From Polychytrium aggregatum (Eukaryota; Chytridiomycota; Chytridiomycetes; Polychytriales): a stretch of 64,000 bases of DNA. Below are positions 1 to 64,000 of this stretch, piece by piece. The position numbers and the translations under genes were made by a program. Every line of letters starts with the position of its first letter. Position 1 is the first letter of the stretch. The stretch covers positions 417,824 to 481,823 of the forward strand of contig NW_026516235.1 in the NCBI RefSeq assembly GCF_025602895.1, in the 5' to 3' direction. The notes under the pieces are model-generated. The model saw only the letters and a program-made list of their open reading frames with translations. It was not told the DNA's origin and searched no databases.

Positions 1-3000
1 CGGGAACGTTTACTGAATCCTCGGAGATGCGCATGTACCTTCACGCTTTGCTTATGGATGTGCGAGAGTATGGCGACAGTGTGGGCCTTGGAAAATCCAG
101 GGACGAGCTCAAGGAAACCCTTGCGGTGTACAAAAAGAAGGTTACCCATCTGATGATCTTCCTGATCAGCTCTGCCACGGACAAGCACAAGGACATCCAC
201 AAGTTGGAGAATGAGCACTACACCGCCTTCGAATGGCCCCTGGGCGTGAAGCCGTGGCTGAAGAATGCTGTACAAAGTGTCGAGAGCCAGTATGATCTGA
301 AGGGGACATTCGAAGCCCTGGTGCCCCAGCTCATCTGTCTCTCCAACACCATGATGGACATGCGTGCCTACAAAGACGCCTTCCCACTCAGTCTCTTTGC
401 TGAGCTGTGCATCACAGCCTTTGATCAAGGTGTTTTCAATCGCATCGCCCTCTGGACGCTCCTGCTCGACCGAAGTTATGCACTGACGCAGATGGGTCTC
501 TTGACCGAGGCCACCCAACTGCTGTTGACGGCGACTACAATCTACGAGCTCAGCTTGAAAACACTCACGACGCTGTCGGCCTCCATCTTCAACCACCTGC
601 AGTCACAGGCCCTCAACCTGACGCTGGCCAACGTTCTGGTCGACAACGGGTTTCTGGTGATCTACATCAGCAAGTTGCTCATGAAGATGGAGATGACAGT
701 GATACTTCGGCGCTGGGTGGCGCAGCTGGTTCTCGATGGCGTCCTTCGAAGCTATCCGAACGCCAACTACCCAGAATCCGATGCCCTAGACAACTGTTTC
801 TATGCACCTTTGGTCTTGGTTTGGTTTGATTTCTTCCGATCAAGAACCTTTGCCACAGGATACGACAATCTCTTGCTGGACATGCTCCGAGCGACAATCA
901 ACAGCGTGATTGTGGATTCAGATCTGCAGGACCTGTGTGATTTGCTTGGAAAGCTCACCAAGGCACAGGAAGCGACACAGTATTCACAGCAAAGCTCGAT
1001 CTATGCTCCAAACAGCGCCTGTGAGCCCAACCCTGATTCTGCTGCGATCCCTGGCCGCAGAGGGGAGAAATCATACTTGTATCTGATTCGCAAGCTTCAT
1101 CTGGCCGACGTACTGCTCTGCCTGAAGCTCAAGATCATCCAGCTCAGGTGCCAGCAAGATATCAGATACATCGACACGGACGTGTTCCGGTGTGCTCACG
1201 ACGATGCGGTGCTCACCTTCCAGGAGATTATCAGCATGACGCGGCAGGTTCTCGATCTCCCGGCACTGATGGCCCAGTACACCTCTTTTTCGATCGAGAC
1301 AATAGCAATGCTGAATCTGTCGCTTGACTCGGATACACAGCGCAAACTCATCATCGACACGATCTTCATGAACGAGGGTCTTCTCCAGGAGTGCAAGGTG
1401 TTTATCGAGAGCGACAGGGCTGCACATGACCCGGAGGTGTATGCCGAATATGTTGGCTTTGTCCTGAGCCAGTGCTGGTTGTATGTTGCCGTCCTCAACG
1501 CCATACCTCCGCCAAGCGATAAACCCATCACCGTGGACGAACCCGAGCGGATAATCGAGCGCTACGACTCAATTCTGAACAACACGCCAACAGTTTATGT
1601 CACATGGATGACCCTGCTCTCCAAGATTCCCAGTCTGATCGAAGAGTGGCTCCGTCCGCTTCTGGAGAAGGGCGGACATCATCTACCCCCAGAGCATCTA
1701 TCCACCGTGCACTACCTCATCGCTCGGGCCATAGCCGTCCAAATCGATGCTGAACACGAGACACAGACGGAGGTATCTGAAGAGCCTCAGCCTGCATGGG
1801 ATTGGTCCAAGCTCCACGAGCACCTTTCACATGCCATCAACCACTATAGTCATCCAAAGAATCGCTTGGAGATCCTGATTCAGGGAATCGAAATGATCTT
1901 GACATTCAACAAGCGCAAAGAGGTTGTTTCGGACAGTCAGTTGTTCTGGTGGGTATGCTGTCCGATTGCCCAGATATCGGGCGCATTGCTTGGTCACTGT
2001 CATCGAGCAGGCACAGACTAATGGTGCCGCGTTCATCGACAGCCTCATCGCTTTGCTTCAGGCAGCGCAAACCTTTTCCGCCTATGGCGATATAATCATC
2101 TCCACAAACCTCAAAAACGATATCACGCAGCTGGACATATCGCGCGGTAGGCGTGCGGCTGGGCCAGAGCAGCTCGATCTCGCATCCGCTGGAGCGTATG
2201 GCTGACAAGACAAACAGGCGCTGACTCGATCGTCGGGACGATGCCAGACAAGGACTCACCGCAGGTTGAGAACGCAATGGACATGTGGAAGTTTCCCTCA
2301 CTTGGACGCATCAGTGAGATTACCCGCAGGGCAGCAAAGGTAAGCGAGCTTGCCGGCACGGTGGGCGGTCAAACACGCAGCATCTGTGACCGAACGGGAA
2401 GTACTTCCCACGGTACAATGTTGACGATGCTCGAAAGCATCGACTGTCGGAATGGGCCCACCAACTCAAACACCACTATTCTCGTGACAGAGATACAGCA
2501 TTCTGGTGATGCAAACATCTCATGACCGCAAGAGAATATACGGGGCGCTGTGCACCCCAAAGGCCGATCCTGGCGGCAAGATGAAGAAAGAAAAGGACGC
2601 ATCCGAAAGCTTCGAGGGAACATACACACTCAAAACGGTCGAGATAGAGCCCACCGAGCTCGGGTTCGAAGCCGATCTTCAAGAAGCCGTACACAAACTC
2701 CTGAGGCTGATATTTCCTGGTTGGTGAATGCTGTGCCGACGCACTGGTTTGCAGCAACCGCCACACTTGGCATGTGTACCGCGAGTTGCCATCAAAGTGG
2801 GATCAATAGGCCTGATTCCTTGTGTGCATGGATCTCGATCTGGTAGAGCCAGCCGCGCCCCCGGCAGAAGGACAGGAGCGGGCAAAATCTCCAAGAGCCA
2901 AATCTGCGGCAAAGGATAAGAAGCAGGCGGCGCAGGAGCCCCAGGAGAGCGAGAAGCCGCAGATTTTACTCTGCGCCGACCAAGATGTGTTCCGCATGCC

Positions 3001-4152
3001 CGTGGAGCACCACATAGCGAGAGTTGTATCCTGCCTGTCGGTGACGCGGGACTTTGGTTAGTTAGCCATCCGAGCCACGAACGCGGCCTCATCCTCGTGT
3101 CCGACCAGGGCAGCGGCAGGTCACTCCAGAAGATTAACATGTGTGTTTGGCGACTTGCAGCCTTATCCATTCACGGTGATCGCAGTGATCATCGGGCCGA
3201 GCAACTTCAGCAACAGACCCTTGATACTGAAGCCGGAAAAAAGGCGGGCAAGGAAAAGGTCCAAGAGGAGCAAGATTTCCAGCCGATCGAACACCGCTCG
3301 CTGAGCTGTAAGCATGGTTTTGGAGGGGGTCTTTGCTTGGAGCTCGCTGACAGCTCCCTCGACTCACGACCATTCTTCCTTATCCTACTCGCGGTGCCGA
3401 TCGCGGTACTTGTAGGCTTGACGTGCAGCGGCAAGCTCAAGTTCCCGCTGGATAACGAAATCAACAAGATCCTCAAGAGTGGAAACCTGATGATGGACAA
3501 TCTGCGAATCGGGGCTAGTGCTTTCATGCATATTACCGAAACGGCTCCGGCGCTGCTGGTTGCTGGCGGACGGCCATATCTATCGACAATGCTGACGCCA
3601 ACGTTCCAAGACACAAGAATGACCAGTGAGTATCCTGGATGATTGACAGGAGTGAGTCGGCCACGCCTTGCTGATTCAGGCAAACCATCGACCGGAAAAT
3701 AGAGCCCAGAGCGGCGAACCTTGGTGGATTGCGCTGGCGTCCGAAGTTTACTGATTCCCACTCCAATACGACCACCTGCATGCTGCGCCACAGAGCTGCA
3801 CGCTCTCCTCATGTTCGTGACGAACGAGGAGTGCGGCCTCGAGCCTGACCAGATGGACCCGTGGCCACTGTTTAAGCAGCGGACTAACCGGGACCTCAAG
3901 AACATGTCGCTGCGGCTCTCACTGCTGGGCATGAGGTCGGTGTGTGCCCACGTCGGTCCTCCGCTCGCGGACGAGACGGTGCAAGCCATCCTGGCCAAAA
4001 TATGCGACCACCCGCAAGGCCAGACCCTGCCGGAGATGCTGCACCAGCTCAACGAAAAGCTGCGGACCAATGTGGACCCGGACTCACTCGACGGACTCGC
4101 GCCCCGGACGCTGATCTTTTACGGGCTGCCGATTGCCTTTGAGCTGGCATGA
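1..4152 (+). CDS. Large flagellar-type protein, C-terminal part (CFAP46/CFAP54-like), 5' end outside window
   Basis: The reading frame is open at the left edge, so this is the 3' part of a larger gene. The first exon runs to about 1952 (long helical sequence, TPR-like in feel). A GTATGC donor at 1953 and an acceptor at 2010 rejoin the frame at residues AQTNGAAFIDSL. Further exon-like segments follow in shifting frames, with residues such as VENAMDMWKF, FEGTYTLKTVEIEP, ILLCADQDVF with SVTRDFG, and a last exon ending PRTLIFYGLPIAFELA before the stop at 4150-4152. The SVTRDF stretch and the long helical layout recall the large central-apparatus proteins of motile flagella; the exact family is from memory and is tentative. 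Exon borders between 2100 and 3720 are unresolved. If correct, the organism has a motile flagellated stage. Confidence 0.45.
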
Positions 4153-4610
4153 TTTGGCTGGGGATGCGGAGAGTGGAGCCCGGTGCTGCTTGCGCAAGGG
4201 CCGAACGAGCCCCGATAGGCCCAGGTTTAGCGAATGGAGTGAACTGCGTGCACCGCGCCCTGGAATAAAGATCTGGGACAGGAACATGAATGTGCGATCA
4301 TGGGATGAGACGCAGTCACGGGACGAGGCGTGCTGGCACTCGAACCAAGCGCACACAAACACAGCCGCGACGCGTCCACACACGGCAGCGCGTCTGGAAC
4401 GCGACACGCGCCGAGAATAGCGCGACGCAACGCGCGTCTGTGCACGCGCCGGGCCAGCCAATCGGCGCCCGCGGCGGCGCTGCGGCTCCTGGCTCGGCCG
4501 CCTCAAATCCCCCTCGATCCGGCTGCTGTCCTGTCGGGCATCATCGACACCTTCGACACCATCGACACCTTGGACACCACCCACTCCACCTCCTGCTTCT
4601 CGCATCGACC

Positions 4611-6069
4611 ATGGCCGACGACGCTATCCCCCTCTATGGCCTCGACAAGGAGCTGGCCGCCAAGGCTGCTGCCAAGGTTGGTCGTGCACGCTGATGTAGT
4701 CGTCGGTGGAGTTGCTTCAGCCGATTGCAGGCGCGATCATGTTTCGGCCATGAAGCGTCCCTCGCTTTTGCTAACCCCGTGGCTTTGATTTCGCTGTCGC
4801 CACCGCCGGCCTATGCGTCCATATAACCTTTGTCTGCATCCAGTACGACCCCCAGCGCGAAATCGATGGTAGGTGCCTCCCCGCGTCGACTTTGGCCATG
4901 ACTCGGGCTTCCTGCCTTTGCGCCATGTCCATGTCCATTTTTGCTTCATGAGGGTCTCTGCGGATCAGCTACGGACAACCCCCTCCGCTCACTCCGAGTG
5001 CTGTCTTTGCTAGAACGGCGTGGCTGCATTGCTTGGTTCATCATGTTCACTCGGCTCATCATGTTCACTCGGCTTGCCCACTCCTTGAATCAATAGCCAG
5101 GTACTTCATCGAAACCGTCACGAACGAAACATTTCCCTCGAATGACTTCCAGGAGTCGCTCAAGGACGGCGTTCTCCTCTGCAAGGTCATGAACGCTCTT
5201 CAGCCTGACGAGAAGCCCATCAAGATCTCGCCGTCCAAGATGCCGTTCAAGCAGATGGAGAACATCAGCAGCTTTTTGGATCGGATGGCTGCCTATGGCG
5301 TGCCGGCTCACGACCGATTCCTCACCGTCGACCTCTTTGAAGGCAAGAACATCAACCAGGCAAGTATCCTGCAAACGAGCGTGCACTTTGGCAGCGCCCT
5401 GCCCGAAAGGGCGGTGGCAATGGCGCTGTGGGCGGCCGAGTCTTCCGATCCCGACCCCCCCCCCGCCTCCACACCGGCTCCCCTTGCCCCACCGAGTCGA
5501 GCCAAGTCCTTTCCCATTTTCCCATTTTCCCACTCGCACTCATTCCCTGTTTTGCATGTCCGAACCGGGCGCAACAGGTCATCGACTCCATCTTTGCGCT
5601 CTCTCGCACGGCCAACCGAAACGGCGCCAACGCCCCCTTGCTTGGACCCAAGCTCGCCACCAAGGCCACCCGAACCTTCTCCGAGGATCAGCTTTTGGCC
5701 TCTAAGGCTGCGGTGCCCAAGCTGCAGGCGTTCAACTCTGGTGCCACCCAGAAGGGCATCTCCTTTGGGTCCGTACGCCAGGTCTACAACCCCAGCATCG
5801 GCACCGGCGACACCTCTGTCACCACAAAGTTCCTGAGCTCCAAGGCCAAGGCCGAGGGCGGCCCCCTGGGCTCCTTTGGTGGCCGACGTGAGATCGGCGG
5901 CATCTATCTGGACGGCCCCGTGGACCAGGAAGGAAATGTGGCTGCCGAGGCCGCCGAGTCGGTCGACGTGGTCATCTCCAAGGTGGAGGCTTTGGAAGTG
6001 TCGCCGGACGACATCCTGGATTCATATGTCGATGACGAGGAGGAGGAAGTCGTCGTCATTGACGAGTGA
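4611..6069 (+). CDS. Transgelin/calponin-homology actin-binding protein (SCP1-like)
   Basis: Four exons close in frame: 4611-4676, 4844-4868, 5097-5359 and 5578-6069. The protein has a short N-terminal lead and then a single type-3 calponin-homology domain (LKDGVLLCKVMNALQP, FKQMENISSFLDR, AYGVPAHDRF, VDLFEGKNINQ|VIDSIFALSR). The C-terminal half holds a calponin/CLIK-like stretch (LQAFNSGATQKG), and the tail is very acidic. Fungal SCP1/Stg1 and animal transgelins bundle actin filaments, and that role is inferred here. Exon 2 is only 25 nt. The third intron appears to be GC-AG: the donor at 5360 reads CAG|GCAAGT and no GT donor would keep the frame. Intron 2 contains an 18-bp tandem duplication. 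The acidic tail extends beyond the usual family length. Confidence 0.9.
5038..5073 (+). repeat. 18-bp tandem duplication in transgelin intron 2
   Basis: Two adjacent identical copies of TCATCATGTTCACTCGGC lie just upstream of the acceptor of intron 2. Confidence 0.85.
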
Positions 6070-6784
6070 GCGCGCACATTCAAGAGCCAGGCTCTGCTGT
6101 CGCCTATCTGCTCCGGCCTGCCACCGCCCCCATCGCCATTTTTCGCTACCGTCAAAATCGAGTCCTTGCTGTGTCAACACAGCCCGCCGGAAGCCTCCGA
6201 CTAATGGGTGCATGCCACCGTTGGATCATTCTCCCACCCCCAACCCGCTCCATCTTCTATTGTAGTCTGTGCAGAATGGGCCGTGACGTCCAGTTGCAGC
6301 AGCCACTATCTGATTAGTGAACAAATAAATTCATCTATCGTAATGAGATGACTATCAAACGAGACGTTCATTGAACGCCCCTATGCACACTGCGACTCGG
6401 CGTTAAGAATCAACGGTCACTGAGCTTCATTATATTCCACCCTCTTCCTCCACCAGTGCCCTCGCTCGAATATATCAACGACATGAGTCCGACTGGCCGA
6501 ATCGGAGTCACACCAGCCCATCGCCAGGCCATGGCCGGCGAAGTGGGCCGAGCCACGCAGTTTTCAAAGCCTTGGACTGCGCTAATGTAGTGCGATTTGG
6601 CCCCACAAGACTAAAAGGAGATGCTCTTCCCGTTCACGGTCGCGGATCAATCAACTCATCAACCACAGCTATCGATCCGGATTGGTAAATTGGCGTTAGA
6701 GCTTTGTCGGCCAAAGCAAGTCAATGACACTGTCGCAGACATGATACGACGGACAGGCCATGTGCCTCAAAAGCGGCTCGCCAC
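6070..6784. other. Convergent intergenic region
   Basis: Lies between the 3' ends of the transgelin gene (+) and the four-module secreted gene (-). An AATAAA-like signal sits near 6322. No supported ORF or RNA was seen. A GTGAGT directly after the last module exon leaves a small chance of a further 3' exon of the secreted gene here. Confidence 0.5.
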
Positions 6785-9558
6785 TCACATCAAGGTGTTG
6801 TATGACTGGAGTCTGTTGTTGTAGTCAACTCGAGTTGTCATGCCATCGCAATTAAAGTCTGAGTTCTTGAACCAAAGCACATCTGTACCACGGAATGCGT
6901 TAGTGGTCACTGATGATGGTCGAGATAAGGTCTCCGCTTCTCCACTTCGTAGACCAACACGGCCCGGCAATGGCCCTGGATAGCATCATAGCTTACTCCC
7001 GCTGTAGTCTATTCCGGTGCACTTGGAGCCCTAAAACACAAAATATCACAGTCAGGACGATAATGATCTTGTCTGAAGCTTATGCAAAGCTCCGGGCCCT
7101 CCTTTTCTCGCTATGGCGAGTCTCTCAGTGGACTGGTGCATACAAAGCAGGATAAGCAACTGCCTCTAGCGAGACCCACCGGCTTGTTGTCACGGACAAA
7201 GGTCATGACGACAGGAATGGCGCTTGGGATGCCGTAACTCACTTCGACCGGGCGCATCAGGTATGCAAACGGAGGGAGCATGCATGAATCACAGCTGCAA
7301 GTCCATCGGGGCCAAGTGCTGGTTAGAGAGCGAGCCGAACATGCGGTGCCCACGCATCTCTCTGAGTTTCGGCGGGACAGTAGTATATTCAGAGTGATTG
7401 CGATTTGTTTCAACGAGGTACTCACCTGGAAGGGTACGAGTTGAAAGCGAGGCGTTTGTTGTAGTCGACACGAGGGTTCATGCCATCGCAATCAAAGTCA
7501 GTATTCTTGAAATAGAGAGTATCTGGAGCCACAGCGAATTCAAAAAAAACATGGCGAAATTCGAATCAGCGGTGCGGACATCTACCGCATTCAGGAGTCT
7601 CATATCCGAGTCACGAGCGACGAAAGAATCACTGTCGGATTGATGGAACTTACTGCCGCCATAGTCGATTCCAGTGCATTCCGAGTTCTGTGGAAGCGCG
7701 AGAATGAATAGCGCAGAGGCATCAGTCAAAGTGGAGCGGACCTGCAAGCAATAAGACAGTCCACATTCGCCCCCTGAGGCAGAAAACGACCCACTTGCAA
7801 TTCACGGTAAGAGGAGACGCGAGCAAAACACAGCAGCAAGAGAACATATTTACAGGCCGGATGTCCTTGATGGAGCTCATGACAGGAGTGATGGCGCTTG
7901 GAATTCCGTAGCTGACTTCGACAGGGCGAGTGAGGAAGGAGTATGGAGGAAGATTGCACGATTTGGATATGTTGCAGCTAGCGGTGGAGGCGATGTGCAG
8001 GGGCCACGAGCCCGAAAGGTAGCAGAGTCAGTCTCGCAGGCGACCACATGGCGGCAATTCCATCTGTCATTAGCGTTGATGCACTCGATACAGGGCACAA
8101 TGAGCTTGCGATGCTGTTCCTGCGCGCTGGCCAGATCAAAGGGCGACATCATGCATCAAGCTTACGTGGCAGGCAAGATACCAGAACCCAGCCTCATGTT
8201 GTAGTTGACGCTCGTCTTTGAGCCATCGCAGGAAAAGTCAATGTTGTAGAACCACAGCGTCTCTGTTGGGCAATCGAGAAGGTCGCTGTCAGTGCGAACG
8301 CATCTTGAGGCAAGGGTGAGGGATAGGAGCAAAAATATCGACTGGACCATCATAAAAGCCGAGCACTCACGTCCGCCATAGTCGATGCCCGTACAGCGAG
8401 ATCCCTGGACCGAGCAAAGCAAACCATAGTGGCATATCGTGTCAGCGAACCATCGGCCACCCCCCGGCCTCACCGATGCCGATGCATATTCACCAGCATC
8501 GCGGGCTGTTCGAGCAAATACAATCAAGCAGCCAATGCCTCGCACCTGTCTGTTGTCCATGACGAAGGTTGCGACCGAAGGAGTACTTCCACCGAAGATG
8601 ACTTCGACCGGCTGTCCAGTACCCGTTACCAAGAATGGCGGGAGGGAGCAGACTTGACCGCACCTAGAGTTATTGTATTGTCCAGGGTGGGTGGTTAGGT
8701 TCCGGAGTCAGTCACAGGTGCTTTGAGAAACAGGAAGCGCTATCGCAATCGAGCCCTCTCGATGGCCAATAGAGCTATGAGGGTGTCGCTGAGACAGGAT
8801 CGGTTTGAGATGGACTCACGTGGCAGGATATTGATCCCCAGTTCCCTGACGCAGGTTGTAGTCGACCCTAGTCTTGGAGCCATCGCAGCCAAAGTCGATG
8901 TTGTAGAACCACAGTGCGACTGTTGAAGTGGAAGAGGGGTAATCAAAAAGAGCGTCCTCCTCTCCCAGAACCCTCATCGCCGACGGCGCACCCGATGGCG
9001 TCGGTGGAGGAAGCCTTGGATGCACGATTCACGACATAAATGTCGCGACTTTTGCAGGTTGCAGTCGGTACGGCCAAGGTCGCGAGCAGTCGATGCGCTT
9101 ACCTCCGGAATAATCGACAGCGCTACAGCGAGTTCCCTTGAGCAGAGCACGAACGAGCGTCAGGCCCCCACCATACCAGACCCCTAGTTTGTCTCTCAAT
9201 CGCGGAGCCAGTCATCGACAACACGGGCGTAGATGTACGCGATAGAGCAAGTGGAAATGCATACCGCGCCGGTATTCTTGATAAAGGTCTGAGCGGGTGC
9301 GATGGCGGAAGGAATGCCATAGCTGACTTCGACAGGAAAGCCGACTCCAGTGGACGTGAAGGGGGGTGCTGGGCATTGCGCTCTCACCAGAGCCTGTATG
9401 AAATGAGGAAGCGTGCTGCCTCAGTATCGATGGGCAGGGTGCCGTTGGAGCATCATGCATCACGAACTCTCTCAATAAAACCGCCGATGCCGCAGGAGCA
9501 GCTGTACCTGGTGGGCACCAAGGATCAGGAGAATGGCTTGGATTGATCTCAGGGTCAT
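6785..9558 (-). CDS. Secreted protein of four tandem cysteine-containing modules (unrecognised family)
   Basis: Thirteen exons give a closed 354-aa frame: 9558-9508, 9393-9265, 9136-9103, 8919-8820, 8663-8546, 8404-8371, 8262-8166, 7977-7854, 7687-7654, 7522-7426, 7294-7180, 7030-6997 and 6882-6785. A signal peptide (MTLRSIQAILLILGAHQ..) precedes four modules at about residues 18-104, 105-187, 188-272 and 273-354. Each module is encoded by three exons: one with a C..PPF...RPVEVSYGIPSA-type core, a mini-exon of exactly 34 nt (CTGIDYGG-type), and one with LWFYNIDF.CDG...VDYN.RL. Intron phases repeat 0, 1, 2 through all modules. There is no TM or GPI tail, so the protein is probably released or wall-bound. 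I do not recognise the module. The regular exon cassette shows growth by whole-module duplication. Confidence 0.85.
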
Positions 9559-10534
9559 GGCGGCGCAGAAATGGGTGCGGGTAGCTGGGGTTTCGGTTCG
9601 TTTGAGCCCTCGAGAAGCGAGGCGGAAACCAAGGGTGCAATCCCCTCTTTTAGCACCTCGCGAAGTCTGATGCGCTGGCCGGGTTGGCTGACCATCTGGC
9701 GGGTTTCGAGCGGATGGGCTGGATCCTGCGCACTGAGGGGGGAGACGCAGTCCCGCGGATAACAACGGAGTCTCGCTCGAATGTCTCTCTCCCAGGGCTT
9801 GCACAATGCAACGACACCCGTGGGACTCATGCCCAAACGCATTTGAGATTCGCGCCCAATGTACCCAGGAGGCAACAGATGGGGTTTGTTCATGCGTCCC
9901 CCTTGCCCATTCGCCCGCCAACCCCCGCCCCTCTCCATCGCGGGCAATCTGCAGAGATCCAGCTTGGCCTGGCACGGTTTTCGCAAGAAAACAATATGAA
10001 CCGGAGCACCCTGCTTGTGATGAGTGTGTGATGATTGCGATGTTGAAGGGACGGCCACCCTCTCGGAGCATTGATGCTCGGACTTGCTGGAGGCAAAACC
10101 CACCGCCAATATACCTGCAGAGTCAAACCCCCCCCCCATCCAATTCCAAGATGAATACAGTGTCAAGCCTGCATGCAAGAGGATCAGACCCCACAGCCTC
10201 CAAAACTCAAAACGGTGTGGCGGACCAAGGCGGGAAGTGATGGGATTTGGATGGGTTGTTCATTGACGACCCCCACGAGCCAATCCATCGGGCCAAGCGA
10301 ATCAAGATTGGGGGATGTGGATGGCGCCAGGACAGAGGCGGTGTGATATGAGCGGGATCGTCTGCGAAGCGGGCGAAAGAATCGGGAGAGAAGGGTGTGC
10401 AGAAGGAGGACGGAGCTTGGATGCAGGAACCAGCGCTGCCATTTGTATGAACGGAAAACAGACACACGGGCATCCTATATTTCAGAGCGACAAGGTGGGC
10501 CAGCGCTTTCTCAAGAGCGCCTTGGGGCTTTGCT
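9559..10534. other. Intergenic region upstream of the four-module gene
   Basis: Separates the start of the four-module gene from the 3' end of the GST gene, both on the minus strand. Short overlapping ORFs on both strands have no recognisable content. A cytosine-rich stretch lies at 10128-10140. Confidence 0.5.
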
Positions 10535-11444
10535 CTACAACTTGGTCGAGAAGGCGGACCCAGATGCATTCGCAGTATTTGGTCCCTGACCCAAAGGGCC
10601 GTGCCATGGAAGCCCCAGACGGATCGCCATGGTCTCGAAGCGATCGCTTCCAAAGAAGGACTCGGGTTCGCGGCCCTCCTGCTCGACGATGATCCAGGGC
10701 ATGCCGAAGGCGCCGTATTGCTCGGTGGCGGCCTTGGTGACGGCCACCAGCTGGTCCTTGAACTTGGCTGTCTTGGAGAGCTGGATGTACTCCTCGGCTT
10801 TGGAGGCGCCGACTCTGGCACGAAGCACCCTTGCCAGTGTCTCGGGCGAGGAGAGTGGCTGGTTGTCTCCCCAGTATGCTTTCTGCCCGTCGCAAGTGGG
10901 AGAAGTCAGTGCGAAATGCATGACGTCAACGTGCGAGAAAGAGTCATGGACTCGTCATGTTGCAGGCCACAGAACCAGCAACCAGCGCATCGGAGCGGCG
11001 CTGCTTTGCTGGCGATGTGCTGCCGATTGCACCATCACCCCCTCCCGATCCGAAGGTCCGGCAGCAACGACAGAGATCACCAACCCAGTAGTCAAAGCTC
11101 AGATCGAGCAACACTGCCTCGTTTTCCAACTCCTTGACGACCCGCAAGAGACGCATGATATTGAGGCTGTTCGACGGGAACTCGTCCGGAATACCGAGCG
11201 GGAAGCCAATGTCGAAAGCTTGGCTGACCCGAGCAATGTCCTTGAAGAGGTAGCCGCCCTTGTACGGATTGGTGGCCGGCGGGACATTCCCGGACTGCTT
11301 CATGATGCCGCCGAGAAAGCACGGTTCATAGATAAACTCGCACTGAGTCCAGATGCGCTGGTATCGGCGCAGAACCTGGAAGGCAAACAGGGTGTAGGGC
11401 GAGACAACATCAAAGAGCAGTGTGATCTTGCAGCGGGCTGGCAT
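10535..11444 (-). CDS. Glutathione S-transferase kappa / DsbA-family thioredoxin-fold protein
   Basis: Two exons (11444-11081 and 10878-10535) close in frame to 235 aa, close to the roughly 226 aa of animal GSTK1. The N-terminus reads ITLLFDVVSPYTLFAFQVL, the thioredoxin-fold start with the SPY/SPYS-type serine used by kappa GSTs instead of a CxxC. The middle has NIMRLLRVVKELE. The C-terminal third reads YGAFGMPWIIVEQEG and ESFFGSDRFETMA, matching the GAFG-(L/M)P and FGSDR motifs of the family. Kappa GSTs conjugate glutathione in mitochondria or peroxisomes; related bacterial enzymes isomerise 2-hydroxychromene-2-carboxylate. The acceptor was set at AAAG|CATACTGG because only that position keeps frame. 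Confidence 0.88.
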
Positions 11445-12218
11445 GGTGCTCTGTCTCTGGGGTGCTTGAGAGGCAGCAAAAGGCGGCAGGCGCGGACGGA
11501 TGGCTGGCCAGGAGGCAGGGAGCGACGGTTGATTGCGAGCCCGAAAGGTCGGGGGAAAGACTGGAAGCGCCGATGGCGGGATGCTGCAGGCGGCCGAGGT
11601 CTCTCCTCGGACGATCGGAGCTGTCTGGCGAACTCACAAGCCTCTGACATGGGAGGGCCACGACAGACAGGACAGAGCGGAACAGAACAGGCTGAAATCC
11701 AACAACACCCATGCATGTCGTCCCGTTCATCCCAGAGCGCCACCCCTTGTCACAAGACGGCTTGGCTTTCACACTGGCACGAGAAATGCTGCAGTGCGCG
11801 GCCAGGATCAGATTGCCCCGGGGGTATACAATGAAGATGGCAGCGAGAGGAGCGCATGTTTCGCGCAGAACGGAGGGTTTCATTCAATGTGTCCAAAACG
11901 CAGCAAGACACCTTGGGGTCATGGACGAAACTGCACCAGCTGCCGGAAGCGGAGGCATCGCCGTTTCGAAATTACAGCGTCCGCACCAGCATGCAGGCCT
12001 CCAGGATCCGAATAGGCACATGAGATACAGCGGTCGATAAAAGTCAAACGAAATATAGATATAGGAACTGAGACTGGGACTGGGAGGACGGAGGGGTCAG
12101 AGGCATAGGGCGAGACAGACAGCGGCGATTTAGGGACAGAATCGATCGAAAACGGAGCCGTGACGAGACAGGGTACAGAGAGCCGAGGCTGACGTTTGAT
12201 CGTGGGTGAGGGAAGAAT
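11445..12218. other. Intergenic region
   Basis: Between the GST start and the 3' end of the trefoil gene. No ORF or RNA with support was seen. Confidence 0.5.
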
Positions 12219-14126
12219 CTAGACCAAGCTGGCAAAGGCCGCGATGGTGATGAGCGAGGCCAAGAGCAGCGAGACGCCCTGAGAGGAAACAGCTGCGCTG
12301 CTGAGGGTGTTGCCTTGAACGCCGTTGGAGCCAGCAGAGGCATTAACTGCAGCATTTGATGGACAGTCGCAGGAACATGTTGTCATATGTTAGCGTCAAT
12401 GTCGGGTTCCAGGGAAGTGCCGCATGAATATCAGAGAGGCTGCTGGGCCCGCATCGAGAGATAGACCCAGACTGTTGGACAGGAAAACAGACGCATGATC
12501 GAAACGAGCACCGTCCGGCTGGGCCGTCATGCTTACCAGAAGGGGGAGGGTGTACAACATAACAACTGGGATGATGGCGATACGACAGTGTAGCAAGCAA
12601 GATCAGCAAAGCAGATCAGGCATCGAGATGCATGCAACCGCTAGAACGATATCAATAATCGGACGCGAGACTTACGTTGGGCCGCTGATGTTGGTGGAGT
12701 GGACGTCCCAGCAGCATCCCTTGGAGTAGCACTCGGATTGGGTCAGGTCTACAGAGGAAGGGCGGGAGTTAAGGATAGGTCCGAAGGCAACCCATTCAAA
12801 TATGACGACAGCAACGAAGGAAGGCACGATCCCAATACTCACTGGCTGTTCCGCAGTCGATTCGCATGATGACGTCTGCAAGGACCAAGAAAACGTGGTG
12901 AGGTGTGGGCAGCAGACTTAAGAGCGGCCCGTTCAGCATGGCTATCGCACAATGGGACATGTCACATACCCATGGGAGTCGAGGGACAATACGATGGACG
13001 CTGGACTGTCAAGGCATAGTAGCACCTTCAGCAGCACGACAGTAACAAGGCATTAGAGGCAAACCGAGATCGGATGGCCGAGCACTTTCCAGTCGACTGG
13101 ATCCTGCTGGCTTGCGGGAACGATTCAAGGACAGATCATGAGCAGAACCGATCGTTACCAAGGGCCGATATCGCCAGTGGCGACTGAATCCCAACAGCAG
13201 TTTTTTTGGATGCACTGGGGACGGCTCATGCCTGTGGCGGAAGGAAGCACACATGAGTGCCAAAATCGAATGATCTGAGAGCCGCTGCCGACGAGTGCCT
13301 CGAAGCTCGGATTTAGAGAAGCGTCCACAGGAGACAGGCCGCACCGTTCTGTCTGTTGACGTTGCAGGCGAGACAGCAGCGGCGACGAGGTGAGAAGCAG
13401 AGGGGCAAGAAGCAAAGAGGAAGAGCAGCGGTGCATACCCTTGAAGCCACAGTCATATCGCTGGGTCGAGTTCAGGGCAGGGTTGGGACACTGCGGAGGG
13501 CTGGTGATGTTGACGGCTCCGGCGGGGTAGAAGCAGCTGCGATGGTTTGACGGGGTCAGGGGGAGATGTACAAATCTCAGCGAGGTATCATGGCATTGGC
13601 CGGCATATGGGAGATGCGGCTCCAAGCGGCTCTGTCGGCGTATCAATCGAGGGGCGAGAGCCGGCGAATACATACGAGCTACTGTCCTGCTGGGGCGACC
13701 AACAGCAGCCCGAACTGACGCAACTGTCCTGGGTGGTGTCTGAGAGAGAGATAGCGAGAGGGATATATCGATGGTTTGGCTCGGGGGGGGGGGGAAGTCG
13801 CCCAGCGAAAGCGAGACATGGATGCAAGATGCGGAGGCGGTTTGCTGTCAGGTGCGGACGTCGCTCATACCAATATTGCCACAGTCGACTCTGGAAGTAG
13901 GATCTGTGCAGATAGCAGAGCGTGAGGGACAAGCAAGCCCGACAGAGCCGGGCACACGGCTTCACGAACGTCGACACAGGATGGGGGTGGTGGGTGGTGG
14001 AGTTCCCGCCATCGCGCAGATCGAGGAAGCAGGAAACAAACACCAACCAACGGTGCACTGGGCAGGAGCTTGCTGGCAAGCTGCGGTTGCCAAGAGCAGC
14101 GAGAGAACAGCAAGGACTGGGGACAT
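12219..14126 (-). CDS. GPI-anchored protein with three P-type trefoil domains
   Basis: Ten exons close in frame to 221 aa: 14126-14048, 13903-13871, 13739-13676, 13536-13439, 13231-13159, 13025-12970, 12875-12843, 12748-12676, 12565-12537 and 12346-12219. A signal peptide (MSPVLAVLSLLLATAACQQ..) is followed by three trefoil domains with all six cysteines: C24/34/44/49/50/60, C75/88/98/103/104/117 and C129/142/152/157/158/171. C2-C3 spacing is 10 and C3-C4 is 5 in every domain. Signature residues are present: R.DCG before and CCW after the centre, with WCYY in domain 2. A Ser-rich stretch and a hydrophobic tail with no charged end (GVSLLLASLITIAAFASLV) indicate a GPI anchor. Each domain is split by a phase-1 intron after the CG and a phase-2 intron before the last Cys. 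Trefoils in animals bind mucin glycans; the ligand here is unknown. Confidence 0.92.
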
Positions 14127-14131
14127 GGCAC

Positions 14132-14173
14132 AGAGCAGGAGCAGGAGCAGGAGCAGAAGCAGGAGCAGGAGCG
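14132..14173. repeat. GAGCAG hexamer array at the trefoil gene start
   Basis: Six to seven imperfect copies of GAGCAG lie just upstream of the trefoil start codon (read as CTGCTC on the coding strand), in its probable 5' UTR. Confidence 0.75.
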
Positions 14174-15009
14174 GGAATCAGGAATTCGTGATCAGGGATG
14201 GAAGAGAGCCAGGAAGGGAGGCCGACGAGGAGGTATTTGTTTGGGAAGATGGGAAGTGGCGCGAGGAGGCTGCGCTGGAGACAACGAGGGGCTGCACGGC
14301 ACATGGGGCAGCGGTGGCGGGGGGCCTTGTATGCAATAAAGCGCCACAACACGAACGGGCACAGGGCAACAGAGACAGCAGACTTGTCACGACGGGACAG
14401 CCTTAATATTGTGTCTGCCAACACAACAGCGACTGTGGCGGCGCAACACCGGTGGCGGACGCAGCCACACGCGGGACACGGTGCAGCCATTCCTGTGAGT
14501 CACGGAGCGCGTTTGCGGTCCAGGCAGACCAACCAGCGCGTGGCAACCAGCCGAGAGGCGCATTTGGACTCGCACAAGAACGGCACGGCACCCGCCATAC
14601 ATGCGCAGCGCGGGAGCCACCCTTGTGCGATGGGGTGGTCACATCGACGCTGGCAGAAGCACTGCCAGTGCCGCACGATCGTCTGGGCTCACGCCGTTGC
14701 TGAAGCCGGCCGATGAACAAAATGCTGGTCGAAGCACATGTGTAGATGGGTCGGCCGGCGTGAGCATTTGCGACCCGCAAGCAAAAGTCTGTGGATGCGT
14801 ACAGGGCGTGCACCAGGCCAGCGAGCAGACGGCGCCACAGAGGGCGCACACCCAACGTCATGTGTCTCGAACACGGCCTTGACGGCAGGTAGCACAACCG
14901 AGCGGCTCCTGCGCGGTGTGGCTGCCGAGATCGATTGTTCGATATAGACACAGCGCAGCAGCAGTATCTCGCGTGGCTCGGATGGACGGGTGGGGGTGTC
15001 GAGCACAGG
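14174..15009. other. Intergenic region between trefoil gene and LINE fragment
   Basis: Holds the upstream region of the trefoil gene. Overlapping GC-rich ORFs on both strands have no recognisable content. The 5' breakpoint of the LINE fragment lies at its right end. Confidence 0.4.
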
Positions 15010-16355
15010 CCGGCGTCATACCCGAGCTGCAGTTAGGTGCCCTGATCTGCAGGCCCGGACAAGCAGAGAGATTGCTCGGCATCTGCGAACAGCACAGTAT
15101 CGACAACAGATACAAGTTCTCGCCGCCCAAATGCGAGGTGATCTTCTCCGAGGGCAATCCTGAACAAGCAACCGGCCTCCGACTCTACGGCCAGCCGCTG
15201 CCCATGGCAAAGGAGTTCAAGTACCTCGGAGCCACCTTCGACGTCAACGGCCTCCAGATGGACCGACAGATCCAGAGGATGACGGCGACGGCCCAAGTAG
15301 TGGCCCAACGGATCGCAAAGCAAGGATACACCCTCGGCAACATGACCGCCAGATCGCTGGTGCGGGTCTACAAGACCTTTGTCCGACCGACGATGGAGTA
15401 TGCCCTGTCCCTCGATCTGCTCGAAGCCAAACAAGCCAAGACACTCAACCGAACCCAGATGCACTGCCTCACGGCGCTGTTCAAAGTGGTCCGAAACACA
15501 TCGTGGGGAGCCATGCACATCAACTGCGGGCTCATCTCAATGTCGGGCCACCTCAAACAGCTGGCGATCCAATACCGGGCTGTCTGGGAGGACCGGAAAG
15601 ACCAAGACGACAAGATGGTCTCGCTGGTGCTCCGATTCACCCGCGCGGACCCAGAACGCAAGTCCATATTCCTGGGAGCAACCATCTACGAGGACGACTA
15701 CTGGAAGCGCCTCGAACAAGTCAAGACCCGGCGTCCCCTGGGAACAATGGGGTGGCTCTTTGCAGAAGGAACGGTTCAAGAACCCGGCCCAGCTCTGAAA
15801 ATGGTGATGCACCTCGAAGACGCCCGCAGTTTCGACCGGAAGAAGGAGCTGACGGCGGCCTGCTCGCCTCTGACGACCATGTCGGGCCTGTGGGCTGCCA
15901 AGAAATCCAAAATGGACCGATGGCTGCACTGCATCGCGGCCCGATGGAGACTCGGAAGCTTCCCTGGCCATCCGAAAGGCGGGAGGAGGCACTGCAAGCA
16001 GTGCACGACAGACCCAAATGACCCGGTGATCCTCGACAGAACACATGCTCAGGAATGTGCGGACCCAAACGGGAGCCTCCACGAGGTGGTCCAAGAGTAC
16101 AAAGCCCGACACCCAGAGTGGGAGGAACCGACCCACGACAGCGTGGGGCCGATAGACAAGATCCTCGACCTCCTCAGCCATGTTGGATACGACAGAAGTG
16201 AGAGGATGGTGCGCTTCGTGAGAATTGACCCAGAGGTAGAAGCCCTGTGGAGTACGATCTCACAAATCTTCGTGAAGCTGACCAAAGACCTGGCTGGGTG
16301 GGCGAGTCTCTTCCGGTCCAATAGATCCCTCGAGAAACCACTGGAGAGACGCTGA
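15010..16355 (+). mobile_element. 5'-truncated LINE fragment (C-terminal reverse transcriptase part)
   Basis: The open frame is 14916-16355; homology-like content begins about 15030 with ALICRPGQAERLL, the stretch that normally follows the YADD catalytic box. KEFKYLGATFDVNG (thumb start), TFVRPTMEYALSL and a C-terminal Cys/His motif (CKQC...RTHAQEC) follow. The palm motifs, endonuclease and ORF1 are absent. The layout parallels the complete element at 52.0-57.5 kb (YKYLGVQFGPDG, RPRLEYGLAI, RKHAAEC), but the sequence is clearly different, so this is a second lineage. It is a typical 5' truncation left by target-primed reverse transcription and cannot be autonomous. The remaining frame is intact to its stop, so the copy is not very old. 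Confidence 0.85.
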
Positions 16356-16497
16356 CGAGGCGCTGGAGAAATCCCTCGAGAGGCCCCCGGAGACAGCAAG
16401 AGTCCACCCACTGCCATCCGTGATGGTGAGGGCAGGTCCACTTGAAGGTGCCTGGGACTGTCGTCCTTGGCCGCGTCGCCCCCCAAGCGGGAGACGC

Positions 16498-16547
16498 TCG
16501 CCCCGCCAAGATGAAAACCGCTTCGCCCCGCCAAGATGAGAACCGCT
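16498..16547 (+). repeat. 25-bp tandem duplication downstream of the LINE fragment
   Basis: Two adjacent 25-bp copies beginning TCGCCCCGCCAAGATGA, differing at one base (AAAA versus AGAA). Confidence 0.8.
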
Positions 16548-17164
16548 TGGTCCATGGCCACCTTTGGTTTCGGCAGCGCATTTCCAGTAGCCATACTGCA
16601 TCGCGGCCGCCTCTCGTTGCGACCAGCGATTTCTTGGCTGAAGCTGGGCTGAGCGACTGGGAGCTCGTGTCGTCGATTGCACTCCGGCCTTGCAGCTCAG
16701 CCCTTCTTTGCCTCGACAGAGTGGACTTGCATTCGTAATCTGCGGTTCCGTTTTCCCGAAGCGGCTGGTTCCCTGTCCAGGCCCACTCAGAGTGCTGTGA
16801 TTGCAGCACCACCAACACCCGCTTTTTCCGAGTTCACTGCTCGGGGACCGATCTTGGCCATCTCCGCACTCACATAAAAGGCAGGTCCGCAGCACCGCTC
16901 CTGCACCGCCACGGCCCTGGCCGACAAGGGTGTCCGCGATGCCGCTCTCCCGCCAAGAAACCCAGACTCTGGGCCAATCGCAAATATCGATCAACGCGGA
17001 GGCTTGCCGTCTCCTCCCTCCATGTGCCCTCTTGGCGGTCCGGATGTGCGACTCCCTCGACAACCATTCCGTCCATAAAACGCCGATCGCCTGCCGCCTG
17101 TCCCTGGCGATCCACATCCGATCTCCAACATCCCGCCTCTGGTTGTCCAGCATCCCTATTCGCT
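16548..17164. other. Upstream region of the copper monooxygenase gene
   Basis: No supported gene. Probably holds the promoter and 5' UTR of the gene starting at 17165. Confidence 0.4.
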
Positions 17165-20100
17165 ATGAAGCCTAGTCTCAACATCCTTCTCTTTCTCTAT
17201 GCAGCTGCGATAGCCTCTCTGGCGGTTGCGGCCCCAAACCCCTCGCCGTACGAGTGGATTCCCTTCCCAGTCGCAAACTTCACCCGCCACACCACGCTCA
17301 TCACTGAGGGCGGAACTCCCCTCGAGATGTTCTGGACCGTCAATGTCCCGGGCAACTCGACGACCATTGGCGTTGCCATCAACAAGACCGTGCCATGGCT
17401 GGGTCTTGGCTTCTCCGATACCGGGAGCATGGTTGGCGCCGACATTGCCCTCGCCATGGCCTCGAGCCCAGGGGTACGTATCACTGCTAAATACCGTGGA
17501 TCGATACAGTTTGTATTGATCCACTCTGCATTGATCCACTCTGTATCAACGTGCACCCACCGCCCGGCGGATCACTGCTTGATGCTGGACCATGGGTTGT
17601 GTTCGACCTCGCTTCTTCATCCGTCCACTCTCTGCCCTCGTTATTCCGATCCCTTGCTCTTTCCTGGCACTTTCCCCTCTTGTTGACTCATCCGCATCTT
17701 GCTCCCAGTCGCCGCTGACCCTGCAGCGCATGTTCGCAGCAGCTCCGGGCCAGCCCTCTCCTTCTCAGGTCCAGGATCTCACGCTCGTTTACAGCAACTC
17801 AAGTGCCACTCAGACCTCGTTTGTCTTCACCCGACCCAACAGCGCTGGCTGCAACCCCCAGGTTCGCGCCATCAAAACGGACAACCAGACCGACCAAGTC
17901 GTCATCTATGCCTTCGGCTCGGGCTCGGGCTTCTCCCAACATGCCTCGGGTGATATGGGCTACCAGACCATCCTCCTGAGTGCCGCCAGCGATGCCGCTA
18001 ACACCGCCATCGTCAATGGCGGTGTCATTCCGGCCGACTCCACTATCTTCTCGATGTTTATGAATCAAGTCCCCGTTCCAGCCAGCGTAACGTCGTACTG
18101 CTATCAAACCTTTGACTTGCCTACCGATGCCAAGTACCACATCATCAAGGAGGAAGGGTTCCACAACTCGTCGGTATCTCGGCCTGCATTTTCGCTGGTT
18201 GGCTAGTTGGTCGATTCGATTTGATTCCTGCCATGCTCCCTCTGCTCGACTTACTGATTGCTCGATCCCCTCGTCGCTAGGTCGTTTGTTCATCACATGG
18301 TCGGCTACGCCTGTGATCCCACAAAGTCCTCCACGAACAAGATTGCCACTCCCTTCTGCACCATCCCCGGGTCGAACGACTGGGCTATTGCCACTCAGGG
18401 CTGCAGCCGGTGAGTCATCCATGAGTTGGGCCGACACGGCATCCGCTGTATTGCAGAGGTCGCAACGAGCGCCGTGATGGTGCTGTGCGAGATATACGAC
18501 CGTCACCGCTTTCAGTCGTCGACACCACCAACTTCGATCTGGTCCAATTCAGTCGTGACGGGCGCGTTCCGTCTATGTTTTCCTCCACCAAGATTTGCAT
18601 CTCAACTGACACTTTTATCGCTCTTCATCGGATACAGCTTCATGTTCGAGTGGGCACCCAACAAGGCCCCTCGTGTCTATCCCGACGGTCCCAATGGATA
18701 CGGAAAGCCTGTTGGCAAGGGGTTTGTCCAAACCATCTTGCTGGGTAAGTCGTTTTAGACTCTGACCTTCTCTTTGCGGCATGGCGTGATGCCCGGCTGT
18801 TGTCCACTCTGTCGATCCGCAGACCTGCTCGGTGTTTATGGCCAGCCGGAGGGGTTGCGAGCATGGTGGTCACGCACTTGCTTCTGCGGTCTCACTGACA
18901 TTGATTTGCCTGACTGTTGCGACCGCGATTCTCCAGAAATGCACTTGAACAATCCCCAAACCGTTGCTGGTCAGGTCGTTCCATTTTCCGGATTTAACTT
19001 GACCCTCACCAAGACCCTGCGAGCCAACGATCTTGGTGTCATCACCCTGGGTATCCAACCTGTCCCCCAAATCATGTCCATTCCTCCAGGACAAAGCGGC
19101 TACGCTCTGCCGTCGAGCTGCTCTCCTTCGTGCACCAATCTGCTCCCCAAAAGCGGTATCAATATTGTCGGCAACTGGTTCCACATGCACGGAGCGTAAG
19201 TTGGTGACACTCAATAGGCGACGACTGATGATAAGATGCATTGCCGTCAACCCCTTCGTTCATGACTGTGTATTGTGATCTTGGGTCGCACTCGGTTCTG
19301 CACTCGGTGTTGCACTTGGCTCTGCACTTGGTTCTGCACTTGGTTCTGCAACGCTTTCTGACGCAATCATGTTCCCTGTGCAGTGGCCAGTCGATCTCGA
19401 CCAGAGTGATCCGAAACGGCGTCGAGCTGCAAGAACTAGGTCGCAAGGACTACTTTGACTTCAACTTCCAGGTACGCCTATCAATCGCCGACGGATGATC
19501 GCGATCATGCTAGATTTTCAGCAATCGATCTTCTACTTGTTGAGCCAACGCATCGACATCGACAGCAGAGAGACCAAGCCTTTTCAAACTCGCTGGCCTT
19601 GGCGCTAATTGATCATATCTGCTCGCCTCTCGACGTGACTTGGGTGTGTACAGAACTTCCAGGACATTGCCCCTCGCCAGATCCTGCCGGGCGACACCCT
19701 CATCACCACTTGTGTCTACAACAGCCAGAATGCCAACTCGCCTATCGTCGGTGGATTCGGCACCAATAACGAAATGTGTATGTTTCCCAGAGTCATATGC
19801 AACCACTTGGCTTGAATGCTCAATGGCGGCGCGACACACTGTCGCTGATGGAGGCAGAGTGAATTCGCTGACGCTTTGTCCTTGTCCCCCCCCCCAGGCT
19901 ACAACTTTGCTGAATACTATCCTCTCCAGCCGATCGGCGAATGCAGCAGTTCTTGCGGTGTCTTCGACAACAACGCCACCGTTCTGGCATATTACGATAT
20001 ACCCAACTTCTCTACACTCCCCACGTTCACTCCTCTCCCCAACACTTGCGCGATTGCTCCGCAGCCATCTACCTCGCCAACAAAGTCGTCGGCTGCCCAT

Positions 20101-20169
20101 GCACGTACACTGCAAATCGGCGGCCTTGTGCTCGTTCTAGTGCTCAGCCTCGCTGCGCTGGTCCTTTAA
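17165..20169 (+). CDS. DOMON plus copper type II ascorbate-dependent monooxygenase (dopamine beta-hydroxylase-like), GPI-tailed
   Basis: Eight exons close in frame to about 582 aa: 17165-17473, 17709-18169, 18281-18409, 18638-18744, 18937-19195, 19384-19471, 19654-19777 and 19898-20169. A signal peptide precedes a DOMON-type domain (WLGLGFSDTG.MVGADIALA; QDLTLVYSN). Both halves of the PHM/DBH catalytic core follow. CuH ligands are His260-His261 in FVHHMVGYAC and His338 in EMHLNNPQ. CuM ligands are His418 and His420 in WFHMHGA and Met492 in GGFGTNNEMCYNF, followed by YYP. All six canonical ligands are present, so an active two-copper hydroxylase is expected, using ascorbate and O2. The substrate is not known. 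The C-terminus is a Ser/Thr region then a purely hydrophobic tail, fitting a GPI anchor. Exon 2 could instead start at 17727. The donor after exon 2 (GTCGGT) is weak and was chosen by frame. Confidence 0.9.
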
Positions 20170-20784
20170 GCCGTCACCGCCGTCACAGCCGCTCTTCAAA
20201 CCAGAGGAGGTTAATTTTGAATTCCTCAATCCCAATCCGCGTAAACCCAACTATGATCAACAATGCCTGAAATAAACAAAGAATGAAGCGGGAACCCTTA
20301 TTGTCGGTGGCAATGTGGCCCTTGGGCGCGTGGAAATGGATCTGCATTGGGCCCAAGAGTGCAGGCATCGTCTGAGCTCGTGGAGCAACGATCACCTCCC
20401 CCTCCCTCAAAACGAGCATATCACAGCTGCTGTTGCTTCCGCTGTGCCTTGAAGGAGTTACTTTACTGATGAGATCTAGGCAATGCCTGAAAGATATGGG
20501 CGCAGGGATTCCTCTGAACACAAAGCCCGGTTGAGAAAAAAGCCAGAGCTGCCTGGAGAGGCATCTAACAAGAGTGCAAATCGAGGGGAGGAATAACAGC
20601 GGAGCCATGCAAAGGCAGAAAGCAAGATAGAACACAATCAAAAAAAAAAAAAAACAGCCAGCTTGTTTGCTTGCAGAGACAAGCAAACACAGGTATTCAA
20701 CCACTTGTATATGCGTTGTCTCGACGCATGATGCACAAAATCAATGATTCTGTAAGTCTATCGGTGCTCTATGGAGGATAAAAA
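20170..20784. other. Convergent intergenic region with A-tract
   Basis: Between the 3' ends of the monooxygenase (+) and PDAT (-) genes. Contains a 14-16 nt A run near 20640 and a candidate AATAAA at 20271. No gene seen. Confidence 0.5.
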
Positions 20785-23697
20785 TCAGTTGTCGAGGCCC
20801 TCTGGCAGCTGGACTCGGCTCGAGATCGCCTGGATGTCCGAGATGTACTCGTCTTGCAGACCATCTCCGTCGGTGCCAGAGACAATCGACAAGATATCTT
20901 CGATGAGGGCGTGGTTGCCTAGGACTGAGAGTGATCCGCCCAGAATTCATTCAAGCACCATAAACAATGAAAAGGGTTAGACCAGGATGCTGTGGAGACC
21001 TCCCCCCTTCGTCTCATAATAATATGAGATCTAGATGATGTGAGGACGCACTTTTCGTGGACGCCGCGACAGCAGCGATAACCATCACACCAACGTGAAG
21101 TTCCCGGACCCCGTTGCTTCCACCCTTTGCACTCGCCAAATGCTACTCCGCAAGCATAGCCCACGCGATTGAGTCAACCAAAGACTCACTTTCGACATGC
21201 GTGCTTGTCGAGGGGCCACCTCGGAGGTTGGTGACTCCAAACTCGGAGCGATCGAGGTGTTCCCGTGTGATGACTTTGATGTTACGGGGATTGTACCGTT
21301 TCCGCTTCCATCCGTCGGCACACATGTACCCAAGAGAGATCAACGGGACAGTCGAATCGCTTCGGAAAGCAGAGGCGAGGGGCGAGGGGCGAGGTTACTC
21401 AGACGTGGCGCATTGACCCGCCAGAAAGATCGCCAACGGATCGGGCGCAGACATACTCACCCATCACTGAGCTGGAAGCCGTTTTCGATCGAGAGCTCCC
21501 TGTCGTTCACTGTGTAGTCAAGAACATAGCTCGAGTTGCAGTCCTTGGGAGTGTGTGCAAGGCACTGAGCCAGGGCGTCGTCCTTCAGGCTCCGCTGCTC
21601 GAACTTGTAAAAGTACTTGCGTTCAGTCTTCAGACCGACGCCGTACATGCAGTAGAGACGGAAATCGGCCTTTGTTCGCGGCAGCGGTGCCATAAGCGGG
21701 TTCGACCAGGTCGTCGGGTCGTTGACGGCATCACGCAGCTGCTGCTTGGATGTGGCGACCGACGAGAAGTTGCCGTAAGTCTTGGCCCATCGAGTCGTCA
21801 CAGCATCGCTGATGCGCGAGAGGACACGGTCGACGCTGGCGGTCGCGGTCATGTCCTCGGTGTACTGAGGGGTTGTTACTGTGATCATGGACGAGAAGGA
21901 AGTGACTTGCTCGGAAGGCGACCAACGATCTGCCTCGGGCTCGTCTGGGGCCGGCATTCCGGCACGGCCCCAGATGTACTCGCCGCCCTTTGGCAAGATC
22001 GAGGCCACACCGCCCCAGCTGCGGAATAGGGCCGCAAACTCGTGGCGAGGGAAGACTCGTTCTACAAAGGAGGCACCATAGAGGTTCAACTGGACAGTGT
22101 CTCGCATTTCGCCCGAGAGCAACGCCGAGACGGCCTTGGGAGCGCCCAGCATGGCGCCGGCAATGTTGACCCATCCATGGATGTACTTTTCATTCCAGTC
22201 GGCACCGCCGTTGCCGCCTTCGGGACTGGATACCCAGTGGAGGAAGTAAAACGTCAGACTGGACCCCATGGAATGTGAGATCAGCACGGCCTTGGCGCGA
22301 TCAGGGTTGGAGTTGACCATGATTTCAATCGAGGACTTGAGTCTCGAAAAGTATTGGTCGCGCTTTTCCATGTTGGCAAAGCCCAAGCGCCAGTCGTAGG
22401 ACGCAAGCATCACTGCAATCCAATCGTCGAGAGGCAAGAGGCACCGGGTCAGCGCAAAACATGGGTGATTGAGTATCAACAGCGGTAGCATGCGTTCCCA
22501 GAAATGTGTGCTCCCGGAAAAGCGTGCGGTTTGCGGGGCTTACTTTGGTTGTTGTCGTATCCGATGGCGGCAAAGTTTGAAATAAGCCTCGCAAATACCC
22601 AATAACTGCACATACAGAGCGAATGAGTGAGTGAGTGAGTGAGTGAGTGAGTGAGTGAGTGAGTGAGTGGAGTGAGTGAGTGGAGTGAGTGAGTGCGATG
22701 GCGCTCCTACCCTGGGAACAGATAGTCGGCCGCATCCAAGCCCTGTGCGGCGCGCAGCCGGAAGCCCGGTGGGTCCAAGCCCGTTTCCTCGTCCAGTTTC
22801 ATGTGGTTGATCCAGCAGTTCTTGTCCATAAGAATAGCCTGGAACTGGTTAAGGGTTCCCCAGAGTCGCTTCCGGAAGTACTTTTGGCCACAGCTCTGCT
22901 TTTGCTTCTGCTCGCCGCCGGAGATGTCGTTCCCATTCTTGCTGGCCAGGGGCGGATTCCAGGCCTCAAGGCCGGTTGACACGATGCCGGGTATCAGGAC
23001 GACGGGGTGCTGGAAGTCAAAGTCCCGAAGGACAACGTGTGCATCAGTGAATAGCGAGCAGCATGCTGGACCAAGGACATGCCGCTCGGACTCGCCTGCT
23101 GCATTGTGCACTGCTCCCTGCAGACAGTAGCGCCGTCATCTGCGGGCGCTGGGTGACTCTGTGGTCCTGGGCCAGCCTCTATCGCCCGCGTACCTTGGCC
23201 TGCATTCCCTGCTCTGCCAGGATCAGCCCAGGCAAAAACTCGCTGTTGGGATCGGTGTTGTCGCTGTTGGAAAAGAGCGAAAAGTTGGCGATCGAGTCTG
23301 TCAGGTTGCCGAGGACTTCGGAAGGTGTCATCAGGTTGGAGGAGTTGGGTAGAAGCGACGAGAGATCGACATCACCCAGTACGGTGTAGAGGTATTCTGG
23401 GATGTTGGTGAGGTTTGAAGGCGGAGGGAACTGGATCGGGGGCCCGTAGCGAGCTCCCAGCAGGGTTGTGAGAGCAAGACCCACAAAGATACCGCCAAAG
23501 AAGAACAGACGTCGATAGTCAAAAATGGTGGTGGTCTGGGTCAGAGGAGCCTCTTCAACCACAACGGCTGGCGAAGCAGCGGCCGAAGGGGCAGCAACGG
23601 GGCTCACGGCGCTGCTCTCACGAGGTGAGAGCGGCACCGTGAGGATGCCCGAGACGGAGCTTCTGTTTCTGCGACGGAGGAGGCCTTCTGAGGGCAT
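20785..23697 (-). CDS. LRO1: Phospholipid:diacylglycerol acyltransferase (LRO1/PDAT, LCAT family)
   Basis: Six exons close in frame to 744 aa: 23697-23194, 23117-22711, 22605-22544, 22412-21461, 21359-21190 and 20924-20785. A Ser-rich cytosolic tail and one TM helix (about residues 64-81, LFFFGGIFVGLALTTLLG) precede a lumenal LCAT domain: HPVVLIPGIVSTGLEAW (lid region), FRKRLWG, DKNCWINHMKLD, TGLDPPGF, YDWRLGF, the serine elbow SHSMGS (Ser about 372), NIAGAMLGAPKAVSALLSGE, catalytic Asp in GDSTVP, and His in STHVEILGNH. The family moves the sn-2 acyl chain from a phospholipid to diacylglycerol, making triacylglycerol in the ER. The start of exon 2 is the least certain boundary (chosen by phase). 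The intron at about 22606-22710 carries an (ACTC)n array. The annotated start is the first ATG. Confidence 0.92.
22623..22696. repeat. (GAGT)n microsatellite inside a PDAT intron
   Basis: About 18 tetramers, interrupted by GGAGT steps, ending GAGTGCGATGGC. The same end sequence follows the (GAGT)n array at 59981-60029. Confidence 0.9.
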
Positions 23698-24293
23698 CGA
23701 AAGACGACGAGCGACGCGAACAAGCAAGCAACAGAAGGGGGGATGAGGCGATGAGAGGTTCGGCGAGAGGCGGTGGTGTAAAACTGAGTCTCTTGATCAG
23801 GCTCTCGAGCGACGGTAAAGAGGTCAGCGGATTGTGGGTTTGGTCAGCGAAGATGAGGACGATGTGCTCGGGACAGGGTTGTGGGATGAGGCTCGTTGAT
23901 GGAGGCACAAGCCGCAAACGGGTGCTGCGGACGATGGAGAGGACGAAGAAAGGCCGCTGGCGGCAAAAGCGGAAGTCGCGGAGGATGTGGAAGTCGCGGG
24001 GGATGTGGAAGATGTGGGGGATGTGGAGGGTGGATGCGGAGCGCAGGGCAGAGCAAGCAGTTCCTGTCCAGCAACAGCGAGACCACCGAGCGCAGATCGC
24101 CAAAGGACCGAGCGCAGATCGCCCCGTGTACATCAATCCGGGCATTCCGGGCGGCGAGATTGGGACATCACCAACCCCCTCATTGGAGCGCCCGGCGCTG
24201 CATGCATCAGAGTTGCGATCTGGGCCACCACAGACGGCATCTGATAGAACTACTCACAGACGGCATATCCGCGAACACTATCGAGACGTGATC
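23698..24293. promoter_or_regulatory. Divergent promoter region, PDAT and LRR-like gene
   Basis: Start codons of PDAT (-) and the LRR-like gene (+) are 596 bp apart and face away from each other. The region holds a purine-rich GGATGTGGA/AGATGTGG cluster at 23980-24035. No gene was supported; the long + frame across it has low-complexity composition. Confidence 0.45.
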
Positions 24294-26494
24294 ATGCATC
24301 CGGCTGGTCACGCCAGACTCTCAACCGACCGGCTCTGCGATGCGCTTTCAGTCCCAAGCACACGCACCAATGCATTCCGAGGCCTCTGGACCGTATCGCT
24401 GAGCGGCATCAAGTCTGTGTCTGAAGAAGCTCTATCGGCTCTGGGGTTACTCGGATTCTTGGGCTTCCTGGACCTCTCCTTCACGAATGTGTCGTGGAAG
24501 ATGCTGCAGCTGTCCTCCATCAAGAGCACCGAAATCATGGACCTGGATTTGTTTGGATGCGCTGCTCTGGGGACCGAGAAATGCGCCGAGAATCGAGGCT
24601 TTGCTATCTACATCTTGCCCAAAGTTTGGAAGCTGGACGGCATCCTGATAACGTGCAGGGACCGCAAGAAATGGGTCGACCACTTTGACAACGACCCGGC
24701 CGGATGCTTCAGCGTGCTCAAGCGGAAGCAGCTCCTAGCCACCGAGCATCTCTCATCTCGGACCAACTCAGAAGCGGACGCTGCCAAGACGAAGACAAGC
24801 CAAGTGAGTGGAGACTGTGCCGCAACTGAACACTCTGGCGCATTTGCATCTGTGAGTGGCCGCGAGTGCGATGAATATCGGGGCTGGGCCTCCAATGAGG
24901 ACGATCAAGCCTAACGATGGCACAATATTCACGACATTCTCACGACATTCACACGACATTCTCACGACATTCACACGACATTCACACGACATTCTCGTGC
25001 GTTGCGCTGAATCGCTCGGCATCTCTTTCGGCCCAAGTGTTCGATGTGGGGACAGGAGTTGTTGAAGCGCATGCCCCAGGGCTTTTTTCTCCCGTCGCAT
25101 CAGAGCCTCTGGCGGATCACAACGTCGATGCGAGAGCTGGATCGTGTCGTCAAGATCTCACTCAAATCGAGCCTGCGAAAATGCTCCATCCCCATCGATT
25201 TTACTACAATCATCGCCGAATCCATTCCCAGCACCGAGGCTCACACGAGGCTGAGTCCGTCGAACGGGCTGTCGGCTCGGGCTATTCTGGTTCTGCTGCT
25301 GCTGGGCTCGTTCTGGCCACTCGACTTTCCCGTCGCATTGCTGTCGGGTGTCTTGCGATACCTCTTTAGCCCCCGTTCCAAGTCCAGCGCCGCGGAGCCG
25401 GTACCCCAGCCACAACACTGGACAGACGATGAAATATCCTGCCTGACCTGGACAGTGCAGAATAAACTCTCGCTGCTCAGCCTCCTGCTCGGGATGATAA
25501 AGCTTGACACGCAATCAGGTAAAGCCCCAAGGTCTGGATCGCAGCGACAGTTGACAATCGACAGGACCCATATCTTTGGCGACTTGCAGCTTTTGCGCTT
25601 GGCTCGGTGGCTGTTTCTCTATCCTCTGCAACGCCGTGCTGCATGAGCTCTACTCACCAGATGTTACTGCAACATGCCACGCACTCAGAGTCCAACTATC
25701 ATCTCGATCCATCGATGTACATCATCCCGCCTGTGCTGCTTTCGGCCCTGGGACGGCTACAGCAGACGATCCTGTATGCATGCTATCAGCTGACGCTTGC
25801 GTCTCCTGACTACTGCTGCATGGAAATCGAGCCCCGGATCGTCTACACAGATGCTTTTCAGCAGCTTTTGCAGCCAGTCGATCGGGAGTGGATCAGTCGC
25901 GTTCACCTGGAGATTCTCCATCTCCTGTGCATCCAAAACAACGACTCTGCTTTTCTCAAAGAGTTTCCTCGTATCTATCGTACCTTCGAGAAGGCGGTCG
26001 CCGGAATCCTCCCGAACGTTCAGTCCCAAAGCGCCGGTCGCGGCCTGTCCCTCGAAGGGATCGCCATATCGGATGCAGAGATGCTCTCGCTTTCGATGCA
26101 AACAACCACCTCGGATATGTCGATCACCGCCAGGGCCTTTGAGCTACGATACAGGCTGTCGCTGGGCATCTCCAAAGTAATCGAGTTCATGAATGGCTTC
26201 AAGGACACAAAGTTCAAAGAGGAGCTGGAAGATATGCACATTGTTGGCGAGGGCCTCAAAGATCGCCAGGAACAGCCCGACAGCAGCGCTGGTCATACTC
26301 GGATCGGCGATATGCCGTCTGTATCCGATGGTTCGGCTCCAAACATTCCCAGAGTCCAGCGGCCGGCTGATGCTGGAGGCATCGGCCCTACCTTAAAAAT
26401 CCAACTGCAGAAGCGACCGCCACACTTTACCGCCCCAACTGAAGCATGGAGCCGTCGCGAGAAACTCAACAAAAGCCGGGTGCTATACAAGTAG
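24294..26494 (+). CDS. Leucine-rich-repeat-like protein, 644 aa, function unknown
   Basis: Three exons close in frame: 24294-24803, 25038-25518 and 25551-26494. The N-terminal about 110 residues contain LRR-like turns (GLWTVSLSGIKSVSEEAL, GFLDLSFTNVSWKML, IMDLDLFGCAAL) and end with an LRR-cap-like stretch (YILPKVWKLDGILITCRDRKKW). The remaining 500 residues are helical, with a hydrophobic segment (ARAILVLLLLGSFWPLDFPVALLSG) and a low-complexity C-terminus. I do not recognise the family. The first intron carries a minisatellite. The second apparent intron is only 32 nt and was placed by phase, so it may be wrong. Transcribed away from PDAT and towards the unrecognised minus-strand gene. Confidence 0.7.
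24929..25003 (+). repeat. 11-12-bp minisatellite in intron 1 of the LRR-like gene
   Basis: About six copies of CACGACATTC(T/A)CA-type units, alternating 11 and 12 bp. Confidence 0.85.
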
Positions 26495-26784
26495 GCAACC
26501 CAACGTCCAGTAAAGGCAGACTGTCGCTCGGGAGTCTCGAACAACGCCAGGCGAAGGACTGAGGATAGCAGCGGTGGTGAGTCGATGGAGGACTATCAGT
26601 GATGGAGAGCCAACAGCGATGGTTGTGAACCGGAAATCTCAGGACACCTCGTTTTTTTCTTGGGAATAATATACAAATGGAGAGACGACATAATGACTGG
26701 TGATGCTTATGGAGTAGTTGGATACGCAGCTTGGGAATGGAGGCGCGGCGATTCGGTGAACTACACCCAGAACGATTGTGATGC

Positions 26785-28476
26785 CTAGATTCGAACGAAA
26801 ATGATACCGCTGCGCTCCGAGTCGAACTTTGACTTGGACACGCTCTTTTCGTCATCGGTCTTGCTCCATTTGAGCCTGCAGACCTTGAGGAACGACTCGG
26901 AGGCGGCGATGCTCGAGATCAAAAGATAGAGGGATGTTCGAACGATTCGCTGGCCATCTTCCTCGCTCTGCTTGTCCGAAACCAATTTGAAGTCGATGTA
27001 CTGCGAAAGATAGGTGAAGAGATTGTCGGCGTGGGTTTGTCGTTGGGCATCATTCATCTTCCAGAGATCGTAGAAGCGCTGGGTGCTCCAGGCGATGGTT
27101 GGGGGCTCCGGCGTGGCTGCTTCGGCGGCTGAGCTGTTGTCGGAACCGAACCAGGTAGTTGGAAAGACGAGGCACGGGCAGCCGTCAAAGAGAATAAAGT
27201 TCATCTTGACCTCTCCTGGGCAGTGGCAAGATTCCCAAAGGCCCATGTACGAGCCGATGCCGACGGCGCCGACCATGATGAAATGACGGCGGCGAGGCTT
27301 TTCTTTCTCAGCCTTGGGGAAGTACTCGTCCAGCAGGTTCTTGAAATAGGTCTTCATGTCGACCCTCTCCTTGGCCTTGTGGCCGAGCTTCTCGATTTCG
27401 GAGCCGCCCCAGATGAGCCTGTGTGCGCTCTGGAGAATGAGGGCACGGCCGAGATCGGCGTCGACATCGACCACCGGGCCGAAGACCATGACAACCGAGG
27501 GGTCAACCAGCAGGCCACCCTCCCAGCGCGGCACGAGGCAGTATCGGTTGCTGGCCGTCACCCAGGGGGCAAACCAGGCCCGCGACTTCATCGAGTTACG
27601 GGGCTCATTGCGACCATCGACCACATAGATGGCAACATCGGCTGTGCTGTAGAGCTGCTTGTGCACGCCCCGGATCATGAGGCTCTTGATCCTGACTGTG
27701 CGGAGATTGATGTGATCCATGGACTTGACATTCTCAGGCGAGCCGGTGAGGGCTGTCTCGATAACCTTTTCGTAAGTCGACTTGAGGACCTCTTGGCCGA
27801 TGCTGTCGGCGATGACACCCCAATTCACCAAAACTTCGACGGCAACAGTACTGCCGCTGCCGAATCCAAAGATGAAGTCGACCACAGAGGCCACGCCACT
27901 ATCACTCCACAGATCGAACGGGATGACGGTGACGAGGTAATGGGTGAGCACCATGACCGCAACATCCTGCACACGGATGTTGGGCACGTAGACAATATCG
28001 TTGTCACCCCATGCACTCAGGGCGAGGGGACTGTTTACGGCTGTTTGGACGGTGCGCACGGCCGAGTGAACGATGCGGCCTATGGAAGCAGGGATGCCAA
28101 AGCATGCGATTCGCCCGAGGACGGCAGGAGCCAAAGGACAGCGAGTTAGAGATATAGCCGTTAAGGCTGGGCAACACCGCTGTAACAACAAAACCAGCGC
28201 CGCTGTTCAGTGGATGGCGTCCGAGTGGACAGAGATGACGTGCCAAGATCCACCGAGCCGAATCACGCACAAAAAAGGCGTTGACGACCGACAAAGCCAG
28301 CAAAAGCGACGAGCGGCTCAAAAGGAACCCAGGCTTGGCGCGAAGCAGGGCCGGGACCCACCTTGGATGCCGTTCTCAAGCTTGCGATGGATGGAGCTGA
28401 CGACACTGAGGGCGGCAGCCTTCAGATGGTTGGTCGCAGGCACGGGCTTGGCGGTTGCAGACTCGGAGCCGTTCAT
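26785..28476 (-). CDS. Unrecognised protein, 498 aa
   Basis: Two exons (28476-28362 and 28166-26785) close in frame. The N-terminus reads MNGSESATAKPVPATNHLKA. The body is rich in aromatic and hydrophobic stretches, for example NIRVQDVAVMVLTHYLVTVI, VDFIFGFGSGSTVAVEVLV and HFIMVGAVGIGSYMGLW, but no clear signal peptide or TM cluster. A short segment GLWESCHCPGEVKMNFILFDGC holds closely spaced cysteines. I cannot assign a family or a reaction. Its start lies about 340-415 bp from the start of the beta-helix receptor gene on the opposite strand, so the two may share a promoter. Confidence 0.7.
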
Positions 28477-28812
28477 GGCGGGCCAGCGGGGTAGTTTGCA
28501 CGGATGGACGGAAAGCAGCCAGAAGCCAGAGCGGCTGGGACGGATTTGGATCACCACGGGCGACAGAGTGGCGGGACGGGGACGGTCATGTGACTGCTCG
28601 AAGCCTGCGCCACAGTTCGTCCAGCCGACCATCGGCGAGGATAGAAGGCAGCCGCGCTCCACCAGAGACAGCGGTGGCAATGGCGGCCCAGCATTCCTGA
28701 GCTCTTTGCCTTGCGATCCGCGCGGGAAACGAGGGGCAGCACCGTCAAGAACACGCCGTTGCGGAATCCCCCCTCTGGTTTCTTTGCTCATGTCCCACCG
28801 ATCGCCGGCAGC
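28477..28812. promoter_or_regulatory. Divergent promoter region
   Basis: Separates the start of the unrecognised 498-aa gene (-) from that of the beta-helix 7TM receptor (+). GC-rich; no defined motif recognised. Confidence 0.35.
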
Positions 28813-31800
28813 ATGATCGCGCATGCCCAGGCTCGCGTTCGCGCACCCTTCCGCTTGGACCCCATCCAGCGGAAGTGCTTTGCCCTTCGAATGCTCCTCG
28901 TTCTGGTGCTCGCCATGCACCCCGTGCTGGCAGATCCCTGTCGTCTGGCCGTCATCCCGCAAACTGCTGTCGCCAACGCGAATGCCTCGGAGTTCCAAGT
29001 CGATTCAAACAGCACCATCGACATTGCCGACTGCGAAATTACCGATGCGTAGGTTGACATTCACGCGCCTTGCAGCGACAAATGGCCACGATCTCTTTGC
29101 GTCGACAGGCCATCACCCCGGCTTTTGAATCCCGCAGTGTACTATCCCAGTTCAATCCAGTTCAGGACAGTTTGGTCGAGGGCCCTGTCCATCGCGATAT
29201 TTGACTGCTTTCCACAAACCCTATCGTCGCCCAATCCCTATATGGCCCTAACCATCCAAACTCGCCGGGCTGCCCAACTAACAACACCGGTTCGGATTGG
29301 ATCCATGGGATCGCATGCGACCAAAGTGTGGTCATCAACGTGCTTGGAGCTCTGAGTCTCCGGAACTTGACGCTCTCTTTCAACTCGACAAAGACGGCCG
29401 TCCATCAACTCATCAAGGTCAATCAAAACGCCAGTTTGGTCTTGGAGAATGTTCGGTTTGTGGATACCGGCAAACTCCTGGCTAATGAAGCGTCGGTCGT
29501 TGAGCCAGACAATACCAGCAACGGGGCTGCGCCTTGGGCACCTAATTTTGTACGCCATTCTCCTTCGTCCGCGTTGCCATGACCGTTGTTGGATGGCGAA
29601 TGACAGATATTCTGACAGCATCCTCCCACGGAACGCACCTCGACCCAGATATATGCATCCGGAGGCGAACTGTCGGCCATAAACGTCACGTTTCAAGGTA
29701 GCCGACGACCGCGAGGGGAAACAAGCCATAGTGAAATGGGGGGGGGCAACTTGATTGACAGCGCACTAGCTCTGTAATAGTCAGTACACTCCATGGAGCT
29801 ACTCTAGAGCGCACCAGCGAGGATTGCCGGCACTAACTCGACCAACCAAACCAGCTATCAGCGCGCCCATTCAGCCGGTGATCGTGCTTACATCCAACTC
29901 CCGCATGGTTGTGGATAATTTGGCCTTTCTGATGGATCAGACTGCCTGGGCGTCAACGCCTGTCAGCCAATCGACTTTGGTATGTCCTTCTTGAGACCCC
30001 ATTTGACCCAAGTTGCTTGGTGCTGCATATCTCCATGAAAGCTCTTGGTGAGTGCCGTACAGTACTGTACAGTACATGCAGTCTGACTCAACAGCTTCCA
30101 ACATCGCCGACCAGATCGAGGTCTACGCTTCAAAGATTATCATCAGCCGACTACTCGCAGAGAATATCACTTCATATGGAGTTGACGGCACCGTTATGAA
30201 TCTCGATAACGGAAGCACTGCGTATCTATCCGATTCAATCATTAGAAATGTCAACTCAAGCGGACACGGCGGTGGGATTGCTGTTCAGAGCGGATCAATT
30301 CTCGTGGCTAGCAACACTCTGTTCGAAGGGCTATCTGCCGAGCAAGGCGGAGCACTCTTTGCCACGCAGACGAGCATGCTGCGCCTCAAAAACGTCACAT
30401 TCCACAATAATTTTGCAACGACCTTTGGGGGAGCTGGATATGCCGATGAAAGCTCTTTGGTTCTTTGGAACCAAGGCGCATGCATGGGATGCAGCGCGGG
30501 CTCTCGAGGGGGCTGCTGTAAGTGGAAAGCTATGACTACGAGGGACCACTCGATGAATGGCTCGATGCACGCCTCGATTGTTTGGTTGATGCGCGGCTCA
30601 TCAACGGGCTCGATTTAAAGCAGCTGGGGAGAAGGAGGGAAGCAAACTGTCTATGAAAGCGATCGCATGCTGTCGGTAACACCCCGCCCCGAGCTTCGTC
30701 ATGAACCGCCTTGACACATCCTACTTTATATTTCCAGTTCGCATTCAAAACTACTCAGGTCTTAGCGGTGCATCTGGATCGAGTCATGAATTTATCGGTA
30801 TTTCCTTCACCAATCTTACATCGGGCAAGGGTGCTGTCTTTGACCTGGAGGGCAGCGTCACGGTCTCGCTTCAGCAATCTGAGATCGAAAGTGCGTTTGC
30901 CACCGACCAAGGTGGCTCATTTTTCATCTCTGATGGCGCCAGTCTTACACTCAACTACAGTACTGTGTATGATAGCTCCTCATCCATGGGTGGTTTGGCT
31001 TTTGTTGAGGTCAACAGTCTGCTCACAATAAGCAACACCAGCATTTCATTCTGCAACGCGACAAGATCCAACGGTGGCACTCTCGCTATCGTCGACTCGA
31101 CGCTAGCTTTCTTGAGCTCAAATATCAGCAACTCAGAGTCTGCCGCAAATGGAGGCGCCTTCTATATCGACCGCTCCGACTTTGGGTCAGCGACGATGCA
31201 CGCCGTTTTGATACGAGATGCAAGGTTCCAGAATCTGCACTCTGCGGTAGATGGCGGAGTACTTTACGTCACCAACGGTGCCGCTGTAACTCTTGAAAAC
31301 ACCAAGACATATATCTCTGCTGCTGGGAACGGTGGATGTTTTGCTTCCGTAATCACCTCGTCGACCATCACCGGGACATCGACGCTGACTCTACTCAACA
31401 ACAACCTGCTCTGGTCGTGCTTCTCTCTGAGTTCGCACGGCGCACTATATGTCTCTGGGCCATCCAGAATCAACATTACCGGCCGTGATGATACTGTACT
31501 CACTGCCTCAAGCTCGGGATCCCCCAACAACCTCGGGGGCTTTCTTTACGTCGAAGGGAGTCCGATCATTGACATATCTCAAAGTATACGGGTCCAGAAC
31601 ATGTACTGTGACAGAAACGCGATCATATATTTGGGCGGATGCCCCAGCATCATGGTTCACTCAACAAACACCTCAAGCCCAAAGTTCATCCACGATCAGG
31701 ACGACAAAATCTACATCGACGATCTTCAGTGCGCTCTCGACGTACTTCCGTATTACCCTGGATGGGAATCGTTTGTTGGCAACATATCCGCTACCCACAT

Positions 31801-34018
31801 TGGCCCGCCTGCACAGCTTCAGAAGACGGTATCATCATGGGAGCCACCTGCGTCCGGCGTGCGGATCGCTGAGACCTTGGGTGCCATAACAGTCCAAGCT
31901 GCCGATATATTTGGCAATACTGCAGGTACGATCTCCGGCTTTGGATGACCCATAATAGGGTGTATGTCAATGGGATTCTGGGAGATCATCCAAGCCACGT
32001 CGTGGTCGATGAGCGCGACCAACGGCGGTCGGTAGGGTACACTAATATGGTGTGACTTGATGTACCCTCTCCATCACTTCGTAATCAAAGATGCAAACAT
32101 CGGCTCTCCGATCGTTGTCTGGATCAGAGAAATCAACCATGGCACTCCAATCTACGGCGAATACATCAAAGCCATACTCAATTTCTCGACCAATTCCGTG
32201 ACTTTCACAGGTCTGTCTCTGGCAGCGCACGAAAACGGCCAATATAGACTCTCTATCGAAGCTGTATCTGGAATTGCCGTTCACCTGCCCTGGCCGCAAA
32301 TACTGGTCACCGTCGAGCCGTGCAGCCAAGACGGAAGCCAGACATGGAGCCAAAACTACGAAAAGTGTCTACCGATCGCGTCGGTTCAGCCGGCGGTTGA
32401 GATAGCCACGGTCGCTGTGTCAAGTCTGCTGGCGGGCATTTGCTTGGCTACAATCGCGCTGATATACCGCTTTCGAAGTTTCCAAGTGGTCAAACGATCC
32501 TCGCCGATATTTTTGGCCATCATCAACGTCGGAGGGATACTCGTATGTATCCAGTCCCTCTACACCCTGATTTGATGTCGCTGCACCAATAGTGTGTCAC
32601 CATGTCGCTTTCTAACCCGGATACGTGGACATATAGGGTTTCTGTTCTGTTATTGTATCTGCGGCCGATTGGAGCGTGACATGCTTGCTTGCACTGTGGC
32701 TTGAGTTTTTCGGATTTTTGTCGGTGTTCCTGGCCCTGGTGAGCGACGCTCAAGTCTTAGCTGGATACCGGCGCACCCAAATGACACACCAGGTTTTGGG
32801 ACAGTCGACGCCGAAGTACCAATGCATGACGCCCTGAGTGGCGGGAGGAGATCGATGGCCATGTCGCCCAATGCAACGGTAGCAACACCAACCTTTGTCG
32901 TCTCTTCATTTTTTTGCAGATCCTGCGCACATACCGAATCCATGCCATCTTCTCTGGGGGTGCCAAGCTGCAGGTGGTTGTTATCACTGATAGCAAGCTG
33001 GGCACGTATTTTGTGGCATTTGCCGTTCCATTTCTGGTAAGCAAATATCGACGGGCACCAGGATGGGCCATGATTTAGGATATATCCACGGACAACACCA
33101 GGATGGACCATGTACCCAAACACCGGCCGGAAAGATGCTGAGCAGTTCCTGTTTTCTTGGCTCGGAATCCGTTTAGATCTTTCTGGTCATCTGGACCATC
33201 CTGGCGCCACCTCGGTTTCAGTTGGTTGAAAATTTTGACTATGCGACAAGTCGAAATTGCACATCGCCAGGGCCATTTCAGCAGATCAGGCTTATTATCC
33301 AGTTGATCTTCGAGGCAGTGGCTGTTGTGCTGGGATACCTTGTCCGAAACGTAAACACCGTAAGTGAGCTAGCCTCAATGTCTGCATGAAGGCACCGGCC
33401 TCGGGTCCGTGTGGACGGCGATCCTGTAGAGTGATCGTGCTGGTACAACACATGACGCAGCGGCTTGATGAGAGCGTATGACGAGCGGTGTATAATCAGC
33501 AGTGTTACGCTGAGCGCTTGTTCGCCTCCAAACCCATATGCGATTGCTGACAAGAGACGCTTTGGTACACCCAGTGTTTCAATGAGTCCAAGTTGATTGC
33601 CTTCACATGTTACAACTGGGTCATCTTTGGTGCGATTTTGACGCTACTTCGGCCGGCCGTGAGCGACCCGACGTTTGGATACTTGATTGGATCGATTGCC
33701 ATCGTCCTGCCGCACACGATCACCATCATTGCCCTCGTCGTCATCAAGCTCCGGCTCTGCATCGTCGCCCCAGACACAGCCTCGAGGAGCGAAAATGCCA
33801 ACTTGATTGAGTGGCCATCGCTTCTGAGCGACGCCATGAAATCCAGTCCTCACCTCGATGCGTTTGCGGGACTGCAATCGCCAAAGGGACAAGGCCCCAC
33901 GACCAACGACGGCGCAGACCAGGGTAACCAAAATGCCGCCAACAGGTGCAGCAGACGATCGGCCGAGCCATTCGAGACAGCGTATGAAGGGCACATTCCA
34001 TCCAACGGACAGGTCTAG
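28813..34018 (+). CDS. Chimeric receptor: beta-helix (Pmp-like) ectodomain plus class C-type 7TM domain
   Basis: Begins with a signal peptide; the better start may be the ATG at 28891 (MLLVLVLAMHPVLA). A long ectodomain of Asn/Ser-rich beta-helix repeats follows with recurring GG(A/S/T) steps: SGHGGGIAVQSGS, QGGALFATQTS, NGGAFYIDRS, DGGVLYVTNGA, NNLGGFLYVEGS, as in chlamydial Pmp and similar right-handed beta-helices. The exon at 30701-31925 is the largest block. A beta-sandwich-like stretch (32060-32330) leads to TM1 (ASVQPAVEIATVAVSSLLAG) and further TM segments: FFGFLSVFLALV, KLGTYFVAFAVPFL, IQLIFEAVAVVLGYLV, YNWVIFGAILTLL and TITIIALVVIKLRL, with a cytosolic tail ending 34018. The TM spacing and ILRTYRIHAIF/LVSK-type loops suggest the GABA-B/glutamate receptor class. 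Borders at 29050-30100 and 32550-33600 are unresolved. Confidence 0.75.
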
Positions 34019-34696
34019 CCTGTGGTATTCTCTTCAGAACACCAATCCCACGAGCCCGCAATCCAGCACATTTAGCGATAGTTGATCAAAAGCGAGATTG
34101 GAATACATCGAGTCGTGTGCCATCGAGGCTTGGCGGCTATCCCAGGCAGTGTCGATCTGGACTCGCACAACGAAGGCCAAGATATGGCGTACTCATAATA
34201 CAGCATGACAGGGCACCCACCGGTCAACCTCCATAGATGAGGATGGGCTTGTCTACCGCGATCACGGTCTTGGGTGCGGTGATCTGGAAAGCGGCAGATC
34301 ATGCTACGCCGCTATGATAGGTCGCATCACACCGGCTCCATCTACTGCATGGATGCATCTGTGAGATGTTGAGCCCGTTGGCCAGCACCCTGGCGGATTC
34401 ATGCCGGCTGTCCTTACATTGAGGGCGACGAGACTGCTCGAAACGCTCGAGCCTCAAACTGAAAGCACATCCCACGCCCGGCCTCCGCGAGGCGGACGGT
34501 CATTGTAGGCGATGGGTGAGTGTGTATTCACATCCAAAGAGATCTGACTGGCGAACGTGGAGAAATAGAACGCCCTATTACATTCTACGTACGCTATGAA
34601 ACAAACGGACCCACAGAGCAGGTGTATCTCTTGGTACTAGAGCGCTGCCGGAGCGTTGGTGCACGCGCAAGGTGTTCCATGTGCAGCCTGATTCGA
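34019..34696. other. Convergent intergenic region
   Basis: Between the receptor (+) and TVP23 (-) 3' ends. No supported gene or RNA. Confidence 0.5.
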
Positions 34697-35790
34697 TCAG
34701 ACCATGCTGTTTGTGGTCGACCCACGACCGCCAAACATGCTCGAGATCCGATCAGTGACAAGACCGCCGACAAAGCTTTGGAACATGCCTTGGCTTGCGA
34801 TGTAGTTTGTGACTTTTTTGCGCGCATCCTGAGGCATGGAGGCAATGGGGGCAGGGGAATGAGTACTGATCGTTCGAACCGACGCAGTGATCACACCGGG
34901 GACTTTCGGCATTGGCCGTGCAGGAGAGGATACGCTCGGTCGACGGCATGGACAGCCCAAGGCGAACACAGGCTACCTTTTCACACTTGGTGTATCCGAT
35001 AACGTTGGCCAGATTGAAGACAATGGCCACGAAAGTGACCAGCATCCATGTGATGTTGAACCGGATCAGGCATATGAAGGCAAAGAACACCCAGATCGCC
35101 GGAGCGGCGTACAGGGAGGTCCAAAATACCCACGAGTCGGTCGAGTTGACGACACGGTTCTGCGTTTTGGTGGAAATAGCAGCGATCCGTTGGGCATGGC
35201 CCGCAATGGCAAGCGGACGAGCAACGCTGGGTTAGAGATCGGAGACGATTCAAGAGAGCCACGGGCCAGCGACAATACCGCTTCGACTGTGCCAAAGCCG
35301 ACGCCCGTACGGCACTCGATCTTGGCAAGCGCCGGTCGTCATTACTCACCTGGGCCGATTCAAAAACCCACACGTTGGATCCGTCGTCCTTGATCTCGTT
35401 CCACCACCTCAAGCCCACCAGGAGTCGACCAGAGACATTTTTGACGGTCCAGAAATCGAAAGCCAGCAACAGAACGATCACCACGAAGGGAAAGACAAAG
35501 CTGCTCGTGAAGAAGCCACACAGAACGTATGTCACGATGGCCGCCCCACGAAAGAAGAGGTGAAAGAAGAGGACATATGGGTGGCTGGGTGGAAAATATG
35601 GTACCTTGGTCAGTAGTTGCAGAGACAGATGGCGGAATGCTGCTCCCTTGGGGGTGCAGCTACCTGGACAGATGGAATATCGACTTTTGAGCCGGTGTTG
35701 TGGCTGAGCCGGCGCCTTGCGGAGCCGAGTCCAGCCCCGCAATAGGCGCTGCGTTGTCGATGAGACCGACTCGATCGCTCTGGGCGGCAT
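34697..35790 (-). CDS. TVP23: Golgi membrane protein TVP23
   Basis: Exons 35790-35350, 35159-34977 and 34828-34697 close in frame to 251 aa. The conserved core is unmistakable: [56 protein letters not shown], then [20 protein letters not shown] and [21 protein letters not shown], ending [15 protein letters not shown]. Four TM helices are seen. TVP23 is a late-Golgi vesicle protein acting with YIP4/YIP5 in trafficking. The model is about 50 residues longer than the family at the N-terminus. Another frame over 35660-35890 also looks coding, so the true first exon may differ from the start given here. Confidence 0.88.
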
Positions 35791-36267
35791 CGAAACACCG
35801 GCGCAGCACCGTTGATTGTTTGGAGAGCGAAAGAGAGATTAGTGCTCCATCCGGCCGGAGAGCGCCGTCGCCAACGGGAGAATCCATCAACGGGACAAGG
35901 GGGATGGTGTATGAAGGTGCTCAGGGTATCGGGTAGCGAATGGCACAGCGTCGGCTGCAAGCACCCACATTCCCGGCTCGTATCAACAACAGCTCACCAT
36001 TTGGTCTTGAGTTGCGGATGGGAGGGGGAGATGGCGATGCAATGCTGGGCGGCGCCGCCAGCCGAGATGGATGCTGGCCAGCCAACAACCCTGGCATCGC
36101 GCCTTGCCATGAGTGCATTCCATTGCGGTTCGAGCCGCGTTCTTGGCACGGATCGATTCCTTGCCAAGAGCGTCCCAGCCAAGAGAATGCCCATGCAGGG
36201 CGGTGTCTATCAAGCGAAATTCATTTATACTGGTCTTTTTGTGGCTGGGGCGAAGCGGGGGGGCCAC

Positions 36268-39200
36268 TCACGAGTCCGCTGTAGGGGCCATATTGGGGTG
36301 GTTCATGATTGCGACATGACGAATGACATCCTTCTTGGTCAAGAAGCCATGGAGCCGGCCGTGCTTAGTGACCACCAGATAGCGGAGACCCATCTTCTTG
36401 AACAGCTCCACGACGAGCTCGATGGGAAATTGGGGCGGCACCGACATGCTGGGCCAGGGAGAGGGAGGTAAATAATTAGCCCTGACCAACACGTCCTGCC
36501 CCGAGATGCAGCTCGTCACGATATCGCGCCAAGACTCTGCCAGCAAGAGTGAAAGGCGATCGCAAAGATATCCACATACGGGGTCTGATCAATCCACGGG
36601 CGCATGTCCAGAAACTCGGGGCAGTCGGTATAGGGCCACGACTCGGAGAAGCAGCAGATCGTATCGTTGGTAACACCAGGCTTATTGCGAGCGCGGTCTA
36701 GGAACAGGATCAAAGCCAGGATCAATGCCGTGTCAAGTTGATGTCAATCGGGGTCGATAAACGTGGAGTTGGCTTAAACACTGGCTGCGCATCCGACACC
36801 ATCGCACCACTATCGCACCACCATCTGGGCACCATCCAGCTGGGCACCATCTAGCTGGACACCGCAACACATCCTTTTCTCAAAGATCGCTCGTCCAAAG
36901 AGTAGCATACCGAGTGCGAAACGGAGCTCGGCTCGGCCGACGAATCCGACAAGGACCAGCTCTTGTTTGGAGTTCACGATGGGATATCCCTTGAAGTCCG
37001 TTGACTGCAGTAAATGGTCTGGGGGAATCATCGCGTTAGCACCACGCCGGCACAAGCACAGCCCATGCAGGCTCAGACTCTTGCGCGAGTGGATTAGCAC
37101 ATCGGCGTTGATCGAATGGCTTACCAAGGCCCTCGATTGTCTCTCCATTTGCACTGATCGTCTCCAGCTCTTCCACCGGAGCCATAACCTCAGTCACGAC
37201 TGTTCCGAGCTTGTATTCTTCCCGAGAGTCCAGGAATGGATATCCGTAGAGCCGGATAAGCCCGTCGTAAATGCCCTCCTTGTCATAAGCGTTGGCAACC
37301 CATTTGCTTATCATGATTGTGATCATGATCGGAAGCACTGCCAATACGGGTCCGGATTACGAGTTAGCGTCCCGACAGCCATGATCCAGCTAACCGCACA
37401 ACCTCAGTAGAATGATCCGATCAAGCAGAGCTCGTTTCAGAACTCACCAAACGAGAGGGCTCCTGTCAACTCGAACATGATGACTGGCAATCCAATGAGC
37501 CATGGAGGTCAGCAAGGTGCATTTACCGAGTCGGCGGCCGCCTGGAGCCCAAAGTCAGCAAGTTCGATGGCGGCCAGAGCACCGAAATCGACTAGAACTT
37601 GGGTTGACCGCAGCTGCGTTGAATTGGCGCATATGGGCTCGCTAGATTGGCCCGCTTACCTGTGAGCGAAACCGTCATTCGCGTAACACCAGCTATAACA
37701 AGACACAGCAATGATCAGCACATGACTTGAACATCGTAAGCAATTAAATCTTGCAGCGCCTTCGAGCTCATGCAGAGAGTACCAGTCCTTCATATTACTC
37801 ACACAGTGCAGCAGCGGCACCGATAACTGGCAAAGATAGAAGCCGAGTCAGCACTGTAGGATAGGGACGTAACAGTGCAACACACGCTGTTTGGAGGAAG
37901 CTTACCGGCGTAGATACCAGGAGTCACGCACTCCGAAGATGAAGAGCACTCCGCAAAGAAAAATAGATCGGGATAGGACCTTGAACGATGGTTGTGAAAG
38001 CGATTGTCAGACACAGGGTGACGTTGGGTCGCGGCTAGGCACGTATCGACCTTCAGGAATATACATGCAGGAAAAACACACCTCTGCATAGACTGGACAA
38101 TGATGCCCAGGGCCCGTCCTACACAGGCGCCGATGGCCATGGTTGGGACACTGATTGACCGATAGCGTCAGTAGCTGGTGTTTAGATGAGCTGGGCATAG
38201 GACCGTTGTCTTGGCCGAGAAAGCAGTGATCGAGCCTTGGACTTACAGAATCCCACCGGGCACCTTCATGCCAAAAGTCACGATCGTCAGGGCAATCTTG
38301 ATGGCTGCTGCAACCAGTAGCAGTATCACCGTGGATCCAGTGAAGCTCTCGATGCAGAGGCCATGGAAGTCACTGTCGACTTCTTTGCACTCCCGAAAGA
38401 GATTGGATAAAAACTCGACGGTGTTGACCCTGGAATGTATATGCGTTAGTTGTGTACATCACTGTTGGATCACTTACAGAGCAGCCTGGAAGCACATCCG
38501 GTACCACGATACCGGAATCCAGCTGGATGCGATTATCCGATCACCGGACAGCAATCAGCGTCGGATGACTCACCGAAGATAGATGTGTGCGTAGCACACC
38601 ACCGAGGTTATCAGACTCATTAACGTCACTTCGGCGATCGGCCAGCTGGTCAAGACCGAGTTCCGCCGTATGGCCTCGAAGCGAAGGTTCTGAAGCCAGC
38701 GCGGCTCAAGTTAGCATACCGCGGACACGGTTGGTCGCCCTCGAATGCGTGATCATGGAGTGTGCAAGCGTCGGCCTCGGCCTCGGCTGTGACTCCAGGC
38801 TCCTTACAATCTTTATGAATAGCGCGCCGAAAATGCCCTAAAAGCGAGACACGGGAAGACGCAGCGTTAAACCAAGCTTTCTGGTAGAAACGTCGGTGGC
38901 AACGCTCAAGGCACCGGACTTACGCCCAATATGCCAAGAATGGCAAAGAAAATGAGCTCGAATCCGTGCCAATCTCGATTATAGGTGACTTGGAAAGGAA
39001 CCTGCAAATACACGAGCGGTCTCGAATTAGAATCATAACATGGAGTAAACGAGCAGCAATTCCAAGTGTATAGTGAACGTAAAGCCATGGCGCTGCTCGA
39101 TCAGCGATCGTACCAGTTTTCCAGTTCGGAAGGGATTCATAAGCTGCAGCGATATCGCCGCCACCATCGCACAAAAGAAGGACCGCCACATAGTCTGGTA

Positions 39201-41728
39201 TGGAAAGTACGACGATATCTCTTCAAGGCTAAACAAAACGCCGCCTATTGGAGTCCCAAACGACACAGAGATGCCTGCTGCAACCGCAGCACTCTGTTGT
39301 TGGGCGAACAATGCGCATTTGTTAGGGTGCACTGATTGCTTTGTTTGCAAATACTACCACCTGCATTGACCCAATGGACCCAATGGACCCAATGGACCCA
39401 ATGGACCCAATGGACCCAATGAATAGTGATGGATACGAACAGCACAAGACCAAAGCAGCCCAGATACAGGCTTAAGCCCAAGTCTCAGTCCGCGTCACAA
39501 GCCCGGCCTCCGCAAATACCGTCGTTCTTCGTGGTCCATCGCAACTACAATCGAATTCACAAGTCAGGTCCAGAGGACATACCAGAACTTCCCGTTGTTT
39601 GGCGCCGTTTTCGGCGTAAGTGTTGAAGAGGCGACTGAAAATGTGTCCGAGGCAGCAAGATATGTGAACCAAAGGGCCCTCAACGCCAAGAGACAGGCCG
39701 GAGCCCACCGATAACGGCAGCCCGATGCATTTGATCTGGAGAATCGCGGGCACGGGTGAGCTCATGGTGCGGGAATACAGCCGAGTGGGACTGATCATGG
39801 CGGCTCAAATACGCTATGATGAGCGTAATAAATCAAGCAAATGCGGCGACTCGCAGCATTCGAATACTTTTCCATCAGTGGAGAGGAGAACTTGACCGTG
39901 GCGGCAAATGATGAAAACGCAGCCCGGTCGACATACCGCAAGAGTTCTCAGTCCCAGGAACTGCTTGATGACAAATCCGCCCAGAATGGTTTTAACCTCT
40001 GGAATACCGGAGCCTGCTGCGTACCTATTTCGTAACCCAGGAGAATCGGTGAGGTTCTGGTGATGCAGGCGAACCAATAGGATCCGTTGGCAAACTTACG
40101 GAGCATAAGTTTTCACGAGCACCGAGCATACGCCGGCAAAGAGTGCTGCCCAAGCAATAAAGAGGATGCATCCGGCCATCCAGCCCCCGAAGCTGGACTG
40201 TGATCGTGCTGCTGCATTCCATGTAAGCCACTCGTCGCAGACGGCGTTTTCTGATAGCCAGAGAGAAACGCAAGTCAACCGTCTGGAGCCCAAGCGATGC
40301 TCCAGGTCATCGAACAACGACATTCAGTTTGCTGAAGGCTTCGATAGAACTGCAGCGCACTGCCACGCACATATGGCTGCATGCGTGCTGCTCAGGATCG
40401 AGACAAGTCCGAATGGATTCCGGCGTCACGCCAACGTACCGCCAATGTGCCAGCAACAAAACTTGCGATTCAGGTAGAATCCAGCAGTACAGTAGCCCTC
40501 CTTGATATCGTTGAGCCAGCCAGTGCAGACGTCGATCAAACCGGCGAGCCATCCAGTCGTGATTCCTAAGAGCCACAGCACTCGTTTGAAAAGGCCTGGT
40601 GCAAAACAAGATTCCCGGCGCTCGTACACAGAGACCACCGCGAGTACTTACCGACCAAAAATACAATGATCCAGCCCTGCGCCCGATCCCAGGCCAAATG
40701 CAGCTTGCCACGAAGACTTCGGAGCCCGTGAAGCTGCTTCATTCTGCGACGCTCTGGAGAAGCGAGACTCATCAGCGCATTTCCGCTGAATGCAAAAGTG
40801 AATCTCACAAGCCGATGCACGCACCTTTGTTGAGATCATGGATCCAGTCTTGTTCGAGCACACCGCAGTTATGTCGCAAAGAGGCAAGTTGTGGTTAGCA
40901 TTTGCAAAAGCACATGCTCCGACGATCCAATGGCGGTTTCAACGATCCGTGGCGTTCCGCTGCGACCTACCTATCGTCGTAAAGTCGGTATAGGCCACTC
41001 GGCGACTTCCGTTGTACTCATCCCATTCGTATTCTTCGAGGTCCTACGCCAACAATGCATCATTCAGTGGGCAGTTCTAGCATCTATACCTCAACACAAC
41101 GCAGTATCGCGGTGGCCTTGGCCCAACCTGTGTGCTCTGCTGTCGTCGGCGACTGAGGCTGTTGGCCTGTGTCACGACATAATGACGAAGGCTCGGCGCA
41201 TACCTTACTGCCAAGAAGAAGAGCTCGGTTCTCTTCGCTGAGGAGCGAGCCAGCAGCGGCGAATGGATTGTGGACGGAATTGCCGTCTTCGGGCTGTGTC
41301 CGATGACCATGGCTCGCCTGGGATATTGAGTGTCCTCCCGGCGCCTCCAGTCGAGATTTTCGCTTGAAGGAAGGCTGCAGCAAGCCGATATCGCTGTCGG
41401 CTGCGGTATCTTGGACATGCTGGGCTGGATGCAAGGGATTTCCAAAGTCGAGTTGATCGTTGCTTGTGGAAGGTGGAAAGCCCAGGCCGCTGGCGGGCTC
41501 CATCTGTTGAGAAGACGATGGTCCGGGCTGTGAGTCCACGGCCCAGACTGCGGCGCTGTTCGGTCCAAGACCATCGTCGAGGCTGAATATCAGGTCAGAA
41601 GTCGGCACACGCTGGGCCATGGCTGCAGGATCGGTGCTGCCGGTGCGGATGTGAGGGAGACGGGCGGTGCTGAGCAGGCGATGAGGGGAGAGGCTGTGGC
41701 CCGGCGAGCCAGCAGCGTCCGTGGCCAT
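36268..41728 (-). CDS. CLC-family chloride channel/proton exchanger with CBS region
   Basis: A many-exon gene. The N-terminus is a long Ser/Pro-rich cytosolic tail (exon 41728-41204). [19 protein letters not shown] (41043-40971) and a 24-nt micro-exon (40848-40825, DWIHDLNK) follow, then [13 protein letters not shown] exons carry [19 protein letters not shown], the selectivity motif [26 protein letters not shown] (GxEGP with the gating Glu), [38 protein letters not shown] (GxxxP), and [20 protein letters not shown]. Cytosolic CBS segments are [31 protein letters not shown] and [21 protein letters not shown]. With the gating glutamate and endosomal-type layout it is probably a Cl-/H+ exchanger of Golgi/endosome or vacuole, like Gef1. 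The 3' end after the second CBS exon is unresolved, and an alternative ATG is at 41620. Confidence 0.88.
39368..39420. repeat. 9-bp tandem array in a CLC intron
   Basis: About six copies of CCAATGGAC in an intron of the CLC gene. Confidence 0.9.
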
Positions 41729-41828
41729 TGACACGCCCTTGCGCTCGCTGTTTTTTGGGCCTGCCCCTTTGACCAAGCTGCACCCTCTCGATTGCTTTCG
41801 CAACCTCAGGACTCCAACCAACGCTACA
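41729..41828. promoter_or_regulatory. Compact divergent promoter, CLC and ESCRT-III genes
   Basis: Only about 100 bp (206 bp if the CLC ATG at 41620 is used) separate the two divergent start codons, so the core promoters must overlap. No clear TATA box. Confidence 0.4.
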
Positions 41829-43388
41829 ATGGCAAACATCATCGAGTCGGCCGCCCGGCTGCTCAAAGGCACTGCCCAGTTTGTTAGTCCTCCGATGCTG
41901 GATCGAGACAAGCGCCTCACCGAGGCTCGCTCCAACGCCAACCGCTGCACCCGCGAGCTGCGACGCGACCGAGGCGACCTCGAGAGAAAAGAGCGCAGCT
42001 TGGTAGGCCGCTGGCAAGATGTGGCAGCGAATGCTGGGCCGGACCGCACAAGCACAGCACCCATCATCGCAGGCGTCTGGGGCACCGCAGGGAGAAATCT
42101 AATGGCAAATGCCCTCTTCTATTCGCGTGGGCGACACGCCCAGCAGCTCCAACAAATCAAGATACACATCAATAAAGGCGACATGAACAAGGCCAAGATG
42201 CTCGCCCACCAGATTGTCCGATTCCGAAGAGTTTGCGACCGCAATTTTAAGGGATCTGTCATGATCGACACTCGCGCTCAGGTGAGCATTTTTGGAGCAC
42301 CTCATGTATTGCGGTTGGCCATTTGTCGTCTGGGACCAGAGTCACTTGAACACAGTACTCTCACTGACGACTCACTCGACCTCGCCCGTTCACACATAAT
42401 GCACTGTAGCTCATGCTGTCCAACCACAAAGTAAATCGCGCCGAAGTCGAGGCCGTGAAGGTAAAGCGCCCGCTGCCGAAGGGCACCCCACATTGCGCGC
42501 CGACGCAGACGAATATTGCCACTAAACCTCCGGGGCCGCTCAGGGCAGCAAATACGGAAACGCGGGCGAGAATCTAGAAACATTCAAAAAGCGCTATGAA
42601 AAATACTCGGTGAGAATGGAGACCTACGAAGATATGGAAGAGCTGCGTAAGCGTCGATTGTCTGCGTCTTTGGCTCTCGGCATAAGCATGGGACAGACTC
42701 AACCCACGCATGGCAGGGACTCGCAGTCGTGCGCTCTAACGCCAGCCTATCGATCTCTGCGTCATCCTCCACAGTCAACGAAGGAATGGATGATATCTAC
42801 CAAGACGCTGAAGAGGATAGTGAACCATCCGATTCGACTGCAACAACGGGCTTTGCGGACGATCTATTCAGAGAAACAATCGAAATCAACTCAATACTAC
42901 GTCAGGCACTGAATCCGAAACAACATCGAGAATTCGTGGATCGTCGAGCGGCGACGGTATGGCGATTGGAGCTCGGGAAGGACCATTTTGCTTTATTTAG
43001 TCGTCTGGTTGTGTCCGTGCTTCTGATGCGATTCGGCTCTGTATCCCAGCTCCTGAATGGCTCACTCAATCTACACGTTGTGCTTTACAACTCTCGAGCG
43101 CAAGCGGCTGTGATTACCGTCGGCGCTACCCTGCCCATTCCAACGCTGGAAATCAGTGTGGACATGCTGAAGCGACATCTTGCAACGGACCCGTACTCTA
43201 TTCGGCAGCTTCATCTCCAAGCTACCGATAGTACGCTCTATGATGCCATGTTTGGGTCCACCAAGAACTTTACGCTTGGCAGGCTTGGCGACAATGGTGA
43301 CTTTGAGGAGTTTCCTTTCAGCGCCAGTCTGCGAAGCCTTGGCATTCAGGGAGGAGATCGCATCCTTGTCCGCGTCGACGATAAATAG
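41829..43388 (+). CDS. ESCRT-III protein (VPS2/CHMP2-like) with novel C-terminal extension
   Basis: Five exons close in frame to 358 aa: 41829-42002, 42147-42281, 42410-42460, 42544-42646 and 42775-43388. The first about 160 residues follow the Snf7-domain plan: a basic helix 1 (RLTEARSNANRCTRELRRDR), INKGDMNKAKMLAHQIVRFRR, then an acidic helix (METYEDMEELLNEGMDDIYQDAEED) like that of Vps2/CHMP2. ESCRT-III subunits polymerise to cut membrane necks in multivesicular-body formation. About 190 more residues continue in the same exon (FADDLFRETIEINSILRQ to GIQGGDRILVRVDDK). A normal CHMP2 ends in a short MIM helix instead. The last about 60 residues have a beta-rich, ubiquitin-like feel. Whether the extension replaces the MIM cannot be told from sequence. 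Confidence 0.75.
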
Positions 43389-43855
43389 GCTATCCAAAAT
43401 GAAATGGGACACTACGTTTTGAGCCATGACAGTGGTCTTTTCTGTGACCTGAATACACCCATCCACTCATCGCATTCATGGCCAAACACAGCACCCTCGA
43501 TTTCCGCATCGCTGCACTGCGACCGGTGGTCTTCACTCGGAGGGTGGTCTTCACTCGGAGGCTGCCAAAGTGATCTGTTATATTTCTTATGGCATAGTTA
43601 GACGCATGCCATCGCATACTACGCTGACAAATGGGTGTGGGCAGGTGTCCCATTTGCTATGTGTACAGTGTAGGACCTGAGCGGCCTGCATCAGAACCCA
43701 AGGCCAGATCCGGGGCGGATGCAGCGGCCTGTGGCGCAGACTATGGCTGTCACATGATCCGCAAGCCATGCAAGACCGCTCAGACTTCTGGCGGTTCGGC
43801 GGCTGGGGGAGGGCTGTTTCTGGACCTAGGTCTGCGCTGAACATCGAGCCATTAT

Positions 43856-46800
43856 GACCACGGCGCTGATCTGGTCGGGCTGGGCCGCTTTGTTGGCGCT
43901 GACCGTAGCCGATTTTGTGCTCGCTCGGACCGAGCCGAAAGCAAAAGAAGGTGGGCAGCCATAACGAGCATAGACGGCGCCCATCCAGCATGCCGAATAA
44001 CCCAGAAACATCCTTGCCCAGACTATCGCATCGATCGGCTCCCTGGACTCGACGATCAAGCCAATGCCAGGTTTACACAGTATTCTGGGTAGGCTCAGTC
44101 TCTGCCGTGCAGGCATCGAACAGTAGCGGCATCACCCCGAGCATCCTCATCGTAACTAGTCACTGAACCGGTGCATCCAACAGACACGTGCGATACAGCC
44201 CGAAGGACAACTCCAGCTTGTTTTTCTGGCATATACAGGCTCAACAAGGCGTCCAAGTTCCTCGGCTGGTGGGTAGGAGCGACGAGGATCGTTGTGCTCC
44301 AGCTCGCTTGTCCAGCAGCGATGGCGGCTGAGATGCTTGAATGGTTTTGTTGAACCCAGTCGATCGAAAATGTCGACTTAATTTGGAGTAATGCCCTATC
44401 CAGGTGATCTGGCTCAATGGAGGCCCAGGGTGGTAAGTGTTGCGATGCTCTAATTTCTCTCCGTCGGCATGGAAACCGTCCTAACGGCCGTCTCCACAGC
44501 TCCAGTCTGGACGGCGTTTTGCTGGAGAACGGTCCTTTCCGTATGACCCAAAGCGGCGCGATAGAGATCAACGAATACAGCTGGTGGCGACACGCCAATC
44601 TCCTCTATGGTAGTATTCGGGCAAAGCGGTTGCATGGGTGTCCGTCAGTGGGAAACGGAGCTGAAGAGCCCCATATCGATCGAAATCAGAGTCATCGGGA
44701 CCCAGAACGAGGTGCCGAGAGCGAGATGTTGGGGAAGAGGTGGCGAGACGGGCGACTGACATGTTCAGGATTGCCTCAGTCGATCAGCCTGTAGGAACCG
44801 GGTTCAGCCTCGCAGATAACACATGGGCTCGCAGTGAAGCCCAAGTTGCCGAGCAGTTCATAGCCTTTTTGGATGAATGGCTAATGATTTTCCCTGAATT
44901 GAAATCGCACGAGGTGAGCCCAAGACCTTGTGAATGCGGCCGCATAGCTATTTCTAACAACTATTAATACTATGCCAGCTCTACATCTCGGGCGAGAGCT
45001 ATGCTGGTGTCTTTATTCCATTTATTGCTTCAGCCATGCTCAAGCGAAATCATCTTGGAGGCAGCAATCAGGTAAGTGCATACACTGATCGAGGACGATC
45101 AAATGCATTCCCTCGCACCAATCAAAGGCGAGCGTAGATGGTACATGTTCGAACATGCTCGACTAACGAGTCCTGGGCAATGATATCGCCAAACAAAGAC
45201 CGTGCTCAATCTGAGGGGACTGGCGATCGGAAATGGCTGGATCGACCCTCTGGCAACAGTAAGTCTTCTATGCACCAAGACCATCGACGAGTGACGATAA
45301 CGAGAGCGCTCACCACTTTACGGCCAACCCACTGCGCAGTACGAATCGTACATCCCTTTCTCGGAAATGCATCAACTGATAGCCACTCGATCCAAGGTTG
45401 GTGAAACGAAGGTTGGCTCAAGGGAGCTGACGAGTTTAAGTATCTCTGATACCATGGTTCTCGAAGGCCAGTCTAGCAGAGAAGGCTGCGTTGTGCACCA
45501 GCACATACAATTTGAATCCAACAATCAAGAACGATATCTGTGAAGCCCTTCAAAATCAGGTGCTCGCGGATACAATGACGGGGTAAGAAGCTCAGAGACC
45601 CCGACTGCTGAACCCGGCGCAACATGAAGCTGACGCCTTGGATTCAGCGGCAGGTACTGCATAAATATTTACGATGTGAGGCTGCGGGATGAGGGTCCCG
45701 ACGACGGATGTGGTCAATACAAGTGGCCTCCGGGATTGCTCCAGATGTATAAGTATCTTGAGGTATGTTTGAAACTGCTGATCCAAGGACGATCACAAAC
45801 CGATCCCGTCACATATGAACCTATGAGATACCTCACTGTTAAAGCAGTTTCAAAATATCGTATAGACGCCCGAGGTTACAAAGGCACTGAATGTCGAGAA
45901 GAGAGATCCTTGGGTAGAATGTAGTTCTGACGTTCGATCAAAACTCTCTGAAGACTCACCTCCCTCATCTGAGGTAAGCTGGGGGTCACTGATACAGACA
46001 GAGGTGCTATGGTCCTGTCAGCTAACTCGACTGTCAACCAGCTTCTACCTGAGCTATTAGAGAACATACCAATCATATTATATTAGTAAGTGATAATCTA
46101 ATTCTCGGAGCAATGGCGATCCAAACTAATCCACGATAAACCTCAGCGGGGATGTGGATTGGATATGCAACTGGATTGGCGCGCAAACAATGATTGAACG
46201 TCTGGAATGGAATGGTGAAATTGGCATGGTAAGCAACGTCATTGAATGAAAATAATGAGAATTCTCGTCCTTTGGAGATGAAAATGTTGTTTGACAACAA
46301 TCACAATTAGGGCAGCGCAGTGGAGCAACAATGGTTTATCGGCGATCGAGCCGTTGGAACCTACCAATCGGCAAGAAATTTGACATACTTCAAAGTATAC
46401 AACGGAAGCCACATGCTACCGTTTGACAAGCCAGCGGAGGCTTTGGCCATTATCAGCCAACTGATGCGCATCAGTGACACCAACATACTGCCTCCAATTT
46501 CGATAGGAAAGGTAAGCATAATAACCCGCATTATCTGACGAGTTTAGAGTGATGGATAAAAGTCGGCATATGACAAACCAAAGGCCATTGTCAATTCAGA
46601 CGAACGAGACAGAACTAGGTTCAACAGGACAAGGAGGAGAGAACGAGGCCATCCCAAAAATAGGATATTATGAACTCTTGTAAGTTTGAAATGCAGAATG
46701 AACCATCATCAGAACAAAATATTGATGCGAATTATGAACAGGTTGATTGTTGGAGCAGTGGTCATCTGCCTCTCCTGCGGATTCATAATGAAGACCAGCA

Positions 46801-46868
46801 GACACAAATGGAAACGCCTGGATCTGGTTCGCTGTTGTGGATGGAAACGGTCAGGAAGAGACTGGTAA
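43856..46868 (+). CDS. KEX1: Serine carboxypeptidase, KEX1-like, membrane-anchored
   Basis: A multi-exon S10 peptidase. A signal peptide (MTTALIWSGWAALLALTVA) is followed by DYRIDRLPGLDDQANARFTQ, YSGHVRYSP, LFFWHIQAQ, VIWLNGGPG|CSSLDGVLLENGPF, VDQPVGTGFSLAD, the nucleophile elbow YISGESYAGVFIPF, NLRGLAIGNGWIDP, the acid region YSGDVDWICNWIGAQ, and the catalytic His in YNGSHMLPFDKPAEAL. Ser, Asp and His are all present. A TM helix near 46740-46790 (LIVGAVVICLSCGFIM) with a basic cytosolic tail matches Kex1, the trans-Golgi enzyme that trims C-terminal Lys/Arg from Kex2 products. The stop used is at 46868; a GTAAGA directly there could splice to a further tail exon (46930-47380). The 3' half is more AT-rich than the 5' half. 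Several internal exon borders are approximate. Confidence 0.85.
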
Positions 46869-47407
46869 GAACACGATGATAACTAAGAATGGAGAAGAAC
46901 TTATATTTTGCTAATCAAGGATAATTTCAAGGTATGAACTATCAAGAACTGATGAGGATGAAGGATGACAAGCAATATGAAGGTCAGGCACGATGGCATG
47001 AGGAAATTATGAAGAGAGGAAGACCTTTATCGAGCAATGTACGAATGACGAAAGAAATTGGCAAATCAGAATGGAATGGATCAGTTTTCAACACAGGAGA
47101 CGTGGATCAAGGCATGGGCGGCTCCGAAAAGCGAGCGAGGAGGAGGAGAGGGATTGGCTTGGGCCAACTCCAGAGAATGGGGGCAGGCTTTGATGGGAAG
47201 TGTGGCTCAAAGAGGAGCAGACTGATTGATAAAGGATCGCGAGCGACACAATCGAAGCGATTAACAGAGCCGAGTCGGGGGAAGCTTGGGGACATTGAAA
47301 GGGCGTCGGTGAGACTCGGAGCCAGCACAGGAACGGGAAGAGAAGGATCAAAGTTCGACAGAAAATTAATAATTTATATACGATAAAAAATTTCCATTAG
47401 TATCCTC

Positions 47408-47479
47408 GGGGCCTTGGCGCAACGGTAGCGCGTCTGACTCCAGATCAGAAGGTTGTCGGTTCAAATCCGGCAGGCCTCA
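47408..47479 (+). tRNA. tRNA-Trp (CCA)
   Basis: 72 nt, no intron. Acceptor stem GGGGCCT pairs with AGGCCTC (one G-U), discriminator A. The anticodon arm CTGA-CTCCAGA-TCAG gives anticodon CCA. The T arm contains GGTTCAAATCC, a canonical B box. Only 8 bp separate it from the next tRNA. Confidence 0.95.
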
Positions 47480-47487
47480 ACCCTCTC

Positions 47488-47560
47488 GGCCGCATGGCCA
47501 AATGGATAAGGCGCTTGACTACGAATCAAGAGATTCCAGGTTCGACCCCTGGTGTGGTCG
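47488..47560 (+). tRNA. tRNA-Arg (ACG)
   Basis: 73 nt, no intron. Acceptor GGCCGCA pairs with TGTGGTC, discriminator G. Anticodon loop CTACGAA gives ACG (read as ICG). T arm CCAGG-TTCGACC-CCTGG. A T-rich terminator follows at once. Confidence 0.95.
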
Positions 47561-47600
47561 CTCTTTTTCTTTTGCTTCTGAGGGATTTTTTTTTTCTTTC
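47561..47600 (+). terminator. Pol III terminator (oligo-T)
   Basis: CTCTTTTTCTTTTGC right after tRNA-Arg, then a run of nine T. Confidence 0.7.
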
Positions 47601-49314
47601 TTCATTGTGCGCCGCCGTGGCGATGCACTAGTCATCAGGACCCCGTTTCTCGGGTCTGGTCCATCGTCAATTTGTTCGCTTATCGGAAATTTTGACCTTT
47701 TGCTTTAGTGCTCAGTTCCTGGTTCAAGTGTTGAGTCTGGACGTTTGCTGGCTGATCAATATCGGGCGCTGCATACATTCGAATATTCAAGCGGCTGACA
47801 GAGGCCCGACGACGCCATGATTTGCGGGCAATCACTCACTCATTAGAACAATAGCATTGTGGATTCGACCCCTCGCCCCAACACACTTTCTTATCGGCAA
47901 ATAACACACAAGCACGCACACTCACACACACATATATATATATACCCAAGGTTATTGAGTACTCTTGAATCTTTGTGTTGCTGGTACATTATCATCCGAT
48001 AGTTGAACCGCACTGGGCGCTGAGTAGTGATTGCATCCAAGATTTTCGACAATCACCTTCGACAGATATGGATCTTGGTCAAAATTTGTCGTTGTTCAAT
48101 GCACTATTCTATTAGCCTAGCTTTATCAATCTTGAATGGCCTTTTTGGGACTCGTATCAACCCAAGGCAGATATCGATGGCTTGTCCAATATAAGCAATA
48201 TCATCCAGCAGGTAGCGTGCCCTCGGGGGTTCAGAAGCATTTTTGGTGTTGATGCTCTCTATATCGTTCCGTATATTGATATTGGCGTCTTGGGTGGCCG
48301 TCTCACCCACAAGTATTGAAAATCCTGTCAGGTCGAGTGAGAGGAGCCCAAATTATTACAGGAATATCGGGCAAACTCGGCCAACGAAGGTTACCGCTTT
48401 TTTTATCACTGAAAATTGACCACCTTTGCACCGAACGTTCTGAAATCAATATAATTTTGTTTAGGCCTCTTCGGTCTTCAAAGTAGAGTATAGACGCGAA
48501 TTCAAATTTTAATAAAAAAATATTCCGCCTTCGAACAGCCTGGTGTCCATCATTCACCCAAGGGCAGTGGTTCCAATGGGTCCCTTTCGAACAGGCTGGC
48601 TCGCGATTTTGTCGGTCAATGAATCTCCAGGTTGGCTAGCTTTTTGCACCAACCACCATGGAAGACCGGCTGGAGCATCGCGTTGTTGGTATATTTGTTA
48701 GAACTCAGATAGGTACCTTACTCGGGAGCTGAGGTCGTTTCTTGCCCTGAATCATCGACTGCAGCACTTGAGGTAGATCCATTTTTGATGGACTGTAGTC
48801 GGAAGAGTAATAATGGAAGTGCTGGAAAATAGAATGAGAAAAAAGATTCATTTGAGCGACAGCACAATCAACATGCGATAGAGCCCCGCTTAGGCATAGA
48901 GTAGAACCAGCTCTGTGTACGAGGCTCACGTGAGGGACAGATCCACTCAGTTTGCTCGAGTGTACAAGTCAAGGCCAACTCTATGCTTGTATAGGACGAT
49001 TGCCAGTATTGCTCTTCACCTTTAGGGATCAACTAAACGATCAATCCAACTAGCCATCTTGTCGATTTCTGCTCATCTTGACGCGATGTTGGAAATCGAA
49101 AGCACTAGAATAGTCTCTCCGGCTCAATTGTAGTTTGGGTAGTGGCCGAAGCGGATACTCAGAAAACATAATATCAGAACATCAGACTATCATATTATTA
49201 TACCGTCAATGCAAATAGATAGGGTATATCCGTGCAACCAGGGATATCATAAAAGGCTATTCGGATTGGGAGGAATAATGGAAGCGGACCAACAGAACAG
49301 AGGAGCAAAAAGAG
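47601..49314. other. AT-rich gene-poor stretch between inverted tRNA pairs
   Basis: No supported gene. Contains CA/TA simple repeats near 47920-47945 and only short ORFs. Composition is clearly more AT-rich than the rest of the window. Confidence 0.6.
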
Positions 49315-49387
49315 CGACCACACCAGGGGTCGAACCTGGAATCTCTTGATTCGTAGTCAAGCGCCTTATCCATTTGGCCATGCGGCC
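49315..49387 (-). tRNA. tRNA-Arg (ACG), inverted copy
   Basis: Same 73-nt sequence as 47488-47560 on the opposite strand, including the ACG anticodon. An oligo-T terminator in the minus-strand direction lies at about 49302-49311 (AAAA AGAG on the plus strand). Confidence 0.95.
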
Positions 49388-49395
49388 GAGAGGGT

Positions 49396-49467
49396 TGAGG
49401 CCTGCCGGATTTGAACCGACAACCTTCTGATCTGGAGTCAGACGCGCTACCGTTGCGCCAAGGCCCC
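49396..49467 (-). tRNA. tRNA-Trp (CCA), inverted copy
   Basis: Same 72-nt sequence as 47408-47479 on the opposite strand, with the identical 8-bp spacer to tRNA-Arg. Confidence 0.95.
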
Positions 49468-51290
49468 GCCTTTTCACTCGATATTCAAAAAGTGTATATA
49501 TACTTTACATAATACTGTTTTAATCGATACTTTATTATTCACCCTCTGCTCCATTGCTGCAGGGCGATTGAAAAGACTTATGGATTCTGCTATATTTTTT
49601 ATTTTATAATATAAATTTTCTTAAGCTTTTGGTACGATGAAGTTCACCCCACTTTATCATATGATCAATGTGGATAATATTCAACACCGACAATAATTCG
49701 TACCACCAAATAATTAGATTGTCTGGAAAATATTTAGTGTAATCACTGCCCAACTGCAATGCTAAAATTATGAGCCACAAATATACCCAAGACCTCCAGA
49801 GATCTAATATGTGAACATGGCGAAGGATCAATTGCAACCAAAAGTCATCAGTCCAAAACAATCGCCCCAACTTTTGAGGGCATCATGGAGTATAAAGTGC
49901 CCTCTGTTCCTCCCCGATGTGTTAGTACTCCGAAACAATCTTCTAAAATAAATCTATCATCTCTTCCTTGAATGCTTTCACGTTTCAACCTTGAATTTCA
50001 CGGTACTCCCCGCTGGTTCGGCCTCTCAGCTCTTCAGCAATACAGAGAGCCCCAACAACGCCTCGTCCACCATGTTAATTAGAATGTATAGCCTATCTTT
50101 CCAAAAAATATTTTTCGAATAAACTCTGTTCTATCAAATCATCCATGCCGTGTCGTCTTTGTCTTTGTCTTGAATAATCTAGCAGCTCTGTACACTCCAC
50201 AGCAATAAAGACTATTCTAAAGGGATTAATACTGACGATCAAAGTCATTATATATACCTCAACAATGTCTATTCGATGTTGAGATAGTTGGATCTTTGGA
50301 TAATTGGCGAAATGTACGATACAAATACACTTCAGAAAGCTTTTGTCTCTACTTATATGGTCCTATTCAACATTTAAACTCAGGTGATACTGAATACGTT
50401 GAAGAAAGAGTAAAGTTATTACAGATCGTTGATCAAAAAAATTTCTTGAGAGAGTACAGAGTACATCTATAATACCTTTATCTAAAATGTGCCATGTATT
50501 AACAGTTACAGATGTGTGATTTTAATATTGATTTACTGGTCGACAGAAGGCCGTAGTGATGATTAGGTCTGCTAAGCTGGGTAAATGAGACGTTCTCAAA
50601 GTAATCACTGCTTCTACTACCAAGCACGAAATTTTATATCGAGGAGGTTCCAACATGGTGCACAGTACACATCATCGTGCATCATTGATTTAATCATAAA
50701 AGTGCGTAGCACAGACAGCCATGTAAAATAAATAAACAAATAAAATATGCGTATAATTAAATACTTTGCTGTCTCGCGTCAATATGAAGTATATAGAGTA
50801 CTGTGCGGTAGGACGATAAACAAATATTTGAATGGTGAGTTTAATGAAATTTTGATTCAGTATTGGCTTCGTTAATTCAAGACCTATATTGTTTATTAAT
50901 GCTCATTAGCATAATTATATTTTATCCCACTTAATCTTTTAGTCTGAATGCATAATATATTGATACGTGCACTGCTGAGCAGTTTGTTGATTTCCCTCAC
51001 ACATTATGACCTAATATGATAGTTATTCAGTGGCTAGTTCAGCTCTAGATCTGGTTCAAAAAAGACATTAGCCAAAACAGTAGGATAATTTGTCTAGCGT
51101 AGTATAGTGATTCGGTCGTCAGGCCCGTGTCATAACGACTTGAATTTCGGAAGTTAGCCTATCTATTATTCAACACAATCTATATGTTACTTGTTCTCTT
51201 ATCAACGGGTCACTTGGTTTCTTCTGATTTGTTCGGCTACATCCAGCGGTTGTTTGAGTTGGGCTGCTCTATCACAACGGATTTCCGTCC
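49468..51290. other. AT-rich gene desert
   Basis: About 1.8 kb of AT-rich sequence without any convincing ORF, RNA or repeat. The abrupt change to GC-rich DNA near 51240-51290 marks the broken edge of the LINE fragment to the right. Confidence 0.6.
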
Positions 51291-51975
51291 CTATCTGCCG
51301 CTTGGATTTCCATGGGCTTTTGCACAGTTCGGGCAGCGGACGATACTGGCCAGGATGGCCATCGCGAAGCGGAAGCGGCGGTAGGTGATGTGGTTCGTGG
51401 GGATGGTGCTAAAGTCCGAGTCGCTAATGGCCCTGTCCCTAACCCCCCCCCCGATAATGAACAAGGCCCATGCCCTCTCCTTCTCCACGAAACGTGGGTT
51501 GGGGAGGCTGGGAGAGTCGCCGTAGAGATCGTGGATAAGTTTGCCGAAATCAAATTTGGGTAGGTCATGCATATCGTGTTCGGGTTGAGCGGGGTCGATG
51601 CTAGGGCCAGTGTTGTCTTCAGGCGCCTTTCACTTCTTAACAGCAATACCGGCATACTGGCCAGGGGTCCGGGTGTTAGTGCTATCAGGCATCAAAGTGT
51701 TGGTGTTAGTCTTGGTCTTGGTCATGGTCTTGGGGTTGGGCTGGGCTGGGCTGGGCTGGGGAGAGGGTGGGCTGGGTGGGCTGGAGAGGCTGGTTGTTCT
51801 GGGCTTTAGTCTTTGATATTAATGGAATTACGGAGGGTCTTGGTCCATTTCTGTGTCTCCAAGGTCCTGGTGGTGGTTGCGGGTCATGAAGAGCGGAGGA
51901 GAGTCGGTATTGTGAAGTGGGTTTGTCGATTGGTGCTGTAAAGAGCTCGGTATCGTCTAGATCCCAAAAAATGAT
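51291..51975 (-). mobile_element. Second LINE copy, 5' part only (ORF1 fragment)
   Basis: A minus-strand frame at 51572-51291 resembles the ORF1 of the complete element: LIHDLYGD, PNPRFVEKERAWAL, HITYRRFRFAMAI and CPNC here against IIEELYAD, PNPPDVVEEKKWAL, DITYRRFRFVFAL and CSRC there. The sequences differ widely, so this is a diverged relative. Its 5' end (about 51975) abuts exactly the sequence that abuts the 5' end of the complete LINE. Everything 3' of the ORF1 fragment is missing; the left break is against AT-rich DNA. Confidence 0.75.
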
Positions 51976-52006
51976 ATCAAGGTCAAGCTCGCATGGTTGG
52001 TCCAGT
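51976..52006. repeat. Left target-site duplication of the LINE (partial tRNA-Gly)
   Basis: 31 bp identical to 57457-57487: 15 bp of tRNA-Gly upstream flank plus the first 16 nt of the tRNA (GCATGGTTGGTCCAGT). Confidence 0.9.
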
Positions 52007-52254
52007 CAGTCAATAGGTGGGTCTTTATTAAAGACTTTGCCTTAGCGTCCCTTTTGGGCTCTGGCACTGGGTGTTGGCTTTGCCAACCGGGACATTTGGG
52101 TCGTCGGTGTACAGCTCTCTATCCCATGGGGCCTGTTTGCGGAGGGACGGCGATGTCAAGTTTTGCCGAACTCATCCATTCAGTGACAGTTTGGGACTCC
52201 AGCTCCGGCTTCCCTGTCCAAGTGTCTGCTCATGCGTCTGGGAGGGTTTCTTTC

Positions 52255-54408
52255 TCAGGTACTTGTTTGCTGCGATTGGTCAGCCCGAGGGGCTGCTGTC
52301 CACGACAGACATTTGGTTGCGATGTCATCCAGCACCGCCACGACATCCAGCCAGATCGCTGGTCTGTTGTTCAGTACTCGGCTGCGCTTGGCACGCCATC
52401 TTCTCTGTTTTTCAGGATCGGTGGTGAGTGGTCTTGTTGGCACTCGAGCCAACTTGGGGAGTGCGTCGATTGCAAGGTCGATGTAGGTGATGCCTTCGGG
52501 GATCGATGTGGGGTGAACATATTTCTCGAGTCGGTCCTTGGCTCGGACACATTCTGCTGCATGTTTTCTGTTGACATACACCTTGGGGCCGTTGGGTCCG
52601 GTCTTTTTGCACTCCTTGTCGGGTTTAGGTGGGAAACACCCGACTCGCCACAGGAGTATTCTCCTTGCTTGGGCAACTGTTGCTACTGGCATCCGCGCTG
52701 TCAGGATGGGGTCGCCTTCCCACTTGTAGGTGCCTGCGATCGACATTACTTTCTCGGGCTTCCGCTCTTTTTCAAAACTGTGAACGATCACCGCCTTCTT
52801 GATGGGTGTGCCGGTGCCAGTTCCAGATTCAAACAGGTCCAGTCTTGTTCTGTCTGGGGAGTCTCGGTGCTGTCTCTCGAGCTCCTTCCATGCGGCGCTT
52901 CCGGTCAGCTTGGAGAGTATCTTCTTGTTTGGGTTTCTTGGGGGCAACTCGGTGATGTACTTGAGCACGTGGGATCCAAGATATCCTGGGTCGTCTTTCC
53001 TGTCGAACCACCGTCCGAAGCACTTGATCATCAGTATCTGTTTTCTGGTCGCCATGGTGTAGATTCCTGTGGCTGTCATGACAGCCGGACCAGACGCGTT
53101 CTGGCGGATGTTGAGTGCCGATCGCAGTGTGTCCAGCATGCACCCCTGTAGAGTGTTCATTATCGGGCCCTTCATGTTGACGATGGCAAGGCCGTACTCC
53201 AGACGGGGCCGGATGAAAGCCTTGTAGATTTTGACGATCAGTCCAGGGTAGACTGACTTGCTGAAGATGCCGTGTTCCTTGAGCTCTTTGGTTCGGAACT
53301 GGGCTTTGTGCTTTAGTTGAGTGACGTGGGCCTCTGCGTCGATGCCATCAGGGCCGAACTGCACCCCGAGGTACTTGTAGGTGCTGGTGACGAAGCTAAG
53401 AGGTGTTCCCTTGAGTGTGATTGGGGTCGGGTTTGCTTCCGCGGTAAGCACTTCGCATTTGGTCGGAGAGAAAGCGTAATTGTTTTCGTCTGCGTGTGCT
53501 TCGGAGATGTCAACAAGTCTTTGGAGGTCTTCTTGGTTTTTTGCTACCAACGCCATGTCGTCCGCGTACATGATATTGTTGATGATGAGGTTCCCTATTC
53601 TGGGTGATGTGACTGCTCGTAGGTTCTGTGCGAGGTCATCCATGAAGAGGCTGTAGAGGGTGGGTGAAAGAACCGACCCTTGCAGCAGCCCGATCTCCAG
53701 CCAGTACGGCCGGGATTTGGTGCCGCTCACGAGAACAGCGGTGGTCACGTTGTCGAAGAGCGCGCGTAGGATGCGGATGGTATGCGGGGGGATGTCTCGT
53801 TGCTCGAGTTTGTGCCAGAGCCGATCCCGGTCAACTGAGTCGTACGCGGCTTTGATGTCCATGAACGCGATCCACGGGGTGTGGCCGTCGTTCTGTAGGA
53901 ACTTGACGATTGAATCGAGTGCGAATACCTGGTCCAGGGTTCCCCTGTTGCTGCGGAAGCCTCCTTGGGAGATGTCGATGGGGCCCATCTCCTGGAGGAG
54001 TCGGCTATGTAAGATCCTTTCGAATACCTTTCGGACAACTTGTAGCAGAGAGATCGGGCGATAGTTCTTGATGTCCTCTTCTTCGCCCTTCTTCTTCCAG
54101 ATGGGGTGGTTGATGGCGACATTCCATTCTTGAGGGACGATGCCGGTCCACATGCACCAGTTGAAGAGCTGACGCAGCCAATCCGAGACTTGGTCGGTTA
54201 CTGGGTGTAGGAGCTCGGCACTGATCCCGTCGGACCCAGGGGCCTTGTGTTTCCCCATGCGTCGGATGGCTGTTTTTACTTCTTCTGCTGTGATTTCGCG
54301 GCCCAAGAGGCGACTGAATAGTATTTCCTGAGGACGCGGTGTATCGTTGGCTTCTTGAACACCGAGACGACTTGAGATGTTCCCAAAGTGGGCCCGGTAC
54401 TGGTCCAT
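52255..54408 (-). pseudogene. LINE ORF2, reverse transcriptase part (separated by a frameshift)
   Basis: Contains all RT motifs: GKHKAPGSDGISAELL, NYRPISLLQVVRKVFERIL, FMDIKAAYDSVDRDRLW (motif A Asp), QGSVLSPTLYSLFMDDL (motif B), IMYADDMALVAKN (catalytic YADD) and YKYLGVQFGPDG. A C-terminal Cys/His motif follows (C...C...RKHAAEC). No RNase H domain is obvious. The frame overlaps the endonuclease ORF and lies in another phase, so one small indel near 54280-54410 has split a single polyprotein. Confidence 0.88.
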
Positions 54409-55754
54409 GCTGTCTTGGTCTTCGGAAGAATCGACCGGTTGAAGAAGCCGCTTTTGACCTTGTCTCGCTTGCTGATTTCCTTGAGGAGCTCAGAGTCCGA
54501 TTTGGTGGAGAGAGACTGGGCCCAGGTGTTGTAGAAGGCGCGTTTCTGTCGTCGTATGAGGTCCTTGAGTTTGTTGTTCATGTTTTCGTAGTCGGCCATG
54601 GCCTGCAGTTGGATTCTCGAGCCTTGTGGCGACTGGTTCACGATTCGATAAGCCGTGTTTCGTCGTTTCTTGATGTCAGCCATTTCCGGGGTCCAAAAGC
54701 CGTTGCGGGGAGCCGGGCCATCCTTCTTTCGCTTCCCAATGACGATTTGTGCCACCGCTGTGACGTGGTTCTTGATGATATTCCACCCAGATTCAACGAG
54801 GGCTTCGGCGTCTTCGCGTGCCATGGGTCCATCCTCTTGTGGTAGCCGGGTTCCCAGCTGTGTGATCTGCTCTACGACTACTGGGTGGTGGACTCTAAAG
54901 GCTTCCGTGTATTGCTGGAGGGTTTCGGGATCTTCGAGCTTGTTGGTTCGCCACACGAGGATTGGTGGGCGGGCAGGCTCTCTGGCGGCGTTCCATTCAA
55001 GTTCCATCGACACCATGCGGTGGTCTGAGTTACAGGTATCGTTGGAGTGGACCGTCACCGTCTTGGCGTTGTGTCTCAGTGCCGTCGAGACAAAGAAGAG
55101 GTCCAGTACTGAGTGTTGTGGTTTCTTCCCGTTGACGACGTGGGTCCAGTGTTGCCCCGTGGGGTTGGTCGAATCCACGAATTCCAGGAAGCCGCCCGCT
55201 ACAGCTGTCCGCAGTGGTTGCAAACGGTTGGCGGTTTCATGGGTGTCTCTGCTTGTCTGGCCCATGCGGGTGTTGAAGTCGCCCATGATCACAGATGGGA
55301 TAGGATTGTTCATTTCTGTGGTGTTGGTCTTGATGGCCGACAGGGCTTCTCGGAACTTTTGCAGGGCTGCCGCATTGGCTGATAGAGCAGGCTTGAGGTA
55401 GAAAGATCCAAAGACGATGCCTCGGAACTTGAACCAGATGCTCGTGTGATGAGGTCCAACGCGGAAGTTGCTAAAGTCTTCGAGGTTGGTGGTTTTCGGG
55501 TTCCGAATGAGGGCGATTCCTCCGGTGCCTCTTGCGAGGCCGTCGACAGAGACATACGGCTCTCGGGTTTCGAAAACTATGAGGTTCTTGTAAGGTCCGA
55601 TGGATTGCTGTGGTTTGAGCCACGTTTCTTGGACTGTTATAAAGTCGAGGTCTTTTGCTTTTACCATTTCGATAACCTCGTGTATAGAGGTTTCAAGTCC
55701 GCAGACATTCAGGGTCGCGAACCTAATAGTGGGCGTAGGTTGGGGCTGCATCAT
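54276..55754 (-). pseudogene. LINE ORF2, APE-type endonuclease part
   Basis: Starts MMQPQPTPTIRFATLNVCGL. Endonuclease/exonuclease/phosphatase motifs are all present: TLNVCGL (Asn), VQETWL (Glu), VIMGDFNTRMGQ (Asp/Asn) and NDTCNSDHRMV (Asp-His). The start ATG overlaps the ORF1 stop as ATGA at 55754-55751. The frame shifts before the RT part; the residues after about 54410 are out of frame. Apart from that indel the element looks intact. Confidence 0.88.
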
Positions 55755-57367
55755 TTGCGGGGAGGAGTGGTTCCTTCGCGTCCGCCTTTTTCTTGGCGGC
55801 CTGGTTTGTTGCGAGCCAGTTCCTTCGCCTTAGCAGTGATCTGCTCGGCGACGGCTGGGTCGTTCATCTTCCGTTGGTACAAGGTCGCCGTGAGGAGGTC
55901 ATTGGATTCCGCACATATCCTGGCAGCGCGTTCAATGAAGCTCTTGATTTGGAGCTTCTTGGACTCCTTCTCGGCCTCGGTGATCTTCGACACGTCCATG
56001 TGTGCGACTTCAGTGAATTTCATGTCCGTAATGTGCTTCAAGAATTCTTCTCTCGAGCTCTTGTCTCTGAGAACAAACTCACAGACGCTGTTGTTGACAA
56101 AGCTGATATTGAGAATCTGGTTGGTGGCAAAGCCCCTCTCCTTGAAAGCTTGTCTGATCGTACGGTAGCTACCCCGAGGGATACCCTTGACGTAAACCCA
56201 AGCGGCGTTGTCCATCCTATCCTTTAAGGGTCCTTCCTCGACAGGGACCGAGGATCTGATCATCCTGAATGGCGTGGCAGTCTTGGGCACCAGCCACTTG
56301 CCGTCGGTGGGGTCACGGCCGCGGAGGATGGCGCCGATGGCCTCGTTCTTCTTGCCGGCATCGGCCTCCTGGTGGACTTTTTCGAGGGCCGCCAGCTTGC
56401 GCGCGTCGATTGTCTTGTTGTCGGGCTGCTTCTTGGCACCCCGCTGGGCGGCTGCTGCGTAGGATGTCGGAGCTGGGCGTTCCGAGATGGCCCGGGACGC
56501 ATGCTCCAGCTCGGAGGCGAGCGTCTGCATGCACTCGGTGGCGCTCTGGGTCAGGGCCTTGATTCTAGCAGCTTCCTCGGGTTTGCTGAGGTCCAGCTTG
56601 GCGAGTTCTTCGTTAATCTTCTGAGCTTTCTTGAGAAGCTCACTCTGGATGTGCTGAAGCTGCTGTTGGGGACTCTGCTTCTTGCGCATGTCGGTGGCGC
56701 AGACGCGCTTCCCGACAGCCCTGGCATCGGCGAGGGAGGCCCGTTGTTCGAAAAGCTTCCATCCGGCTTCGTCATGGCGGGTCATCAGGCCCCAGAATAC
56801 GAGGATGGAAAAATGCTTCCCGCATTCTTCCACCTTGGTGGCGGCGTCCGGGCTCATCAGCATGTTCTTGCAGACGACCGAGTGCTGGGCGTCGTCGATA
56901 CGCCAGGCGGGGGGCTTGCTCCCTCTGCAACGGGAGCATTGAACTTGGTCTGCCTTCAGAGCGAAGACAAACCTAAAGCGGCGGTAGGTGATGTCTTTGA
57001 AATCGACCGGGATGAAGTCCTGGTCGGTGAGAGTGTTGTTCTTGGCCTTCTCGAGGATCGAGAGGGCCCACTTCTTTTCTTCAACCACGTCGGGCGGGTT
57101 GGGAAAGATTGCCGAATCTGCATAGAGCTCTTCGATAATTTCTTCGACGGTCTTCTTGCGACCGACGTGCAGCTGGATGGGCTCACCATCCCTGCGGTGC
57201 TTTTTGGTGGGTGCTGATTCGGTGGCCTCGGTGATACTGGCGCTACTGACCTGATGGCCGTTGCTTTCTAGGCTGCGATTTTCGTCCGTTTGGCCTGGTT
57301 CTTGGGCAGCAGGGCTGCCCGAGGTGTCTATGGCCATCTCGTTGATGGCCGTTTGGGTCGGGGGCAT
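55751..57367 (-). CDS. LINE ORF1 protein
   Basis: First in-frame ATG at 57367 (MPPTQTAINEMAIDTS); the frame is open upstream from a TTG at 57448. About 538 aa: a charged N-terminal region (HVGRKKTVEEIIEELYAD), a central segment with paired cysteines (CSRCRGSKPPAW...CKNM...CGKHF) that may bind metal, an Ala/Lys/Glu-rich coiled region (about 57190-56450 in genomic order), and an RRM-like fold hint (WVYVKGIPRGSYRTIRQAF, ILNISFVNNSVCEFVL). The C-terminus is basic (KKADAKEPLL-type composition). LINE ORF1 proteins bind the RNA and act as chaperones. ORF2 begins at an ATGA overlap, which suggests termination-reinitiation. Confidence 0.85.
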   Translation of the reverse strand: MPPTQTAINEMAIDTSGSPAAQEPGQTDENRSLESNGHQVSSASITEATESAPTKKHRRDGEPIQLHVGRKKTVEEIIEELYADSAIFPNPPDVVEEKKWALSILEKAKNNTLTDQDFIPVDFKDITYRRFRFVFALKADQVQCSRCRGSKPPAWRIDDAQHSVVCKNMLMSPDAATKVEECGKHFSILVFWGLMTRHDEAGWKLFEQRASLADARAVGKRVCATDMRKKQSPQQQLQHIQSELLKKAQKINEELAKLDLSKPEEAARIKALTQSATECMQTLASELEHASRAISERPAPTSYAAAAQRGAKKQPDNKTIDARKLAALEKVHQEADAGKKNEAIGAILRGRDPTDGKWLVPKTATPFRMIRSSVPVEEGPLKDRMDNAAWVYVKGIPRGSYRTIRQAFKERGFATNQILNISFVNNSVCEFVLRDKSSREEFLKHITDMKFTEVAHMDVSKITEAEKESKKLQIKSFIERAARICAESNDLLTATLYQRKMNDPAVAEQITAKAKELARNKPGRQEKGGREGTTPPRK

Positions 57368-57456
57368 GTGGAGGGGGGTCGTTGGTTGAGAGTGTTGAGC
57401 GGTTTGTTGATAAAAAGAGCGACGGAGAGCCTGTGCCTGTGGATCCAAAAGTTGAG

Positions 57457-57487
57457 ATCAAGGTCAAGCTCGCATGGTTGGTCCAGT
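57457..57487. repeat. Right target-site duplication of the LINE
   Basis: 31-bp copy identical to 51976-52006; continuous with the rest of the tRNA-Gly gene. Confidence 0.9.
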
Positions 57488-58396
57488 GGTAGAATTGCCG
57501 CCTGCCACGCGGCAGACCCGGGTTCGATTCTCCCGGACCATGCACATTATTTTTCGCCTCCAGCAGACATCCCTGCCGGCTGGGTCGGTCAGTATCATCT
57601 CCCAGGATTTGCTTGTCGGGCTTGTGTGCCACAAAAGATCGCAGCTTCTTAATAATCTAATGGGTCATATCTCATATCGATTAATTGTCTTGGTTACGCT
57701 GCGTCCAGCTTTCTTTCTTTTTTTCGATTCGGGATTGCGAACATACCTTCTGGACATACACGAGCCACCGGGGTCGTGTGACACCTCGATCTTATGCTGT
57801 TCATTTTACGTGGAATTGGATAGCTCGATTTGCGACCGAGACTAAGAGTCAGTTAAAAGCTATTGTACTGCAACAGTGCGTTGGTGAGGCTTTGAATCGG
57901 GGTTTTCATCCTGAAGGTACTGATATTGGTGGGACTGAAACATCTTCACGTTCAGATTTGGAAGGAGCGGATTTTATTGCCAAATGTAAAGCTTGGATGC
58001 AAATTCGGACCGCTAGACAGTATGGTTTCAGTGTACTGCATATTTTATCGAGTACCTTTTTATGGAAGTGCTCTATGCGTACCTAATCTTGCTACACAGG
58101 CGCTCTCAGGATCGGGCCCTGTCCAGACCGGGACCAAATCAGGCCGACATCCATGCAAGCGCACAGCTCCATCTCGTAACCGGCGTTTTCACCGTCGATG
58201 GCTTTCTTTTTAAGAGCGCTCGAGTGTCATTTGTGTTTAACTCGAATGGATCGCCAGTTTGTCCTTTATGTGCATCTCTTCCACAGCGTGCGCGTCGGTC
58301 GTACGTCATAACAACGATCGTGTTCACGACCAAACAACCGAGCAGTCGGGATCAGCATCGCAGACTGTTTCTTTTGTTTGGGTATGACATCATCCA
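57463..58396. repeat. Left arm of a long inverted repeat
   Basis: About 934 bp nearly identical in reverse complement to 63069-64000 (window edge). It includes tRNA-Gly at its outer end and about 800 bp of unrecognised DNA with ORF fragments (for example AIVLQQCVGEALNRGFHPEG). The arms differ by a few 1-3-nt indels, mostly in homopolymers. Confidence 0.92.
57472..57544 (+). tRNA. tRNA-Gly (GCC), copy 1, with abnormal T loop
   Basis: Acceptor GCATGGT pairs with ACCATGC, discriminator A. Anticodon loop CTGCCAC gives GCC. The T arm reads CCGGG-TTCGATTCT-CCCGG: a 9-nt loop instead of 7, and a B box GGTTCGATTCT with the last base changed. The gene is 73 nt against 71 in copy 2. It is probably impaired, unless the two bases are an assembly error. 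Confidence 0.85.
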
Positions 58397-58874
58397 CTCC
58401 TGGGGTGTCTCGTCGTCCTCTTTGTCCTGGTACAGCTGTATGTGGGATTCCCTGAGGTGTTCCAGCCTTTGCCTTTATACTAACATTTGGCACCCAAGCA
58501 GTGTCCATCAAAACGTTGCATGGAAGGCATCCGTATTCCACCACACCAGCCTCACGGCTATCGGTGTGGTATTCACGATCTGAACTGGGTCCAAGCTGGT
58601 CCAAATACTCTTCATATTCTTCCCAACGTTCAAGCTGTTGGCAGTTGCTCTCTATAGTGAACGATATGTGTGGGTTTCAGATCATCATCGATCCCTTGAA
58701 GGGGAGGATATTAAGGCCCGATTCGCTACCAAATCATTGTTCTTGCCTAAGGTCATGATTGATACTAATGATATATTTGAATCCATGGCCCTGGTCTGTG
58801 CAGCGCCCGCCAGTTCGGCCATGTGGTGCCTGAGGATGGCCCGCATCCGATCCATCAAGCTCGGTGCCCATTGA
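57545..58874. other. Unrecognised DNA beside tRNA-Gly
   Basis: Inside and beyond the left inverted-repeat arm. ORF pieces on the + strand (about 57685-58086 and 58062-58583) have no family I know; a CPLC motif occurs near 58262. It could be a decayed mobile element. Confidence 0.4.
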
Positions 58875-61800
58875 TCACTCCGACTGGTCGTTCGCTGATT
58901 TGCGATCTCTGGGTTCATTGGTGCCGGTGACGCTTGCCTCGAGCAGCCCAAAGACGGTCTTGTCTCGCTTTGCGGCTCCTCCAAGGCCGCTGATTCCGCC
59001 GACACCCTTCACGGCGGCAGTGCCGGCCTTTGCCTTGACGTCGGCATAGTTGGCCATGAACGAGCCGGCGGTGTCCTTTGACCCAAACTCGAGTGTATAC
59101 GTCACCTTGTTGCGGCGGACCCGGACACTTCGAGCCAGGACCTTCTCTGCATCGGGGTCGCTCTCGGGGTCGCAGAGCTCGCACTCGCACGATGAGAATC
59201 GGAAGCTGACCTGGATGGTCCCGTCCATGTCGGACTCCCGCATCTCGATCAGATCCAGGTTGGTGAAGACCAGGACCGTCGACGACACCCAGGCGCCTCC
59301 AAACTTGAGGCCCTGCAGGCCGCAGTCGTAAGCATAGGCGACGATCGAGGCTCTGGCCATGCCTTGGCTTGTGACGGACGACCGGTTGGTGGCAGCCGGG
59401 GACGATCTCTGCGTTTGCTTCTCGCTGTCGTTCCCGACTGGCTTGTGCTGGAGCACCTTGAAGAGCCTTGTGCTGAAGAGGATGATCGGGATCAAGGACG
59501 AGACCATGATGACCAGACACGAGAGAATGATCCTCCCGACGACATAGAGGCCCTGCGAGCTCAGCTCCTCCGAGAGCGCATACACCATCGGCAGACACAG
59601 CAGCAGCGTCATCGACACCACATAGCTGCACAGTCCGATGACCCTGGACTCTTGGAAGCGCTCGTGGGCGCCTCTGGTCAGATATGCAAACACCACACAG
59701 CCAATCAGGATGGCTCCGTTCAGGACATAGATCAGGATCTCGGGGGCGGCCATGGAGCCGTGAGCCGAAGCGCACACCAGGGCGTAGAAGCTGCCCTCGA
59801 CCACGGCGGTGGGACTGCCGATGGCGACCCAGGCGACGCAGACCACAATCTCGATCCCGACGATCATGGCAGAGGCGAGGATGAGCTTCCAGTCGGGGGT
59901 CTTGATGGTGCGGATGCGCTTGTATCCAAAGATGATGTAGATGCGGATCGACTTCATGAGCAGCATGCTGGATGCACAGGGAGTGAGTGAGTGAGTGAGT
60001 GAGTGGGTGAGTGAGTGAGTGGGTGAGTGCGATGGCCGATTGTATCGACGACTGGTGCTGTCCACAAGTGAGTCCCAGCCATGTCGATGAAGCAACATTG
60101 CGGTGGTGTTCCAGAGCGTGAGACCCCAACAGCACCATACCTGAACACGGACGAAAACGCAATCACCGGGAGGAAGATGCGGCCGGCACAGACCAGGGGA
60201 CTCGGATCGGCCGAGAAGAAGAGTGCGGCAACCTGGCCAAACACTGGTTGTTCGAGGCAGCGAGCGAGTCGACGACGACATTGAGCAAGATGATGTAGCA
60301 ATGCAGGACAGCACCAGCACCCATCGCACCCATCGCACCCATCGCACCCATCGCACATCGGCAACTTACAGGCGCCGGCCATGATCACATAGCAGCAGTT
60401 GGGCGAGATCGCCTGTATGTCCGGCTTCTTCCTCCACAGGACAATCAGCGTCAAGATCCCGGTATTGATCAGCACCGTGACAATCAGCAACACCAGCATC
60501 ACAATATTGTCCGAGTCCAGGTTGTTGAAATGGATCATGAATGGCGCCGATGGCTCCGAGCAGTCCAGTTGCTGGTTGTTGTAGTAGCCGACGTCGCAGA
60601 TGCACTCGATTATCGACGACGACTGGAAGGGGCCGTCGATGATGCAGTATCCGTGCTTGCAAGAGCTGGCGCTGACATAGATGTTGTTTGAGTCAAAGTA
60701 CGGATTGCAGGGCGAGGTTGGGTCATACAGAGACTGGCCGCCCTGGGTGACCAGCATGAAGGCATCGTAGGCGAACTGGCGGATGTTCGGGTCGGTGTAG
60801 TGGACAAAGTTGTATTGGTTGAAGTACGTGGCGGTGGACGGCGATGCGATCGGCTCGGTCGAGAGAGTCTGGCGATCGTATTTGCCAAGGCAAGGCCGGT
60901 GGTGCAGATGATGTTGATGATGTCGGTGGTGCCGATGGTAATGAAGTTGATGACAACACAGCAAGATGCCAGACCAGCGAGTATCGCAAATGGTATCGAA
61001 TCGACCATGAGAACGGGCGGTGAGCAGGCGCGAGTCATGGTCAGTGCTTTGGTGCTGTCGGTGCTTTGGTGCTGTCAGCGCCGGCGCAACGATTGGAGTC
61101 AGGTCAACGACTACTCACCGTCTGAGTGCCGCCGAATATGATCCAAAACAAGAATCGCAGGGTGGCTTGGATCTCTGCGGCGCTGACCCCATACAGCTGC
61201 GAGTCTTGGCGCAGAATGAAGAAGGTCGGTTCCATGAGGGGATAGGCATTGGGGACACTCGAGTCGAGGTAGCTTGACTGGATGGCGTTTCCGATGTCGT
61301 TGGAGATGTGTCGCAGGGCCGAGATGTTGGTCGTGATGGGGGGGGAAGAAAGAGCAGCCTGGGCGGGGAGGAGAGTCGGTGGCAGAGGACCATCAGCTCC
61401 GTGACTCGCTGGACTGTGGATGTGCGTTGATGTGTGCACACAATCACCAGCTCGAACAGGATATCCAGTGATGTGGGTGGGACGATCATGGTCGCGCTGA
61501 TACCATCGAGGCATCGGGTGCGCAACGAATCCCAACCCACAACGGGGAGGGGCGAGTGGATCGCACTTGCCTTCATCGTCTGCACGGATGGAGCGACAGT
61601 GTCGCCGTTCTTGTTGATGATGTTAGCGATCCCGTACAGATTGAAGCTGGATGCCATTCCAGATAGGGTGGCGTTCACATATGGCAAATCGACATACCCA
61701 ATCGAAAACGGTACGACTTGGACGCCGTCCGACAGGATGCTGTCGCTTGAACCATAAAGAGGAGTATTTGCAGGGCCCCAGGTTGGAAGCGGATAGTATC

Positions 61801-62749
61801 GCGTCCCAGTGAGATTCAGGGTGGGATCGAACTTGTTCAAAGCCGAGAGGAAGTTTGCCGTCAGTCCAGCAGTACCACTATTTACGATCGTTTGGATACG
61901 CGCAGTGATCGTGGTGAGGTTTGGATTGTTCTGGGTGAGGCGGGTGTCGTTCCAGAAGGCAATCTTGCCACTGAAGATGTCGGCCAGGTTCTGCCGAGTC
62001 AGCGTGAGATTGGTGACGTTGAGGTGATATACGATGGCAATGCAGCTGGTTTCCCCGTCATCGCGAGGATAATCAAGGAACAAGATTCAGTCCACGGGTC
62101 GCTGTGATTCCACGAGCCACAGCACCAGGCCGTGATTCCACTGAATCAACAACGGCGAACACATGTCCATCCGGGCGTTGCCACAAGCACAACTTGGAAT
62201 CGCAGTGCCCGGGCACATTCGAGCAAGGAATGCGGAGTCATTCCCCCATCAAGCAAACAATATTTCCAGCTGGTGCGATGGCAGTTAGATGAACGCGCAC
62301 AACAACTGACCTTGCCGCAACTGGGACGGGAACAAAATGCCCGAGAGTGTTTCCTGGCCCCGTATACGAAACGTTGGAGGGAATCACATCGATAGCGGCC
62401 CATGTCAGGTTCGGAGCACCGGCCGCAAGAGCAGCTCGAGCTGCTCCGGAGCCGGCATTCGTATAATTGTAGTCCCAACCCGGATCATAATTCGAATAGA
62501 CACCGGAGAGGGCCAAAAACAGGGATGAGGGGGGATTGGATCCGATTCCGCCAATGATCACGTTCGGTTGCTGACAGAATGCGCCTGTGAGACGTGTCCA
62601 GGTCATATCAAGGGAACAGTCCGAAAGAAATCAGCTTCTCGTGTTTGTAATTCATGAGGGTGTGCTCAGTCCATATCATGCGACATCATGTTACCGAGGC
62701 CAGACAGCAAGGGCAGGAGCCAGAGCAGGCACGAGTTGAGGATGGTCAT
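58875..62749 (-). CDS. Chimeric receptor: PstS-like phosphate-binding ectodomain plus class C-type 7TM domain
   Basis: A signal peptide (MTILNSCLLWLLPLLSGL, 62749-62695) splices to 62584. The ectodomain follows the type-2 periplasmic-binding fold of PstS: NYTNAGSGAARAALAAG, WAAIDVIPS, CIAIVYHLNV, LTRQNLADIFSGKIAFWND, NPNLTTITARIQTIVNSGTAGLTANFLSAL, and VQVVPFSIGYVDLPYV. A Cys-rich EGF-like stretch (CKHGYCIIDG...ECICDVGYYNNQQLDC) comes next. TM segments are IVMLVLLIVTVLINTGILTL, CYVIMAGA, SAMIVGIEIVVCVAWVAIG, PEILIYVLNGAILIGCVVFA, VIGLCSYVVSMTLLLCLPMV and RIILSCLVIMVSSLIPIILF. A cytosolic tail of about 190 residues with a beta-rich segment ends at 58875. Exon borders between 59990 and 62300 are approximate. 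Confidence 0.82.
59981..60029. repeat. (GAGT)n microsatellite in the PstS-receptor intron
   Basis: About 12 tetramers (some GGGT) ending GTGAGTGCGATGGCC, the same junction as the array in the PDAT intron. Confidence 0.9.
60319..60356. repeat. 9-bp tandem array in receptor intron
   Basis: Four to five copies of CACCCATCG directly beside a splice site of the PstS-like receptor gene. Confidence 0.85.
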
Positions 62750-63068
62750 GATAGCGACGCGACTTGAACAGCGATGGAGACCCGAACGAGAGGTGATAGT
62801 CTCAAAGCCTTTCGAATAAGCTCTTCAAGCGATGGAATGGATCGTCGGCGCGGAGGATCTTGATAACTTTCAATAGATATTGGACAGGAAGAATACTGGG
62901 TCAAGTCAAACAGCCGATGAAGGAAGGAGAATCTCCTTAGTTGGAAGTATAATTGATGAGGCTCAGTGTCCAGGCCCGAGAAAAGGAGGTGATCACAAAG
63001 TCAAGCCTCATCCAGACGCAAGCTCCTTGACAGAGGCAGAAAACCCAGAAGATGATTCAATTCAAGAT
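62750..63068. other. Upstream region of the PstS-like receptor
   Basis: Probable promoter and 5' UTR, running up to the right arm of the inverted repeat. More AT-rich than the gene. No ORF supported. Confidence 0.4.
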
Positions 63069-64000
63069 TGGATGATGTCATACCCAAACAAAAGAAACAG
63101 TCTGCGATGCTGATCCCGACTGCTCGGTTGTTTGGTCGTGAACACGATCGTTGTTATGACGTACGACCGACGCGCACGCTGTGGAAGAGATGCACATAAA
63201 GGACAAACTGGCGATCCATTCGAGTTAAACACAAATGACACTCGAGCGCTCTTAAAAAGAAAGCCATCGACGGTGAAAACGCCGGTTACGAGATGGAGCT
63301 GTGCGCTTGCATGGATGTCGGCCTGATTTGGTCCCGGTCTGGACAGGGCCCGATCCTGAGAGCGCCTGTGTAGCAAGATTAGGTACGCATAGAGCACTTC
63401 CATAAAAAGGTACTCGATAAAATATGCAGTACACTGAAACCATACTGTCTAGCGGTCCGAATTTGCATCCAAGCTTTACATTTGGCAATAAAATCCGCTC
63501 CTTCCAAATCTGAACGTGAAGATGTTTCAGTCCCACCAATATCAGTACCTTCAGGATGAAAACCCCGATTCAAAGCCTCACCAACGCACTGTTGCAGTAC
63601 AATAGCTTTTAACTGACTCTTAGTCTCGGTCGCAAATCGAGCTATCCAAATTCCACGTAAAATGAACAGCATAAGATCGAGGTGTCACACGACCCCGGTG
63701 GCTCGTGTATGTCCAGAAGGTATGTTCGCAATCCCGAATCGAAAAAGAAAGAAAGCTGGACGCAGCGTAATCCAAGACAATTAATCGATATGAGATATGA
63801 CCCATTAGATTATTAAGAAGCTGCGATCTTTTGTGGCACACAAGCCCGACAAGCAAATCCTGGGAGATGATACTGACCGACCCAGCCGGCAGGGATGTCT
63901 GCTGGAGGCGAAAAATAATGTGCATGGTCCGGGAATCGAACCCGGGTCTGCCGCGTGGCAGGCGGCAATTCTACCACTGGACCAACCATGCGAGCTTGAC
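63069..64000. repeat. Right arm of the long inverted repeat (runs to window edge)
   Basis: Reverse complement of 57463-58396 with few differences. The match is still running at 64000, so the true outer end is beyond the window. Confidence 0.92.
63921..63991 (-). tRNA. tRNA-Gly (GCC), copy 2, canonical
   Basis: 71 nt. Acceptor GCATGGT/ACCATGC, discriminator A, anticodon GCC, T arm CCGGG-TTCGATT-CCCGG with canonical B box GGTTCGATTCC. The upstream flank GTCAAGCTC is the same as at copy 1. Confidence 0.95.

Follow-up and report, generated by a model that had tools for sequence, protein, structure and literature searches.

The gene examined here lies on the minus strand of a 64,000-nucleotide stretch of chytrid DNA (the window), with its ATG at 62749 and its stop codon ending at 58875. 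It raises the question of whether a single protein can join a bacterial-type substrate-binding domain to the membrane half of a class C receptor and, if so, whether phosphate is what that protein senses. Class C receptors are usually described as a type-1 flytrap carried on seven helices. The initial annotation had instead read the locus as a type-2, PstS-like flytrap on a class C membrane domain, and had proposed a distinct receptor class that might respond to phosphate. The type of flytrap, the seven-helix half, the common frame and the altered phosphate loop have held up under closer analysis, whereas the claim to an unreported class and the choice of phosphate as ligand have not.

The spliced model comprises seven exons (Table 1) that give a single 912-residue frame, in which a predicted signal peptide, a PstS-like type-2 flytrap, a six-cysteine EGF-like stalk, a class C seven-helix domain and a tail follow one another from the N to the C terminus. 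Splice sites were picked by frame and protein likeness. The six introns (110, 265, 212, 250, 126 and 173 nt) all keep one frame, and five of them have GT-AG junctions, the remaining one being GC-AG (AAG/GCAAGT). Hydropathy gives a signal-like peak at residues 3-21; a group of weaker, overlapping peaks at 98-125 falls inside the PF12849 match described below. A tblastn search found no second copy of the gene within the window (five rows are the gene itself and the rest have E >= 0.69). An inverted repeat flanks the gene, its arms identical in 942 of 960 alignment columns.

Table 1. Exons of the receptor gene and arms of the flanking inverted repeat, in window positions
Feature	Coordinates	Strand	Content
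Exon 1	62695..62749	-	Start codon and predicted signal peptide, residues 1-18; hydrophobic peak at 3-21
Exon 2	62311..62584	-	Residues 19-109, start of PstS-like flytrap; GIGSNPPSSLF and NAGSGAA blocks
Exon 3	61571..62045	-	Residues 110-268, flytrap core; LADIFSGKIAFWND and altered NSGTAGLT loop
Exon 4	61119..61358	-	Residues 269-348, end of flytrap; GC-AG intron before exon
Exon 5	60370..60868	-	Linker, six-cysteine EGF-like stalk (Cys402-Cys451), TM1, start of TM2
Exon 6	60141..60243	-	End of TM2, first extracellular loop, TM3 including Cys533
Exon 7	58875..59967	-	End of TM3 through TM7, cytosolic tail of ~200 residues, stop
Inverted repeat, left arm	57463..58420	+	Contains tRNA-Gly(gcc) 57472-57545
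Inverted repeat, right arm	63045..64000	-	Extends beyond window; contains tRNA-Gly(gcc) 63920-63991

On the spliced protein, PF12849 (PBP_like_2) covers residues 31-328 with 62.2 bits (cut-off 27; E 8.9e-17), and unspliced exon 3 by itself exceeds the same cut-off at 32.7 bits (E 8.7e-8), far beyond chance. The PstS family TIGR00975 also covers the flytrap, at 99.4 bits (E 1.9e-28), short of its equivalog cut-off of 205. When the whole protein was searched against the sequences in the PDB, 95 distinct sequences matched at E <= 1; of the 60 listed, 56 were mGlu or calcium-sensing receptors, matched by the seven-helix half, and 4 were PstS, matched by the N-terminal half. HIV envelope chains, which made up 8 of 30 PDB rows (E 0.11-1.4), were set aside as chance, as were the DUF6404, Pvs28 and V_ATPase_I Pfam rows, each below its own cut-off. 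Among plasmids, tblastn found 14 records that match the flytrap, with pstS annotated beneath the match in 10 and nothing annotated in 4. Seven of the 14 were fetched and six were used for alignment (A1), the seventh (L007) being excluded because its listed frame begins inside the protein; identity between the flytrap and these six bacterial PstS-like proteins is 22-26%. The GKI.FWND and SIGYVD core blocks are well conserved, the AYPLMEPTFFIL block of exon 4 lines up with AYPI/AWPI..TF of PstS, and the GSG, LADIFSGKI.FWND and IQTIV.SGTAGLT..F blocks that had first drawn attention to the gene are all present. A structure model of exon 3 (pLDDT 80.3, pTM 0.80), biased towards the PstS fold because 19 PstS rows went into building it, was compared with known structures by Foldseek, and ranks 1-21 were all PstS or phosphate-binding proteins (TM-score to query 0.65-0.78, rmsd 2.5-6.6). 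The two family matches and this model together bear out a PstS-type type-2 flytrap, with the predicted substrate-binding fold. A single-protein pattern search for relatives of the flytrap gave 58 matches in genome contigs and 10 in viral contigs, none of which was confirmed.

In the membrane half, PF00003 (7tm_3) covers residues 469-709 of the spliced protein with 122 bits (cut-off 33.5; E 4.4e-35), unspliced exon 7 exceeds the cut-off by itself at 72.5 bits (E 5.5e-20; again far beyond chance), and seven peaks between residues 473 and 713, placed by hydropathy only, follow the large N-terminal part and the signal-like peak. The best PDB sequence match of this half is mGlu2 (E 6.3e-15), and Cys533, Cys614, Lys554 (in TM3) and Glu655 (at the start of TM6) align with that receptor. 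We take Cys533 and Cys614 to link TM3 with the second extracellular loop, and we take this cysteine pair, the TM3 lysine and the TM6 glutamate to be marks of class C. Neither the type-1 ANF flytrap nor the nine-cysteine domain was found among the four Pfam rows that the search listed at E <= 10, a range in which the HMMER filters remove most rows above ~0.1. Because these two domains were not found, we place the receptor in the wider 7tm_3 family, outside the animal mGlu/CaSR branch. The EGF-like stalk has cysteines at 402, 418, 423, 437, 439 and 451 and carries CICDVGYYNNQQLDC at 437, in agreement with what we take to be the EGF signature, C-x-C-x(2)-[GP]-[FYW]-x(4,8)-C; besides this six-cysteine and signature pattern, Pfam returns only the weak Pvs28 EGF row (12.4 bits, cut-off 26). 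Candidate relatives of the seven-helix half and tail in viral contigs were confirmed in 0 of 5 cases. The tail has no NCBIfam row and no PDB sequence row at E <= 10, and its single-sequence model (pLDDT 44.5) gave no Foldseek row at E <= 0.001 (best 0.059). In this low-confidence model, strands are followed by a helix, an order that resembles PH domains; since the family, sequence and fold searches all came up empty, the resemblance is an impression only.

We take the phosphate loop of PstS to be formed by Arg135, Asp137, Ser139, Gly140 and Thr141 (E. coli numbering). In alignment A3, Asn165, Gly167, Ala169, Gly170 and Leu171 of the receptor stand opposite these residues, all five of which are kept in 19 of 19 PstS comparison rows (from 80 viral loci, 49 of our own picking were translated, and 19 remained after a similarity filter). 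Equivalents of Arg135 and Asp137 are absent from the flytrap in all of the alignments made, and a single alignment retains those of Ser139 and Thr141: of five printed PDB alignments, that with 5wnn pairs SGT with SGT, which keeps Ser, Gly and Thr and still loses Arg and Asp. Receptor residues 160-175 include no charged residue, and Thr10/Phe11 of PstS are replaced by Asn35/Pro36. Ser64 corresponds to Ser38 of E. coli PstS, and Asp84 stands opposite Asp56 in two of the four printed PDB alignments that cover it (4lvq and 1qui); the remaining two, like the alignment with the six PstS-like proteins, place it at an offset. Because of these matches, the anion site may be partly retained. The loss of the charged residues from the loop, which the initial annotation had seen as a change, nevertheless makes it more likely that the solute is not free phosphate; the binding residues lend phosphate no support as the ligand, and judged by the sequence, phosphate sensing by this receptor is doubtful.

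Two alternatives concern what kind of protein the locus encodes. In the first, the splice model would have wrongly joined two neighbouring genes, one for a secreted protein of PstS type and one for a seven-helix protein. The PF12849 match stops at residue 328 in exon 4 and the membrane half begins in exon 5, so that the two Pfam matches never lie on one unspliced exon. Read-through beyond exon 4 would end in ...TQTVSSR-stop, translation from a Met within exon 5 (QFAYDAFM) could yield a protein lacking a signal peptide, a separate gene might have a first exon of its own, and exons 2-3 have less GC at third positions (0.53 and 0.66) than exons 5-7 (0.84, 0.76 and 0.82). However, the frame of exon 5 has no Met upstream before a stop, which disfavors two genes, the frame carries on across the GTGAGT donor of exon 4 and its intron of 250 nt, and fusions of the same type in Plasmodiophora brassicae are, in the accessible text on them, single coding regions by transcriptome (PMC4815078). 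We regard a false join as very unlikely. The gene looks real, and the observation of both halves in one frame of the spliced model is confirmed at the level of sequence. To our knowledge, no transport activity is known in the 7tm_3 family, to which the membrane half belongs as a receptor domain that retains the class C marks, and the protein's four Pfam rows include neither an ABC ATPase nor an ABC permease. All of this weighs against a transporter that carries its own solute-binding domain, which we consider highly improbable, even though PstS is the binding component of an ABC importer and the Plasmodiophora fusions are named transporters in what is accessible of their description (PMC4815078).

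The other two alternatives concern the flytrap. A true phosphate receptor would still bind inorganic phosphate or a close anion there and would report extracellular phosphate through its seven helices, and it could draw on the standing of PstS as the flytrap's nearest relatives in the collections searched, on Ser64 and (in some alignments) Asp84, on the SGT kept against 5wnn, and on the Plasmodiophora fusions, whose authors relied on the same likeness of domains to link four gene models with phosphate (PMC4815078, accessible text). Set against the missing Arg135 and Asp137 equivalents, the Asn35/Pro36 replacement and the chargeless loop region, these points leave such a receptor unlikely. Least probable of all, in our view, is a flytrap that no longer binds any solute and serves as an adhesion or dimer scaffold: several PstS ligand residues are lost and ten sequons lie before TM1 (two more follow TM7), but the core blocks GKI.FWND and SIGYVD remain well conserved.

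The gene probably encodes a class C-type (glutamate-family) seven-helix receptor with a PstS-derived type-2 Venus flytrap re-tooled for another small ligand. Such a protein would span the plasma membrane and expose its flytrap on the outside; a small solute, more likely another small ligand than free phosphate, would shut the two lobes, the EGF-like stalk would relay their movement to the seven helices, and the helices would activate a heterotrimeric G protein. Rather unlikely, and put forward tentatively, is a fuller version, a class C receptor branch in which the PstS flytrap has switched from phosphate to a new ligand with little or no charge, the EGF-like stalk provides the coupling, and the tail holds an undescribed small domain by which the receptor is anchored to the membrane or to a partner in signalling.

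Members with a type-2 flytrap suggest that another binding fold can drive the same class C membrane part, which means that the way the flytrap is coupled to the helices has to be tolerant. Within this group, the gene is a well-defined case of phosphate-loop loss; its architecture is not new. In the literature searched, which excluded preprints and most subscription journals, we found no class C receptor of the type-2 kind whose ligand had been tested, and in the accessible part of a review from 2026 the glutamate class of fungal receptors is listed as uncharacterized. We make no claim for PBP_like_2 receptors in amoebae; in its accessible text, PMC10445921 has PBP_like_2 only in the abbreviation list.

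Compared with bacterial PstS (TIGR00975; structures 8ods, 5wnn and 2abh), the receptor's flytrap shares the type-2 fold and core blocks and differs in its changed phosphate loop, its equivalog score below the cut-off and its attached membrane domain. Metabotropic glutamate receptors share the seven-helix half and the class C marks, whereas they have the type-1 ANF flytrap and nine-cysteine domain, neither of which was found here. The remaining comparisons are with published descriptions, as given in the accessible parts of each paper. About half of the class C receptors of gut fungi bear type II domains (Seppala et al. 2016, PMC5168858); as here, a type II flytrap replaces ANF and the nine-cysteine domain is unmatched, and some have an EGF-like domain, mentioned for receptors with a pectin-lyase fold. 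The gut-fungal type II domains resemble proteins of sugar-uptake systems, whereas the flytrap here is PstS-like. SPPG_06488 of the early fungus Spizellomyces punctatus is described as a glutamate-family (7tm_3) receptor with PBP_like_2 (PF12849) (Krishnan et al. 2012, PMC3251606), the same Pfam pair as here. For the plant parasite Plasmodiophora brassicae, the paper concludes that seven 7tm3 proteins carry SBP or PBP domains, PBP_like_2 included (2016, PMC4815078), and these too are likened by description, as a prokaryotic substrate-binding domain (PBP_like_2 or SBP_bac_1) on 7tm3. The PBP_like_2 and 7tm_3 architecture was thus already on record, and the distinct class once proposed for this gene falls away. 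In our protein, PF12849 lies N-terminal to PF00003, which groups it by architecture with the printed Spizellomyces and Plasmodiophora cases; the Plasmodiophora authors read their fusions as transporters unique to the species (PMC4815078), whereas we read ours as a receptor.

The initial annotation had proposed a PstS-like phosphate-binding domain fused to a class C-type seven-transmembrane (7TM) region, and Pfam recognized both halves of the receptor gene even on single unspliced exons: exon 3 matched PBP_like_2 (PF12849) with 32.7 bits (cut-off 27) and exon 7 matched 7tm_3 (PF00003) with 72.5 bits (cut-off 33.5). The spliced 912-residue protein scored 62.2 and 122 bits, respectively, and chance is ruled out for both matches. 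TIGR00975, the PstS equivalog model, spanned the flytrap (E 1.9e-28), yet remained below its own cut-off. A PDB sequence search with the whole protein returned 95 distinct sequences at E ≤1; among the 60 matches listed, 56 were mGlu or calcium-sensing receptors and 4 were PstS, the two groups falling on separate halves. When the flytrap was searched by itself, phosphate-binding proteins, counting a putative one (9l8j), made up 22 of the 30 rows; the other eight, HIV envelope chains (E 0.11 to 1.4), were taken as chance.

The gene model has seven exons on the minus strand (62749 to 58875), and the coordinates first proposed match its coding sequence to the base. Since splice sites were picked by frame and protein likeness, the exon borders are a model. 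Intron lengths range between 110 and 265 nt. Intron 3 has GC-AG borders (donor AAG/GCAAGT), and the other five have GT-AG borders. Simple repeats in tandem, of GCGATGGGT units and as CTCA runs, occur in introns 5 and 6.

Features of the receptor gene, its protein and the surrounding DNA
Feature	Position	Strand	Basis or remark
Exon 1	62749-62695	-	gene model
Exon 2	62584-62311	-	gene model
Exon 3	62045-61571	-	gene model
Exon 4	61358-61119	-	gene model
Exon 5	60868-60370	-	gene model
Exon 6	60243-60141	-	gene model
Exon 7	59967-58875	-	gene model
Intron 5	60369-60244	-	tandem repeats
Intron 6	60140-59968	-	tandem repeats
Signal-like stretch	residues 3-21		hydropathy peak
Type-2 flytrap	residues 31 to ~356		PF12849 31-328; TIGR00975 7-332, query starting at residue 25
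EGF-like stalk	residues 402 to 451		six cysteines; signature CICDVGYYNNQQLDC
TM1 to TM7	between residues 473 and 713		hydropathy peaks
Left repeat arm	57463-58420	+	one tRNA-Gly(gcc) inside
Right repeat arm	63045-64000	-	one tRNA-Gly(gcc) inside; continues past window end
Second inverted repeat	47407-47568, 49307-49468		tRNA-Trp and tRNA-Arg pair in each arm
LINE-type RVT_1 frame	52258-54489	-	Pfam
LINE-type endonuclease frame	54279-55829	-	Pfam; reading frame differs from RVT_1
LINE-type ORF1-like frame	55754-57457	-	no Pfam row
LCAT	21460-22539	-	Pfam
CH domain	4952-5833	+	Pfam
DUF846	34984-35838	-	Pfam
DOMON	16739-17683	+	Pfam, below its cut-off

Because no unspliced exon carries both Pfam matches, the status of the receptor as a single gene needs argument. 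The membrane half might be a separate protein, not fused to the flytrap, and the higher third-position GC of exon 5 (0.84, against 0.53 for exon 2) is a possible hint that the halves had separate origins, but this alone is insufficient to make two genes. Read-through beyond exon 4 meets a stop after VSSR. Upstream of exon 5, in frame, a stop is reached without any Met, so that a membrane protein of its own would require an additional first exon, or a Met start within exon 5 lacking a signal peptide. Fusions of the same kind in Plasmodiophora were reported to be single coding regions by transcriptome, in the passages available from the genome paper (PMC4815078). We consider two genes very improbable and treat the receptor as one.

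A structure prediction, which the initial annotation had named as a check, was run on exon 3 only (158 residues), aligned with 19 viral PstS pieces. The model (mean pLDDT 80.3, pTM 0.80; residues 82-94 below 50) was PstS-like: Foldseek returned 32 PDB rows at E ≤0.001, with ranks 1-21 all PstS or phosphate-binding (TM-score to query 0.65-0.78, rmsd 2.5-6.6), an outcome that the PstS rows in the alignment favor. In the membrane half, Cys533, Cys614, Lys554 and Glu655 align with class C marks of mGlu2. Sequence searches of the tail (NCBIfam, PDB) gave no match; its last 189 residues (58878-59444, minus strand) were modeled poorly (pLDDT 44.5; strands, then helix), with no Foldseek rows at E ≤0.001.

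As read from sequence, the domains follow in one frame with assignable folds. The receptor would lie in the plasma membrane with its flytrap outside; a small solute would close the lobes, the EGF-like stalk would transmit the closure, and G-protein activation would be the output.

In Escherichia coli PstS, phosphate is contacted by Thr10, Phe11, Ser38, Asp56, Arg135, Ser139, Gly140 and Thr141; Asp137 belongs to the loop that runs from Arg135 to Thr141. The receptor has Asn35 and Pro36 for Thr10 and Phe11, and the counterparts of Ser38 and Asp56 are Ser64 and Asp84. As the initial annotation held, the loop is altered: in the alignment with 19 viral PstS rows, Asn165, Gly167, Ala169 and Leu171 replace Arg135, Asp137, Ser139 and Thr141, and Gly170 matches Gly140. 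The five PstS loop residues (Arg, Asp, Ser, Gly and Thr) are kept in all 19 viral rows and, by eye, in 6 of 6 bacterial PstS-like proteins. The 5wnn alignment, one of five printed from the flytrap PDB search, shifts the loop to set SGT against SGT, with Arg and Asp still absent. Four of the printed PDB alignments cover Asp84: two pair it with the PstS Asp, and two, like the bacterial alignment, place it out of register. Because Arg and Asp are absent in every placing, Ser and Thr in all but 5wnn, and the Asp84 match is inconstant, the suggestion that this receptor senses free phosphate appears unlikely.

The gene is flanked by an inverted repeat, at least 0.95 kb long, whose arms show 942 identities over 960 alignment columns; a segmental duplication may explain it, as may an assembly effect. 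A second inverted repeat has arms of 162 nt that are 100% complementary. Adjoining the left arm is a LINE-type element (52258-57457, minus strand, the span of its open frames), whose ORF1-like frame starts 15 nt from tRNA-Gly, an arrangement that we liken to tRNA-targeting elements. This element and the spliced gene give the window a eukaryotic look; the receptor does not by itself mark it as chytrid DNA, since Plasmodiophora has receptors of identical build. Of 62 window frames of at least 180 codons, 20 were scanned against Pfam; six had rows at E ≤0.01, and no second receptor was found among these six in the 64-kb window.

The initial annotation also raised a distinct receptor class, but the kind is already in print (PMC3251606, PMC4815078; type II domains, PMC5168858), and the window gene is a well-formed receptor gene of that kind. 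In the parts available of these sources, Krishnan et al. (2012) listed other glutamate-family receptors with LysR_substrate, OpuAC and SBP_bac_1 (PMC3251606), and Seppala et al. (2016) found that nearly half the class C receptors of gut fungi carry type II domains (PMC5168858). Liu et al. (2025) assigned 918 glutamate-type receptors of fungi to class 16, with an enrichment in Blastocladiomycota and Chytridiomycota (PMC12842992); a 2026 review lists that class, in the section available, as uncharacterized (PMC13308352). This member of the kind visibly lacks the phosphate loop. Going by the same portions of the sources, its closest parallels are SPPG_06488 of Spizellomyces punctatus, which likewise carries PBP_like_2 (PF12849) on a glutamate-family receptor (PMC3251606), and the seven Plasmodiophora proteins that fuse SBP or PBP domains to 7tm3 and share its architecture; four of those gene models were assigned to phosphate, and the fusions were named transporters and held unique to that species (PMC4815078), although the 2012 Spizellomyces listing has the same build and they are thus not unique.
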